A stretch of 64,000 nucleotides of DNA from Akebia trifoliata (lineage: Eukaryota; Streptophyta; Magnoliopsida; Ranunculales; Lardizabalaceae): the NCBI GenBank assembly GCA_017979445.1, contig CM030714.1, positions 14,317,892 to 14,381,891 of the forward strand, given 5' to 3'. Made by a program: the position numbers and the translations under genes. Positions within the stretch are counted from its first letter, which is position 1, and every line of letters begins with the position of its first letter. Under the pieces are notes generated by a model. That model was not told the origin of the DNA. It saw only the letters and a list, made by a program, of their open reading frames with translations, and made no database searches. Below, piece after piece: positions 1 to 64,000 of this stretch.

Positions 1-10
1 ATTAAAGAAA

Positions 11-2548
11 TTGAAGAATTTAGGTATATTACCTAATCTAGAAATTAAAGAGTTAGATAAATGCAAGATTTGTGTAGAATCTATATTTACACATAAACCA
101 CACTATAACATTTCAAGAACATCTTCAGAACTTCTTAGTCTAATTCATACTGATCTTAGAGATTTTAGAAATCTTGAGTCTAGAGGAGGTAAAATATATT
201 ACATTACTTTTATAAATGATTTTTCTAGATTCACAAGAGTATATCTTCTTAGAAATAAAAATGAAGTAGAAGATATGTTTCTAAAATATAAAAATGAACT
301 AAAAAATCAATTAAATAGGAAAATTAAAAGATTAAGATCTGATAGAGGAGGAAAATATGATTCTAATCTCCTTAGTCAATTTTGTGAACAAAATGGCATT
401 ATACATGAAGTCACACCTCCATACTCACCTAAGTCAAATGGAATAGCGGAAAGGAAGAACAGATCTTTAAAAGAAATGTTAAATGCATTACTTATAAACT
501 CTAGGATGCCTAATAATATGTGGGGAGAGGCTATATTGACTGCATGTCACATTACTAATAGGATTCCTCATAGGAAATTAGGAAAAACTCCTTATGAGCT
601 TTGGAAAGGTTATGCACCTAACTTAAATTACCTTAAAGTGTGGGGGTGTTTATGTAAGGTAGGACTTCCAGAAACCAAAAAGAGAAAGATAGGACCTAAA
701 ACAATTGATTGTGCATTTTTAGGATATTCTGAATATAGTACTTCATATAGATTCTTAACATTAAAATCTAATGAAGATGGTGTTGATAGCAATGTCATCA
801 TTGAAGGTAGAGATGTTGAATTTTTTGAGGAAAAATTTCCTATGAAGGTTAAAGATTCTTTAAGTTCTAATGACAAAGGAAAAATGGTGATAGAAAGAGA
901 AACGCCAATTCTTGAATCCTTTTCTAAAGAAATAGAACCTAGAAGGAGTAAAAGAATTAGAAAAGAAACCAATCTAGGAGATGATTTCTATACTTATTTA
1001 GTAGATGATGATCCGTTATCTTATCAAGAAGCCGTAACATCTCCTGATGCTATTTTTTGGAGAGAAACCATTAATAGTGAATTAGAGTCAATCATGTTAA
1101 ATCATACTTGGGAATTAGTGGAGTTACCTAAAGGCACCAAACCTATTGGATGCAAATGGATATTTAAAAAGAAATTAAGGTCAGATGGATCAATAGATAA
1201 ATTTAAAGCAAGATTGGTCGCCAAATGATTTAGACAAAAAAAAGGGATGGATTACTTTGATATGTACTCTCCAGTTACTTGGATTGCAACTGTTAGAGTT
1301 TTAATAGCCTTAGCTTCTATTTACAAATTAGTAGTTCACCAAATGGATGTCAAAACAACATTTTTAAATGGCGATTTAGAAGAAGAAATCTATATGGAAC
1401 AACCTGAAGGGTGTATAGTTCATGGCCAAGAGAATAAAGTGTGTAGGTTAGTAAAGTCCTTATATGGATTAAAACAAGCACCTAAACAATGACATGAGAA
1501 ATTTGATTCTGTGCTTAAGTCTAGTGGATATATTTTTAATGATTGTGATAGGTGTGTGTATAGCAAATTTAGTGGCAAAATTGGTGTAATCATTTGTTTG
1601 TACGTAGATGATATGTTGATTTTGGGAACAAATCTAAAAATAGTTGAGGAAACTAAATCTTTTCTAAAATCTAAATTTGAGATGAAGGATTTAGGAGAAG
1701 TTGATATCATGTTAGGGATTAAAATAACTAAAAAAGATAAAGGATTTGTATTGTCTCAAAGCCATTATGTAGAGAAAGTATTAAAAAAGTTTGGACACTT
1801 TGAGAGTGTACTTGTCTTGACTCCCTTAGATTCGAACATAAAGTTAAGAAAGAATAGAGGTGATAGTGTGTCACAAAAAGAATATGCTAGGATTATAGGA
1901 AGTTTGATGTATTTAATGAACTGTACTCGTCCAGATATAGCTTTTGCTGTGGGGGTGCTTAGTAGGTTCACTAGTAATCCTAGTAGAGACCATTGGACAG
2001 CATTAGTGAGGGTTCTTAGATATTTGAGAGGAACCATAGACATGGGCTTACATTTTAGTGGAAGTCCAAATGTGTTAGAAGGGTATAGTGATGCGAATTG
2101 GATATCAGAATCTGATGAATCCAAGTCTACGAGTGGTTATATTTTTATGCTAGGTGGAGGGGTTGTCTCTTGGAAATCATTTAAGCAGACATGTATGGCT
2201 AAATCTACAATGGAATCAGAGTTCATTGCATTAGAGTTAGCAGAAACTGAGGCTGAATGGCTAAGAAACCTATTAATAGGTATTCTTTTATGGGAGAAAC
2301 CAATGCCATCAGTATTTATACACTGTGATAGTCAAGATGCTATAGCCAAGGCTAAAAATCATATATATAATGGTAAAAGTAGACACATTCCTCTTAGACA
2401 TAATGTGGTCAGACAATTATTAATTAATGGAGTGATTGCTATTGACTTTGTAAGGTCAGAAAGCAATTTAGCAGATCTGTTAACAAAACCATTAACTAGA
2501 GGGTTAGTGAGTAAATCATCGAGGGGAATGGGACTAATGCCTATATAA
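11..2548 (+). pseudogene. copia pol: integrase, reverse transcriptase, RNase H
   Basis: The frame opens in the linker before integrase. The integrase core follows, with the HTDL-like start, the DRGG block and the PPYSPKSNGIAERKN block carrying the catalytic Glu. Reverse transcriptase begins at WELVELPKGTKPIGCKWIFK. A TGA at about 1226 falls where a glycine codon normally sits, and a second TGA at 1490 replaces the usual Trp after the QAPKQ motif. Reverse transcriptase continues with the catalytic YVDDMLILG and ends in RNase H (GYSDANW, then the SKSTSGYIF and [10 protein letters not shown] blocks) and the LADLLTKPL tail. Domains are otherwise collinear with complete copia pol. The two internal stops make it a pseudogene. 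Confidence 0.9.
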
Positions 2549-3131
2549 ATAATTAGTCTGTGATGAAAACCCAATCTATATGACTGGAGATCCCAAGAAG
2601 TAGATTCAATGGGTAACAACAAGTCACTGAACTAATTGATGAAGCACTAGTGAAAAAGAGTTGACAAACTTTTGATCCCTTTCCTATGATGTTAAGTAGT
2701 GTTTATCTATGACGAGTTAAGGATGAACAAAGTTCTTAATATAATCCATAGTCTTATTGGGTGGTGTGTAATAGTCATAGAACACACTTGAAGGATTTAC
2801 CTATGTGAATATAGAAGTGGGGCCGCTTCTTATGAATAATATGGGCAATTATTCTAAAGCATTCATGAATTACCAAGATTCGACACATGGTCGAAAAGTG
2901 TCAAACCATAAGAACTCGATCGATCCTAGAAAGAAAGATACGTATGATATGATAGTTAAACTTACATTAAAAGGGAAAGGGTTAAGTAACATAATTACAC
3001 CAGGTCCTTGTGAGTTTTGTCTATCTATACTAAGTATCGATAAAGTCCAAAAGACATTGATATTATGTATCCGGTATTTCAATTTGTACGAACATCAATT
3101 CCTTCTCTTCTTACTATGAATTTGTGGGGGA
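2549..3131 (+). other. copia 3' untranslated stretch ending in a purine tract
   Basis: There is no convincing gene here; the 104-codon frame at 2805 has no recognisable domain. The segment lies between the end of RNase H and the LTR. It ends in a G-rich purine tract (3124-3131, GTGGGGGA), the usual copia plus-strand primer. Confidence 0.6.
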
Positions 3132-3135
3132 TTTT

Positions 3136-4150
3136 TGTAAAATTCATAGTTTAATTTTCATATAATAATTCATTCATTTATTGTTGAGAATAAGTTTTGA
3201 ACTCAAGACCTCTTGAGTGTTTTATTGTAAAAAGTAGTACTTTCCTTTTTTAGTGAAACATAAAAGAACTCTTTTCTTTTTTTGTTTTACTTTACTTTAT
3301 TGGTTTTAAAAGTTGTAAAAACATCTCTTATTTCTTTAGTCCCACATCGGGTAAATACAAGGAAAGTTCTCAACTTATTTATGTTCCCTCTCTCTTTAAT
3401 GCTTGAGTGTGAGAGAGATAGAGACTGGGCCTCGCGTGCACATGGGGGCCCAAGGCACTGTGGGACTGCAGCCCATTGAGTTTGGGGCCAACCCTTAATG
3501 CGCGTGTGCGCATATGATGCGCCCGCAGGGGGGTGTAGATTTCGGGATTTAAGCCTCACGTGGGTGCGTGTGATAGGCCCGTTTTTGCTAAACTTTTATT
3601 TAATCTCAATCGTTGATTTGTGTTTTTATCTCAACCGTTGATTTGTTTTTACCGTTTTGAACTACAATTGTGAACAGTTGGGTCTGTTGTGAACCGATGG
3701 ATTGCTGTTTATAAAAATAGGTTTTTCCCTTTTATTCAAGTACAGAAAATGAAATACTTTCTGATCTCTCTTTTTCTCCGATTTCAAATTTTATGTTCTC
3801 TTCGAAGACAAATCTTGCTGCTTGTGAAAAGTTCGATCTAATCGAGTTCGTCGAAGATCTGCTATTTCCGAGTGCATGGTTAGTAGATAGTGACTGTTGA
3901 ATCTTGGAAACCAAACACCAGAACCGACTGCACTGAGGATTCAATCCTAAGGAGGCGAAATTGGTTTTAAGGACAGCGGCTTCTCTGTGCCTCAGTCACT
4001 GATAAGTTCTTTCAATTTCATTGAATTATTTACATTATAATATTGCTTATAATTCATTGTTTCAATAAATCAGATTCATAATTATTTTTAACAGCTTTTC
4101 CCCAAAATACAAGAATTATGCTATTAAGGGAAAAGACGATTCTCCGCACA
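3136..4150 (+). repeat. copia 3' LTR (right edge approximate)
   Basis: It begins with TG just after the purine tract. It contains a GC-rich block at about 3420-3580, unlike the AT-rich surroundings, and a TATA-like TTTATAAAAATAG at about 3709-3721, followed by a leader-like stretch. The right end was placed near a CACA at 4150 without a second LTR for comparison. Small frames inside it on both strands are not genes. Confidence 0.55.
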
Positions 4151-4201
4151 AACAATACTGTAGAGTGTTGTAGTACCTCATTGTAACATGGCTTTTTAAA
4201 T

Positions 4202-4584
4202 ATATATAGTTAGATTGAGGGGAGTGATCAAGGGACATAAGTAAAATCATATATAAAAATAATAAATTTTCAAAATATGGGTTATAAGTTTTGTATTGAG
4301 CTAATATTTTGTGAGGATGATCTCTATGATGAGAAGATCATCCTCACAAAAAACCAGCCCAATCTGAACTTTCTAACCCCATCAAAAGTGATTTAGAATG
4401 TAGACCGTCAATTTTTTATCAATAATTTGTAAACTACTTTTGATGGATTTATAAATTTCAGTCTTGGTTGATTTTTTGTGAGGATGATCTTTTCATCATA
4501 GAAATAATCCTCACAAAAATTAGCTCAATCTGAAACTTCTAACCCACATTTTGAAAAATGATTATTTTTTTACTTATATATATA
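4202..4584. mobile_element. Foldback MITE, degenerate copy (copy 1)
   Basis: Flanked by short TA-rich tracts. The centre carries the two hairpins of the family at 6112-10180: the GTGAGGATGATCTC arm and its complement occur twice, separated by a linker with the GACCGTC core. The outer ends have drifted, so this is an older copy. Confidence 0.75.
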
Positions 4585-4599
4585 CCCACCTTGGAAAAT

Positions 4600-5078
4600 C
4601 CTACTTGCAATAGGTTGAGTCAAGGGTCAATCGTGTAGGACCATGTTATTGATCAAATTGAAATGAGTACATGTGGGATAGTTTCTCATTATAATTCAAG
4701 ATGCATTCAGATGCATCTTATTGATCAAAGGAATCTGAGAGGGTTGAATGGGATCATCATATTATTATACATTCAGATGCATTAGATACAATCTAGACAC
4801 ATTGAATATTTGTATTAATTCAAGACAGTTGTTATGAATCCATACTTAGGGTGCAATTAAATAGGTGGGTTGGTTCAAGACAGGTGTGATAGTTTGAAGA
4901 GAACCATTATGACCAAAACATTGGAGTATCTTTTCTCTTATATATACTAGGGGATTGATTCAAAGTTAAAAACAGTTTATTATTTTCTAAAAAATTTTAG
5001 ATCACTCTTTGTGTTCATTAATAGAATGATTCGCAGTACCTAACCATTGTAATCCCGTTATTTCCATACGATCCAAAA
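4600..5078 (+). repeat. 5' LTR remnant of a second copia element
   Basis: It lies directly upstream of an initiator-tRNA-like primer site and a copia gag. It contains a TATA-like TTATATATACTAGG at about 4938-4951 and a repeated GCATTCAGATGCAT-like motif. The left edge was set by the end of the neighbouring MITE and is uncertain. Confidence 0.5.
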
Positions 5079-5079
5079 G

Positions 5080-5092
5080 TGGTATTAGAATC
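5080..5092 (+). promoter_or_regulatory. Primer-binding site, copia type (degenerate)
   Basis: TGGTATTAGAATC matches the standard plant copia primer site TGGTATCAGAGC, complementary to initiator tRNA-Met, with a few changes. It lies 132 bases before the gag ATG. Confidence 0.65.
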
Positions 5093-5223
5093 TGGTTATT
5101 GCCACTAGTTTCATTACCGCTTCGAGCACTCGAATCATTGTCTCTCATCGATTCAAGAAGAGGAAGTTGTCTTTCATCGAACACTAATCCAATGAGTTCA
5201 CTTTTATTGTTATTTTATTTAAA

Positions 5224-6006
5224 ATGACTTCCAAAAGTTTTAAGATAGACAAATTCTATGGTTATAATTTTAAAATGTGGGAAAAAATTTTCTATACTTT
5301 GATGCATGAAAAAACCTATTATATTGTAGTTACACGTAAGCCTATAAGTCCACAACAGTTAATTGATAAGTGGGAGGAAGATAATGAATTAGCGATAGCA
5401 TCTATTCTATTAAGCATAAATGACGATTTAATTTCTCTCTATGAGGATTATAAGACTGCAAAGAAAATTCTGGATCATCTTTAGAAAAAATATGGTACCG
5501 TATCTGACTCTCAAATCCAGTTATTACTAGATAAATTTCACAGGATGCATATGTCTAAAGATGATAAAGTGGTAAATCATATCTACCAAATAGAATTAAT
5601 TGCAAAGGAGTTAAGTAATGTTGAGCACCCACTATCGGAACAAATAAAGGTCACCACTATTAGGAACAATCTTCCCGCTTCTTGGAATAATGTGGCAATA
5701 TCATTAACTTGTAGTGGACAACCACTGACTATGACCACAATTCATGCTCTCTTGACTTTAGAAGAAGAGACAAATAAGCGAATACAAAATAAAAATGAGA
5801 ATGGTAAGGACTCTTTGATGATTGTTGTTGGATTTTCTAGGAAATCTTCTAAGTATTTTTTCAAAAATTCAAATAAAAGGAAGCGTACTGACAAATGTTA
5901 CTGGTTGCATGTTTATTTACTTTCTGTTAGCGCGAGACTCTGTTTACTCTTCCGTTCCGTTATTTATTTTAGGTCGGGTGGCCACAGTTGCATGGTAGGA
6001 AACTAG
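5224..6006 (+). pseudogene. copia gag fragment
   Basis: The frame starts at an AAAATGAC context. The N-terminus (FKIDKFYGYNFKMWEKIF) and the KYGTVSDSQIQLLLDKFHRM and LPASWNNV blocks are typical of the UBN2/retrotran_gag family. One in-frame TAG at 5482-5484 interrupts an otherwise continuous frame. Homology fades near 5890, where a CCHC zinc knuckle would be expected (only KCYW remains), so gag is truncated there and no protease or integrase follows. Confidence 0.8.
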
Positions 6007-6057
6007 ATATCAATTCTTAACCTTTTACTGTTAATTTCTCTTTTATTTTCAAATAAA

Positions 6058-6061
<4 letters not shown>

Positions 6062-6111
<50 letters not shown>
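6062..6111. repeat. (TA)n microsatellite
   Basis: An uninterrupted TA run of about 50 bases immediately left of MITE copy 2. Confidence 0.95.
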
Positions 6112-6115
<4 letters not shown>

Positions 6116-6476
6116 AATGTTCGGCAACAAATATTTTGACAAACATTTTGGCAAAACATTTTTCAAAACATGGGTTAGAGGTTTTGGTATGGGCTGATTT
6201 TTGGTGAGGATGATCTATACGGTGAGGAGATCATCATCACCAAAAATCAGCCCATACCAAAACTTTTAACCCATGTTTACAAGCTGAAAAATTGTGGACC
6301 GTCCATTTTTTGTAAACTATTTTTGATGGGGTTAGAAGTTTTGGAATGGGTTCATTTTTGGTGATAATGATCTCCTCATCATAGAGATCATCCTCACCAA
6401 ACATCAGCCCATTTCAAAACCTCTAACTCATGTTTTGAAAAATATTTTGCCAAAAAGTTGGCCATTGAGCGCCCCC
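6112..6476. mobile_element. Foldback MITE, type I (copy 2)
   Basis: The left end reads GAGAAATGTTCGGCAAC and the right end GAGCGCCCC, both against TA repeats. Two long hairpins are separated by a linker containing GTGGACCGTCC. There is no coding capacity. Confidence 0.85.
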
Positions 6477-6492
6477 TATATATATATATATA

Positions 6493-6823
6493 GGGAAATG
6501 TTCAGCAACAAACATTTTGGCAAAACATTTTTGAAAACATGGGTTAGAGGTTTTGGAATGGGCTGATTTTTGGTGAGGATGATCTCTACGGTGATAAGAT
6601 CATCATCACCAAAAATCAGTCCATTCCAAAACTTCAAAACCCATAAAAAATGATTTACAAAAAATGGACGGTCCACGACTTTTCAACTTGTAAACTGGGG
6701 CTATAAGTTTTGGAATTGGCTGATTTTTGATGAGGATGATCTCCTCATCGTAGAGATCATCCTCACCAAAAATCAGCCCATTCCAAAACCTTTAACCCAT
6801 GTTTTGAAAAATGTTTGCCAAAA

Positions 6824-6845
<22 letters not shown>
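6493..6845. mobile_element. Foldback MITE, type I (copy 3)
   Basis: The left end is GGGAAATGTTCAGC and the right end GCTGAACGGGACCC, both directly against (TA)n. The two hairpins use GGTGAGGATGATCTC arms. The 353-bp length is typical for this subtype. Confidence 0.9.
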
Positions 6846-7067
<222 letters not shown>

Positions 7068-7096
7068 TATATATATATATATACATATATATATAC

Positions 7097-7477
7097 GGGG
7101 AAATGTTCAGCACCCTAAGTTTTACCACACACTTTAACAAACGTTTTTTGTCCTACATGGGTTAGAAGTTTTGGAATGAGCTGATTTTTGGTGAGGATGA
7201 TCTCTATGATTAGAAGATCATCCTCCCCAAAAATCAGCCCATTCCGAATTGTTTAGCCCCATGTTTACACGTTGAAAAATCGTGGACCGCCCATTTTTTG
7301 TAAACCATTTTTGATGGGGTTAGAAGTTTTGGAATGAGCTGATTTTTGGTGAGGATGATCTCCTCACCATAGAGATCATCATCACCAAAAATCAGTTCAT
7401 TCCGAAACTTCTAACCCATGTAAGACAAAACGCGTTTGTTAAAGTGTGTGGTAAAACTAAGGGTGGCGAACGGGACC

Positions 7478-7478
<1 letters not shown>
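7097..7478. mobile_element. Foldback MITE, type II, inverted (copy 4)
   Basis: The ends are GGGGAAATGTTCAGCACCC and GGCGAACGGGACCC. The longer terminal repeats contain TTTTACCACACACTTTAAC. The hairpin variant with ATGATTAGAAGATCATCC is the reverse complement of that in copies 7-9, so this copy is in the opposite orientation. Confidence 0.9.
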
Positions 7479-7508
<30 letters not shown>

Positions 7509-7518
7509 ATATATATAT

Positions 7519-7871
7519 GGGTCCCGTTCAGCAACAAACATTTTGGCAAAACATTTTTCAAAACATGGGTTAGAGGTTTTGGAATGAGATGATTTTTGGT
7601 GAGGATGATCTCCTCACTATAGAGATCATCCTCACCAAAAATCAGCTCATTCCAAAACTTCTAGCCCCAGTTTACAAGTTGAAAAATCGTGGACCGTCCA
7701 TTTTTTGTAAACCATTTTTGATGGGGTTAGAAGTTTTGGAATGGGCTGATTTTTGGTGATGATGATCTCCTCATCGTAGAGACCATCCTCACCAAAAATC
7801 AGCCCATTCCAAAACCTCTAACCCATGTTTTAAAAAATGTTTTGCCAAAATGTTTGTTGCTAAACATTCCC
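7519..7871. mobile_element. Foldback MITE, type I, inverted (copy 5)
   Basis: The left end is GGGTCCCGTTCAGC and the right end GCTAAACATTCCC, the mirror of copy 3. It is 353 bp with TA repeats on both sides. Confidence 0.9.
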
Positions 7872-7885
7872 TATATATATATATA

Positions 7886-8265
7886 GGGTCGGATTCCTAC
7901 GACCCCCATTACGACTCACATTGCGACACATCGTTTGTCGTATATGGGCAAAAATGTTTGGAATGGACTGATTTTTTGTGAAAATGATCACTGTGACGAG
8001 GGGATCATCCTTGCAAAAAATCATCCCATTCCAAAACTTCTAACCCTATCAAAATTGATTTACAAAAATTGGACAGTCTAAAATTTTTCAACTTGTAAAC
8101 ATGGGGCTAGAAGTTTCATAATGAGCTGATTTTTGGCAAGGATGATCTCCTCACCATAGAGATCATCCTCACAAAAAATCAGCCCATTCCAAACATTTTT
8201 GCCCATATAAGACAAAACACATTGTCTATATGTGTGTTGAAATGGTTGTCGTTTGAACCTGACCC
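7886..8265. mobile_element. Foldback MITE, type III (copy 6)
   Basis: The two core hairpins are shared with the other copies. The outer repeats are distinct: GGGTCGGATTCCTACGACCC on the left, and on the right a sequence that pairs with it imperfectly, ending CCTGACCC. TA tracts flank it. Confidence 0.85.
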
Positions 8266-8283
8266 TATATATATATATATATA

Positions 8284-8664
8284 GGGTCTCGTTCGGCACC
8301 CTAAGTTTTACCACACACTTTAACAAACGCGTTTTGTCTTACATGGGTTAGAAGTTTTGAAATGAGCTGATTTTTGGTGAGGATGATCTCTATGGTGAGG
8401 AGATCATCTTCACCAAAAATTAGCTCATTCCAAAACTTCTAACCCCATCAAAATTGATTTACAAAAAATGGACGGTCCACGATTTTTCAACGTGTAAACA
8501 TGGGACTAAACATTTCGGAATGGGCTGATTTTTGGGGAGGATGATCTTCTAATCATAGAGATCATCCTCACCAAAAATCAGCTCATTCCAAAACTTCTAA
8601 CCCATGTAGGACAAAAAACGTTTGTTAAAGTGTGTGGTAAAACTTAGGGTGCTGAACATTTCCC
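8284..8664. mobile_element. Foldback MITE, type II (copy 7)
   Basis: The left end is GGGTCTCGTTCGGCACCC and the right end GGTGCTGAACATTTCCC. It carries the TTCTAATCATAGAG hairpin variant shared with copies 8 and 9. Length 381 bp. Confidence 0.9.
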
Positions 8665-8683
8665 ATATATATAATATATATAT

Positions 8684-9064
8684 GGGTCCCGTTCGGCACC
8701 CTAAGTTTTACCACACACTTTAACAAATGCGTTTTGTCCTACATGGGTTAGAAGTTTCGGAATGGGCTGATTTTTGGTGAGGATGATTTCTATGGTGAGG
8801 AGATCATCCTCACCAAAAATCAGCTCATTCCAAAACTTCTAAGCCCATCAAAAATGATTTACAAAAAATGGACGGTCCACGATTTTTCAACGTGTAAACA
8901 TGGGGCTAAATATTTCGGAATGGGCTGATTTTTGGGGAGGATGATCTTCTAATCATAGAGATCATCCTCACCAAAAATAAGTCCATTCCAAAACTTCTAA
9001 CCCATGTAGGATAAAAAACGTTTGTTAAAGTGTATGGTAAAACTTAGGGTGCTGAACATTTCCC
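8684..9064. mobile_element. Foldback MITE, type II (copy 8)
   Basis: Very similar to copies 7 and 9, with the same orientation and length (381 bp). The left end is GGGTCCCGTTCGGC and the right end AACATTTCCC, between short TA tracts. Confidence 0.9.
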
Positions 9065-9080
9065 TATATATATATATATA

Positions 9081-9461
9081 GGGTCCCGTTCGGCACCCTA
9101 AGTTTTACCACACACTTTAACAAACGCGTTTTGTCTTACATGGGTTAGAAGTTTCGGAATGAGTTGATTTTTGGGGAGGATGATCTCTATGGTGAGGAGA
9201 TCATCCTCACCAAAAATCAGCTCATTCCAAAACTTCTAACCCCATCAAAATTGATTTACAAAAAATGGACGGTCCATAAATTTTCAATGTGTAAACATGG
9301 GGCTAAACATTTTGGAATAGGCTGATTTTTGGGGAGGATGATCTTCTAATCATAGAGATCATCCTCACCAAAAATCAGCTCATTCCAAAACTTCTAACCC
9401 ATGTAGGACAAAAAACGTTTGTTAAAGTGTGTGGTAAAACTTAGGGTGCTGAACATTTCCC
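9081..9461. mobile_element. Foldback MITE, type II (copy 9)
   Basis: Third near-copy of the copy 7/8 unit, again 381 bp in the same orientation, giving a repeat period of about 397-400 bp with the TA spacers. Confidence 0.9.
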
Positions 9462-9474
9462 ATATATATATATA

Positions 9475-9840
9475 GGGAAATGTTCAGCAATAAACATTTT
9501 GACAAACATTTTGGCAAAACATTTTTCAAAACATGGGTTAGAGGTTTTGGAATGGGCTGATTTTTGGTGAGGATGATCTCTACGGTGAGGAGATCATCAT
9601 CACCAAAAATCAACCCATTCCAAAACTTCTAACCCCATCAAAAATGGTTTATAAAAAATGGACGGTTCACGATTTTTCAACTTGTAAATTGGGGCTAGAA
9701 GTTTTGGAATGAGCTGATTTTTAGTGAGGATGATCTCCTCACCGTAGAGATCATCCTCACCAAAAATCAGCCCAATCCAAGACCTCTAACCCATGTTTTG
9801 AAAAAGTGTTTGCCAAACTGTTGGGCATTGAACGGGACCC
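9475..9840. mobile_element. Foldback MITE, type I (copy 10)
   Basis: The left end is GGGAAATGTTCAGC and the right end TTGAACGGGACCC. Like copy 2 it has a short internal duplication of ACATTTTGACAAAC near the left end. Length 366 bp. Confidence 0.9.
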
Positions 9841-9856
9841 TATATATATATATATA

Positions 9857-10180
9857 GGGAAATGTTCAGCAACAAACATTTTGGCAAAACATTTTTCAAA
9901 ACATGGGTTAGAGGTTTTGGAATGGGCTGATTTTTGGTGAGGATGGTCTCTACGATGAGGAGATCATCATCACCAAAAATCAGCCCATTCCAAAACTTCT
10001 AACCCCATCAAAAATTGTTTACAAAAAATGGACGGTCCACGATTTTTCAACTTGTAAACATGGGGCTAGAAGTTTTGGAATGGGCTGATTTTAGGTGAGG
10101 ATGATCTCCTCACCGTAGAGATCATCCTCACCAAAAATCAGCCCATTCCAAAACCTCTAACCCATGTTTTGAAAAATGTT
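9857..10180. mobile_element. Foldback MITE, type I, right end missing (copy 11)
   Basis: The left end is GGGAAATGTTCAGC. Both hairpins are present, but the sequence stops inside the right terminal repeat at AAAAATGTT and passes into (TA)n (10181-10201). About 25 terminal bases are missing. It is the copy nearest the PHT1 gene. Confidence 0.9.
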
Positions 10181-10201
10181 TATATATATATATATATATA
10201 T

Positions 10202-10481
10202 GAATTACCAAAGGACAACCCTGATTTGGAACCAAAAAAATGGAGGCATTTGAAACAAAAGTTGGTGTGGTAATATAAGCAATTAACTTTAAAAACACTT
10301 GCATTCTACAGGTAACATAAGAGCTATATATAAGCTCTTCCAACGCACAACAATCACTCTTTACATTCTTATTCTTTGATGTATTATTTGATACATAAAT
10401 ACAAACTTAAGCAGTTCTGCTTCTTATTTATACTTCCTAACCGAAGAGCACACCCCCACACCAAAACATATTCTAAATTAT
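10202..10481 (-). other. Downstream flank of the phosphate transporter gene
   Basis: AT-rich DNA expected to hold the 3' untranslated region of PHT1. A perfect inverted repeat AAGAGCT/AGCTCTT around an AT core lies at 10319-10339. No other feature is seen. Confidence 0.4.
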
Positions 10482-12101
10482 CTACTCCCATGATTGTCGA
10501 CCTGCCCGTTGATCAGCCATCTCAGTCTGATTCTTGACATTCCCTCCACTACTATCACCAAAACCACCATGACCACCATTACCCCCATCCTCGCCCGATA
10601 TCTCCTCCAATGACCGCCCTTTAGTTTCGGTCACTAAGAACGTACAAAAGAACCCAAGCATGTTCGTAAATGCCAAAACCATCATTGCATGCTTGATTGG
10701 CCCCGTTTTTCCATCCAATGTGTAAGTTGCCACCACAAATGCTCCAATCATGGCCCCTGCCTTCCCTGCCGCGGCACTTAAAGCATGACATGTTGACCTC
10801 ACTCGTGTCGGAAACAATTCAGCGGGGAGAACGAATGTGGTACTGTTTGGTCCAAAATTTGCAAAGAAAAACGTTAGCCCATACAAAATTGCAAATAGCA
10901 AATGATTTTCCTCCTTTAAGTATTGGTATTTTATTCCTATAATCAACATGAAGAGAGACATCATGAAGAAGCCGACAAGTTGGATGTAGAATCGACCGAT
11001 ACGTTCAATGAAGACAACCGTGAACCAGTACCCTGGGAACGTGCCAAACATAGCAACCACGAACATGGCACGTGAGGTCTCGAACATTTCTCTAATGGCA
11101 CTAACGTCGGGGGCGGACTTTACAAGACCAATCGCGGGGAATATATCCTTTTGTGTTAGATTTTGGCTATAGAATGCTATATCCAACAAGAACCAGGTGG
11201 ACATAGTACCTATAAGATGTAGTCCATGTCGACGAAAGAACTCATTAGAGAGCAATGGGTAGTCATTAAGGGATTTAAATTGTGCTAATTTTTCTTGGTC
11301 GACTTGGATTTCTATGTCAAGAACTCTCCCCATGTCGGCCGCCGCTTGTTTAGCATTTCCCTCTATAATTGCGGTGTATCGACCAGTCTCGGGCATCTTC
11401 ATTCGCCAATAATATGTTAACAGTGCAGGCAATGCCCCAAGCATAAGAACAATCCTCCAAAGAAAATCTGCCTCGGGTGGCGTTGACAGCCTGTGATCAA
11501 CATGATATGCTGGTGCTGGGTAGTACTTGAGGAAAATGGCTGAAAGGATCATGGAAACTAACCCAGCTGCAATTATACCGACACCCTGCATGGCGAAGAC
11601 CGCAGCAATGAATGCACCACGTGTCTTCTTATTGGCATACTCAGACATAATTGTGGCTGAGAGAGGGTAATCACCACCAATGCCGAACCCAAGCCAAAAT
11701 CGGAAGAAACAAAGAGTCCCAATTACAGATGTTGAGGTAGAACCAAAGGATAGACCACAGCATATAGCACAAATGACCATAAGAATAAGGGTCATCCCAT
11801 AAACTCTTTTCCGTCCGAGCTTGTCCCCAAGCCAACCAAAGACAAGTTGACCCGCGAATGTCCCAAAAAGAGCAACCCCCACGACAACGTTGTTGACATT
11901 ATGGGGGAGTTTGCCGGGCTTACTTGAATTCTCGTCGAAATAGTATATGCGACCTAAGAGCTTAGAGACAGTGGAAATGCAGAAGAGGTCATAGGCATCG
12001 GTGAAAAAACCCATACCAGCAATTACGATTGCTGTAACATGGTACCATTGGGTACGGGCACCATCGAGGGCACTGAGCACAGCAAGGCTAGATGTTGCCA
12101 T
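10482..12101 (-). CDS. PHT1: High-affinity inorganic phosphate transporter, PHT1 family
   Basis: Proton-coupled phosphate uptake across the plasma membrane, a major facilitator family member. The single uninterrupted frame encodes 539 residues, the usual PHT1 length. Seen: [10 protein letters not shown] in helix 1 (Asp35, Asp38), the MFS loop motif [11 protein letters not shown] (89-99), and the PHT1 signature [13 protein letters not shown] (142-154, with Asp144 and Tyr145). Gln172 and Trp303/Asp307/Tyr311 occupy positions matching phosphate- or proton-handling residues of the fungal homologue PiPT. A hydrophilic loop (about 235-290) splits two six-helix halves. The tail is Gly-rich after the RSLEEISGE motif. 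The ATG sits in a strong plant context (AACCAATGGC). No disabling change was seen. The paralogue number cannot be assigned from sequence alone. Confidence 0.97.
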
Positions 12102-12137
12102 TGGTTTGGTTGCTTGTATTGTTGCATGGTCTGATTT

Positions 12138-12145
12138 AATTTATA
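12138..12145 (-). promoter_or_regulatory. TATA-like box just upstream of PHT1
   Basis: The minus strand reads CTATAAATTA, only 37 bases before the ATG, which would leave almost no leader. A second candidate, TTTATAAAAA on the minus strand, lies at about 12415-12424. Neither can be chosen without transcript data. Confidence 0.3.
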
Positions 12146-12278
12146 GTTAGATTTTAGGAGGAATAATAATAAAATGGGCGTTTTGATCTATGTTTTAAAA
12201 GCAATCAATAATAATAAAAGGAACGTTTTTATCTATGTTTATAAGGGTAAGAGCAACTAAAAGAAAACGAAATATAGA

Positions 12279-12286
12279 GGATATTC
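12279..12286. promoter_or_regulatory. P1BS element (PHR1-type binding site)
   Basis: GGATATTC fits the palindromic consensus GNATATNC bound by PHR1-type MYB factors that induce phosphate-starvation genes. It lies about 178 bases upstream of the PHT1 start codon, a typical location. An 8-base match can occur by chance in AT-rich DNA, but the context makes it credible. Confidence 0.6.
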
Positions 12287-13282
12287 TTTTTTGGTTGTTG
12301 AGTGTTCTGGGAATATTGAGAATTAAATTCCTTTGTTTTAGTTGTTGTTTTCTATAATCTTAATTATTTAGGTTTTTGTTTGAGTCTGGATTGGCTAAGG
12401 ATCAAGAGATAGGTTTTTTATAAAGGCAATAATTGCCAAAATTTTGTTTGTCCCTAAGTTGTTCCCCATTCTCGTTAACCTCTTCAATAAATAAGACCCA
12501 TTGTGATTTTAATTATTTTAAAAAATATTTGTATATTATAAACTCATGATCATCGTTTATATCTAGATTATGGACCAAACTGAGAAAACTGGACTGAGTC
12601 ATCTTTATCTTAGAGGCATCACAGAAGATTTCAAGAATGAATACGCCACCTTAGTGATGACTCATTTAAAACCCGAGTCAATTTCACTTTGAAAAATTAA
12701 TTAAGATGATTTATGAGAACATGGCTGAGTTATCCGATTTTAGTATTTTTTTTTTCATTAAATATAATCTATTTTTAAGAGTAAATGTTTGATGCATAGA
12801 GATGAGATTTTGTGATTGTGGCATTTATTAGTTTAGTTTATCATTGATAAATAATTAATCTAATGTAAATATATTTATCAAATCCATTTGAACCAACTAA
12901 ATCTTCAAAAATTGAATTTTTTTGGTTCGAATTTTTTAAAATATCATAATTACATATTAATAAAAGTTCTACAACTAATTAGTACCATAAGATTTTTATG
13001 ACTATATATATAACCGTATTAGATATTTTCATTTAAATATGAAATAATTATAGATTTTTTGTTGTCGTTGTAATTCCCTTAATATAATTTTTTATACTTG
13101 TATAGTTATCTTAGCAACTATAATAAATTCTATTAATTAAGTAACATTTCCTCCTAGTGATAAAATTTACATCTATCAAATAGTGTCCACAACGGATTTC
13201 ATTCATGTCCTCACCTCAATGAACAATTTTAATTTTGTATGATTCATGAATGATATGGGGATCTTTCTACAATTTGATAATT
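12287..13282. other. AT-rich upstream region of PHT1
   Basis: No gene was recognised. The stretch is AT-rich with short homopolymer runs and probably contains the rest of the PHT1 promoter. Confidence 0.4.
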
Positions 13283-13625
13283 GGGTGGCGTTCAGAGGCC
13301 CTAAAGAGAGCCAAACATTGTGCCAAACATTTTTTCAAAGTATAGGTTAGAAGTTTATGAATGGGCTGATTTTTGGTGAGGATGATCTCTACATCAAAAC
13401 TTCTAATACCATCAAAAGTGATTTACAAAAATCGAACGGTCCACGATTCTTCAACTTGTAAAGTAGGGTTAGAAGTTTTGGAATGAGCTGATTTTCGGTG
13501 AGGATGATCTCTTCACCATAAAGATCACCATTCCAAAAAATCAGCCCATTTTGAAATTTCTAACCCTCATTTTGAAAAATGTTGGCACAATGTTTGGCTC
13601 TCTTTAGGGCCTCTGAATGCTTCCC
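13283..13625. mobile_element. Foldback MITE with different outer ends (copy 12)
   Basis: The core carries the family's two arm pairs, but the left hairpin has lost its second arm (GATGATCTCTACATCAAAAC). The ends are GGGTGGCGTTCAGAGGCCC and GGGCCTCTGAATGCTTCCC, which pair with each other over most of their length. Unlike copies 2-11 it is not flanked by (TA)n. Confidence 0.8.
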
Positions 13626-14485
13626 TTTACAATTTTGGTCTTTGAAATAAAGTTCTTAGTATGGAAATATCCAATTGTCAAGGACTTTCTACCAATTTCA
13701 AAAATATTTCTGTAGGTACATGATAGGGCTTGTCAATGGATCAGATCAAGCCAAAAATGCGATCCACTTGGATTCAATAACTTCGGCACTGAATCAAGGA
13801 TTTGGGTTGTGATAAGGATCTGATATGATAAACTCTCAGCTTGATTATAGAACTACCATTTCTGGATAAATTAAAAAGTGAGAAATTATATATATATTTT
13901 AAATTTATGAAGTTAGTTTATATTTTGGATTTGATATGATCCAGACCCAATCTAGTTCTTATAGGAATGGATTTGGATCCTAATAGTGAGATCTGATAAA
14001 AGACTGATCCGTCAAGGGTCTGATTGATTCTTTTTGAATTGGTCTGGGTTCTTATCCAATCCTTATGGATTGGTCCCAGACCTACTAATAGGGTTGTTGA
14101 TGGATCGGGTCAGATCTGAAATCTGATGCAATAATTTTGGATTTTGGATCAAGTTCTTGAGATCTATTAAGGATTTGATTCTATAAGATATTGGATATCT
14201 TCTGGATAAATCTGATAGGAATCCGATCCCATAATGGGAGGAATTGCACATGTACTGAAATCAGATTTTGATAAAGAGCTGAGATCCAATAAGGATGTAA
14301 TCCAATAAGTTATTAGTCCGATCTACTAAGAGCTTGATCCAATAAGTATTAATCTGATCTAATAAGAACCCGATCCAATAAATTACTGGTTTGGATTGAC
14401 TTTAAATTGTTCTTGATCCGATTCGGTCTAATCCATTGTAACAACTCTAACCATTAACCATCTTTATTCCTGTTAGTTTATATTT
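13626..14485. other. Intergenic, rich in GATC-type words
   Basis: No gene. From about 13735 to 14430 the words GGATC, GATCC, GATCTG and ATCCGAT recur densely and irregularly, suggesting a decayed short tandem repeat. The 62-codon minus frame at 14063 is a by-product of this composition. Confidence 0.45.
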
Positions 14486-14595
14486 GAGAGCTGCTATTGG
14501 CACCCCAACTATTAATTATTAAATCCCAATTAAAATAAAAAAAATAAATTAGTGTCTGAGAATAAGTAAAAGTTGGGGTGCCAATAGAAATTCTC
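14486..14595. mobile_element. 110-bp MITE
   Basis: The terminal inverted repeats are about 25 bp: GAGAGCTGCTATTGGCACCC on the left and the near-complement of it on the right (GGGTGCCAATAGAAATTCTC). They enclose an AT-rich 60-bp core. It is unrelated to the foldback family. The target duplication is not clear. Confidence 0.7.
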
Positions 14596-15638
14596 ATTCT
14601 ATTTTCTTGTTTAAATTTCTATTTGTTAGATTTAGAATTTTATATGTGCCTAATCCTTATTGTAAAAAACTGTAGGAGTTGTTTTTTTATTTTTCTTGGT
14701 GGGGTTAGTGGTTAACAGGTGGTAGCATTTGAACTAACCGTTGAAGTTCTTTGAATGTCTTATAATACTTTATAATGTTGAGGTAAGAACTTGAAATGTT
14801 TTAAAAAAAACTTTTTCTCATCTGTTTTATTTCAATTCTTGCAACATAAAATAAAAAAGGTAAAAAAAAAAAGGGTTCAAGGACCAACTTTTTAATTTTA
14901 TTTTTTATAACTAGGTATCCCCTTGGACAGGGTATTGGGCTTGTATATGGGCTTTTACCCAGATCCTAGAGCATGGTCTTTTCCAAGGATTTGTCTCAAG
15001 GAACGAGCAACGCCCGCACATCACACGCACCAGGTAAGAGAGGGTGTACCCTCTAGCCTCTGAGGAATTAATACTCATACTAGATATTGAACTCATAACC
15101 TGTAAGTATTAATTGCTTATCAGTCCGAAACTGCCATTGAGCCAATCCCTCAGGGTTCTCAAGAACCCAACTTGTTGCAAGCTAAACATTATACTCATTG
15201 CCAAGTTGCCATCAATGGTAGTGGTAGAATGGCACACAAATTCAAGATAAGAAAATTCTTTTGACACATTCCAAATTTCCAAACTGAATTACCATAGCTC
15301 TTGGCTATCCCTTCAACACACAAGTCAGTGAGAGTATATTTTAATAATGTTTAAGAATGTGTACCTTTTCTTTATCCCCCAGTTATAGATGAACTTAGTG
15401 GATCTTGATCCAATTAGTATCTTCCCTTACTAGGATTCCTCCTTCCTAATTTGGCTCATGTAGATGCAAAAACTTGCACTAATTCGTGATTCTCCCTAGA
15501 TGAATAGTTATTCCCTTTCTTGTACTTCTAGGTGTGCCTGCAACAACACCACTTCGACGCCCAAGTCATGATTTTTAGTATAAAAGTAGTGTAAAATTTT
15601 TTATAGAAAAAGTTGCATACCTTTTTGTGCCTTGTGTG
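14596..15638. other. Intergenic, no gene recognised
   Basis: AT-rich with poly-A and poly-T runs. A more GC-balanced block at about 14910-15170 may be an old transposon fragment, but I could not assign it. The 61-codon minus frame in it has no recognisable domain. Confidence 0.4.
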
Positions 15639-17624
15639 TGTAAACACCCCAATTTGAACCGGCCCCCATTCGAAAGGGCCTGAAAATACTAGATTTTCAA
15701 TAAAATTAGTCGACGGGCCTAAAAGACCAAATTCATCTAAATGCGATGCTTTAATCGAACCAAAGACCCCTAAGACCCCCTAAAGGACTAGTGGACCCAT
15801 AAAAAAGGACTTGACTTACCCCCCCACCTTCACCGCTCTGCTCTCAAAACTAAAAACATCCGATTTTCAAAAAAATTCACCAAGGACCTAAAAAGTCCGA
15901 TTTGCCAACATGTGACATTTTGATCAATCAAATGATTTATAAAAACCTAAAAAAAAAATGAATAAAATTTAAAAAACAAGACTTCGGATACCCATCACCT
16001 CCTATAATCTTCACCGTTCCGCTCCCGAATCAAAAATACCCTAAGCTCACCTAAGGCCCATAAATCTTCAACTCTCCTAAATCAATCTCTCACCTCCTCT
16101 AACCTAAGTTCAACCTTATTTTTATCTAAACCCTAAAACTTACCCACCATAAAAAATCCAATCCAAAATGACCCCAACCAATTCTTAAAACCCACCTAAA
16201 ACCCAAGCCCAACACTACTAAGCCCAAACTTATATCCAATGCATATCAAATCCATAACCGTAACCCACAAATCACCACCCACATCAAACCAATCATCAGT
16301 TTTTCATCAAAAATGAAAAATGTCATCACCACATCTCACCTCTCTCATCAAACCACTAATTCCCATCACCTTTCTCTAAAAAATTAACTACCCCATTACT
16401 TTTTCTCTAAAAAATCACATCAACCTACACCTCATCCTAACCTACCATTATCACTCCCTACTAATCAACCATCACCTTCCTCTAATCTACCACTATCATT
16501 ACCTACAAACCCATCTCTAAAACTTAAATCTATACCGCTCATCTCAAATCAAACACTTATTCTCTCACATCAATTCATCTAAACTTATAATCTCCACACA
16601 TCTTGCCACATGTCACTATCTCCCTCATCCTCTCAACCACCCTCTCACACCTTCCATTCTCTTAAACCAAATACCATTCAATCACAACCACCATCTTAAA
16701 CAATCATCATCTCACCTCACCAAACACTTCACCCAAATGGGTTGAGTAGGATCCAAACCATTTGGGTCAAAAGTTACCCATTTACCTTCATTATACAACT
16801 ACCCCCCACCTTCAAAACTCATGTCATTTTCTACTCTCCAAACATTTCAACCCCATTATATCCCTAAAGTATCCTCTAAACCCCTATAATACCCCTTTCA
16901 TCTCCTAAAAATGAGAGTCCCAAGTCTCATAAGAAAAATCAATCTATCTTACTATCATACTCATCCCTCTAATCTCAATTCTCAAATCACCTCAACTCTT
17001 AATCCTCAATACTCAACTCTCAATTTTCTTTCAACTCTCAACTCTCTCAAGCAAGTCAAGAAAATTAAAAAAAGACTCATCTTTTGAAGAAAGTCAAAGA
17101 AGATCAAGAAGAACAAGGTGGGATTTGGACAAGGATCACCCCTCTCTCTTCCCTCCAACTTTCCCTTTTCTTATTACACCCCCCCTTCTCTATACTTTTG
17201 CACACACAACACAATGGTTTGAGTCATCGAATAGCCCCTTTTTCAATAGGGTTGCCTTTAATGGCTTGAACCAACATCAAAGTTCCTCAAACTTGAGGAC
17301 ACACATCGGATTTTTCCGATTCTTTTTTATTTTATTTTCATTTTCAAACATGAACCGAATCCGAGGTTACCACCAACGGTGGATGGAGTAGAGTGCCTAA
17401 CACTTTCCCTACTTCATAAAATGGACCCTTTACCTTGAATCAAAAGTGGGACCAAATGAGTCATATCTGTACGAGAGTCACTAAAATGCCAAAAATAACG
17501 TATTTTTCAAAAAATGCAATCTAGGTGACCATTCACACCATTTTCCAAAATGAATGGTGGCGACTCCAAAACCCCTCCCCAAAGTGGTTGATATATTTAA
17601 AAATGAATAAATCACATATCAACA
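15639..17624 (+). repeat. 5' LTR of Tat/Ogre-lineage element B
   Basis: It begins TGTAAACACCCCAATTTG and ends ATATCAACA, two bases before a Tat-type primer site. TGTARACACCCC is also the start of the LTRs of elements A and C. From about 16060 to 17080 the plus strand is C-rich and nearly free of G (CAACTCTCAA-like words), a bias mirrored in element A. Length 1986 bp. Small frames at 17084-17391 lie inside it and are not genes. Confidence 0.75.
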
Positions 17625-17626
17625 GC

Positions 17627-17646
17627 TTGACAACTCCATTGGGGAC
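17627..17646 (+). promoter_or_regulatory. Primer-binding site of element B
   Basis: TTGACAACTCCATTGGGGAC is a decayed form of TGGCGACTCCACTGGGGAC, the primer site of element C at 55399 and typical of the Tat/Ogre lineage. Confidence 0.7.
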
Positions 17647-19790
17647 TTATAGGTTCTACTCTTGTGTCAACTCGGCCATTTAAAAAAAAATACAAAATAT
17701 TCTTATTTGCAAGCTAACATTATTTGTTGTTTAGGTATGTTTCTTTTTCTTTATTTACTCCCTTGGGTAAAAGGGAGAAATCCAATTTTTTTCTTTACTT
17801 ATCCGATTACTTTTTTTTTGTCATTCATGCATATCATCAAAAAAATAATAAAAAAATGAAAAAAAATATTTTTTTTCTTTTTTAGCTCAAGCCAAAAGTC
17901 AGAGGCAATGTACCTTTAGTTTGGACTAACAAACTTAAAAAGTAAAATATTTTTTTTGCTAAGTAGACACCAGAACTTAAACCAACTATAATTTTCCGGT
18001 CCGATCTCTAATTAACTATTATAGTATATCGATTTGGGGTAGAACAAAATTTTCTTTCAAATATGACATATTCAACGAGATTTTGACAAGTCAGAATCGA
18101 TTTTTGAGTTCGTTTACTATCATTTATGCTAATATTTCTGTTCTACTTCTTGAAGGGATACAAAATAAATATATATATAAATAAATATATAAATAAATAA
18201 TTTTTTGTGGCCCAAGCCAAAAATCAAAGGGAATGTGCCTAAAAAAATTGCTCAATTTGTTCCTTACGTCAGTCTTGGAAACTTTCTTTTTGGACTTTAT
18301 TTATTTATTTATTTTTGAGTTTTAAAGCTTCAAAAGATCAAACAGATCACTTTTTCGTTAAACTTAGGGCGTACCGCTTGCCACTTTTTGAGTGATCAAA
18401 ATGGAAAGTCAAAGAGATCTTCGGTTGGACATAAAAAAGTCCTTTTATGATAGTTCATTCATTTGTTTTTAATTATTAAAAAAGTAAAAAAAATATGAAA
18501 AAAAGGGATTGGTCGATGCTTAACTATGGATGTGCTATCTTTGTTGATTAATTATTTGAAAAGCCATGGTCTCTATAGGAATATTTTAATGTGCCTACAT
18601 GATCTTAATGTGGATGTGATGGATATGGCATTCTTTAATATATGTGTTATCCATGTATTGATAGTTTAATTTGGCCCACGGGCCCATTCATCTGAAAAAT
18701 GCCCTGGGTACACCCTATCTTATTTGCACACACCACCAACACATTTACTTTATTGCATTGCATGCTTGCATGTCCTTAATAGCCAACGTGGCACTAGTGC
18801 GTGACTCGATCTTCTCGGAGATACGACATCATTAATGAAAATCATAACTCCAATCACGTACCGTAAGGTATATAAAATTGGGGCATCAGTACCGTTTGAT
18901 CAGGTGATTCTGAAAGGTATATCGATGCACCTATGCTGGAGTGACCTAAGCCTTTGTCCTATTGTAAACCGCACAATCACATGTCCCGATTGCCAACGTA
19001 GTACTAGTACGTGGTCTATCCCCTCGCGGGATGGTAGAACCATTTATGAAAACTACAACCCTAAACTCGTATATATACGGTATATCAAAGTAATCTAAGT
19101 TCATCAATTGCACTTCTTAGTTAAAATCAGTGCCTAAGCGAGATCCTGCCCTATTGTACTATGGTACTAGGGATTAAACTGACTGTTTTTGACTTCAGAT
19201 ATTTGAGTTAAAGTATTAGATTATCATTTATACGGTATATCAAACCAAGTTATCACGTACCATCTGATTGAGTACGCTCGAGAGGTATATAAGTGCACTT
19301 GGGAAATGGTGGCTAGATAAATTGCATTACACATAGTAAACCTAGAGTCTAAGAACCTCCATATAGATCATGACTCGAACTTATCGTGGGTGTTCCTGGG
19401 TTACTTTTCGGAAATGGACATTACAAATTATTAAGATCAGGAAGTTACAATTTTGCCCTCAAGATAATCAGACTATTTGTTTAACCTGATTCAAAACAAT
19501 TATATCAATGGGTGCACCGACCCAATAAAGAATCCATTTTCAATATGGCAATGATTCATAATGACCCAGTTCATTTTGATTTAACGATCACGATGGGCCA
19601 GACCATTTAAATCGAAATGGCATTCAAGTTTTTTTTTTCATTCGGGTCCAAACCCATTTTAAAAGAAGAAAAATATTTTCCAAAGGAAAAGAAAAGGAAA
19701 AATGATTTACAAAAGATTTATTGTTATAGAAAAAAATGACTTACAAAGATATATTTTGCATGGACCTTGGAAATGTACTGAGATACCTTT
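17647..19790 (+). other. 5' untranslated leader of element B
   Basis: It shares collinear blocks with the leader of element C: 18670-19110 corresponds to about 57205-57620, and 19505-19610 to about 58100-58200 (the GCACCGACCCA block). A direct repeat begins at GCCAACGTGGCACTAGTGCG and recurs as GCCAACGTAGTACTAGTACG about 211 bases later. The 87-codon frame at 18835 has a counterpart in C, but stops and lack of any domain argue against coding. Confidence 0.65.
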
Positions 19791-20972
19791 TTGTGTCAAC
19801 TCAGGATGCTAGTTGTAGGCAATAACTCAATCGACCAATTAGTCAAAACATCTATCATGGGGATGCATACCGTAGAGAAAATCAACGTTGGGAAATTCAT
19901 ATTGAGATGTGCTCTGTACTTCCACGAGTTTGAGATAGATTGGAACCTTTTACGAGCTATGGTTAAGCGTTGGAATCTTTATTTTCACATATTCCACATT
20001 GGGCATATGCACTTGTGTCCTACTCATGAAGATTATTGTGACATCATGGGGATATCTACTTCAGATTTTTTAGTCAGGCCTTCATTAAAGACAGGATATT
20101 CTGGTGACCTCGCCACAGGCTTAAACAGTTCAAAAGAAGAAGCCAAGGCCCTAGTCCATAACGGGAGATTGGATTTAGTACCTTTATTTAGTCCATACTG
20201 TTCCCACAGACATCCCATCAATGTAAAACCAGAAGACTGGCGAGCCACTAGAGACTATCGATTGTGTTTATGAATCTTAGCTCAATACATACTGACCTCC
20301 AAAAGTGATGGTCAAACTGTCCCGGAGTCTTTTATAGACATAGCTTCCCAACTCTCAAGAAAAGCCAATCCTGTACCTCTCATTCTAGCTAAAACCTTCT
20401 TAGGTCTAGATGCCATAAAAATGATGAGGAAAGAGATTTCAAAGGAAGCCCTCATCTACTTTACATGTGGGTTTGCGATCATCTTAAAATTGTGGATATT
20501 CCTTCAACCCTCGAGTATAGGCCAAAACACTTTTCCAAAAGAAATATATTAGTGCGTCACAACTCAATCAATGCTTGGAGCATATGGTTGGATTCTCGCC
20601 TTGCCCGTCATATTGGGTTGAGATACCCTTGGTGAATGGCTGAATATCCGGTTCTAGGTACCAAATGATCATATTATGTTCGTTTGATTGAGTTTGAGGA
20701 GACATCTTTCAACAAACCTAGTTTGATCCCAAAATAGTACGGAGTGCCTATAGAGTTTTCGCTACCTCAAAACAAATATTTCGTTCCTCCCGAATCATTG
20801 ACTAAAAAGTTAGTGCATCTCATTGAGATGACTTGAAACAAGCGCACCTTAAGATATCCAGATGGACCAGCAGAGTTCAAAGAACCAGTCGTTAGAACCA
20901 AGAGAAGCAAGTCTAATTGCCCTACCAATCTTGATGACGATCCAAACAAAATCAAGCGTCCATGTAAAAAAT
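19791..20972 (+). pseudogene. Plant mobile domain (PMD/DUF7745-like) ORF inside the leader of element B
   Basis: The first frame (19791-20273) reads DWNLLRAMVKRWNLYFHIFHIGHMHLCPTHEDYCDIMGIS, in pieces matching the 'helix, fixed F.FG..E..PT..E....LG' layout of plant mobile domain and DUF7745 proteins. After a TGA at 20272 the same frame continues (ILAQYILTSK, then LAKTFLGLDA). A frameshift near 20445 moves homology to another frame, which carries SYYVRLIEFEE and ends in a basic tail near 20972. Several TGA stops fit TGG-to-TGA changes. It is in sense with B, between PBS and gag, and element C lacks it. Function is unknown; related domains are found in host proteins and as extra ORFs in transposons. 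Confidence 0.65.
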
Positions 20973-21451
20973 AATCTAAGATAGAGTTATTAAAAGTTTT
21001 TATGAAAATCTTATTTGTCAATAAAATTATTTTCCTTTAGTTTCTTTGTAAATAATCATTGCATAAATGAATTATTTAATGGGTTAGTGTACAAAATTCA
21101 ATAAAAACTCAGGATTCACTAAAATGTTATCAAGGGAATATCATTGAAATTGATAATCCACTTCGAAATGGGTCCACGACCTATATCCAATTTCAAATCA
21201 AGTCCATGATCCATCAGTGATTTGAAAAGGATGACAACCACTCAAACAACTCAACTTGTTTAAGTTAATTTACTTTTACAAAATGTCATACTAACTATGT
21301 ATCGATGCTAACTCCATGCTGAGGAAATCTTCTTTTTCAAAATATTTCACCGACTCCGTGTCGAAGTCAGCCCCGTGCTGTTGTAATTTCTTTTTCAAAA
21401 TATTTTTAAACCACTCCATGTCGATGCCAGCCTCGTACTGATGTAATTCCC
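20973..21451 (+). other. Leader of element B after the captured ORF
   Basis: The start (TAATCATTGCATAAATGAAT onward) is collinear with element C at about 58600-58700. At 21165-21215 it carries GGGTCCACGACC-type repeats and at 21300-21445 three ACTCCGTGTCGA/AGCCCCGTGCTG-like units. Both repeat types also occur, in element sense, in the leader of element A. Element A interrupts the leader at 21452. Confidence 0.6.
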
Positions 21452-23557
21452 TGTAGACATAAGAATGTTCATCCTTGAACCTCAATGCTACGTCATATGG
21501 AGTCCCCACCATTCTTTTTGTAAATGGGTGTGAATGGGCACCCGAATCGATTCTTTTAAAAATTATTTTTTATGGCATTGTAGTGACTATCAATCATGGA
21601 AAAGGTATGGTCTACCTAAGATCTAAGTAAGGGGATTCGGTTAGAGAATGAGGAAGGTGTTAAGTACCCCATTCTCTCCACCTATAGTGGTTACATTTAG
21701 ATTTGACCATTTTTTAAAAGATTAACATGACAAGTGAAATGCATGAGATGCATGAAGTGGGTCGATGCACATAGTGTGTATGTACCCCTTTAAAAGAGGA
21801 TTTAATGTTTGTGTAGACATGAAGAATATCATATAGGAGATGATATCCCATAAAATCATCATATTTTTACATGAATTGGAATGTTGGTTTAGGATTTTAA
21901 AGAAGTTCCATGAATGGAGTTCCCTTTAAATCCACAACCTTAATGCATGCATGCTTAGCTAGAAACGTAGTATTTTAGCCCCATCATGAGAGCTACACAA
22001 TTCTTCATTATAGCCAAACATGTGTGATGTGTGTGCATAGTGTACATTATGATGCATGATACGAGAATGGGTTAAAAAAGGCTTTAACCTCCATCCTTTC
22101 GACCAAATCGTCTCAAGCATTCCATGCCCAAGGTTGATGTTCAATCTACTCGGGATGAATGAGGGTTCTCCATTACATCCTAGAGGCTTTTAAAAAGAAA
22201 AAGAGAGGGTTAGAAGAAGAAGATGCAAGTTAAAAGAAAATAAATAAACAACTATTATCCCATCCTATCCCCTTGGAGGTCTTGACTAAACTTGAGTTTG
22301 AGAAATGAACTTTAGAGTTGAAGGATGTAGTTGAGGGTTGAAAGAGTTGAAGGTTGAGAAATGAGAAATGAGTAGAGATTTTGGTAGAGTTTTAGGTTGA
22401 GAGAAGAGGGCTTGAGAGTATGAATTATTTTTAGAAAATGAGGGTATTTATAGAGTTTTTGGAGAACTTTTGGGGATAAAGCCAACCCTAAAAATAATGA
22501 GAATGGACATAAGGTTTAGGTTATTTCTTTTTGGATTTTTCATTTATATGGGGGTAAAGATGACATTTGTGAAGAAACTCTAAGAGCATTCTTTGGTCCT
22601 TAGTTTTTTGGTAAATAGAGGTGAGAGAACAAAAATACTTTTGGGAGGGTGAATAAGGGAGTGACATGTGTAAAGGTGGAATGGTAGGTAAAAAATAGGC
22701 CTTGGTTCATTTGTAAATAACTTATAAAGTAAGGGTGGAAGTGTATTTTTAAAATGAACCAATGGGAGAACAAAAATACTTTTGAGAGGGTGAATGGGAG
22801 AATGACATGTATAAAGGTGAAGTGGTGGGTGAAAAGTAGACCTTGGTTCATTTGTAAATAACTCATAAAACAAGGGTGGAAGTGTATTTTTGAAATGGAC
22901 CAATAGGAGAACTCCGTGTATGTACTTGAAGATTTTCACCTTTTAAGGGCATAATGGAAAGTTCTCTCACCTTTATGGACTATTATCAAAAACCAAATAA
23001 CCTTTTTGGTTTGACTAAACTTTTTGAGAAGGACATTCTTGAGTTTTCACAAAAGGAAAGTTGACCCTCCAATTAGATGATGCATTGGGTATTGGGGGCT
23101 TATGAGGTATCAACATGTGTTATCTTGTGAAGGGGTGAGAGAATGGACTTGGAGTGGACTTGGTGTTGGGCTTGGGTTTGGGTTAGGATAGGGACTTGGA
23201 TTTGGGCTTAGAATGGACTTGACTTTGGATTTAGGATATGGAATTGGGTTTTGGACTTAGAATGGACTTGGCTTTGAATTTAGGATATGGACTTGGGTTT
23301 TGGACTTGGGTTAGGTTGGATGAGCAAAATGACGTTAGTTATGGTATAGGTGATGGAGCGGTGAATGGAGAATGGTTATGTGTTAGGGACAAGGTTGAGC
23401 ATGCAAACTATATGACATGATGTATGTATGCATGAATGCATGAATAATGATGCCAAGTGGCAATGTGGGTCCGTCAAAGAGCTTGAGTTCTAAATCGAAA
23501 TCAATTCTAGGAAATTTGGATCTTCCTAACGGGTTTGTGCAAATTGGGGTGTCTATA
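21452..23557 (-). repeat. 3' LTR of element A
   Basis: On the minus strand it starts TATAGACACCCC, a one-base change from TGTAGACACCCC, just after a purine tract, and ends TATGTCTACA at 21452. It matches the right LTR from 41618. A 141-bp tandem duplication lies at about 22623-22904. Near 23160-23310 a TTTAGGATATGGA/TTGGGTTTTGGAC unit is repeated. Length 2106 bp. The short frames in it are not genes. Confidence 0.85.
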
Positions 23558-23560
23558 GCT

Positions 23561-23570
23561 ATCCCTCTTT
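23561..23570 (-). other. Polypurine tract of element A
   Basis: The minus strand reads AAAGAGGGAT, four bases before the 3' LTR. The same AAAGAGGGG tract precedes the 3' LTR of element C. Confidence 0.75.
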
Positions 23571-24003
23571 GTAGGAGTTGCTTTCAAAGAATTGCAAAGA
23601 ATAAATCAGACCCTTTATTTGCACGAATCCGAAGTAATTTATTGCATAATGATTAAAACCGTCAGATGGATTGAAGATGTTTGTAAGATGTGGCTACCCA
23701 AGCACGGGGTCTGACAGGGTTATCCTTTTTGAAACCCTTGACTTCGTGGCATGGAGCTGGTTTGAAGTCTTGGATTGAGTTTTGATAAGTTTTGAAAAAT
23801 GATTTATGTTGTAAACCATGCAATTTGAAATATTCCTCTTTTACCCTCATTGATTCCGAGCTTTGAAACTCCCCCTTTGGATTTTTATTTATTATATTAT
23901 TAATGTTATTATTATTATTTTATTTTATTCTTTATTATTTATTATTATTATTTATTATTTTATTATTTATTATTTATTATTTGTTATTATTTTTATTTAT
24001 GCT
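23571..24003. other. Element A, AT-rich stretch before palindrome array 1
   Basis: No gene. 23880-24000 is a low-complexity TTATTATT tract; the 76-codon frame over it is an artefact. Confidence 0.5.
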
Positions 24004-24143
24004 GATCCGTTTTCTAAAAACAGTTATATCCAAATTTTCGCCATCCGTTTCGATAAAACGGACATTATAATTTTATTCGTATCCATTTTATAAAAATGGA
24101 TAGCGCAATTTTGTTTATATTTGTTTTCTTAAAACGGACCAGT
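24004..24143 (+). repeat. Palindromic 38-bp tandem repeat, array 1
   Basis: Four units start at about 24004, 24042, 24080 and 24118. Each has a palindromic core of the form ATCCGTTTT-N-AAAACGGAT, the third being TATCCATTTT/AAAATGGATA. The last unit ends ACGGACCAGTACTT, exactly as in array 2. It lies about 1 kb upstream of antisense gene 1. The CCGTT/AACGG core resembles a MYB-type half-site, which is only a suggestion. Confidence 0.8.
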
Positions 24144-25153
24144 ACTTAATTTTAAAACATGAAAACGTGCGTCCCTTCACTTGATGCTCTAGTTTTTCTT
24201 CCTTCTCTTCCCTGTTTCCTTGATTTTTCCTTTATCTCTGCCGATTTTGAGATTTGGGCGCGCTTGGGATTGGTTAGGGCTATTCAAGTGCGGATTGAGG
24301 TCTTATTTCTGTGATTGGACTGAGATTTGTTGGGTGGGCTGAGGCTGTTGGATTTGAGCTTGAGTAGGCGTGGATTTTTCGCATACAATCGACTTGAGGT
24401 AGCTCTTCTGGACATTACTCCTTTAATTTCTTACTTTGATTTTGCATTAACGTTCCTTGAATTCTGCTTTGTTATATGGCATTGAATATAGAGTAATTTC
24501 TCAATTTGAATTCACCCAATCTCTCCTTGAATTTTCTTTTGTCATGTGTGAATTACTCAACCCCATCCACTTTTGAATTTCAATATGTGAATTATGAATT
24601 AAATTGTGTAATTTGAATCCGTTAAGTCCATTGTGAATTTTGATCATGTGTGAATTATGACCTTGGTCCATTTGTGGGATTACTTCAATTTCCAGGTGGA
24701 GTGGAGGGGTATGATGGGGCGTAGATGTTGGTGAGGGAGGTTGGATTGGATTGTGAGGTGGACTAGGTAGTGGGATAACTGGCTTGTTACGGGTATTTGT
24801 AGAGGGCACTCGAGATTTAGGAGGGACTAGAATCGTTGGTTCATGTAGATTCGGGTAGTGGTTTTGAGATGGATTACTAGGTTGGGACGTAGGTTTGGAT
24901 AGGCCTGTGGTTGTGATTGGTTCGGGTAGGTTGAGTCATGGGTCCAGGTTGGATAGACATTGGCTAGGTCCATTGGGTTCTTGAGGTTAGGGTCAAGCTT
25001 GGACTTGAGGTTAGGGATTTTGGTTGGTAAACCCAGACTTGAAAGGTTTCGGTCGGTCAAGGGGTTAGGTAAAGGATAGATGTGGCTATTTGATTTTTCG
25101 GCATTTCCTCGATTTCGCCCGTTGTGATCATTAGGTGCCTTATGTTTCTATAT
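24144..25153 (+). other. Putative leader/promoter region of antisense gene 1
   Basis: A pyrimidine-rich stretch (24170-24240) follows the palindrome array. Then come AATTTGAATTCA-like repeats and G-rich GGTTGGGT-type sequence up to the ATG. No protein-coding signal was recognised; minus frames at 24501-25060 are composition artefacts. Confidence 0.4.
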
Positions 25154-27737
25154 ATGGGAAGACCACGGAAGATCAGAGTTGTTGCCCCTTCTTCAGACGA
25201 GGAGGAGGGTGTCATGTCGTCCCCTAGGTCCCGATTCGCTCTGGGTTCTAGTCTAGCACCGACTAGGAGGTCGTCTTATCTTCGACAGATGCCTGATCCT
25301 TCATCTAGTGATGCTGTTGATTCTTCGTCGGGTAGTCGTACTGCTACTGAGGAGGGTATAGATGTGAGTGCTTTGGAGCCGAGGTCTGCTAGTTGAGGTA
25401 AGGGTGCCAGTGGTAGGGCTGGTGGTAGAGGTAGAGGTGGCCTTCGTACTGAGATCCCTATGGAGGTCAGTGATCAGGTGCATGATACATCACTTCTGCA
25501 TGGATTGGGTCGTCACTTGTCCATGTACGTACGTATGGACGTTCCTACCCCTTACCCAGGGGCTAGCTTCAGGGGCCGTTGGCATGCGTTCTTTGACACT
25601 ACTGCCCATTTTTCTGATGATATTCGGACACAGTTCACCACCGTAGGGTTTGATCACTTCTTGCGTATTCCTTCTTTCCGAGCTGATCGTCCTCTTTTCC
25701 TGGCGATGATGGAGCGATGGTTTCCATCGACACATACTTTCCATATGCCGGAAGTTGAGATCGGCATTCGTCCATCTGATTTTGTTGTTATTACTGGTAT
25801 TGCCATGGAGGGTGACCCTGTTATATTGGAGGCCCAGTCTATTGACGATATGAGAGCCCTACTTGGCCTTAGGACAGTCCCTGCCTAGATGGTAGGGAAG
25901 CAGGGTCGTATTAGCACGGAGATCCTCATGGGGCTACTTCTTGTTGAGGGGGACAGGCAGCGTCCACCCCTGCATTGAGAGAGTATTGCTCGTTTCGACG
26001 ATCGAGACTTTGATGTCATCTTCCGTATTTGCTTTCTTCTCTTGCTTGGTAGCTATTTTTTCCTAGAGGATGATTCTACCATTTCTACTATCTTCCTGTC
26101 CACTATGCGCGATATTGACCGTATCAGAGACCTTGACTGGGGCAATTTCATCTACGGGACCATTATCAGAGGCATCGATCGAGTTGTCGAGGGCATCACG
26201 GCTCCTCGAGGTGGCGGGATCTCTACTTGATTTTTTTGGCATTTCATTGAGGTATGCTAGCTTCTTGTTGTTCGTTCATTGCTCTATATTTCTCCTTAAC
26301 ATGCTAACCTTCTTGCTTCGAATTTCCATTTCAGTTATTTCTGCATGTGCACTTCCCCTTTTACCTTCCTACTCAGCGCCATCCTGATGATGGCTATCCC
26401 CTTGGTGCCTTTTGGACGACTATGGATGCACGGGCCATTCAGAGCAGCCCTCGTAGTGCTCGGGTCCACATTGATCGCAGTCGTCTTGAGGATGTAAGTT
26501 TACGTTACCTTAGTCTCTTCATATTCTTTTGATACCTATGATCTGATGTTTTCCTTCCACAGGTGTTCTCCGTGACCCTCAGGGACTTGCCTCGCACTGT
26601 TAGCAGGCAGTGAGAGGTGCGGAACGCCTATAGGCATGATCTATCGAGGCATCTTTATCCTTGTTTCATTGGGGACCTTCGATATACTTACTACCTTGGG
26701 GAGCGCTTATATTTTCAACATGATCGTACCCTATGTATCCCAGTTGCTCCACCTTCACCGATGTCATTGATCATGGCTTTCAAGGAGTATACTGCTCAGG
26801 CGGGGGGCATGGATATTGTTGGCCCAGTGATTGATGGTGATTATTGTGCCTGGTTCCGAGAGGCTTCGATTGGCTGTCTGATGCCTGCTGTGTCTGTCTG
26901 TGCTGAAGTGACAGAGATTGGAGGTGTCTTGATCCGAGAGCATGCTGATACGATACTCGCCTTGTTGTTTTTTGTACGTTCATTGTTTGTCGAAAATTAC
27001 CTTTTGATCGCATTCTTATGGCATGTCTTTGTTTCAGGCTGATGATTTGCGTCGACTACGTGCAGGTTATGACATTATTGAGGCCCAGGCGGGTCAGGCC
27101 GTTGAGATGAAAAATCGATAGCGGGCTGCGCAGTCAGAGGCCGAGTTTCAGGCTGCTCTTGTCCTAGAGCAGGCCATTCGTATTCAGGAGCAGGCCGATC
27201 GTATACATGAGTTGGAGTTGGAAGCCGCTATGAGGGAGTCACGGATGCAAGCGGAGATGGTATAACTCCCTTCATGTTACTTGTTGCTTTACTAGTACTT
27301 TTCATATCCTGTCCTTAACATGGTTCATTTTTTGTGGATGTTTCAGGATTATTATCGTCGCCGAGATGGTGCAAGTACATCGGCTCATCCTCCTACTCCT
27401 CCCTGGGTAAGATCCTTTATTATTTCAGCTTTTCATAGTCATCTGTTACTTTCGATGCCTGATCCAGACTTGTTTATCAGGATTCTGCTTTTGTCGAGCC
27501 TTCTGCCCCTTTTGTCGGTGTCTGAGAGATAGGTCTCGATTCTGACCCCTCGTGGCATTCGACACATTTTTCCTTGATTCGACTGGGCGGTTGCGAGCGC
27601 ATCCCGAGGGTGTGCCATCAGCTTCTAAGACAGATTCGGGGATGTCTGGCTTGGGTTCGCTAGCTGAGACCACTTCAGGTGTAGCTCTAGAGACTTCATC
27701 ATCTCCCTCGAATACTGGAGATGATACACATATTTGA
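25154..27737 (+). pseudogene. Antisense gene 1 in element A: plant mobile domain-like protein with introns
   Basis: Oriented opposite to A's gag-pol. Six phase-compatible exons with GT/AG borders are visible: 25154-26251, 26335-26493, 26563-26973, 27038-27259, 27347-27406, then one beginning at 27481 or a later frame to 27737. The N-terminus is basic and Ser-rich (MGRPRKIRV), followed by a Gly/Arg patch. A mobile-domain-like core follows (PLFLAMMERWFPSTHTFHMP, EVEIGIRPSDFVVITGI), then FPFYLPTQR and FWTTMDARAI. A coiled coil (ELELEAAMRESRMQAEM) lies near the C-terminus. Exon 1 alone has in-frame stops at 25394, 25886, 25976 and 26228, with more in exons 3 and 4; all fit C-to-T changes of CGA or CAG. 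The family is known, but its role is not. Confidence 0.7.
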
Positions 27738-27963
27738 TCATACTGTCCCCCTTGTCGGCCGATTGATGTATTACCTGTCTTTGTCTGTAAAGTCTTGTAT
27801 CTCCTGTATGTACCTGTTATGAAAACATGTGATGTTTCATATTTATACATACCTATATATATGCCGACAGACTTCTTGTATCTATTCATTAGATGTTGAT
27901 CACATATTGGATTTTGAATTTCAATTTTGTCCTATTAGAGGGGTGATCAAAAGTTTCGAACTA

Positions 27964-28216
27964 GTCCGTTTCTTCAAAACGGACTGATTACTCTTGTCTT
28001 AGATCCGCTTTCCATAAACGGATAACACTAGGAAATTATTAATCCGTTTTTACAAAATGGATTTGGTTATTCGATCTTGAATCCGTTTTATAAAAACGGA
28101 CTGATCAATATTCCATAAATCCGTTTTATAAAAATGAACTGATCAATATTCCTTAAATCCGTTTTATGGAAACGGATTGATCAATACTCCTTCAGAACAG
28201 TTTAACCAAAACGGAC
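27964..28216 (+). repeat. Palindromic 38-39-bp tandem repeat, array 2
   Basis: Seven units start at about 27964, 28002, 28041, 28080, 28117, 28156 and 28194. The best cores are GTCCGTTT/AAAACGGAC and AATCCGTTTTATAAAAACGG. Spacers share CTGATCAATATTCC. The array ends ACGGACCAGTACTT, as in array 1, and lies about 140 bases upstream of the ATG of antisense gene 2. Confidence 0.85.
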
Positions 28217-28356
28217 CAGTACTTGCAACTCTTCCTTATGCCCTAAATTCGCGTTTTTTGTCTTCTTCCCTCTTGATTCTAATTGTGGAGCCCACGAATC
28301 TACAACAACAAGCTTGCATAGCTTTCTCTTCCCCCAAGATCTCCTTTCCAAGCCTC

Positions 28357-29951
28357 ATGGAGGTAGGTCCTACTCTTCCACATCTAAAAAGATATGCTAT
28401 AACAGATTCTTACTTGAGACAAAGGTTGGAATCTATGTCTAATGAAGACAAACTCCAATGGGATTCTAATAAGTTGGGATTCACTCTTTCCTTGCCTATG
28501 GTCCCTTTGCAATGGGGTCTCATTGAGGCCATGATGGGATGTTGGGTTCCCGATCTTAACTTGTTTCGCTTTGGTGAACATGAAATGACCCCTACTATAA
28601 AAGAGATCGAGGTGATTTTGGGTCTTTCCTTTTCGAGTATAGTGGTGGTTTCACCCCTTAGAGAGGGATACAAGGGGGAGGCATCAGATTTCTTGGGGAT
28701 TAACAAGAAATATTTAAAAAACACGGATGGTGAGTAAACTTTGTTGAGAACGTCCAAGTCTTTTCTCCTTGAGCGTCTCTTGGAGAATGACAAGCCATTG
28801 CTCCGATTTAACGCTTTGACCCTTGTAGTGGTTGGTCAATTACTATTTTCGGGAGAAGGTGAATTTGTGGACCTCTCCCTCATCAGTGTGATACAACAGA
28901 TTCGTCAAGGGCGTCGAGTGGCCCCTATGCTTTTAGGCGAGATGTTTCGATTTCTTACCGCTTGTTCGACTAAAAAAGATCGAACATTTCGTGGATGTGT
29001 CCTTCTCTTGCAGGTAAATTGGGTTATTTAGTTATCTATCTTTCACATTTTAAAATTGTGCGATTAGAATACTCCCCTTTCTTGCAGTTTTGGTTCATGG
29101 ATCATATGTCCTCCATGAAAGTGATTCATCGTCCCTTTTGTGTGAATGCTGATTTGGTATGCATGATGGCGAGACGAGAGCTTCCCATGTTTCCTGGTGG
29201 GAAAGAAGGATGACATTCTTTTTTGTGCAATCTTAGAGACGAGGCTATTAGGTGGGTTGGGGCTTTCCAACCGAAGGGTTCCCCCGTGATTGCTTTTGAT
29301 GGGGCTCATTTCCTTATTTTGATAGGCCTGCATGGGGCCACCCAGTATTTTCCCCTTCGTATTCTTCGTCAATTTGGGTATGACCAAGGCATACTCATTC
29401 TTGAGGACTTCAGTGAGTTGGTTGACACTTTGTCATATTCTTCCACTACACTTTTGAGTCGATTGGTGAAAGAATGGTCTCGAGTAGAAGTTTTGGATCA
29501 TCCCATCTATGCAAGCCACTCTTTTTCAACTTACATTAATTGGATTCGAGAACTTATTTTCGACCAAGTGACAGTACCAACTGTTCCCCGTGCACGTCCT
29601 GGCACTTCTTGTTTCTTTGATTATCGTGATCGGTTAGAGGAGATTCAAGCAGATCATTGTCGTATCCGAGCTATTTGGCTCAAGTCTGAAAGGGATATGC
29701 AAGCTAAGATTGCCTAATTATCATCCGAGCTCGAAGTTATGAATACTAGAGGTGAGGTGCCCATACTCTGAGCTGAAATCACTGATTTGAGAGAGCGCCT
29801 TGTTTCGAGGTTGCATGTTGATATGAATGTTGAATACTTAGTGAGTCGTCATGCTTCTGATACGGAGAGAATCATCATTGACCAAGCTGCTCAGATCAAA
29901 GCCCTAGAGGATAGACTTGATGCCTATTATGCTTCTTTCGGGAGTATATGA
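28357..29951 (+). pseudogene. Antisense gene 2 in element A: DUF7745/mobile-domain-like protein with coiled coil
   Basis: Two exons, 28357-29013 and 29088-29951, joined by a GT/AG intron of 74 bases in matching phase. The N-terminal half shows the family layout: WGLIEAMMGCWVPDLNLFRF, then GEHEMTPTIKEIEVILGLSF. The C-terminal third is a predicted coiled coil (ELEVMNTRGEV to the region around QIKALEDRLDAYYASF). In-frame stops occur at 28735, about 29210, 29715 and 29769; each fits CAA-to-TAA or CGA-to-TGA. The preferred start is the ATG at 28357; an upstream in-frame ATG at 28177 lies in the palindrome array. It is separate from gene 1, with its own upstream array. Function is unknown. Confidence 0.7.
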
Positions 29952-30455
29952 GTTGTTCCTTGCCTGTTATTCCTTCTTGTACCCTGCTTTCAACGAGAAT
30001 GATGTAGCACTTTTTGAAATGAATGAAATAGGTTTTTTACGTAGTGGCCTCATATATATCTACTGCTTTCGAAAACTCTTGATTTTAAGAAAAGTCCTAG
30101 ATTCTTTGTCATAGGCCAAAAATAGTAATTTTGATGATGCATTTTTTGTTTTGTTTTAGGTTTTAAAAGATTGCCTTTGTCGGATAATCTGTGACAGACT
30201 GTGTTTGAAAACTCTGAAAGTTAACGATCATGGTGCCTTTACTAAATGCCGAGAATACAAGTGTCAGCTAATCGTTAGCCTCTTTAGAGTCATCCCCGAG
30301 GCTGAGAATTTTGACTGAGTTATCTTAGTTGTATTTGTTGGAACAGTGAGGACTTCGAGATTTTTACCGTTCACAGTTTATACTATTACGGGCCAGTAGT
30401 TGTTTTTTTTTTTGCTTATTTTTTTTTGTTTTTTTTTTTTTAATTTTTTTTGCCT
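29952..30455. other. Element A, non-coding stretch after antisense gene 2
   Basis: No gene recognised. It contains the 3' flank of antisense gene 2 and T-rich tracts near 30400-30450, and borders the hairpin module. Confidence 0.4.
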
Positions 30456-30600
30456 CTGATGCCAGTTATGGTTTTCACCAGACCTGATTTCCACATTTTT
30501 GCGCATCGACGCCCTTTTTGTGTTTTCATCGTGCCGGTGGTTTTGATCTTGCCATAGACTGATTTTTTTACTCACAGTGCCCTGGCGGGTTTTCACCATG
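30456..30600 (-). repeat. 3' hairpin repeats of element A
   Basis: Read on the minus strand, three units have the form stem, GAAAAC-type loop, stem: CATGGTG/CACTGTG (30573-30600), CGATG/CGTCG (30507-30531) and CTGGTG/CATCAG (30456-30481). All stems pair, but four positions need G.U pairs, which exist only on the minus strand, the sense strand of the element. The same layout occurs in element C at 60643-60835. Confidence 0.65.
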
Positions 30601-31457
30601 CCCTTTCAGTCTATGCTTACTTTATAGATTTTTTACTTTGAATACCTTCTCGATTTCTGTGTGCCCTTTGTGGCTTGGTGACTCAAGTTGAGCTGCAAGA
30701 TCGAACACTCTACTCTTCTAGTGGCGTTCTTTCTTGAGTAACAGATCTGGACTCCCCTCTCGAGTTCCTCCGACGATTTTCATGGTGCGGTGACTCAAGT
30801 TGAGTTTCGAGATTGATGACTCTACACTTTGAGTTACTTTTTTTTTCAAATATTCGATCTGAACTCCCCTCTCGGGTCTTCCAACGACTTTGGCAGCTTG
30901 AAATCTGATTTGAGTGACAAGATTGACTACCCTTGATAATATTTCTCATGACGTGCTTCCACTATGATTGAGTTGCCTTGAACCATTCCCTGATCTAAGA
31001 GGACTTTAAATAGGATGAAACGTAGGCTTAGGTTAGGGTTATGATAAGAAAGGCTGAATCTAGATTTATTTAGGTAAAAGATGGACACGGGGTTGGTCTA
31101 TTTTTATTTCGAAAATATGATCTATGTCTCCTCCCAGCGTCTCACGAACTCATTTAGGTAGGAGATTTGGGTCGAGCTTAAGATCAATTATTCGAGATTT
31201 TTGACTTTTTAATTTTTTTTGTACTTTTAGCCGTTCACAGTTTATCCTCATACGGGCCAGGAGTATACTTTGGTATTTTTGTTTAGGCTTTTGATTTTTT
31301 TTTTTTTTGTGGTGGTGACTTGCCCCGGTCCTAGGTTAAGAAATGAATGTGATGGCTCAAAAAGGGTTAACTAAAGGTAGATAATTGTTCAGGTAGTAGA
31401 AAGATGGCCTCTCTTCATTTCAAGGAATGACTTTAGGCGTAATATTTTTTTACGGTA
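30601..31457 (-). other. Element A 3' untranslated region
   Basis: Repeated segments of about 100-120 bp begin with GTGACTCAAGTTGAG (about 30678 and 30790) and share ACTCCCCTCTCG blocks. CTCAAGTTGAG is itself a palindrome. No gene is present; the 79-codon minus frame at 30710 is not convincing. Confidence 0.5.
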
Positions 31458-32596
31458 TCAGCGTTGATCGGTTATGGAAAGACTTTCCCACATATCTCTG
31501 TAAGGATTAACGCTCCTCCGGACAGTACCTTTTGAACGACGAATGGCCCCTCGTAATTTGGACGAAACTGTCCTCTCGCATCTTCTTGTATTGGTAGAAT
31601 CTTCTTTAGAACTAAGTCTTCGGGTATAAACTCCCGAGGTCGAACCTTCTTGCTGTAAGCACATGCTATTCTTTGTTGATACGTTCGAACGTGACAAATT
31701 GCTGAAATACGTTTCTCCTCTATTAAGTTCAACTGATCGAATCAGGCTTGGACCCATTCTGCTTCATCCAATTCAACTTCTTTTAATATCCAAAGGGAGG
31801 GAATCTCGACCTCAATGGGCAAGACTGCTTCCATTCTGTAGACCAGTGAATAAGGCGTTGCCCCAGTAGAAGTTCGGATTGACGTTCGATAAGCATGTAA
31901 AGCGAAGGATAACATTTCGTGCCAATCCTTGTAAGTAACGGCCATTTTTTCGATAATTTTCTTAATGTTTTTGTTAGCGGCTTCAACTGATCCATTCATT
32001 TTTGGTCTGTAAATGACTGAGTTGTGATGGGTGATCTGAAAATCCTTGCGCATTTTAGACATGTCTTTGTTCTTAAGATTTTTGGTATTATTGGTTACTA
32101 TCCCGCTTGGGAGGCCGTACCGACATATGATGTTGTTCTTCACAAACTTCAAGACATTGCCTCTCGTAACATTGGTGTAAGATGCTGCTTCTACCCATTT
32201 CGTAAAGTAGTCGATGGCGACTAAGATGAAATGATGCCCATTGGAAGCTTGAGGATTGATCTGCCCGATGACATCCATGCCCCAGAGTGAGAAGAGCCAA
32301 GGAGAAGTCATATTATGCAATTCTGAAGGTGGTGTATTGATTTTGTTGGCATAGATTTGACACAAGTGACATTTTTGAACATATTGGTACCCGTCGCTCT
32401 CCATAGTCATCCAGTAGTAACCCATTCTCATAATTTTCTTTGCAAGCATATGTCCATTCATGTGAGGTCCACAGACTCCACCATGTACTTTTTCGATCAG
32501 ATGTTGAGCTTCTGTTTCTGTTACACACCTGAGGAAGACCTCGTGGTGTGACTTTTTGTATAAGACTCCGCTACTCAAGAAAAACTGTCCTGCCAA
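31458..32596 (-). pseudogene. Element A integrase
   Basis: An HHCC zinc-binding region comes first (VHGGVCGPHMNGH and CHLCQ). The core follows with the first catalytic Asp in WGMDVIG. The second catalytic site reads IVTNNTKNL, where this family normally has Asp-Asn-Gly, so the Asp is lost. Glu is kept in NGSVEAANK. A frameshift near 31735 moves the C-terminal GPY/F-type module (FRPNYEGPFVVQKVLSGGAL) to another frame (31472-31732). It reads leftward after the RNase H block with a short decayed linker. Inactive. Confidence 0.9.
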
Positions 32597-32784
32597 TCTC
32601 TGAATAGTCTTTCGATCGGTTGTTGTGGCATCGGGTGGGAAAGTTCGATCCTCTAAGAATGCCTTGATGTTTGCAAACTATGATTTTTCTTCAGGTTCTT
32701 CGATCCCCACAGGCAAGCAATATGCTGGCTCATCTTGAATACCAATCTCAAGAGGGTTGACTATGGTATCTTCGGATATGCTAA

Positions 32785-33800
32785 TCATTGATGCCAAAGT
32801 AGCCAATGCATCTGCAAACTGGTTCTTAGCCCTCGACATATAAATGAATGATAAGGAACTAGTCTCTGCTCTCGGGTTTTCCATTCTCCCGTTTTCTGGT
32901 AGACTAATAGACTTGAGTCTCCAAATATATCTATTTCATCAACTTCAAGGTCGATTGCTGCTTTCAACCCCACAATGCATGCTTCGTACTCAACTTCGTT
33001 ATTAGAACACTGAAACCTTAACTTGACTGCAATGGGGATATGAGTTCCGTCTGGCTTGACCAGGACTGCCCCGATTCCATTTCCCTTTTGATTTACTGCT
33101 CCATCGAAGTACTTTTTCCAACTAGATTCTTCATCGTCGCTTTCGGCTTCAGCAAACAGAATGACTTCATCAGGAAAATTTATCTTTAGTGACTCATAAT
33201 CGGGTAAAGGGTGCTCCGCTAAGTGGTCAGCAATGGCTTGTCCTTTAATGGCTTTTTGAGTGACATAGGTGATGTCAGACTCAGATAATAGTAGTTGCCA
33301 TTTTGCGGTGCGTCCCGTTAGTACTGACTTCTCGAAGAGGTACTTCAAGGGGTCCATCCGAGCAATGAGCCTAGTTGAGTAACTAAGTAAGTAGTGGCGT
33401 AGCCGTTGTGATGCCCAGACAAGGGCACAACATGTCTTCTCAAGAGTCGAATAGTTCGCCTCGTAACTTGTGAACTTCTTGTTAAGGTAATAGATGGCTC
33501 GCTTTTTCCGACCAGTTTCATCATGTTGCCCTAATACACAGCCCATGAAGTTTTCTTACACGGAAAGATACATCAGTAGAGGTCGACCTGGTGTAGGCGG
33601 GACTAAGACTGGTGGATTAAACAAGTATCTCTTAATCTTGTCAAAAGCTTCTTGACAGTCTTCATTCCATTCTTTCGGCTCATTCTTCTTCAGTAGTTTG
33701 AATACTAGCTCATAGATCGAAGTTAGTTGTGCGATGAACTAACTCATGTACTGAATTCTCCCTAGGAATCCCTTGATCTCTTTCTCTGATTTGGGTGGCT
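32785..33800 (-). pseudogene. Element A RNase H plus second (archaeal-type) RNase H
   Basis: The first RNase H runs from about 33600, where a TAA at about 33556 interrupts the frame, through VLGQHDETGRKKRAIYYLNK and YSTLEKTCCALVWASQRLRH. After a connector, a second RNase H starts at WKKYFDGAVNQKGNGIGAVL with acidic residues in FDGA, NNEVEYEA and FGDSSL. This duplicated RNase H is a hallmark of the Tat lineage. The frame breaks again at about 32790. Catalytic acidic positions of the second domain are still visible. Confidence 0.9.
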
Positions 33801-34530
33801 CCATATTTATGATGTACTCCGTTTTAGCTAGATCAATTTCTATTGACGATGAACTCCAATAGCTTTCCTGATGTTGCCCCAAATACATACTTTGTCGGAT
33901 TAAGTCTTAGGCTGTACTTCTTTAATCGGTCAAACAGTTTCTTCAAGTTCACCAGATGATCCTCGTCGATGTTTGATTTAGCTATCATGTCGTCTACGTA
34001 TACTTCTATCTCCTTATGGATCATGTCATGAAATAAGGCAGTCATGGCTCGTTGGTAAGTTGCCCCAGCATTCTTGAGACCAAATGGCATGACCTTATAG
34101 TGAAAGGTATCCCAAGGTGTAATGAATACAGTCTTCTCTTGATCTTCTTCCGCCATTTTTATTTGATTGTAACCCAAGAATCCATCCATGAAAGAGAACA
34201 TACCGTGCCCTACTGTATTATTGACCAAAGTGTCGATTTGTGGTAACGGAAAGTCATCTTTAGGACTGGTACTATTTAGATTCTGGTAGTCTACACACAT
34301 GCGTACTTTTCCATCCTTCTTTGGCACATGAACGATGTTAGCGAGCTACTATGGGTAGGTGGATACTATGAGAAACCCTGCTTGGAACTGCTTCATTACT
34401 TCGTCCTTGACTTTAAGTGTCCACTCTGGTTTCAACCTTTGTAATTTCTGCTTGATCGGCTTGTTTCTTACTTTGATAGGTAACTTGTGAACGACTAGAT
34501 CTATGTCTAAATCAGGCATATCTTGGTAGG
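33801..34530 (-). pseudogene. Element A reverse transcriptase
   Basis: Homology begins near 34520 (LPIKVRNKPIKQKLQRLKPE). A double stop (TAGTAG) at about 34350 precedes LANIVHV. The uninterrupted core 34327-33833 has VPKKDGKVRMCVDYQNLN, FMDGFLGYNQI, FGLKNAGATYQRAM and the catalytic YVDDM. A frameshift near 33835 follows GKLLEF. The stops fit C-to-T changes. The catalytic aspartates are intact, but the frame is not. Confidence 0.92.
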
Positions 34531-35475
34531 ATTATGCGAAGACATTTTGGTACTGTTGTAAGAACTTTGTCATTTTCTCTTTCTGCTCAATCGTTAATAG
34601 GACTCCGATTTTAACGATCCATGGGTCATCTTCGATGCTTAGGTTCACTGAGTTTGTATCCTCTATATTTGGTTGAACATCTTTCTCGTGACGTTCTATG
34701 AGTTCTTTGATTTCTTTTGAAGGATATTCAACCTTTTCCTCTAACTCTTCTTCAATCCCATGAGATCAAAGTCGAGCTCGAGGTCAAAGTCGTATTCATC
34801 TCTTTCATACTCTGTTCTGTCACAAGATTCATTCAACTGAGGAAATTCTCTGGAAACCTTAGGTATTTTCAAGATTTCTAATATTTTTGAGTTTTTGAAA
34901 ATATTTGATTTTTTTGAATTTTGGAGAGTTCTTGATTTTTTTGAATTTTGAAAGATTTTTGATTTTTTTGAATTTTGAAAGTTTTTTAATTTTTTTGGAT
35001 TTTGCGGGCTATCCAAATGCTTGAAACAAGATGAAGAAAAATCATGCAAATTCATTAGCAACGAAGGTAAGCCCCCAAAACAGTCTTGTCCTGAGGACGA
35101 GGGCTCATTATGGTCCTTGGGCAGATGAGATTTTGCTAATGGTATTTTTTTTTAGGTCGTAGGGATTCTGGACCCCATGACGACCTCATAAGTGATTGGG
35201 TATTCCTCCAAATTCTTGAAGACTTGCCCTTCTTTTGTAGGGTAGATAAGTCGGGAGAGTGACTCCCTTAATGGTTCAGATATGACCATCACTTCTGAAT
35301 GACTGTCGTCAAGTCGGGGGTACTTGTAGGGTGGTGGAATTACGACAGATCCCCAATCGATTTGAAAGAGGGACAGTGATCTTTCTTCTTCGCATATTGC
35401 GACTTTCGCCTTAGCGGGTTCTCTTTCTTCTTCCTCTTGACTCCGTTCGGAATCCCCTCCGAACAAAATGTCCAT
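34531..35475 (-). pseudogene. Element A linker between protease and reverse transcriptase
   Basis: There is no catalytic domain. The frame 35475-35152 is charged (EEEEREPAKAK). The frame 35061-34741 contains a 27-bp tandem repeat (about 34860-35010) encoding KNFQNSKKSKIF-like units, followed by a Glu/Asp-rich patch. Such variable acidic linkers separate protease and reverse transcriptase in large Tat elements. It is assigned by position only. Confidence 0.5.
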
Positions 35476-35659
35476 GCCATCTGTAAAGGAATGTGGGGAC
35501 TCAACGAATGAGTTTTCTTACAATTGAATGGGTTCAATACTTACAATACTTGGTTCTCATGTGTGGTTTGTCGGTGGTAGTTCTGATAAGTCATCTGGCC
35601 TCCTCAAGGATTGTGGGAAGTTGATGCTGATGTATGGTATTTTGCCCAAGTTCTATACA

Positions 35660-36481
35660 TTAGGCTCTTGGTTGTCTTTGTGCAAGTCGAAGCTCCCTCT
35701 TTTTATTATTCATATCAGAGATGTCCTTCCTCGTAGGCTTGAAACTAAGACCAAAATAGGGAGTGTGTTTTTGCATTCTGATCAAAGTGGCCCTGCCTTT
35801 TTCTTTAGGCCCTAACCTTTGTTTCGGACGATATCCCGCCTTCTTCATCACTCGTTTAATCATTAGATTTATTTTTGACCATTCTGCCCTTGTTTTCTCC
35901 TTCCCTCTTGGGATATTATTGATAGATGTGAACTGGAAAGCGTGAAACCCCTCTTTATCCCCGGTCATCTCTACATCAATATAAGGCACATCCGGCAATC
36001 GATTGACTGGTATGAGATTTTCTGCGAGGACCGATATCACCCTTTGTCCCATGATGAATTTGACTCGCTGGTGTAAGGAAGAAGGGACTGCCCCTGTGGT
36101 ATGAATCCAGGGTCTTCTTAGAAGGAGATTGAATGCTGAGGGTGTGTTTAGGATTTCAAACGTTACTTTAAACGTGCATGATCCAATAGTGACTGGGAGA
36201 TCCAGTTCTCCTAACGACTCAATTTTTCTATTATCAAAAGCCCTTATGGTCCTTCTAGTTGGCCTGAGGTAAGATAAATCTGCGTTTAACTTGTGCAAAG
36301 TTTGTATAGGACAAACATTAAGAGCCGAACCATTGTCGATTAGTACCCTTGCTACCATCATACCTTTATACATTACCATAATGTGCAATGGTTCAATGTG
36401 TCCACACCCCTCGCTGATAAATTCATCCTTGGTGAAGGTGATCGGATTGGGGGTCATGATCTGGCCTACCGTCTTTTCCAA
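35660..36481 (-). pseudogene. Element A retropepsin-like protease
   Basis: The frame encodes 273 residues. The active-site motif reads VLIDNGSALNVCP, an Asp-Asn-Gly-Ser variant of the usual Asp-Thr/Ser-Gly. The ELDLPVTIGSCTFKVTFEIL and FNLLLRRPWIHTTGAVPSSLHQ blocks follow, as in plant Ty3/gypsy proteases. The C-terminus (YFGLSFKPTRKDI) matches the last readable part of element B (FGLHFRFIKKDIPG). The catalytic Asp is intact. Confidence 0.85.
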
Positions 36482-37739
36482 CTCTTCTGGTGAGGTGGTC
36501 TCAGGTATATGTCACTATTAAGGACTTTGAGTAATGCTTCCCGATGATGCTCTGAGTTTAAAAACAGGTCAAAGATACTGATTTGAGCTGACATTCTGTT
36601 CAACTGTTCTACTACATTGTACTCACTCTTTCGAATAAGTTTGAGGAGGTCAGCTACCTCCTTGTCAGTTACTCTGCTCCTCTTCTTCTCTGGTTCTCCT
36701 TGTGGTATTTGTTCCTCCTCTACCAACTTTCCTTTCCCTTTTTCTTTTCTTCTATCCTCTTCCTCGTTCTGCTTTTTTTGTTTTTTTTTGATACTTTGTA
36801 GCACTTCCCTGATCTAGTCATATGCCCAATGTCTGTGATCATCGCCTCTTTCGACTTCTCAACTCCTACGGATATCACAATCATCGTCTCATAACTCCAT
36901 GGGACGGTTTGACTTGAGCGGTATGGAAATGGTTTAGGGGATATAATGGTCATGGGTTGAGGGTCTGGTTTTAGATGAAGGATGAGAGGTGGTGGATTAG
37001 GCTTGACGGTTGATGTAGTGGTGTTTGAGACTTGTGGGTTGGTGTAAGATAGGATGATGGGTGGTCGGGAGGAAAAGTTTGAAGTTTGAGGGGTCGGTGC
37101 AGTGTAATATATTACCATAGGTGGTCGAGAAGAAGGGCCTGAAGTTGGTATGGTGCAAGGTATAATGAGAGGTGGCCGAGAGGTAGAGCTTGAAGTGGGT
37201 AATGTGTATGGTATAATGAGACGTGGTTGTGAAGGATTTGAAGTTTGGGAGTTGGAGTGAATGGTAAGATTGGCCAAATTGATTGGAAGTTGGGATGATG
37301 ATTGGTTGGTTGTATCTGGTGGCAATGCATTGATGCTTGATGATGTTGGTTCTTTCCTCAGATTGACTTTAACCTTAGAGCCAATTGGTGCTATCAAAAC
37401 TGAAGGGTTGAAGCTCGGTTCATCCCTCTCTATGGAATTGACTGTCGGCTCACTACCTCCCCCATTATGCCTCGGTAGCGGGTTCTGATTGATATTCTGC
37501 TGAGGTGCTTGGGTTGCCAGACCATCCAAGATGATCGTTTTCCTATCGATTAGATTTTGAACTTGGTGCTTAAGTTGCCAGCATTGGTCGGTGGTATGCC
37601 CCAGTGCACCCATATGGAACTCACAGAATTGTTTGGGATTATACCCTGATCCCTTTACCGCCTCTGGGTTTGGCTGTCTTTTAGTAAGATATTCTCCCTT
37701 AAGTAATGCTGGAAGTAGTTCTAATAGAATCATAGACAA
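36466..37739 (-). pseudogene. Element A gag C-terminal half with zinc knuckle
   Basis: 37739-36720 contains a CCHC-like knuckle, CEFHMGALGHTTDQCWQLKH, then QVQNLIDRKTIILDG. A long Pro/Ser-rich stretch follows. The frame 36804-36466 continues with a Lys/Glu-rich segment (KKKQKKQNEEEDRRKEKGKG) and KEVADLLKLIRKSEYNVVEQ. Element B has collinear counterparts at 49829-51067. Confidence 0.85.
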
Positions 37740-37811
37740 GTGGGTGAAGACTCGAGGGACCCTGTTGGGTCGGCGCTGCTCAGTTTGATGATTCTGGGCA
37801 AATTGTGGGTT

Positions 37812-39014
37812 TTACCCAAACACTGGATTTTGTCCGTAGTGAAATGTCGGTGGAGCCGGTGCAGCTTGAGGTGGGTTTACCTTGAAAGAGACTTGAGGTA
37901 TTGGCGGCCTCTGGTTTGGTGTTGAGATGAAGAAAGGACGAATAGGTTGCACATTATTAACTTGGGCATCATCTTTTTTCTTGTTCAAGACCGTCGATTT
38001 CCGTTGAGTAGATCCCCCTGTTGGTGCCCCTAGACTGGACAGGTCGTAAATCAAACCTGATCGGATACCGTCCTCAACTCGAACCACCACTTGGACCAAT
38101 GACGAGAAGCTTGCAGTTGTATGACCCACTAGGTGCGTATAGAATGAATGGCCCAAAGTTGAGATGAATATGGTGTTCATCTCTTGTTCAGTCATTGGTG
38201 GCTTCACTTTAGAAGCCGATTCCCGCCACCTTTGGGCATACTCTTTCACACTTTCTTTTGGCTTTCGAGTCATTTTGGCCATGTCATTTCTGTCCAATCC
38301 CATGTTCGTATTGAATCTATACTCTTCCGGGAAAATTGTAACCAGGTCTTGCCAGCTCTTAATCCATAAATGATCTAATTAAGATGACTATGAGAGGGCC
38401 GCCCCTGTTAAACTCCTTTGAAAGAGCTGAACTAACAACCTGTCGTCATTACCAAATTGGCACATAGAACCACAGTAGAGTTTCAAGTGGGATAGAATGC
38501 ATCCAATGCCGTTATACTTTTCGAAGTCAGGACACTTGAATTTCGATGGTAATGGTGCATTTGGGTAGAGGCAAAGATCTCTAAACCTCATTCCGCTTGC
38601 AGAATCCTTTCCTTTCATTCTTCGGATCTCCTCTTCAACTGCTTCTAACTTGTTTGCTAATTTTTCTTCTGTGGTACTTCTTACCTCAGTTGCTCTAAAT
38701 TTGCCTTCTTATTCTTGAACGACATCTTGTCGCTGAGGGTTGCAATGAATGTGGATTGGTGGCCCTTGATTAGTCGGAGCCATGGGAGGTAGAATATTCT
38801 GTACCAGTGGTGGTAGTTGTTGGTGTTGTTCCGGTGTGGCCTGATTCGAGCCTGAGGTTTGATGTTGAATAGCCTGAATGATGCTCCGATTTGCCATTAG
38901 TAAGTCCAAAATCTTATCATGTTTTTCCAACGCCTTTACCACTATATCTAGCTTCGAAGTGAGATCTGTTATGACTTCTGTTGCCGACTGTTGAGGTTGC
39001 TCTGAGGTACTCAT
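37812..39014 (-). pseudogene. Element A gag N-terminal and capsid region
   Basis: The start MSTSEQPQQSATEVITDLTS is followed by a TAA at 38709-38711, a coiled coil (EEKLANKLEAVEEEIRRMKG) and the capsid block (FKCPDFEKYNGIGC, LVQLFQRSLTG). After stops near 38388 the frame resumes at GLDRNDMAKMTRKPKESVKE and YAQRWRESASKV (retrotran_gag) and ends at a TAA at 37812. Confidence 0.88.
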
Positions 39015-39221
39015 AATTGGTTGTGAGAGTAGAAAATACGGAGGATTGTCGGGTGGTAAGTACTTCTTTCTGGGTCATTTGGCTAGCTGTAGACAAAAGG
39101 TTAGGCATTAATATATCGTTTACACAATGAAGATGCATGATAATTTATTAGGTCAGATTGGATTAATTGGTAAAGTTGCATTAAGAAAGCCTTGAATTTG
39201 GTTGAGGTTGGATTTTTTTTT

Positions 39222-39832
39222 TGTCAGCACGGAGCTGGGGTTCGTCGGTACGGAGCCAGATATTGATCAACATGAAGCTGGGGTTTGTCAGCACGGAGCT
39301 GAAGGTTTGTCAGCACGAAACCAAATATTTGTCAGCACGGAGCTGGAAGTTTGTCAGCATGGAGCCGAAGGTTCATCGGCACAGAGTCGGAGGTTTATCG
39401 ACACGAAGTCGAAGGTTTATTAGTACGGAGCCGAAGGTTCATCAGCACAGATCTGGGGTTTGTCAGCACGGAGCTGGGGGTTTATCGGCACGGAGCCTGA
39501 TGTTTGTTAGCGCAGAGCCGAAAGTTCATCAGCACAGAGTCGGAGGTTTATCGGCAGGAAGTCGAAGGTTTATCAGCACGGAGTTGAAGGTTCATCAGCA
39601 AGAAGCTGGGGTTTGTCAGCACAGAGCTAGGGGTTTATCGGCACGGAGCCAGATGTTTGTCAGCGCAAAATCGAAGGTTTGTCAGCACAGAGTTGGAGTT
39701 TGTCAGCACAGAGCCGGAGGTTTGTCAGCACGAAGCCGGAGGTTTGTCAGCACGGAGCTGGGGGTTTATCGGCACGGAGCCGGAGTTTGTCAGTGCAGAG
39801 CCGAAGGTTTGTCAGCACAGAGCTGGGGTTTA
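39222..39832 (-). repeat. 22-bp minisatellite in the leader of element A
   Basis: About 28 units of 21-22 bp, plus-strand consensus GTCAGCACGGAGCTGGGGTT. Each has a four-base stem around a five-base loop. Stem types CAGC/GCTG, CGGC/GCCG and CGAC/GTCG all occur; about one third of the units pair perfectly. The 210-codon frame across it is a repeat artefact. Confidence 0.9.
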
Positions 39833-40744
39833 AATTATTTTTTTTTTTTGTAACTTGTTAGAAAACGATTGGATTTATTTGAATTAGCCAAAAGGTTGTT
39901 GATTCTGATGGATCATATTTTGGGTTGAAATTGGAAGATGGGCCTACTTTGGGTTGAATATGGATTATGGATCGATTCGAAAATGGATATGGCTCATAGA
40001 CTCAATTCAGATTGGATATGGGTCAATGGACCTGGGTTGGATTAGATATAGGTTGTAGACCCAATTCAAAATGGATACGGGTCGCGGATTACATTTGGAT
40101 CAGATATGGGTCGTGGACCCAATTAGAATGGATATGGGTCGTGGACCCATTTTTGAAGTGGGTATGAGTCATGGACCCAATTGGATATGGATATGGGTCA
40201 CGGACCTACTTGAAAATGGGTATGGGTCGTAAACCCATTTGAAAATGGATATGGGTCGTAGACTATTTGGGAATGGGTATGGGTCGTAGACCCATTTGGA
40301 AATGGATTTTGAAGCGAATATGGGTCGTGGACCCATTGGGAATGGATCTTGAAGCGGATTTAGGTCGTGAACCCATTTAGAAATGGATATGGGTCATGGA
40401 TCCAACTGGAAGTGAGTATGGGTCGCAGATCCATTTTGGTGTAGATATGATTTGTGGGCCCGATTTAAATTGATCCTCGATGATGGATGATGGCAAGGTT
40501 GATAGTGTGCTATGTTGGATCAAGATTAATATCGATAGGTAGAGTGTAGGTGAGCTCCGTTTGGATCCAACACCAAGTGATGAGGGGTGGGCCCTAAACT
40601 TAACGATAAAAATTATCCATTCAATCATTTTAAAGTCTTGAAACTCAAAAGAAAAATAAAGTCCAAGAGAAAAGTTGTCAGGACTGATGTAAGGGATGAA
40701 ATGAGAAAATTTTTTTTATAAAATTTTTTTGGGACCCTTTTTTC
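39833..40744 (-). repeat. GGGTC..GACCC hairpin repeats in the leader of element A
   Basis: From about 39980 to 40440 an irregular unit of about 30-36 bp repeats around ATATGGGTCGTGGACCCA, whose GGGTC and GACCC pair around a three-base loop. Variants such as GGGTCGTAGACCC keep the pairing; others do not. Element B has decayed copies at 21165-21215. Confidence 0.7.
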
Positions 40745-40873
40745 AAAAACGGATATGCATAATTTATGCTTATCCATTTTTTAAAAATAGATATGTGTAA
40801 ATTCTACCTATCCTTGCTTATAAAATGGATAAGTATAGTTTATACTTATCCGTTTCGCAAAAACGGACCAGAA
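40745..40873 (+). repeat. Palindromic 38-bp tandem repeat, array 3
   Basis: About three and a half units, with full cores at 40771, 40809 and 40847. The last, TATCCGTTTCGCAAAAACGG, is followed by ACCAG as in arrays 1 and 2. It lies between gag and the PBS of element A. Confidence 0.8.
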
Positions 40874-41595
40874 GCAATTATTTTCGGTCATGGACACAAT
40901 ACTCACTGGTTGTGAGTACATTGTTTACTATTATTGTTCTTGGGCAAAATTTTATTTTATTTTATGCAAAATAAGATGAGTAAATTTGAAAATGAAGACG
41001 CTCCCATTTTACCTAGGGGAGAATAAGAAAAAAAAAAGAAAATCCTAAATTCTATACAATGTTGCTTTCATGGGCTTCTAAATAAAATTTACAAAGTTGT
41101 CTCCTTGGATGGGGAAAATTATACTAATGAGGGGTTGATAAATTATTTTTCCAAAATTGTGTCCTAAGCCTCTAATCGTGTTACTGCATGTGGCTATAGG
41201 TGGCTTTACGGTTACCCATGCTTCAAACCTTGATGCATACCGAGGTACACACGTCTCAAGTTGGTGATTGGGTTGGATGTGTTCGTCCCTGTACATGAAA
41301 TAAGCGATCTCGAGTCGTGAAACTACTAGGCATCCGGGTTTTTAACTTTTATAGGTAAAAGAGGTTTGTGTAATGGGCTATGCAAACGTAAGGGCACAAG
41401 TGCATTTTTAAAAACAATAAGTATCAACCCCCCCTTACAAGCATTCAACTTACAAAATGTTAAATAATATATTACAACCATTCCTCAAGAAAAAGAAAGC
41501 AAAGCATCAAACAAAACACAAACAACAACAATGTTAGTAAACACACAAAACATTATTGTAAAAATGGCCAAATGATCATGGTTTGAACCCGTAAA
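40874..41595 (-). other. Leader of element A next to the PBS
   Basis: No gene recognised; A-rich on the plus strand from 41440 to 41560. Confidence 0.5.
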
Positions 41596-41614
41596 CTCCC
41601 TAGTGGAGTCGCCA
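41596..41614 (-). promoter_or_regulatory. Primer-binding site of element A
   Basis: The minus strand reads TGGCGACTCCACTAGGGAG, three bases after the end of the 5' LTR. It differs from element C's site (TGGCGACTCCACTGGGGAC) at two positions. This fixes A's orientation. Confidence 0.9.
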
Positions 41615-41617
41615 AGT

Positions 41618-42136
41618 TGTAGACATGAGAATGTTCATCCTTGAACCTCAATGCTACGTCGTTTGGAGTAGCCACCATTCTTTTTTGTAAATGGGTGTGA
41701 ATGGGCACCCGAATCGATTATTTTGAAAATAATTTTTTATGGCATTGTAGTGACTCTCAATCATGAAAAAGGTATGGTCTACCTAAGATCTAAGTAAGGG
41801 GATTCGGTTAGAGAATAGGGAAGGTGTTAAGCACCCCATTCTCTCCACCTATGGTGGTTACCGTTAGATTTGACCATTTCTTAAAAGATTAACATGACAA
41901 GTGAAATGCATGAGATGTATGAAGTGGGTCGGTGCACATAGTGTGTATGTATCCCTTTGAAAGAGGATTTAATGTTTGTGTAGACATGAGGAATATCCTA
42001 TAGGAGAGGATATCCCATAAAGTCATCAGATTTTTACATGAATTGGAATGTTGGTTTAGGATTATAAAGAAGTTCCATGAATGGAGTTTCCTTTAGATCC
42101 ACAACATTAATGCATGCATGCTTACCTAGAAACTTA
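41618..42136 (-). repeat. 5' LTR of element A, part adjoining the PBS
   Basis: Matches the 3' LTR from 21452 to about 21970. It is interrupted at 42136 by the Harbinger transposon, which duplicated TTA. Confidence 0.88.
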
Positions 42137-42139
42137 GGG

Positions 42140-42901
42140 TCTGTTCTTTACAGAAGCCAGCTTCAGCTCCAGAAGCTGGCTTCTGGAAGAAGCAGAAGCC
42201 CAGAGCCTGAAAAGCCATATTCGGCAGAAGCTTGTTCGTTATAGAAGCACAGAAACCAGAAAAGCCTGTTCGTTTTATAGCTTTTTATTGCTGGATTATG
42301 GTAAAATGACCAGAATACCCTTAATATTGATAATGCACAAAATTTAACTAGAATACAATAAATATATAATTATACTAATATATATAATCAATTTATATTA
42401 AAAAATGATTAAAATAATTATTTTCAACTTAAATAAATGTATAAATTTTATGATTTTATCGAAATTTCGGCAGCACCTCCTCTTAAAAATGGACATATGA
42501 AATTTTCCTGATAAAAAAAATACCTGCATAATACACAATTTAATATCCACATAACATCCCATATATAATCTGACATTCACATAACATCCAATGTACAATC
42601 CGACATCCACATAACATCCCATGCACAATCCGACATCCACATAATATCCCATACACATTAACATTTAAACACATACATATTATACGAAAATCAAAAGTGT
42701 CGCAATGTCATACAAAGAGAGAATTATAATTTTCATTAATAGCAAATTTAAAATAGATCAAAGTTCTTAAGCTCTATCATAAGTAGCATATAATGCATTA
42801 GTTATTTCACTCCTTGTCCTCTCCATGGTAACACGAGATCGACGATCTACAGGCTCATTATTATTATCATATTCAGATGCACCTCCTTCATCTTCCACAA
42901 T
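42140..42901. other. Harbinger 3' non-coding region
   Basis: AT-rich. The plus strand has repeated ACATAACATCCCAT/ACAATCCGACATCC units at about 42530-42650. No gene. Confidence 0.5.
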
Positions 42902-44185
42902 TTATTCTTCCTCGTAACGTAAAAATTCTTCATCTGCAATTGCATGCTTCCTGCTGAAGTTATGGAGTGTCATACAAGCCAATGTAATATCTCGTTGTGT
43001 TTCAAATTTGTAACGTGGCATTTGCTTCAAAATTGACCATTTGGCTTTTAAAACTCCAAAACATCGCTCAATGACATTCCTAAGTGAAGAATGCATATAG
43101 TTAAATAATTCTTTATCTGTTATTGGCCTTGACTCTCTTCTAAAATCTTGTAAATGATATGTTGTACCCCGGTAAGGTGCGAGGTAGCCTTCCATCAACG
43201 GATATCCAGAGTCGACTAAATAATATTTGCCTTGAAAAAAAAAAGACAACCTATTAATAATGACATTTTCAATATTGTATTTTATCTTTATTTAAAAAAA
43301 ACTAACCTGGAGGAGGATGTGGAAATTGTAATGATGGCTTCGTAATAGTATCGAAGAATACGCGAGAATCATTAGCTGATCCTTCCCATCCAGCTACGAC
43401 ATGTGTAAATGTCATATCAAAAGCACAAGTGGCCATAACATTTTGTGTTATGCCTTTGTGTCCTCGAAATCTATTTTGATGCATGAATGGGATATGTGCA
43501 CTGATGTGAGTCCCATCGATCGCCCCAACACAGTCCTTATATTTACATAATTCAAATATAAATAATTATATTTGACGTTATTATAAATAATGATAAATGA
43601 AAGAAATCATTGAGAAAATACCTTAAAATATGGCCAATATCTTTCATTGGTTCGTATATGCATAGGGACTTCGTTGAGATTAGGAGGAACGATCAAAAAT
43701 TTTGAAATTTCAATTAAGGCTCTAAGAACTACATGAAAATATTTGTTAATAGTATCCAATGAATGCTTAAAAGTAGCCCTCAGTACCCTATGCCTTTCAT
43801 TGTGACCCACGGTATAGACAAACATTGCAACTTGTTCTTGGATCGAGATCATCTTTTCGTCTTTTATCAAACCCCTCCCTTCTAATATGTCACACAAATT
43901 TAGGAAAACATGCCGTTCCATCCTAAATAAATCATTGCATGTGTTACCAAGTCCATCAATGATGTCACGCACATAATCTGCTCCAGTATAACAAGAATTC
44001 CTATGTGGTTCTCTATAAATAAAGGTGTCAACATATTGATGTATCGCAACAGTGGCACATGTTACCAAAATATCTAATGACAAATCATCATCTACGACAT
44101 TCACGTCATTAACTTCATCATTATTGGACATATCATCGTCGGTTGACGTACCATCATGGGTGGAAATATCATCATCGGAATCCAT
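42902..44185 (-). CDS. PIF/Harbinger transposase (DDE superfamily)
   Basis: Three exons, 44185-43622, 43535-43307 and 43230-42902, with GT/AG introns in compatible phases. They give 1122 bases, 373 residues and a stop, with no internal stop or frameshift. I prefer the ATG at 44185 (MDSDDDIS), followed by an acidic N-terminus, over the one at 44209. An HTH-like region (FRMERHVFLNLCDILEGRGL) precedes the catalytic domain. The three acidic catalytic positions are present: Asp in GAIDGTHI, Asp in GWEGSANDSRVF and Glu in SLRNVIERCFGVLKAKW, with GYLAPYRG before it. It cuts and joins the transposon ends together with its Myb-like partner. The gene may be functional. Confidence 0.88.
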
Positions 44186-44463
44186 AAGTCTGTATAAGTA
44201 CATAAGCACAAATTATTCATTTAAAACTATAACATTCAAATAATATAGATAATAAAATAAGCATATTTAACATTTACTACATAATGGACATTGTCAATAG
44301 CATTCACCACCTAATGAACATATTACATAATCCAAAAAAAACATAAAAAAATAGACAAGCATTGTCATACCACCATAGGGGTGGCATATAGTCATAACCA
44401 CCAATGAAAGATGGCAATACAAAAAACATATTAAAACCACAAAAAACACATTAAAATCACACA

Positions 44464-45538
44464 CTATCTAGAATGATGAACTCGAGCATCCTCCATTTCG
44501 CCATCCAACCACCCGATACGGAGTTCATTTGTTTTCAGCGTGCACCAAATTTGCCTGTACTCCTTCTTCATACTGAATAATTTTAGTGCAAACCGATAAC
44601 GATCACTATTAGGAATGATTTCTGTTGTTGCATCCAACAAATCAATGCACTCCTTAATGCTACCAGATTGTGTAGGTGGTGGGGGTGTTGCACTACTCGC
44701 ACTCGTCCTAGATGAAACTGCTTCAACCAAACGCTCAATTTGTCGTCCCAACATAACTGCATTCGTCATTTTCTGTCGTTTGGAATGTTGGAAATCTATG
44801 TTACTTTTAGATTTCATACGCGATGGTGCAATAAATGGAGGGATACCATCACTATCAACATCAGGACTAACATCGACAGGTGGTTGGGACTCTGGTGGTT
44901 GCGTTTCTTGAACAAACGCATCATCATCATCATCGTCATCATCCTGAAGCTCGTGCTCAACTGCTCTAGATGACTCAGTAGATGGACGCACACCAGGATT
45001 ACAAGAGCTCGCAACATACTCTCCAGTAGCATAAGTCCCTCCAAACAGTATATCCAACTCTTCAACATGTTCTAGTCCATCATAACGCCATTGTGCATCA
45101 GTTTTATTTTTCTACAAAATAAATAAACTTTTTTATAAAATTGAATTGGTAAACGTGATATTCCTATTTGGTAATCTAATCGAAAATTACCTCCAACCAA
45201 GAGTTCCACCATTCATCGCTCGCCAATACCTTATTGTTAACAGCATCATAACCCACTCCAGAACATGCTTTTAATTTAATCCATCTAGCCCAAGTACCTT
45301 TTGTTTTATCCCAATGATTCTTATGTTGCTTCTTAGTGTAACTAAGCCCCGTCGTTGTTTGAAATTGCTTCATTAGAGATGAATACCCTGATACATTCAA
45401 TGAAGTACCGGGTCTTTTTCCCTTCTTAACTAATTCCACACAGATATCAACCCAAATCTTATGAAGATAGGGTGTCCATCTTGCATAATCAATTTTTGAC
45501 TCTGTTTCTTTTGGTTCTGTTACTTTTTGTCTTGGCAT
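44464..45538 (-). CDS. Harbinger ORF1: Myb/SANT-like DNA-binding protein
   Basis: Two exons, 45538-45191 and 45111-44464, with a GT/AG intron, total 996 bases and 331 residues. The N-terminal third is a Myb/SANT-like trihelix (ARWTPYLHKIWVDICVELVK, KKQHKNHWDKTKGTWARW). The middle is acidic (a run of eight Asp) and Pro-rich. A basic SKRQKM patch follows. The C-terminus (YRFALKLFSMKKEYRQIW) resembles the conserved tail of such host proteins. In studied PIF/Harbinger elements this protein binds subterminal repeats and helps import the transposase. No disabling change is seen. Confidence 0.85.
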
Positions 45539-46826
45539 CTGATAATTTGATTATTCATTTAAAAAAATGAAAAGTAATGGATAAGAATAAAGAATGAAAA
45601 ACGTAATAAAATATAAGTAACAACAATAAGAATCATAAGAAAACAAATAATTATCATAAACAAATAATTAAGTTTGGTAATTTTACAAACACCTAACATA
45701 CAATTTATCAAACCATTCACTCAATCCTAAATCAAAATCAACTTATAATTTAACAATCAAATAAAATATCAACCAATGTCACCAAAATTCAACTTACAAA
45801 ATAAACTCAATCACAAATTTTAAAATTTGGCATAAGTTATTTGGAAATAATTTCCTAACAATGTCACCAAGGCAAATGATATATGGTTCTGTGATTGGGA
45901 TGTGTGTGAACGTGTGGCATCAGAAAATCATTACACTTTACAAATTGTGTTGATAATATCCCTTCTTGAAAGAATAATGATGAATGCACACAGTCTTCCT
46001 ACACGCCTTGACATGGTAAAGTTATAAACTGTTTTTGCCACAATAGATTTAACTCATTCATTTAGTTAAATTAGTAGATAAATTTGTTGAATTGGGTGTG
46101 AGTTGTTTGTGTAGGAGAAGCTCAGATTGGTCCCATGATCGCTCATTTTGATCCTTCTATTCATTATCGACTATTATTGGAACCTGTCTTAATGGGTTGA
46201 TTACCTATTTCCTTAACTAAAGTTTTACTTTGACTTATAAATTTAATACATTTTAGTGACTATCGAAACATAAAAGAATGAATTAAGTGTTCCACTTTGT
46301 CTTCTTTTTCAATTATTTAATAAAACAAGATAGTGAAAACTTGTTAGGTCTGATATAATGCATCAAATTCGATGCACATTCATATAAAATTTAATATGTC
46401 CACAATACCCCAGAACTGAATCAAACCAAACTAAGAGTGATTTGGATTTGTTCGGTTCTAAGCTATATTTAGTTTGGTTTTGGTTCAAGACTTATAGTAC
46501 CCATCAAGTTCGTTTCAGTTCTAATATATCCCCCAACCCGAACCGTGTGCACCCCTAATAACAGTGGTAGTTTTGTAACTGACAAGGATAGTTTTGTAAA
46601 TTGGAGATATCATTCAATAAACCACGAATACAAGTGGGTTGTATTGTTATATTCCTTCAACGTGGTGTTCAATGGACTTGGGTGTATGCGATAGGTGGCA
46701 TGTGCTAGAGATCTACAACCACTGTGATGATAAATTTTGTGAGCAAAACATCACTTAAAAGTCTGTGATAAATAACCAAAGAGTCTGCCACAATGTAATA
46801 TTTGTATTTGGCATTACAAAATCATG

Positions 46827-46898
<72 letters not shown>

Positions 46899-48236
46899 AT
46901 GTATACACACATACAAAATCTTGATGAAAAGGACCACTCTTTCATATTAAACGAGACAGACAGCAAAATTTGGATTCTAGAGAGTGTTCAATGTCCAACA
47001 CGGACACGTCAAATCAAATAGAATCTTACACAGACTAGGAATCCGTCAATGATTGGCCCTAGATTTCTTAATCTATAAATACCGCCTGTATCCCTAGATT
47101 TCTTTCCAATTCAAGAAACAAGAAATAAGAAATTTTCTCTCGAAGAGATCACAACAGTGTTTGTGAACCGTTAAACTACTCGAAAATTTCTAACAGATAA
47201 AATTGAATGGAGGAACAGATTCGTGCAGCCAATCCCAAATAATGATGATGATGATATTTTATATGAGTTTGGGATCTTTAGGTAGTATTGATTACCTCAC
47301 ATTTTTATATGGTTTCCAAAATCAGAACTCATCCGAAATAAAAATAACTCATCAAGTCGATTTACAGCAAAATCAGAACTAATCCAAAATAAACAAATTA
47401 AACAAATTATCAAAAAAAACAAATAAACAAATTAAAAAAAAATAAATTAAGCATTGAATTAGGAGGAATCGGTAACAATCCGAAATAAAAAAACTCATCA
47501 AGTCGATTTACAGCAAAATCAGAACTCATCCGAAGTCAGCTCCATTGAACAAATTATCAAAAAATAAAAATAAATAAACAAATTAAAATTTGATACCTTA
47601 CCTGGTCGTTAATGACGGAAGCAAAGGACTCGATTTGCCGTTACCGAAGAGGTGGTTAATCGCGGTCTGTAATGAGACGAGATTGTGCTCTACTGTTAGG
47701 GCTTTCGTTTCTGAGAAAAAGATGAGAGAAAGAGGGAAGAGACCTCTGCGATAATGAAAGTTGAGGGAGTCGATCGTCGACAGTCGATCTTGCTGGAGAA
47801 GATGAGAAACGAAAAATGTTTCTCGATTCTTGTAGCGTGAGAGACAGATGAGATAAGGGAGAAGGATTGACAGTTGATCGGGTTGAAGAAGCGAGAGAAA
47901 CGAGAAGGGTTACAGTCGGTGGGTTGAAGGAGACGAAAGTTGAGAGAGAATGGTTCGATTCTCTTTCGACTTTAGGTTAAAAATGGCTTGGAAATTTAAC
48001 TAAAGATGAGGGCATTTCGGTAATTGCACGTCTACCGTTTTTCGGTAACGAGCTTCGCGCAAAAGCCGAACGAAGAAGTCGGCACGGAGAGACTCTAAAA
48101 AAGAGCCATTTTTAAGCTTTTTTTTTTAATTTATCGAAGCTACAAAAGCCGAAACGAACATACATCAATCGGCTTTTTAGGCTTAAAAGCTCAAAAAGCT
48201 CAAAAAGCTGGCTTTGAAAGCCCAAACGAACAGGCC
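45539..48236. other. Harbinger upstream region with (TA)n
   Basis: No further gene. A (TA)n tract lies at 46828-46894. At about 47080 a TATA-like CTATAAATACC on the plus strand is followed by a leader-like stretch, perhaps an old LTR or promoter fragment. 47600-48000 is purine-rich (GAGAGA, GAAGAA) and may be the shared 5' region of the minus-strand genes. Confidence 0.45.
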
Positions 48237-48240
48237 CTTA

Positions 48241-48703
48241 GTGTTTTAGCCCCATCAAGAGAGCTACACAATTCTTCATCATAGCCAAACATGTGTGATG
48301 TGTGTGCATAGTGTACATTATGATGCATGATATGAGAATGGGTTAAAAAAGACTTCAACCTCCATCCTTTCGACCAAACCGCCTCAAGCATTCCATGCCC
48401 AAGGTTGAGGTTCAATCTACTCGTGATGAATGAGGGTTCTCCATTACATCCTAGAGACTTATAAAAAGGAAAAGAGAGGGTTAGAAGAAGAAGATGCAAG
48501 TTAAAAGAAAATAAATAAACAACTATTATCCCACCTTGTCCCCTTGGAGGTCTTGAATGAACTTGAGCTTGAGAAATGAATTTTAGAGTTGAAGGACGTA
48601 GTTGAGGGTTGAGAGAGTTGAAGGTAGAGAAATGAGAGATGAGTAGAGATTTTGGTAGAGTTTTAGGTTGAGAGAAGGGGGCTTGAGAGCATGAATTGTT
48701 TTT
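48241..48703 (-). repeat. 5' LTR of element A, distal part, truncated
   Basis: Continues the match to the 3' LTR after the Harbinger insertion, from GTGTTTTAGCCCCATC to about 48703. It stops abruptly at GCATGAATTGTTTTTA; the remaining half of the LTR is missing. Confidence 0.82.
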
Positions 48704-48704
48704 A

Positions 48705-49573
48705 TAAGCTCAGACAATGCAGCACCATGCGTTAGGGTCAAATCAAGATCTACCCGAGCAACCTTCGCAAGGACCACAGACCACTATGCCTCCCGCAATG
48801 CCGGAATACCAATGACCCCCACTCTAAATTCCACGGAATTGACCACCCCCGATAGTCATTCTCGATGACGAATGCAAGTATAGGGCCACAGAGGCCAAAA
48901 GTGCAACAGATGAAAAATTGGCTCAGCAAATCGAATCTCTGCAAGAAGAAATGAAGAGGATGAAAGACCTCAATACTCTGAGTGGAACTCAGTCCAAAGA
49001 CCTCTGCTTCTACCCAATGTTCAATTACCGACCAAGTTCAAGTATCCAAAGTTCAAAAAGTATAATGGAGTGGGGTGCCCACTATCAAACTTGAAATTAT
49101 ACTACGGATCAATGTGTTAATATGGCGAAGGTAACAGAGTGCTGGTGCAGCTGTTCCAAAGAAGCTTAACGGGACCGACTCTCAAATGGTTCTTGGGATT
49201 GGACTATACGCTCATCAAGAGTTGGTAGGGCTTGGTTGAAATGTTTTGGCATAATTATTGATTCAACACAAATGTGGGTCTGGATCGAAATGATATGGCT
49301 ATGATGACGAGAAAATAGAGAGAAACAGTGAAAGAGTATGCCTAGAGGTGGCGAGAGGTTGTTTTGCAAGTAAGGCCTCCGATGACTGAACAAGATATGA
49401 ACACTACGTTTATCTCGACATTAGGACATGCCTTTTATACTCATCTGGTTGGACACACTACAGGCACCTTTTCAAATTTTTTTAAAGTAGTAGATCGGGT
49501 CGAGGATGGGATCCGAATTGATCTAATATTGGACTTCATAGCCCTATGTGCAGCAGTAGGGACATCGATATAG
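48705..49573 (+). pseudogene. Gag fragment, probably of element B
   Basis: Reads in the same direction as B. A coiled coil (EKLAQQIESLQEEMKRMKDL) is followed by FKYPKFKKYNGVGCPLSNLK and LVQLFQRSLTGP. The long frame 49364-49573 holds PPMTEQDMNTTFISTLGHAF, YTHLVGHTTG and VVDRVEDGIR. These blocks match element A's gag in order. Several stops and shifts interrupt it. Assignment to B rests on orientation and on A's position between the two halves. Confidence 0.75.
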
Positions 49574-51067
49574 AAGAAGTCAGTGCCTTTTTTCAAAAAG
49601 AATGAGGAAACTCAAGTCAACAATGTACAACCCAGCCAACTTCATTTTATTCAGGTACCAGTTCAGAAGCCATCGGCGCCACAAGTCCCTTGGATGCTAG
49701 TACCTCGAGTTGCTTGGGTTCCAGCGCCACATAATCACTTCTGAATGATTCCTCCACAAGTTATGCCAACACAGCCAGCACCATAGTATGGGTAGAACCA
49801 ACGAGCAAGACCTAATCGGGTTAATAGAGTGTTCAGCAGGCTACCAATGACGTTGTCAGAACTACTTCCCACATTACTCCAAGGAGAGTATCTCACTAAG
49901 CGACCACTGAACCCGAAAGCTTCTAAAGGATTGAGGTACAATCCCAACCTATTCTACGAGTTCCATATGGGTGCACCAGGGCACTCCACTGATCAGTATT
50001 GGCAGCTCAAGCACCAAGTGCAGAATTTGATTGATAGGAAGGCCATTATATTGGATGGTCCAGCAAATCAAACTCCACAACAAAATATCAATCAGAATCC
50101 TTTGCCTGCCCATAACGGAAGAGGTAATGGACCCACGGTAAACATGGTTGTAAAAAAAGAATCTAACTTCAACCCTTCCGTACTGATAGCTCCCATATGA
50201 TCAAACATTCGGGTTTGCCTTACAAAAAATCCAGTAGTACCAACAGTCAATGCTCTCCCCCGATACACTGACAACTCCACCTCATTACCACTCTGGATAT
50301 CTGGCATGACCATCTATTCCAATGACCAATCTATAAGTTCTATCATCCGACCTCCACGCATCATTCCATACATGCCTACTAATCCTCAGAACTCATTTTC
50401 TCATCCACCCCTTCACATACCTTACACTTCATCCTCATGACCACCACTCGTCATTCCCTGTACTCCATCAACCTCTCATACATCTCCTTCAATCATTTTC
50501 ACATCCAAATCACAACCACCACCCCTCATCCTCCATGTAAAACTCGAACCACCCCCAATAACCATACATTCGCCCCAACCTTTCCCATATATCTCCAATC
50601 AGGCAGTCCCATGGAGCTATGAAATGAGCATTGTCACCTCAGCAGGGGTAAAAATAAATAAAAAAGCTATGGTAGCAGACATTGGTCACATGACCAAGAC
50701 TGAGACACGCCACAAGACATTGGGAAAGGTGGTGGGAGCTGAAGAAAAGAAGGAAAAAGCAGTAGCAAGCGAAAGTGAGGAAAAAAGGAAGGAAAATGGA
50801 AAAGATAAAATGATCGAGGAAGACGGCTCAGGACAAAAAAAGGTAGAAAAGAAACAGAAACCTAAAGTGACAGACAAAGAGGCTGCAGACTTCATCAAGC
50901 TCATCCACAAAAGTAAATCCAATATGGTCGAACAACTGAACAAGCCTCCGATACATATTAGTATTTTGGGTCTCCTACAAAACTCAGAAGAACATCAAGA
51001 GGCAATGTTAAAAGTTTTGAGTGAGCCACACGTATCGGCAACCACTTTACCTGCACAACTAAAGTAG
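49574..51067 (+). pseudogene. Gag C-terminal half of element B with a lost zinc knuckle
   Basis: 49829-50200 matches element A at the knuckle, but both cysteines are Tyr (FYEFHMGAPGHSTDQYWQLK), consistent with G-to-A changes. A Pro/Thr/Ser-rich stretch (50200-50620) follows. The frame 50624-51067 is Lys/Glu-rich and ends with DKEAADFIKLIHKSKSNMVE. Confidence 0.8.
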
Positions 51068-51081
51068 ACAGTGGGACAATC

Positions 51082-51850
51082 ATGGCTCCTAACCTGATCG
51101 TCTTCACAGAAAACGAATTTATTCAGGAAGGACGCAGACACATCGAGCTATTAAACATTATGATTATGTGCAAAGGTATGATGGTCTCCAGGGTACTAAT
51201 CAATAACGACTTGGCTTTTAATGTCTGTCATTTAGAAACCTTCCGCAAGTTGAATGTAGATTGGTCCCATGTTAAACCCAATAACAAAGTAGTTCAAGGA
51301 TTCGACAGCTCAAGGAGGGACTCCCTTGGAGAAATTGATTTGCCAGTCACTATTGGCCCATATACTTTCGATGTTACTTTTGAAGTGATAGACATACCAG
51401 CAACGTTTAATCTTCTGTTAGGAAGGCCGTGTATTCATATTGCAGGGGCAGTACCATCTTCTTTATACTAAAAGGTTAAATTCATAATGGGACAAAATAT
51501 GATATCAGTTCTAACAGAAAACTTAATCCCAGCATGGCGAACTCCAGATGTACCATTCATAGACGTGGAGATGACAAAGGACAAGGTGGTGTACCATTCT
51601 TACCAATTCACTACGGTCAACCAGGTTAAAAAAGGAAAGGAAAGAGTAAAGACAAAATTGTCAATGGCAAACTTGATGATTGGACGGGTAATGAAGGAAG
51701 TTGGTTACCAACCCAAGTATAATTTGAGGCTAGAAAGAAAAGATAGAATCATCCCAATCATTGCACATTAGCATACGCCTTACTTCGGTCTCCACTTCAG
51801 GTTTATAAAGAAAGACATTCCTGGCATGAACGACAAGACAAGACTAAAAC
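51082..51850 (+). pseudogene. Protease region of element B
   Basis: Collinear with element A's protease. The active-site region reads VLINNDLAFNVC, so the catalytic Asp seen in A (IDNGS) is Asn here. EIDLPVTIGPYTFDVTFEVI and FNLLLGRPCIHIAGAVPSSL follow, with a TAA near 51470. The frame ends at the inverted LTR at 51851. Confidence 0.82.
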
Positions 51851-53618
51851 TGAAAGCGCCCTCGATCCGCGGGGTGCGCGGATCCGCTTTTGACCCTTGA
51901 GGTTTGGGAGTCGCCACCTAGTTATTACGGTCTAGGAACCGATCAATGACTCTAAACGGATAAAAACTAATCTAAAACCAAAAAAAAAACTGAATTCGGG
52001 GATCATGTTACGGGATTGGAAGGTGTTAGGCACCAACCCCGCCCGGCCAAAGCCGATCTCTACTAAATTCCCAAGTAAATTACATTGCTAAAACCTAGAT
52101 AAAAAAATAAATAAAAATAAAAGGTTTACCTTTCCAATGGCAAGGACTTGGTTCCCTCAGATCTGACAAAAAGAACTCCTTGTACCGTGCTCCCTTGCTT
52201 CGTTCTGTTTCCGGATTTGACTTCGGATCTCCGAGGCAAGGTATCTCCTTGTTTTTGAATCTGAATTCTTCAAGTTCGTTGCGGATTTGGGGGTGTTTTT
52301 AGAAGGCTTTTGGGTGTTTTCTAGACTAAAATTGAAGGAGGGATGTTAGCTAAGGAGTTGGGGCTCCAAAACTAGGGTTTATGGGGGGCTAGGGGAGCTT
52401 CTAGACCTACTTCTCCTAGGGTTTATCATTTGATACGAAAATAGGGTGTGAGCACCTCTATTTATAGATGTTTTTAGGGGTTGATTTGGATAGAGTTAGT
52501 GTTTAATTAGAGATCTTTTAATTAGAGTTGTATTTTAATTTGACTTGTTTTAAGTAGAATTGTATTTTAATTAGAATTGTTTTAGGTAGAATTGTGTTTT
52601 AATTCAAATTGTTTTAGGTAGAATTATTTTTAAGTTAGAACTCTATTAGATAGAGTTATTATTTAATTAGAATTCTATTATGACTTTTGGTCTTATTTGA
52701 TTGACTTTTAATGTTTTGACTTTAGTCTTAATTGATTGACTTGACTTCAGTCTTGCTTAATTGACTTTAATTTTGACTTCAGTCTCACTTGATTGACTTT
52801 AATACCTTGACTTTAGTCTTGCTTGATTTACTTTTAATTTTTGGAGAAGGCCCCTTTCATTATTTCTTTAATTCTTTGGACCCCCAAATTGAGGGGTTCT
52901 TAAAGAAATATCTCACGAACCCTCAACAATTTTGCCTGAGAACCCGATTGATCGATTTTTTAGGTTCAAAATTTTAAATTAATTTCATTAATGTTTCACT
53001 TTAATTATTTAATATTTATTTATTAATTTCGAAATTTTTAATTATGAAAATTGTGAAATTACCGTTTTGCCCCCAGAGAGGACTTTTCACGTTTCAAGTC
53101 GGTTTTTAATGTTCCAGGATGTTTTAGAATCGATTTTTCGTAAGGAATTCAGTGGAAATATTAGTTTTTGTTATTTATGAAGTTTTTTTGTGTGAAATGG
53201 TTGTGAACTTTACGAGGGGCATTTTCGTAATTTTGTCAAATTCTGTTAAAATTGGTGAAATGATTTATTTGGTTCCGATTTGTTATTTTATGTGTTCGAG
53301 AGAGTTTTCCTAAGCGTAACGTAGCCTCTAGGGTTGTTTTGAGGTTAGGGATATTTTGGTAATTTGGTAATTTTTAGTGATTTTTATCGTGAAGTTTCTT
53401 TCTGGTCTGCAAGATGATGATTTCTATGTTTCTGGGGTCGTATTTTCCTAGCGTAGCGTAATTTCTAAGGTTTTGTCAGTTCGAGATACCTCATCCGGAT
53501 TTCTGAAACATATCTGGTAACAAAATAAAGCATTGGAATACACATCCATCATTGGGAATCATTGCAATCGGGTTGACGAGTTGATTAATCAGGCGGATGC
53601 AAAAATGGGGTGTCTACA
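51851..53618 (-). repeat. Inverted LTR of the element C family
   Basis: The reverse complement starts TGTAGACACCCCATTTTTGC and ends GGCGCTTTCA, as in the element C LTR. Where I compared them, the two differ by several percent, far more than C's own pair. No matching 5-bp duplication flanks it (AAAAC on the left, GATCG on the right), so it is not a clean solo LTR. The 62-codon frame at 52789 is not a gene. Length 1768 bp. Confidence 0.88.
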
Positions 53619-53664
53619 GATCGACGATTTCTCAGTTTCCTGCACCTTAACCGAGTCAATTAGC

Positions 53665-55397
53665 TGTAGACACCCCATTTTTGCATCCGCCTGATTAATC
53701 AACTCGTCAACCCGATCGCAAGGATTCCCAATGATGGATGTGTATTCCGTTGCTTTATTTTGTTACCAGATTTGTTTCAGAAATCTAGATGAGGTATCTC
53801 AAATTGACAAAACCTTAGAAACCACGCTACGCTAGGAAAGTACGACCCTAGAAACATAGAAATCATCATCTTGTAGACCAAAAAGAAGCTTCACGATAAA
53901 AATCACTAAAAATTACCAAATTACCAAAATACCCTTAACCTCAAAACAACCTTAGAGCCTACGTTACGCTTAGGAAAACCCATTCGAACACATAAAATGA
54001 CAAATCGGAACCAAATAAATCATTTCACCAATTTTAACAGAATTTGACAAAATTACGAAAATGCCCCTCATAAAGTTCACAACCATTTCACACAAAAAAT
54101 TTCATAAATAACAAAAACTAATATTTCCATTGAATTCCTTACGAAAAACTGATTCTAAAACATCCTAGAACATTAAAAACCGACTTAAAACGTGAAAAGT
54201 CCTCTCCGGGGGTAAAACGGTAATTTCATAATTTTCATGATAAAAAATTCCGAAATTAATAAATAAAATATTAAATTATTAAATTTAAACATTAATGAAA
54301 TTAATTTAAAATTTTGAATCTAAAAAATCGATCAATCGGACTTTCGGGTAAAATTGTTGAGGGTTCGTGGGATATTTCTTTAAGGACCCCTCCATTTGGG
54401 GGTCCAAAGAATTAAAGATATTTTAGAGGGGGGTTCTCCCAAAATTAAAAGTAAATCAAGCAAGACTGAAGTCAAGGTATTAAAGTCAATCAAGTGAGAC
54501 TGAAGTCAAAATTAAAGTCAATTAAGCAAGACTGAAGTCAAAATATTAAAAGTCAATCAATTAAGACTAAAGTCAAAACATTAAAAGTCAATCAAATAAG
54601 ACCAAAAGTCATAATAGAATTATAATTGATTAATAACTCTATCTAATAGAGTTCTAACTTAAAAATAATTCTACCTAAAACAATTCTAATTAAAACATAA
54701 TTCTACCTAAAACAAGTCAAACTAAAACACAACTCTAATTAAAAGATCTCTAATTAAACACTAACTCTATCCAAATCAACCCCTAAAAACATCTATAAAT
54801 AGAGGTGCTCACACCCTATTTTGGTATCAAATCATAAACCTTAAGAAAAGTAGGTCTAGAAGCTCCCCTAGCCCCCCATAAACCCTAGTTTTGGAGCCCC
54901 AACTCCTTAGCTAACATCCCTCCTTCAATTTTAGTCTAGAAAACACCCAAAAGCCTTCTAAAAACACTCCCAAATCCTCAACGAACTTGAAGAATTTAGA
55001 TTCAAAAACAAGGAGATACCTTGCCTCGGAGATCCGAAGTCAAATCCAGAAACAGAACGAAACAAGGGAGCACGGTATAAGGAGCTCTTTTTGTCAGATC
55101 TGAGGGAATAAAGTCCTTGCATCGGAAAGGTATTTTTTTTATTTATTTTTATCTAGGTTTTAGCAATGTAATTTACTTGGGAATCTAGTAGAGACCGGCT
55201 TTGGCCGGGCGGGATTGGTGCCTAACACCTTCCAATCCCGTAACATGATCCCCGAATTCAGTTTTCTTGGTTTTAGATTAGTTTTTATCCGTTTAGAGTC
55301 ATTGATCGGTTCCTAGACCGTAATAACTAGGTGGCGACTCCCAAACCTCAAGGGTCAAAAGCGGATCCGCGCACCCCGCGGATCGAGGGCGCTTTCA
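53665..55397 (+). repeat. 5' LTR of element C
   Basis: Starts TGTAGACACCCC and ends GGCGCTTTCA directly before the PBS. It is 1733 bp. A TATA-like CTATAAATAGAGG lies at about 54793-54805. The first 516 bases can be compared with the window-truncated 3' LTR and are almost identical. Confidence 0.93.
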
Positions 55398-55398
55398 G

Positions 55399-55417
55399 TG
55401 GCGACTCCACTGGGGAC
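55399..55417 (+). promoter_or_regulatory. Primer-binding site of element C
   Basis: TGGCGACTCCACTGGGGAC begins two bases after the LTR. This is the Tat/Ogre-type primer site, reported for this lineage as matching a tRNA-Arg 3' end. Confidence 0.85.
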
Positions 55418-58400
55418 ATTGAGGATCAAACTTGAAAAACCCCAAGTATGGGGACATTGCCAATGACCTAGTTTTATTTGTTTTGCTTATTTTATTTAAT
55501 TTTTAGTTAGTTTCATGTTATTGTTTCTTTATTATTTTTATTTTTGTTGGTACGTCATTGATTGTTTGATTCTACTTGGAGCACTTTGATTTAACATATC
55601 ATCTCTATGGTTTAATCAAGGGCCATTCGGAATGATCCGAAATAATACGAGATTTCGAAGGAATACTTTTATTGAGGATGAGATTTTTGGACCATGATTT
55701 TTTTTACATATATAAGTATATTTCGATTGAAAATTTGGGTATGTGTTTGAGGTTCTGTCAAAAAAACAGCATGCTGTTTGTGTAGGGTGCCACGAGTAAT
55801 CCCGGTTTTGTGCGTGTCTCACACCACTTGGACAGCAACAATTTTGGTGTGTCACACATAAAAGCAATGTGTTGCTTTTCGCACACCATCTTCTTTAAAA
55901 AGTCGACCAGGTTTCAGCGTTGTTTTAAACACGAAAGCCGAACGCACCTCTCTGTTCGATCGGCTGAAATTTCAGCCCGATCATTTTAAATTTCGCTCGA
56001 AGTCATTTATGCTTTTCGATTCTAAGCAGTTTTTTTTTTTAAATAAAAAAAAAACCGATTCAAAGGTGGTGATCTTGTCGTCCTCATTGGAAACCGACTG
56101 GTTAAAAACAGAAATCGATCTGTTCAACCTCCCAAAACCGATCGAGTTAGACGAGTTGTGATCCCAACCTTCAAAGAGAACTCAAGTTTTTCTGAAAATT
56201 TGAGATCATCAGCCCCTGTATAACCAGCTCGACCTTAATCTCTCTGTGTTCTTGCTCGATTAAATTTGTCGAAGCTATCGGTTGTGGTCCTTTTCTTACT
56301 CTCGGTTCTTAATAACCAAGAACGTTAGTAGCCGAACACCGAGTTAATAACAGCGATTCTGCTGTTTTAAAACAGCACCTAAGGCTGATCTCGACGCTGG
56401 TATACTGTTCTAGGCTGATCTCGACGATTAGCTGCTGTTATATGATGATCTCGACGATAACATGCTGATCTCGACGATTAGGCTGCTGATCTCGACGATT
56501 ATGCTGCTGTTAAGGGTTGATCTCGACGATGATCTCGACGTTAAGCTGACGTTGATCTCGACGTTAACCTGATGATCTCGACGTTAAGCTGCTGATCTCG
56601 ACGTTAAGCTCGACGTTATTATCTTGGTTTTTTAAGATCAATTTATTTTCGAAAAAAAGGGGGAAATTAATTTGTTTCACAAAAAGGAAAATCAAAACAA
56701 AAAAAATAAAGAGTAGAAAGTTTTTTTAAAAAAAAGGAAGTTCAAAAAATAATGGAATCAAATTTTTTAAATGTTGCTAATGGCGACATATGCTCAAGTT
56801 GTTTTGTTTTGAATTTCCTTGATTGGGCTCAATTTATTTTTATAAAAAAAATTAATAAATCCTCTTTATCTCATCAATCATCATTATACCCTCAATTCAA
56901 AACCCTTAGAAATTTCGAATTATTTCGGGTCGCCGCAAAACACCCTCGATTGGACTATGAAATTTATCAAAATATTGCGATGATCGGGACTATAAACTAC
57001 CATGATTGGTATATGAAGGTGATGTGCATGCTTATTTCCATAGTTCGGACCATATTATTAATTCATGATAATTGCCTATTTAATATACCATAATATCATT
57101 GGGAATGCATGTTTGATGTTGGTCACAATGTTGATCATGATTAAATGTTTGTGTGATTGGAATGATGCTTAGATCCATATAATTCATGTTATAATGATTG
57201 GTTTGATTGGGCCATGGGCCCATTTATTTGAAAAGGCCCCGGGCACACCCCACCTTACTTTGCACACACCACATGCACGTTTACCGCTTTACTCACTTAC
57301 ACGTCCCATTTAGCCAACGTGGCACTAGTGCGTGGCCCGGTCTCTTCGGAGATGCGACGTCATTCATGAAACCCACAACTCCAGTCACGTACCTTAGGGT
57401 ATATCGAACTGGGGCATCAATACCGTCTAATCAGGTGATTCTGAGAGACATATTGATGCACCCATGCTGGGGTGACCTGAGCCTTTGTCCTATTGTAAGC
57501 CACACAGTCACATGTCCCGATTGCCAACATAGTACTAGTACGTGGTCGGTCCCCTCGTGGGATGCCAAACCAGTTATGAAAGCTACAACTCGTACCCGTA
57601 GGTATAAAAGGTAATCTAAGTATATCAATTGCACTTCTTGGTCAAAATCGGTGCCTAAGCAAGATCTTGCCCCGCTGTACCCTACTGTACGAGGGGGATA
57701 GACTACGTCTATTCTAGACGAGAGGTATTTAAGTGGGCCCTTGCTCAGCATTGTGCGCCACCTCTCAACTGGAGATCAAACTGCTCTTTTTGGCTTCAGA
57801 GAAGTGAATTGAGGTTTTAGATTATCACCTATACGGTATATCAAACCAAGTCACCACGTATCGAAAGGTATATAGGTGTGCTTGGGCAAGGGTGGCCAGA
57901 TAAAAATGCATTGCACGTAGTAAGCCTAGAGTCTAGAAACCTTCCCCATAGGTCACGACTCGAACTTATCGTGGGTGTTCCCGGGTTGTTTATTGAATGA
58001 ATGCCTGTTGTTGGATGAATGTTTGTGAGTGATATGAATGTTGAGATCAAAGTGCATGATTGTCCTCAAGGATCAAAGAAATTTTATTTTTGAAAATTAA
58101 AATGGGCGCACCGACCCAGTAAAGAGTCCATTCTTTTACAATAATGACCCAGTCCATCCCGATCCAACAATCATGATGGACCGGGCCAGTTAAATCAAAA
58201 TGGAAATCGAATTTTCAAAGAAGAGAAAGAAAATATTTTTCAAAAAAGAGATTATTTTCCAAAAGAAGGCTTCTTTAGAAGAAACATTTTTCAGAAAATA
58301 TATTTTCCAGAATAAAATATTTTCCAAAAGAAGTGTTTTCCAGAAAAAGTGTTATTCTCTAGAAAAAATGTTTTCTAAGAAAAAAATGTTTTCTAAAAAA

Positions 58401-59411
58401 AAAAAATGTTTTCCAGAAGAAAACGTTTTCCAAAAGAAAAGAAAAAAAAGGAAAAATTTGCAAAAGATCTATTTTTGCATGAAAAGTTTTTATGGACCGT
58501 GGAAAACTACCAAAAAATGTTGCAAAAAATAATCAGATTTGTGAAATAAAAATATTATTTTCCAATATTTTTCAAGAGTGCAACATAATTATTTTTCTTC
58601 TGAATAATCATTGAATGGATGAATTTTTTAATGGATTGGTGCACAAAATTCAATAAAATCTCAGGGTTAATTTAAAATGTTATCAAGGGGGTGACACTGA
58701 AATTGGTTAAATTCACCTTCAAAGAGGTTTAAGGGTTATCATTGTATCTAAGCTCAATCGTCCATCGTCAATATCAAGTCAACAGTTAGAAATGACCTCA
58801 AAATTTCTCAACATTATCCAATTGTTCTTTGAAAATCATAGTGCTTCAATCCTACCGGTTGTGAGTAATGTCTCAGTTCTCATCAAGCCCGTTTTGGGTA
58901 GTCTTGAGTTTTCATGGGTCATTTGGGTTAGCTCGAGTCCTTTTTTCTAGCAAGGTCATGTCTTCCTTAGATTGAGCCTACTCTTTCTTATTGAGTCAAG
59001 TTAGTTCGTCGAGTTTATAGAGGTGTCTGTCGTCCCTTCTGAATTGATCGTACAAAAGAAATTTTTGAATATCTCGAGCGCATTAACGAATTAACTAATA
59101 ATCTAGATTCAAAGACAAGAAGATAAGAGTCGAGCTCAAGAAAGCAAAGGTCATTGACCTCGGAACAGAAATAAATTCCTAAAGAGATTCAAATAGAAAC
59201 CATCTTATCTCTAGAGGAACACAAGGGGATAATGAATTTTCTCAGAAATTTCAAAAGACTTGTTCGTGTGATCATATGAGGGTATGTTAGGTACAAGCTT
59301 GGGTGTTGTTCAACACGGAATAGATACTCGTCTATATCGATGGAATCAAAGAAGATGTTATAAAATATATCAGCACTATCCTTACTACATCTTGAGTTGC
59401 AAATCACATAT
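55418..59411 (+). other. Long leader of element C
   Basis: No supported gene. 57205-57620 and 58100-58700 are collinear with element B's leader (18670-19110, 19505-19760 and 20990-21140). A direct repeat of about 100 bp (GCCAACGTGGCACTAGTGCG; GCCAACATAGTACTAGTACG) recurs at an offset of about 208. The region matching B's captured mobile-domain ORF is absent near 58490-58600. 58205-58450 is a purine-rich GAAAAATATTTTCC tract. 58700-59400 shows nothing recognisable. Frames at 56752 and 57207 lack known domains. Confidence 0.6.
56385..56630 (+). repeat. GATCTCGACG tandem repeat in the leader of element C
   Basis: Ten copies of GATCTCGACG and one partial copy, at irregular spacing of about 10-27 bases. 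Many are followed by TTAAGCTG or ATTAGCTG, with CTGCTG between them. Confidence 0.85.
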
Positions 59412-60104
59412 TATCAATCGATATGGGGATACCTTTTGAACTGATCTCTGATAATGGGTCGTACTTCAAAGCTTAAATCATTACTCTGTGTTCAAAGTTG
59501 AAGATCCGGAATCACAAATCATCCTTCTACCGTCCTCAGATCAATGGAACGGTTGAAGCAGTTAGTAAGAGTATCAAGATTATCATTAGGAAAATGAGTC
59601 AATAACATCGACATTGGTCAGAAAAATTATCATTCACGCTGTGGACATATCGAACTCTAATTCGATCCTCTATTGGAGTTATTCTCTACTCCTTAGTGTA
59701 TGGCATGGAAGCAATCTTACCAGTTGAAATGAAAATTTCGTCTCTCAAGGTCTTGTTAGAAAATCATTTATTAGAAACAGATTGGGTTCGTCAGCAGTAT
59801 GAAGAATTAAACTTGATCGAAGAAAACGAGTTAAAGCCCTGTACCACGTGCAAGCTTATCTAAGAAGAGTCACCTGTGCATTTGACAAGAAGGTTAAAGC
59901 TCATCATTTACAAGTCAAAGATTTAACTATCAGACTTCAAAGAAAATTGAACACTCCTCCTCGATTATAGGAGAAAGTCTAAATTGGAAAAATTCATTCA
60001 TTAAAGAAATACTGTCTGGAAAAGTCGTCAGACTTCAAGATCATGATGGAGGTGAACTACCAGAACCAACCAACATTGACCAAATCAAACGGTACTACAT
60101 TTAA
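59412..60104 (+). pseudogene. Integrase C-terminal remnant of element C
   Basis: Starts inside the catalytic core with the second Asp in FELISDNGSYFK, then FYRPQINGTVEAVSKSIK with the Glu. WTYRTLIRSSIG and YSLVYGMEAILPVEMKISSL match element A's integrase. After a frameshift, LYHVQAYLRRVTCAFDKKVK and DGGELPEPTNIDQIKRYY complete the usual C-terminus, with a TAA at 60102-60104. Several internal stops. Nothing upstream of the core (zinc finger, RNase H, reverse transcriptase) remains. Confidence 0.85.
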
Positions 60105-60642
60105 GGAGGCCATCTTTGACCGAATCAATTCTCCTGTTACCCAGTTCAATATATCCTTTCTCAACCCCTTTGCAACCTTTTTCAAAAAGAAAAATTATGC
60201 CTTTTTCTTTCTTAACCCGATCACCTAACCTAGGGGAGGGAAAGTTCGAACTACGTTTTGGTCTGATCCCAAAATTCTGGGGTACGTAGGCAACCTGAGA
60301 AGTTACTTCAGGCCCGACCACATCAAAGTACAAAAAAAAAAAAAAAAAAAAAATCTATTTCCCCTACACAGTAAAAAATCAAGAAAAAATTCAAAAGAAA
60401 AAGAAATATCATCCAAAATGGGGAAGAAAATTTAAAGAAAAAGAAATAATTTAAAAGGAAATGCCACACAAGGGGCATTTGGGTTTTTGAGCCTCAAAAT
60501 TCCTTTTTTTTACCCAGTCCCAAGCCTACCTATAAAAGTCCTCCTAAGTACCGTGTGAAAAGTCAAGGAGGGTGGCAAAGCATGATCAGACAGTAAATTC
60601 TAGAAGTTCAAAGGAGAAGAAAAAGATAAGTGAAAATACCTA
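60105..60642 (+). other. Element C 3' untranslated region
   Basis: Non-coding. The block at about 60247-60310 (CGAACTACGTTTTGGTCTGA, GGGTACGTAGGCAACCTGAG) resembles a conserved stretch downstream of pol in many plant Tat elements. A poly-A run lies at 60330-60352. Confidence 0.6.
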
Positions 60643-60835
60643 CTAAGTTGAAAACTCGAAAAGGGTGACTTAGGCAAAAATTAAGGCAAGCTCGCAAAGT
60701 TGAAAATCTGAAAGGACAACTTTGGCAACAATCAGAGCCAAGAAAAAAAGCTCGCTAGATCGAAAACCTGAAAAGGCGATCTAGGCAAAAGTTAGAGCAA
60801 GCTCGCTAGATTGAAAACCTGAAAAGGCGATCTAG
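60643..60835 (+). repeat. 3' hairpin repeats of element C
   Basis: Four units share a GAAAAYYYGAAARG-like loop between pairing arms. CTAAGTTG/TGACTTAG (60643-60673) has two G.U pairs. CAAAGTTG/CAACTTTG (60695-60724) and CTAGATCG/CGATCTAG (60755-60784) are perfect. CTAGATTG/CGATCTAG (60806-60835) has one G.U pair. The arms differ between units, yet each still pairs. Confidence 0.85.
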
Positions 60836-61614
60836 GCAAAAGTTAGAGCAATAAAGAAAAAACAGAAGAAAATCCCAAGCTGAGAAGGGTCCGAGCTAAA
60901 ACATCAGAAGTCCGAATAATCAAGTTCAATACTTAGCTTAAACCCGGCATAGACTCAGAAACCACAAGTATCTTGTCTACGATCGATCTGAAAATGTTTA
61001 CTACCCCAAGTGAACCAAGGGAGATAAAGGTGAATTCTATGATGAGTCTCAAAAGGAAATAATTTTGTACTCTTGAGCCTGACTCAAAACCTTCAATAAA
61101 ATTAATCAAAATTAAATATTGCGCTTGGGGTAATCAATTATTTCAAACCTTCATACAAGGGGCATTTTATTTCTTTTTTTAATGTAACTTTTCCCCCTTA
61201 TACTAGGGGCATTTTTTTTATGATGTGTTCAATTATTTTCAAGGCCATGGCCATTGTCAAACTAGAGGCATTTTGCTTTTGAGCAGTGTTAATCCTAAGA
61301 TATAATGACAACCCCAAATTTAAGGTAACCCTCTTGATAACAGTTTTTCAAAAAACTCTTGAAGTTCGAAAGAAATAAAAATTCAGGTTTTAAAACTTTT
61401 TGATAAATCCTTGAGGTTCAAACAAAAGCATTTCGGATCTCACATAGGAGATATAACATTCTTCCAGATTCAATCATTCTTGGAATCAATCATTTCTCTT
61501 CCAGATTCATTATCTTCGTTTTCCGGTTCGTTCCAATCAGTTTTCTCCAAATTCGTTCATTCATTCATCTGTCAGTTATGCTCAGATACCGCCGAGGGTT
61601 TTCTCGGAATTTTT
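60836..61614 (+). other. Element C, non-coding stretch before the minisatellite
   Basis: AT-rich, with ACTAGAGGCATTTT / ATACTAGGGGCATTTT-like repeats at about 61155-61275. No gene recognised. Confidence 0.5.
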
Positions 61615-62769
61615 GCTCAGTCTCCGCCAAGGGTTATCTTGGATTTTGCTCAGTTGCCGCCAAGGGTTATCTTGGATTTTGCTCAGTTGCCGCCAAGGGT
61701 TATCTTGGATTTTGCTCAGTTTCCACCAAGGGTTATCTTGGATTTTGCTCAGTTGCCGCCAAGGGTTATCTTGGATTTTGCTCAGTTGCCGCCAAGGGTT
61801 ATCTTGGATTTTGCTCAGTTTCCGCCAAGGGTTATCTTGGATTTTGCTCAGTTGCCGCCAAGGGTTATCTTGGATTTTGCTCAGTCTCCGCCAAGGGTTA
61901 TCTTGGATTTTGCTCAGTTGCCGCCAAGGGTTATCTTGGATTTTGCTCAGTCTCCGCCAAGGGTTATCTTGGATTTTGCTCAGTCTCCGCCAAGGGTTAT
62001 CTTGGATTTTGCTCAGTTGCCGCCAAGGGTTATCTTGGATTTTGCTCAGTTGCCGCCAAGGGTTATCTTGGATTTTGCTCAGTTTCCACCAAGGGTTATC
62101 TTGGATTTTGCTCAGTTGCCGCCAAGGGTTATCTTGGATTTTGCTCAGTTGCCGCCAAGGGTTATCTTGGATTTTGCTCAGTCTCCGCCAAGGGTTATCT
62201 TGGATTTTGCTCAGTTGCCGCCAAGGGTTATCTTGGATTTTGCTCAGTCGCCGCCAAGGGTTATCTTGGATTTTGCTCAGTCTCCGCCAAGGGTTATCTT
62301 GGATTTTGCTCAGTCTCCGCCAAGGGTTATCTTGGATTTTGCTCAGTTGCCGCCAAGGGTTATCTTGGATTTTGCTCAGTCTCCGCCAAGGGTTATCTTG
62401 GATTTTGCTCAGTCTCCGCCAAGGGTTATCTTGGATTTTGCTCAGTTTCTACCAAGAGTTATCTTGGATTTTGCTCAGTCTCCGCCAGGGGTTATCTTGG
62501 ATTTTGCTCAGTCTCCGCCAAGGGTTATCTTGGATTTTGCTCAGTTGCCGCCAAGGGTTATCTTGGATTTTGCTCAGTCTCCGCCAAGAGTTATCTTGGA
62601 TTTTGCTCAGTCTCCGCCAAGGGTTATCTTGGATTTTGCTCAGTCTCCGCCAGGGGTTATCTTGGATTTTGCTCAGTCTCCGCCAAGGGTTATCTTGGAT
62701 TTTGCTCAGTCTCCGCCAAGGGTTATCTTGGATTTTGCTCAGTCTCCGCCAGGGGTTATCTCAGAACTA
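61615..62769 (+). repeat. 33-bp minisatellite of element C
   Basis: Thirty-four full units and a partial one at exact 33-bp spacing. Each unit contains CCGCCAAGGGTTATCTTGG, in which CCAAG pairs with CTTGG. Units vary mainly at TTG/TCT/TTT before CCGCC. All three forward frames stay open because 33 is divisible by three and the unit has no stop; the resulting frames of 559-597 codons are not evidence for proteins. Confidence 0.95.
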
Positions 62770-63085
62770 TGCTCAGATACCGCCAAGGGTTATCTTGGAA
62801 CTATGCTCAGATACCGCCGAGGGTTTTTCTCGGAATTATGCTCAGATACCGCCGAGGGTTTTCTCGGAATTATGCTCAGATACCGCCGAGGGTTTTTCTC
62901 GGAACTATGCTCAGATACCGCCGAGGGTTTTCTCGGAATTATGCTCAGATACCGCCGAGGGTTTTCTCGGAACTATGCTCAGATACCGCCGAGGGTTTTC
63001 TCGGAATTATGCTCAGATACCGCCGAGGGTTTTCTCGGAACTATGCTCAGATACCGCCGAGGGTTTTCTCGGAACTATGCTCAGG
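62770..63085 (+). repeat. 34-35-bp minisatellite with GAGGGTTTTCTC units
   Basis: About nine units with GCTCAGATACCGCCGAGG followed by GTTTTCTCGG; some have one extra T. CCGAG pairs with CTCGG, the counterpart of CCAAG/CTTGG in the previous array. One isolated unit also precedes the first array at 61579. Confidence 0.9.
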
Positions 63086-63451
63086 AACTATGTTCAGATT
63101 ATATTCAAATTATGCTCAGTTTATATTCAAATTATGCTCAGTTTATACTCAGATTATGCTAAATTTATGCTCAGGTTTTACTCAGTTTCACACAGTGCAC
63201 ACACTTGCACATTTGCACTTTTTAGTCAGGGAGAATTCTCTAAAATTCAAGGATCTGACACCGTCAGTGAGAGTTTGCGCTCAAGGACCTGACAACCTTT
63301 TAATTCGGGGAGAGCTTTACCCTCAAGGATCCGAACACCTTGACGAATTGCTAAATCAGGCTGCAAAATGAACTGTCACTAGCTTTGGCATTCGGATATC
63401 GCACTATCTACCAAAATAGATTTGCTATCTAGTTTGCTTCAACCTTCTGCC
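63086..63451 (+). other. Element C, decayed repeats and non-coding DNA
   Basis: Begins with degenerate TATGCTCAGTTTATA-type repeats (63090-63190), then unique sequence. No gene. Confidence 0.55.
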
Positions 63452-63460
63452 AAAGAGGGG
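63452..63460 (+). other. Polypurine tract of element C
   Basis: AAAGAGGGG, four bases before the 3' LTR and matching element A's tract. Confidence 0.85.
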
Positions 63461-63464
63461 CATC

Positions 63465-64000
63465 TGTAGACACCCCATTTTTGCATCCGCCTGATTAATC
63501 AACTCGTCAACCCGATCGCAAGGATTCCCAATGATGGATGTGTATTCCGTTGCTTTATTTTGTTACCAGATTTGTTTCAGAAATCTAGATGAGGTATCTC
63601 AAATTGACAAAACCTTAGAAACCACGCTATGCTAGGAAAGTACGACCCCAGAAACATAGAAATCATCATCTTGTAGACCAAAAAGAAGCTTCACGATAAA
63701 AATCACTAAAAATTACCAAATTACCAAAATACCCCTAACCTCAAAACAACCTTAGAGCCTACGTTACGCTTAGGAAAACCCATTCGAACACATAAAATGA
63801 CAAATCGGAACCAAATAAATCATTTCACCAATTTTAACAGAATTTGACAAAATTACGAAAATGCCCCTCATAAAGTTCACAACCATTTCACACAAAAAAT
63901 TTCATAAATAACAAAACTAATATTTCCATTGAATTCCTTACAAAAAACTGATTCTAAAACATCCTAGAACATTAAAAACCGACTTAAAACGTGAAAAGTC
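63465..64000 (+). repeat. 3' LTR of element C, cut by the window edge
   Basis: The first 536 bases of the LTR, differing from the 5' LTR by four transitions and one single-base indel. The remaining roughly 1.2 kb should lie beyond 64000. Confidence 0.95.

What the first reader, a model, noticed from the sequence alone, without database searches (positions are those of the whole stretch)
60643..60835. Covarying hairpin repeats in the 3' region of Tat elements
Seen: four tandem units in element C keep an A-rich loop of one pattern while their 8-base arms change together (CAAAGTTG/CAACTTTG versus CTAGATCG/CGATCTAG). Element A has the same layout on its own sense strand at 30456-30600. There, four positions that mismatch on the plus strand become G.U pairs on the minus strand. 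Inference: an RNA structure in the element transcript has been under selection, perhaps for packaging, dimerisation or 3' processing. I know of no named motif for this.
Basis: partly seen in the sequence, partly recalled or inferred. Interest (0 to 1): 0.75.

Follow-up and report, generated by a model that had tools for sequence, protein, structure and literature searches.

The report
Selected RNA hairpin array in retrotransposons
Related families of plant "jumping genes" carry, behind their enzyme genes, a row of about three to four small RNA hairpins whose pairing seems to have been kept by evolution in the direction in which the element's RNA is made, which suggests an undescribed signal that the RNA uses to get itself copied.

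Summary
The "A-rich loop" is an AAAA bulge, a 3-bp inner stem and a 4-5-nt loop on a 7-8-bp stem; an outer helix and an A-rich linker usually frame it (about 49 nt). A descriptor scan of the window finds six such hairpins, C1-C4 (+) and A1, A3 (-), each on its element's sense strand; shuffles average 0.33. Copies from the same 652-Mb plant genome give the key result: in the main stem, pair states in the majority or in five or more copies are G.U:A.C 28:1, those private to one copy 17:17. So pairing of the sense RNA was selected while the element moved. Element C, probably young and stripped of genes, still keeps the array, which points to a cis signal for mobilisation. Best guess: protein-binding hairpins of the genomic RNA (Gag/packaging); main rival, RNA export. 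Against: no single pair is significant in an R-scape-like test, the outer helix shows no wobble asymmetry, and the function is inferred. Paper searches listed no description.

The parts
60638..60687 (+). unit C1: hairpin 60643-60673 (CTAAGTTG / TGACTTAG, loop GAAAA)
   Evidence: cmsearch 53.5 bits; fold -7.7 kcal/mol, z -2.9; outer P1 (ACCT/AGGC) has one A.C here
60690..60738 (+). unit C2: P1 GCTC/GAGC, P2 CAAAGTTG/CAACTTTG, P3 TCT/GGA
   Evidence: (z -2.6)
60750..60798 (+). unit C3: P1 GCTC/GAGC, P2 CTAGATCG/CGATCTAG, P3 CCT/AGG, loop GAAA
   Evidence: (z -6.2)
60801..60849 (+). unit C4: as C3 with one U.G in P2
   Evidence: (z -5.3)
30553..30615 (-). unit A1: P1 CATAGACTGA/TCAGTCTATG, P2 CATGGTG/CACTGTG, AAAA bulge, P3 CCC/GGG
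   Evidence: alone no better than shuffles (z -0.6)
30491..30540 (-). unit A2: P1 CCAC/GTGG, P2 GCACGATG/CGTCG(A)TGC with one bulged base; inner stem mismatched in the window copy
   Evidence: (E 0.22, model built without A units)
30455..30482 (-). unit A3: P2 TCTGGTG/CATCAGA, P3 CCA/TGG, loop UAAC
   Evidence: not found by the covariance model
59426..59791 (+). integrase C-terminal remnant of element C with in-frame stops at 59474 and 59603
   Evidence: tblastn 45.5% identity to the integrase of element A, E 1e-28
53664..55397 (+). 5' LTR of element C; partner 3' LTR begins at 63464 and runs past the window end
   Evidence: 6 mismatches in 1731 sites; no matching target-site duplication seen
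31742..38378 (-). gag-pol region of element A (gag, RT, RNase H plus a second RNase H-like domain, integrase); LTRs 41618-42137 and 21452-21970
   Evidence: Pfam on six ORFs, two of them without a match; self-blastn

Best explanation
The feature is a tandem array of about 3-4 structured RNA elements in the sense (gag-pol) transcript, between pol and the 3' LTR. Each unit is P1 - P2 (7-8 bp) - AAAA bulge - P3 (3 bp) - 4-5-nt loop, with an A-rich linker (GCAAAAATTA in C) before P1'. Shown: pairing of P2 and P3 is kept while the sequence changes; the wobble pattern of P2 is specific to the sense strand and to pair states that spread with the transposing lineage; the bulged A's show no substitution in the family A copies examined. 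Inferred: the units act in cis on the genomic RNA during mobilisation. The likeliest mechanism is that a protein, most probably Gag (nucleocapsid), recognises the hairpin, with bulged A's and loop as readout and the stem as scaffold, and that the repeats give avidity, so the RNA is chosen for packaging into virus-like particles. Non-autonomous relatives would need the same array to use a helper's machinery. Confidence: about 0.9 for sense-strand RNA structure under selection, about 0.4 for the Gag/packaging step.
For: (1) P2, pair states in the majority or in five or more copies against private ones: G.U:A.C 28:1 against 17:17, p 4e-5; without majority states 18:1, p 8.5e-4; all helices 39:8 against 32:31, p 6e-4. 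With a 10% frequency cut (families A and C only) P2 is 16:0 against 27:22, p 5e-4. (2) Unpaired-column controls: GU-type:AC-type transitions in family A are 6:11 at five or more copies but 20:10 among private ones (A-rich columns); in the C flank 57:41 at 10% or more, 44:30 between, 54:42 private, so a mild excess that does not change with frequency. (3) Tree-simulated null: P2 94.1% paired against null means 0.49-0.58, maximum 0.83; P3 89.3% against about 0.58, maximum 0.88; 0 of 1200 simulations each. (4) One real unit per class, 10 units: P2 70 of 70 standard pairs, shuffle mean 53, 0 of 20000 (the antisense reading, 61 of 70, also exceeds its shuffles, so this test does not tell the strands apart). 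(5) Bulge adenines 0 of 512 cells substituted against 76 of 1501 for upstream adenines, family A. (6) Element C: LTRs differ at 6 of 1731 sites; only an integrase remnant with stops; array intact; stop 59474 is shared by 16 of 25 copies aligned there (30 kept of 33 run). (7) The core pattern with up to 2 mismatches occurs 21510 times in the genome against 3261 for the reversed control.
Against: No single pair is significant in an R-scape-like test (best E 0.67, though the three top-ranked of 378 pairs are structural). P1 and P3 alone show no significant wobble asymmetry (P1 3:3 against 9:8; P3 8:4 against 6:6); at 10% or more P1 has 2 A.C and no G.U. The low A.C share of P3 is not unusual under the tree null (56-68 of 400 simulations as low), and for P2 14, 0 and 8 of 400. 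Some common states break pairs: in A1 P1, A.C in 9 of 42 and A.G in 19 of 41 copies; in C4 P2, A.G at the outermost pair in 22 of 84. In family A alone pairing does not exceed arm shuffles. Loops are not uniform (GTCA in 24 of 43 A1 rows). All copies come from one genome. No protein has been shown to bind.
Confidence: 0.5

Rival explanations
1. Nuclear export or stability element: the array recruits a host export/TREX factor or shields unspliced genomic RNA, as retroviral CTE, IAP RTE, musD MTE and the RSV direct repeats do.
For: cis RNA structures of LTR retroelements with this role exist; the RSV direct repeats flank src (passages read in PMC3856414 and PMC12786077); that several of them lie before the 3' LTR is recalled. 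Cis action also fits the gene-poor element C.
Against: No Rfam match at the gathering score in the window, and none up to E 5 at 60500-61000. Plant LTR elements generally lack introns, Ogre being an exception (passage in PMC12786077), which weakens the need. Nothing measured.
Confidence: 0.22
2. RNA processing signal: the array regulates 3'-end formation or read-through between gag-pol and the convergent antisense gene.
For: In element A it lies between the end of pol and antisense ORFs on the other strand.
Against: Element C retains the array although little recognisable coding sequence is left; the wobble evidence concerns the pol-sense strand.
Confidence: 0.1
3. Target of the element's own antisense-encoded protein, a Rev/RRE- or N/boxB-like pair.
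For: Element A carries an antisense ORF with a plant mobile domain (PF10536, E 5e-12); small GNRA-like loops are protein targets in phage boxB RNAs (passages of PMC12550061).
Against: Of two antisense ORFs of A searched in element C, one gave nothing convincing and the other a weak match (E 0.007) overlapping the 33-bp tandem array; the ORF with the strong domain match was not searched there. No RNA-binding evidence for the domain.
Confidence: 0.08
4. No RNA function: neutral tandem repeats with inverted arms (a DNA hairpin or duplication by-product), as in the known hypervariable 3' UTRs of Tat elements.
For: Tandem repeats in this region are a known property; C3 and C4 are recent duplicates (98%). 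No pair significant in the R-scape-like test; family A arms do not beat shuffles.
Against: Strand-specific G.U excess limited to common states, unsubstituted bulge, tree-simulated null.
Confidence: 0.06

Closest known systems
Hypervariable tandem-repeat 3' UTR of Tat-lineage (Ogre/Retand) elements
   Same: Same place, between pol and 3' LTR, tandem units (passages or parts of PMC11963269, PMC3305785, PMC7004042).
   Different: Those repeats are described as variable in sequence and length; three papers searched by term mention no hairpin, stem-loop or secondary structure. Here the architecture is shared between families and pairing is selected.
Retroviral export elements: MPMV CTE, IAP RTE, musD MTE, RSV direct repeats
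   Same: cis RNA structures of LTR retroelements, the RSV one repeated (passages).
   Different: No Rfam match; architecture not compared in detail; function here unknown.
MS2-type coat-protein operator hairpin (recalled)
   Same: Stem with bulged A on the 5' side, short upper stem, 4-nt loop; a stem that can vary.
   Different: Four bulged A's, outer helix and A-rich linker; no relation implied.
Phage boxB RNA / GNRA-like loops
   Same: GNRA tetraloops, some pentaloops and UMAC loops such as UAAC can take the GNRA fold (PMC12550061 passages); GAAA, GCAA, GAAAA and UAAC occur here.
   Different: A1 mostly GTCA, A2 mostly AAAAA, A3 also UAAU; no antitermination context.

Membership tests
Tat/Retand-Ogre lineage of Ty3/gypsy elements (element A) | dual RNase H after RT | tested here: met
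   RT_RNaseH at 3-92 and RVT_3 at 150-237 of one ORF; the feature itself from a passage of PMC9289625
[quoted passage not shown]
   pol ORFs end near 31742, LTR at 21970; antisense ORFs with PMD/DUF7745 similarity, two of three below the Pfam cut-off; no TRP28 named among the Pfam matches of the three ORFs scanned
Tat/Retand-Ogre lineage of Ty3/gypsy elements (element A) | placement in the RT tree | not tested
   no reference RT set was used
Tat lineage (element C) | coding domains | tested here: inconclusive
   only an integrase remnant; window 45.5% and five other C-family loci 48-62% identical to A over the matched pieces
Known RNA families (Rfam 15) | score above the curated threshold | tested here: not met
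   no match in the window at gathering scores; none up to E 5 in 60500-61000; element A not searched at E 5
Retroviral CTE/RTE-type export elements | promotes export of unspliced RNA | not testable with these tools
   experiment needed
Retroelement packaging signal | preferential binding by Gag and enrichment in particles | not testable with these tools
   experiment needed; retention in a gene-poor family is only consistent
GNRA-loop hairpin | GNRA loop in every unit | tested here: not met
   C, B1 and B2 units mostly GAAA or GAAAA, but B3 mostly GAAG/AAAG, A1 mostly GTCA, A2 mostly AAAAA

The most novel reading that the evidence does not exclude
[quoted passage not shown] To my knowledge it would be the first such RNA element defined for plant Ty3/gypsy elements, and it might explain why this region keeps generating tandem repeats.
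Probability: 0.3. Interest if true: 0.8.

Novelty: new variant of a known kind. Interest (0 to 1): 0.62.

Why it matters
[quoted passage not shown] A selected, strand-specific RNA element, whose core pattern occurs thousands of times in one genome, gives a concrete object to test for export and packaging. It also offers a reason why gene-poor families remain mobile. The comparison of common with private wobbles is a simple test for RNA-level selection in any repeat family.

Tried and rejected
Searched in vain for related loci outside the genome: IMG/VR by two patterns and by the element A integrase, plasmids and phages. Prokaryote genome contigs gave four hits with one core each and no tandem neighbour, taken as chance. 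Two core patterns have no match in the own genome: GAAAACCCGCAAAGGGC and one with G/C-only arm bases; the tool warns that very common words may be skipped, so this does not exclude further families. No held paper contains six core strings.

Weakened or rejected: a plain 'A-rich loop'; a strict GNRA loop as the common feature; wobble asymmetry in P1 and P3 (not significant). Outer helix P1 is 24 of 24 in six real units, but 24 of 720 permutations do as well. In the 14-unit alignment 6 pairs change on both sides, but 24 of 500 shuffles reach that, and the number of pair types is not raised (470 of 500). In family A (33 rows, 25 distinct) pairing does not exceed arm shuffles (0.961 against a mean of 0.959).

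Rows dropped before counting: nine identical arrays, L010 (same element as L009), the A-type loci L021, L035 and L044 (counted in family A), seven weak matches; one duplicate A row. Units were given to classes by nearest reference, so a few may be misfiled. Searches used only units of 49-50 nt (B, C). For the 10-unit test the A units came from L021, whose A2 is unbulged and so more favourable than the window's. Family B was left out of the 10% test. One search left out the bulged A2. In one search three of 33 loci fell below the alignment score kept.

Full report
What is there. The window lies in a 652.5-Mb genome, a plant's to judge by its elements. Element C (+ strand) has a 5' LTR at 53664-55397, a coding remnant whose last open piece ends at 60101, the hairpin array at 60638-60849, a 33-bp tandem array of about 45 copies at 61579-63073 and a 3' LTR from 63464. 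Element A (- strand) has LTRs at 41618-42137 and 21452-21970, gag-pol in 38378-31742, the array at 30615-30455, and antisense ORFs beyond it.

Anatomy. Folding single units as RNA gives the same shape for C2, C3 and C4: ((((((((....(((....))))))))))), that is an 8-bp stem, AAAA bulge, 3-bp stem and 4-nt loop; C1 has a 5-nt loop, and A1 a 7-bp stem. The opposite strand of each of the seven pieces folded is less stable (for example C4 -5.6 against -9.4, C1 -1.7 against -7.7 kcal/mol). A1 and A2 alone are not better than shuffles (z -0.6, -1.7), and the A3 piece I folded was off register. Fetched copies show an outer helix P1, GCYY/RRGC in families B and C, CATAGACTGA/TCAGTCTATG in A1 and CCAC/GTGG in A2, with an A-rich linker on its 3' side. 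On 13 distinct B and C units 96.4% of 195 cells form standard pairs, and 6 of 15 pairs show changes on both sides, spread over the three helices, a number that 24 of 500 shuffles also reach. The covariance model built from B and C units ranks A2 (E 0.22) and A1 (E 1.1), on the right strand, directly behind the four C units in the window; an unrelated place follows at E 1.2, and A3 is not found. This is weak support only.

More than chance. A descriptor without any sequence in the arms finds six hits on both strands of the window: C1-C4 (+) and A1, A3 (-); 60 shuffles give mean 0.33, maximum 2.

Families. I saw three: A (43 rows aligned, 42 kept), C (85 loci after removal of identical arrays, 69 of them with four units) and B (12 loci, three units each). 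Family B has no integrase match in the three longer loci looked at.

Selection on RNA, and on which strand. A transition on one side of a Watson-Crick pair gives either G.U (still pairs in the sense RNA) or A.C (pairs only in the antisense RNA). Mutations after insertion should give both about equally, and states private to one copy do: 32:31 over all helices, 17:17 in P2. States present in five or more copies, or in the majority, mostly arose in the transposing lineage: 39:8 overall and 28:1 in P2 (p 6e-4 and 4e-5); without majority states 27:8 (p 0.017) and 18:1 (p 8.5e-4). The first, smaller data set gave 33:4 against 33:36 (p 2e-5); the overall contrast shrank when copies were added, which I put down to recurrent changes in dead copies of the large C family passing the five-copy mark. 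A frequency cut of 10% (families A and C) gives 19:2 against 60:54 (p 0.0013) and in P2 16:0 against 27:22. Controls: in unpaired columns the two kinds of transition are 6:11 (five or more copies) and 20:10 (private) in family A, and 57:41, 44:30 and 54:42 (common, middle, private) in the C flank. The C flank has a mild GU-type excess, but it does not change with frequency, so mutation bias does not account for the contrast. P1 and P3 alone show no significant asymmetry; P1 is the least supported helix by this test.

Pairing against phylogeny. A G-test with APC and a tree-based simulated null finds no single pair significant (best E 0.67), although the three best of 378 pairs are structural. 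I read this as changes lying on few deep branches, between unit classes. A whole-structure version is clear: P2 94.1% and P3 89.3% of cells paired, against null means of 0.49-0.58 and 0.58-0.59; none of 1200 simulations reaches either, though for P3 the null maximum is 0.88. With one real unit per class, P2 is 70 of 70 (shuffle mean 53, 0 of 20000) and P3 30 of 30 (5 of 20000). The tree was made from the same 28 columns, a limitation.

Unpaired parts. In family A the twelve bulge adenines show no substitution in 512 cells, while adenines upstream of the array show 76 of 1501; two A2 copies have a shortened bulge. In B and C the bulge is AAAA in nearly all units counted, but one unit per locus there was found by a pattern that contains it, so only A is a fair test. 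Loops are mainly GAAA or GAAAA in C, B1 and B2, GAAG/AAAG in B3, GTCA or GCAA in A1, AAAAA in A2 and TAAC/TAAT in A3.

Mechanism. The LTRs of element C differ at 6 of 1731 sites, all transitions, so the copy is probably young, with the reserve that no matching target-site duplication was seen and that its 5' LTR sits head to head with an inverted LTR. In its interior I found only an integrase remnant with stops at 59474 and 59603; the first stop is shared by 16 of 25 copies aligned there, the second by 6 of 27 (30 kept of 33 run). RT, RNase H and gag of element A find no relative there at E 1e-3, and Pfam sees no retroelement domain in seven open pieces. So this family multiplied after breaking its integrase and apparently losing its other genes, yet kept a hairpin array with sense-selected pairing. 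This is what a signal needed in cis for mobilisation by a helper would show. Gag/packaging is my first choice (0.4), export/stability second (0.22), processing and an antisense-protein target lower. All of this last step is inference.

Known or new. Tandem repeats between pol and 3' LTR are a known feature of this lineage (passages of PMC7004042; parts 1-2 of 5 of PMC11963269; part 1 of 3 of PMC3305785). Term searches for hairpin, stem-loop and secondary structure found none in PMC11963269, PMC7004042 or PMC6317226. Library searches listed no paper that announces such a structure (most seen as listings only), and Rfam has no match. The library lacks most subscription papers; I did not see the 2009 Gene paper on these 3' UTRs. 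I rate it a new variant of a known kind: a cis-acting RNA element of a retroelement, with its own architecture.

Noticed in passing
61579-63073: 33-bp tandem array, about 45 copies at 94% match, between the hairpin array and the 3' LTR of element C; of the satellite-seeding type known for Tat elements.
   Followed up: no
51849-55399: Large inverted repeat: an LTR of the C type lies head to head with the 5' LTR of element C (90.8% over 2.9 kb), and no target-site duplication of element C was seen.
   Followed up: partly
25397-25885, 28138-28734, 29214-29714: Antisense ORFs of element A with plant mobile domain (PF10536) similarity, above the Pfam cut-off only in the first (E 5e-12), and weak DUF7745 similarity in the other two.
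   Followed up: partly
39220-39831 and 39981-40307: 22-bp (about 28 copies) and 29-bp (about 11 copies) tandem arrays inside element A, between its 5' LTR and gag.
   Followed up: no
7085-10167: Tandem array of a roughly 400-bp unit, 7.8 copies at 80%, with inverted relatives nearby.
   Followed up: no
16001-18000: Strong GC skew (-0.53) over 2 kb, the largest of the 32 intervals in the window.
   Followed up: no
L140:313-363, L143:315-365, L145:308-358, L147:312-362: Weak extra unit-like match (12-19 bits) just behind the array in four C-family copies; possibly a decayed further unit.
   Followed up: no
60235-60320: Stretch holding GGGGTACGTAGGCA upstream of the array; from memory such a stretch recurs in Tat elements of many eudicots, not tested.
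   Followed up: no
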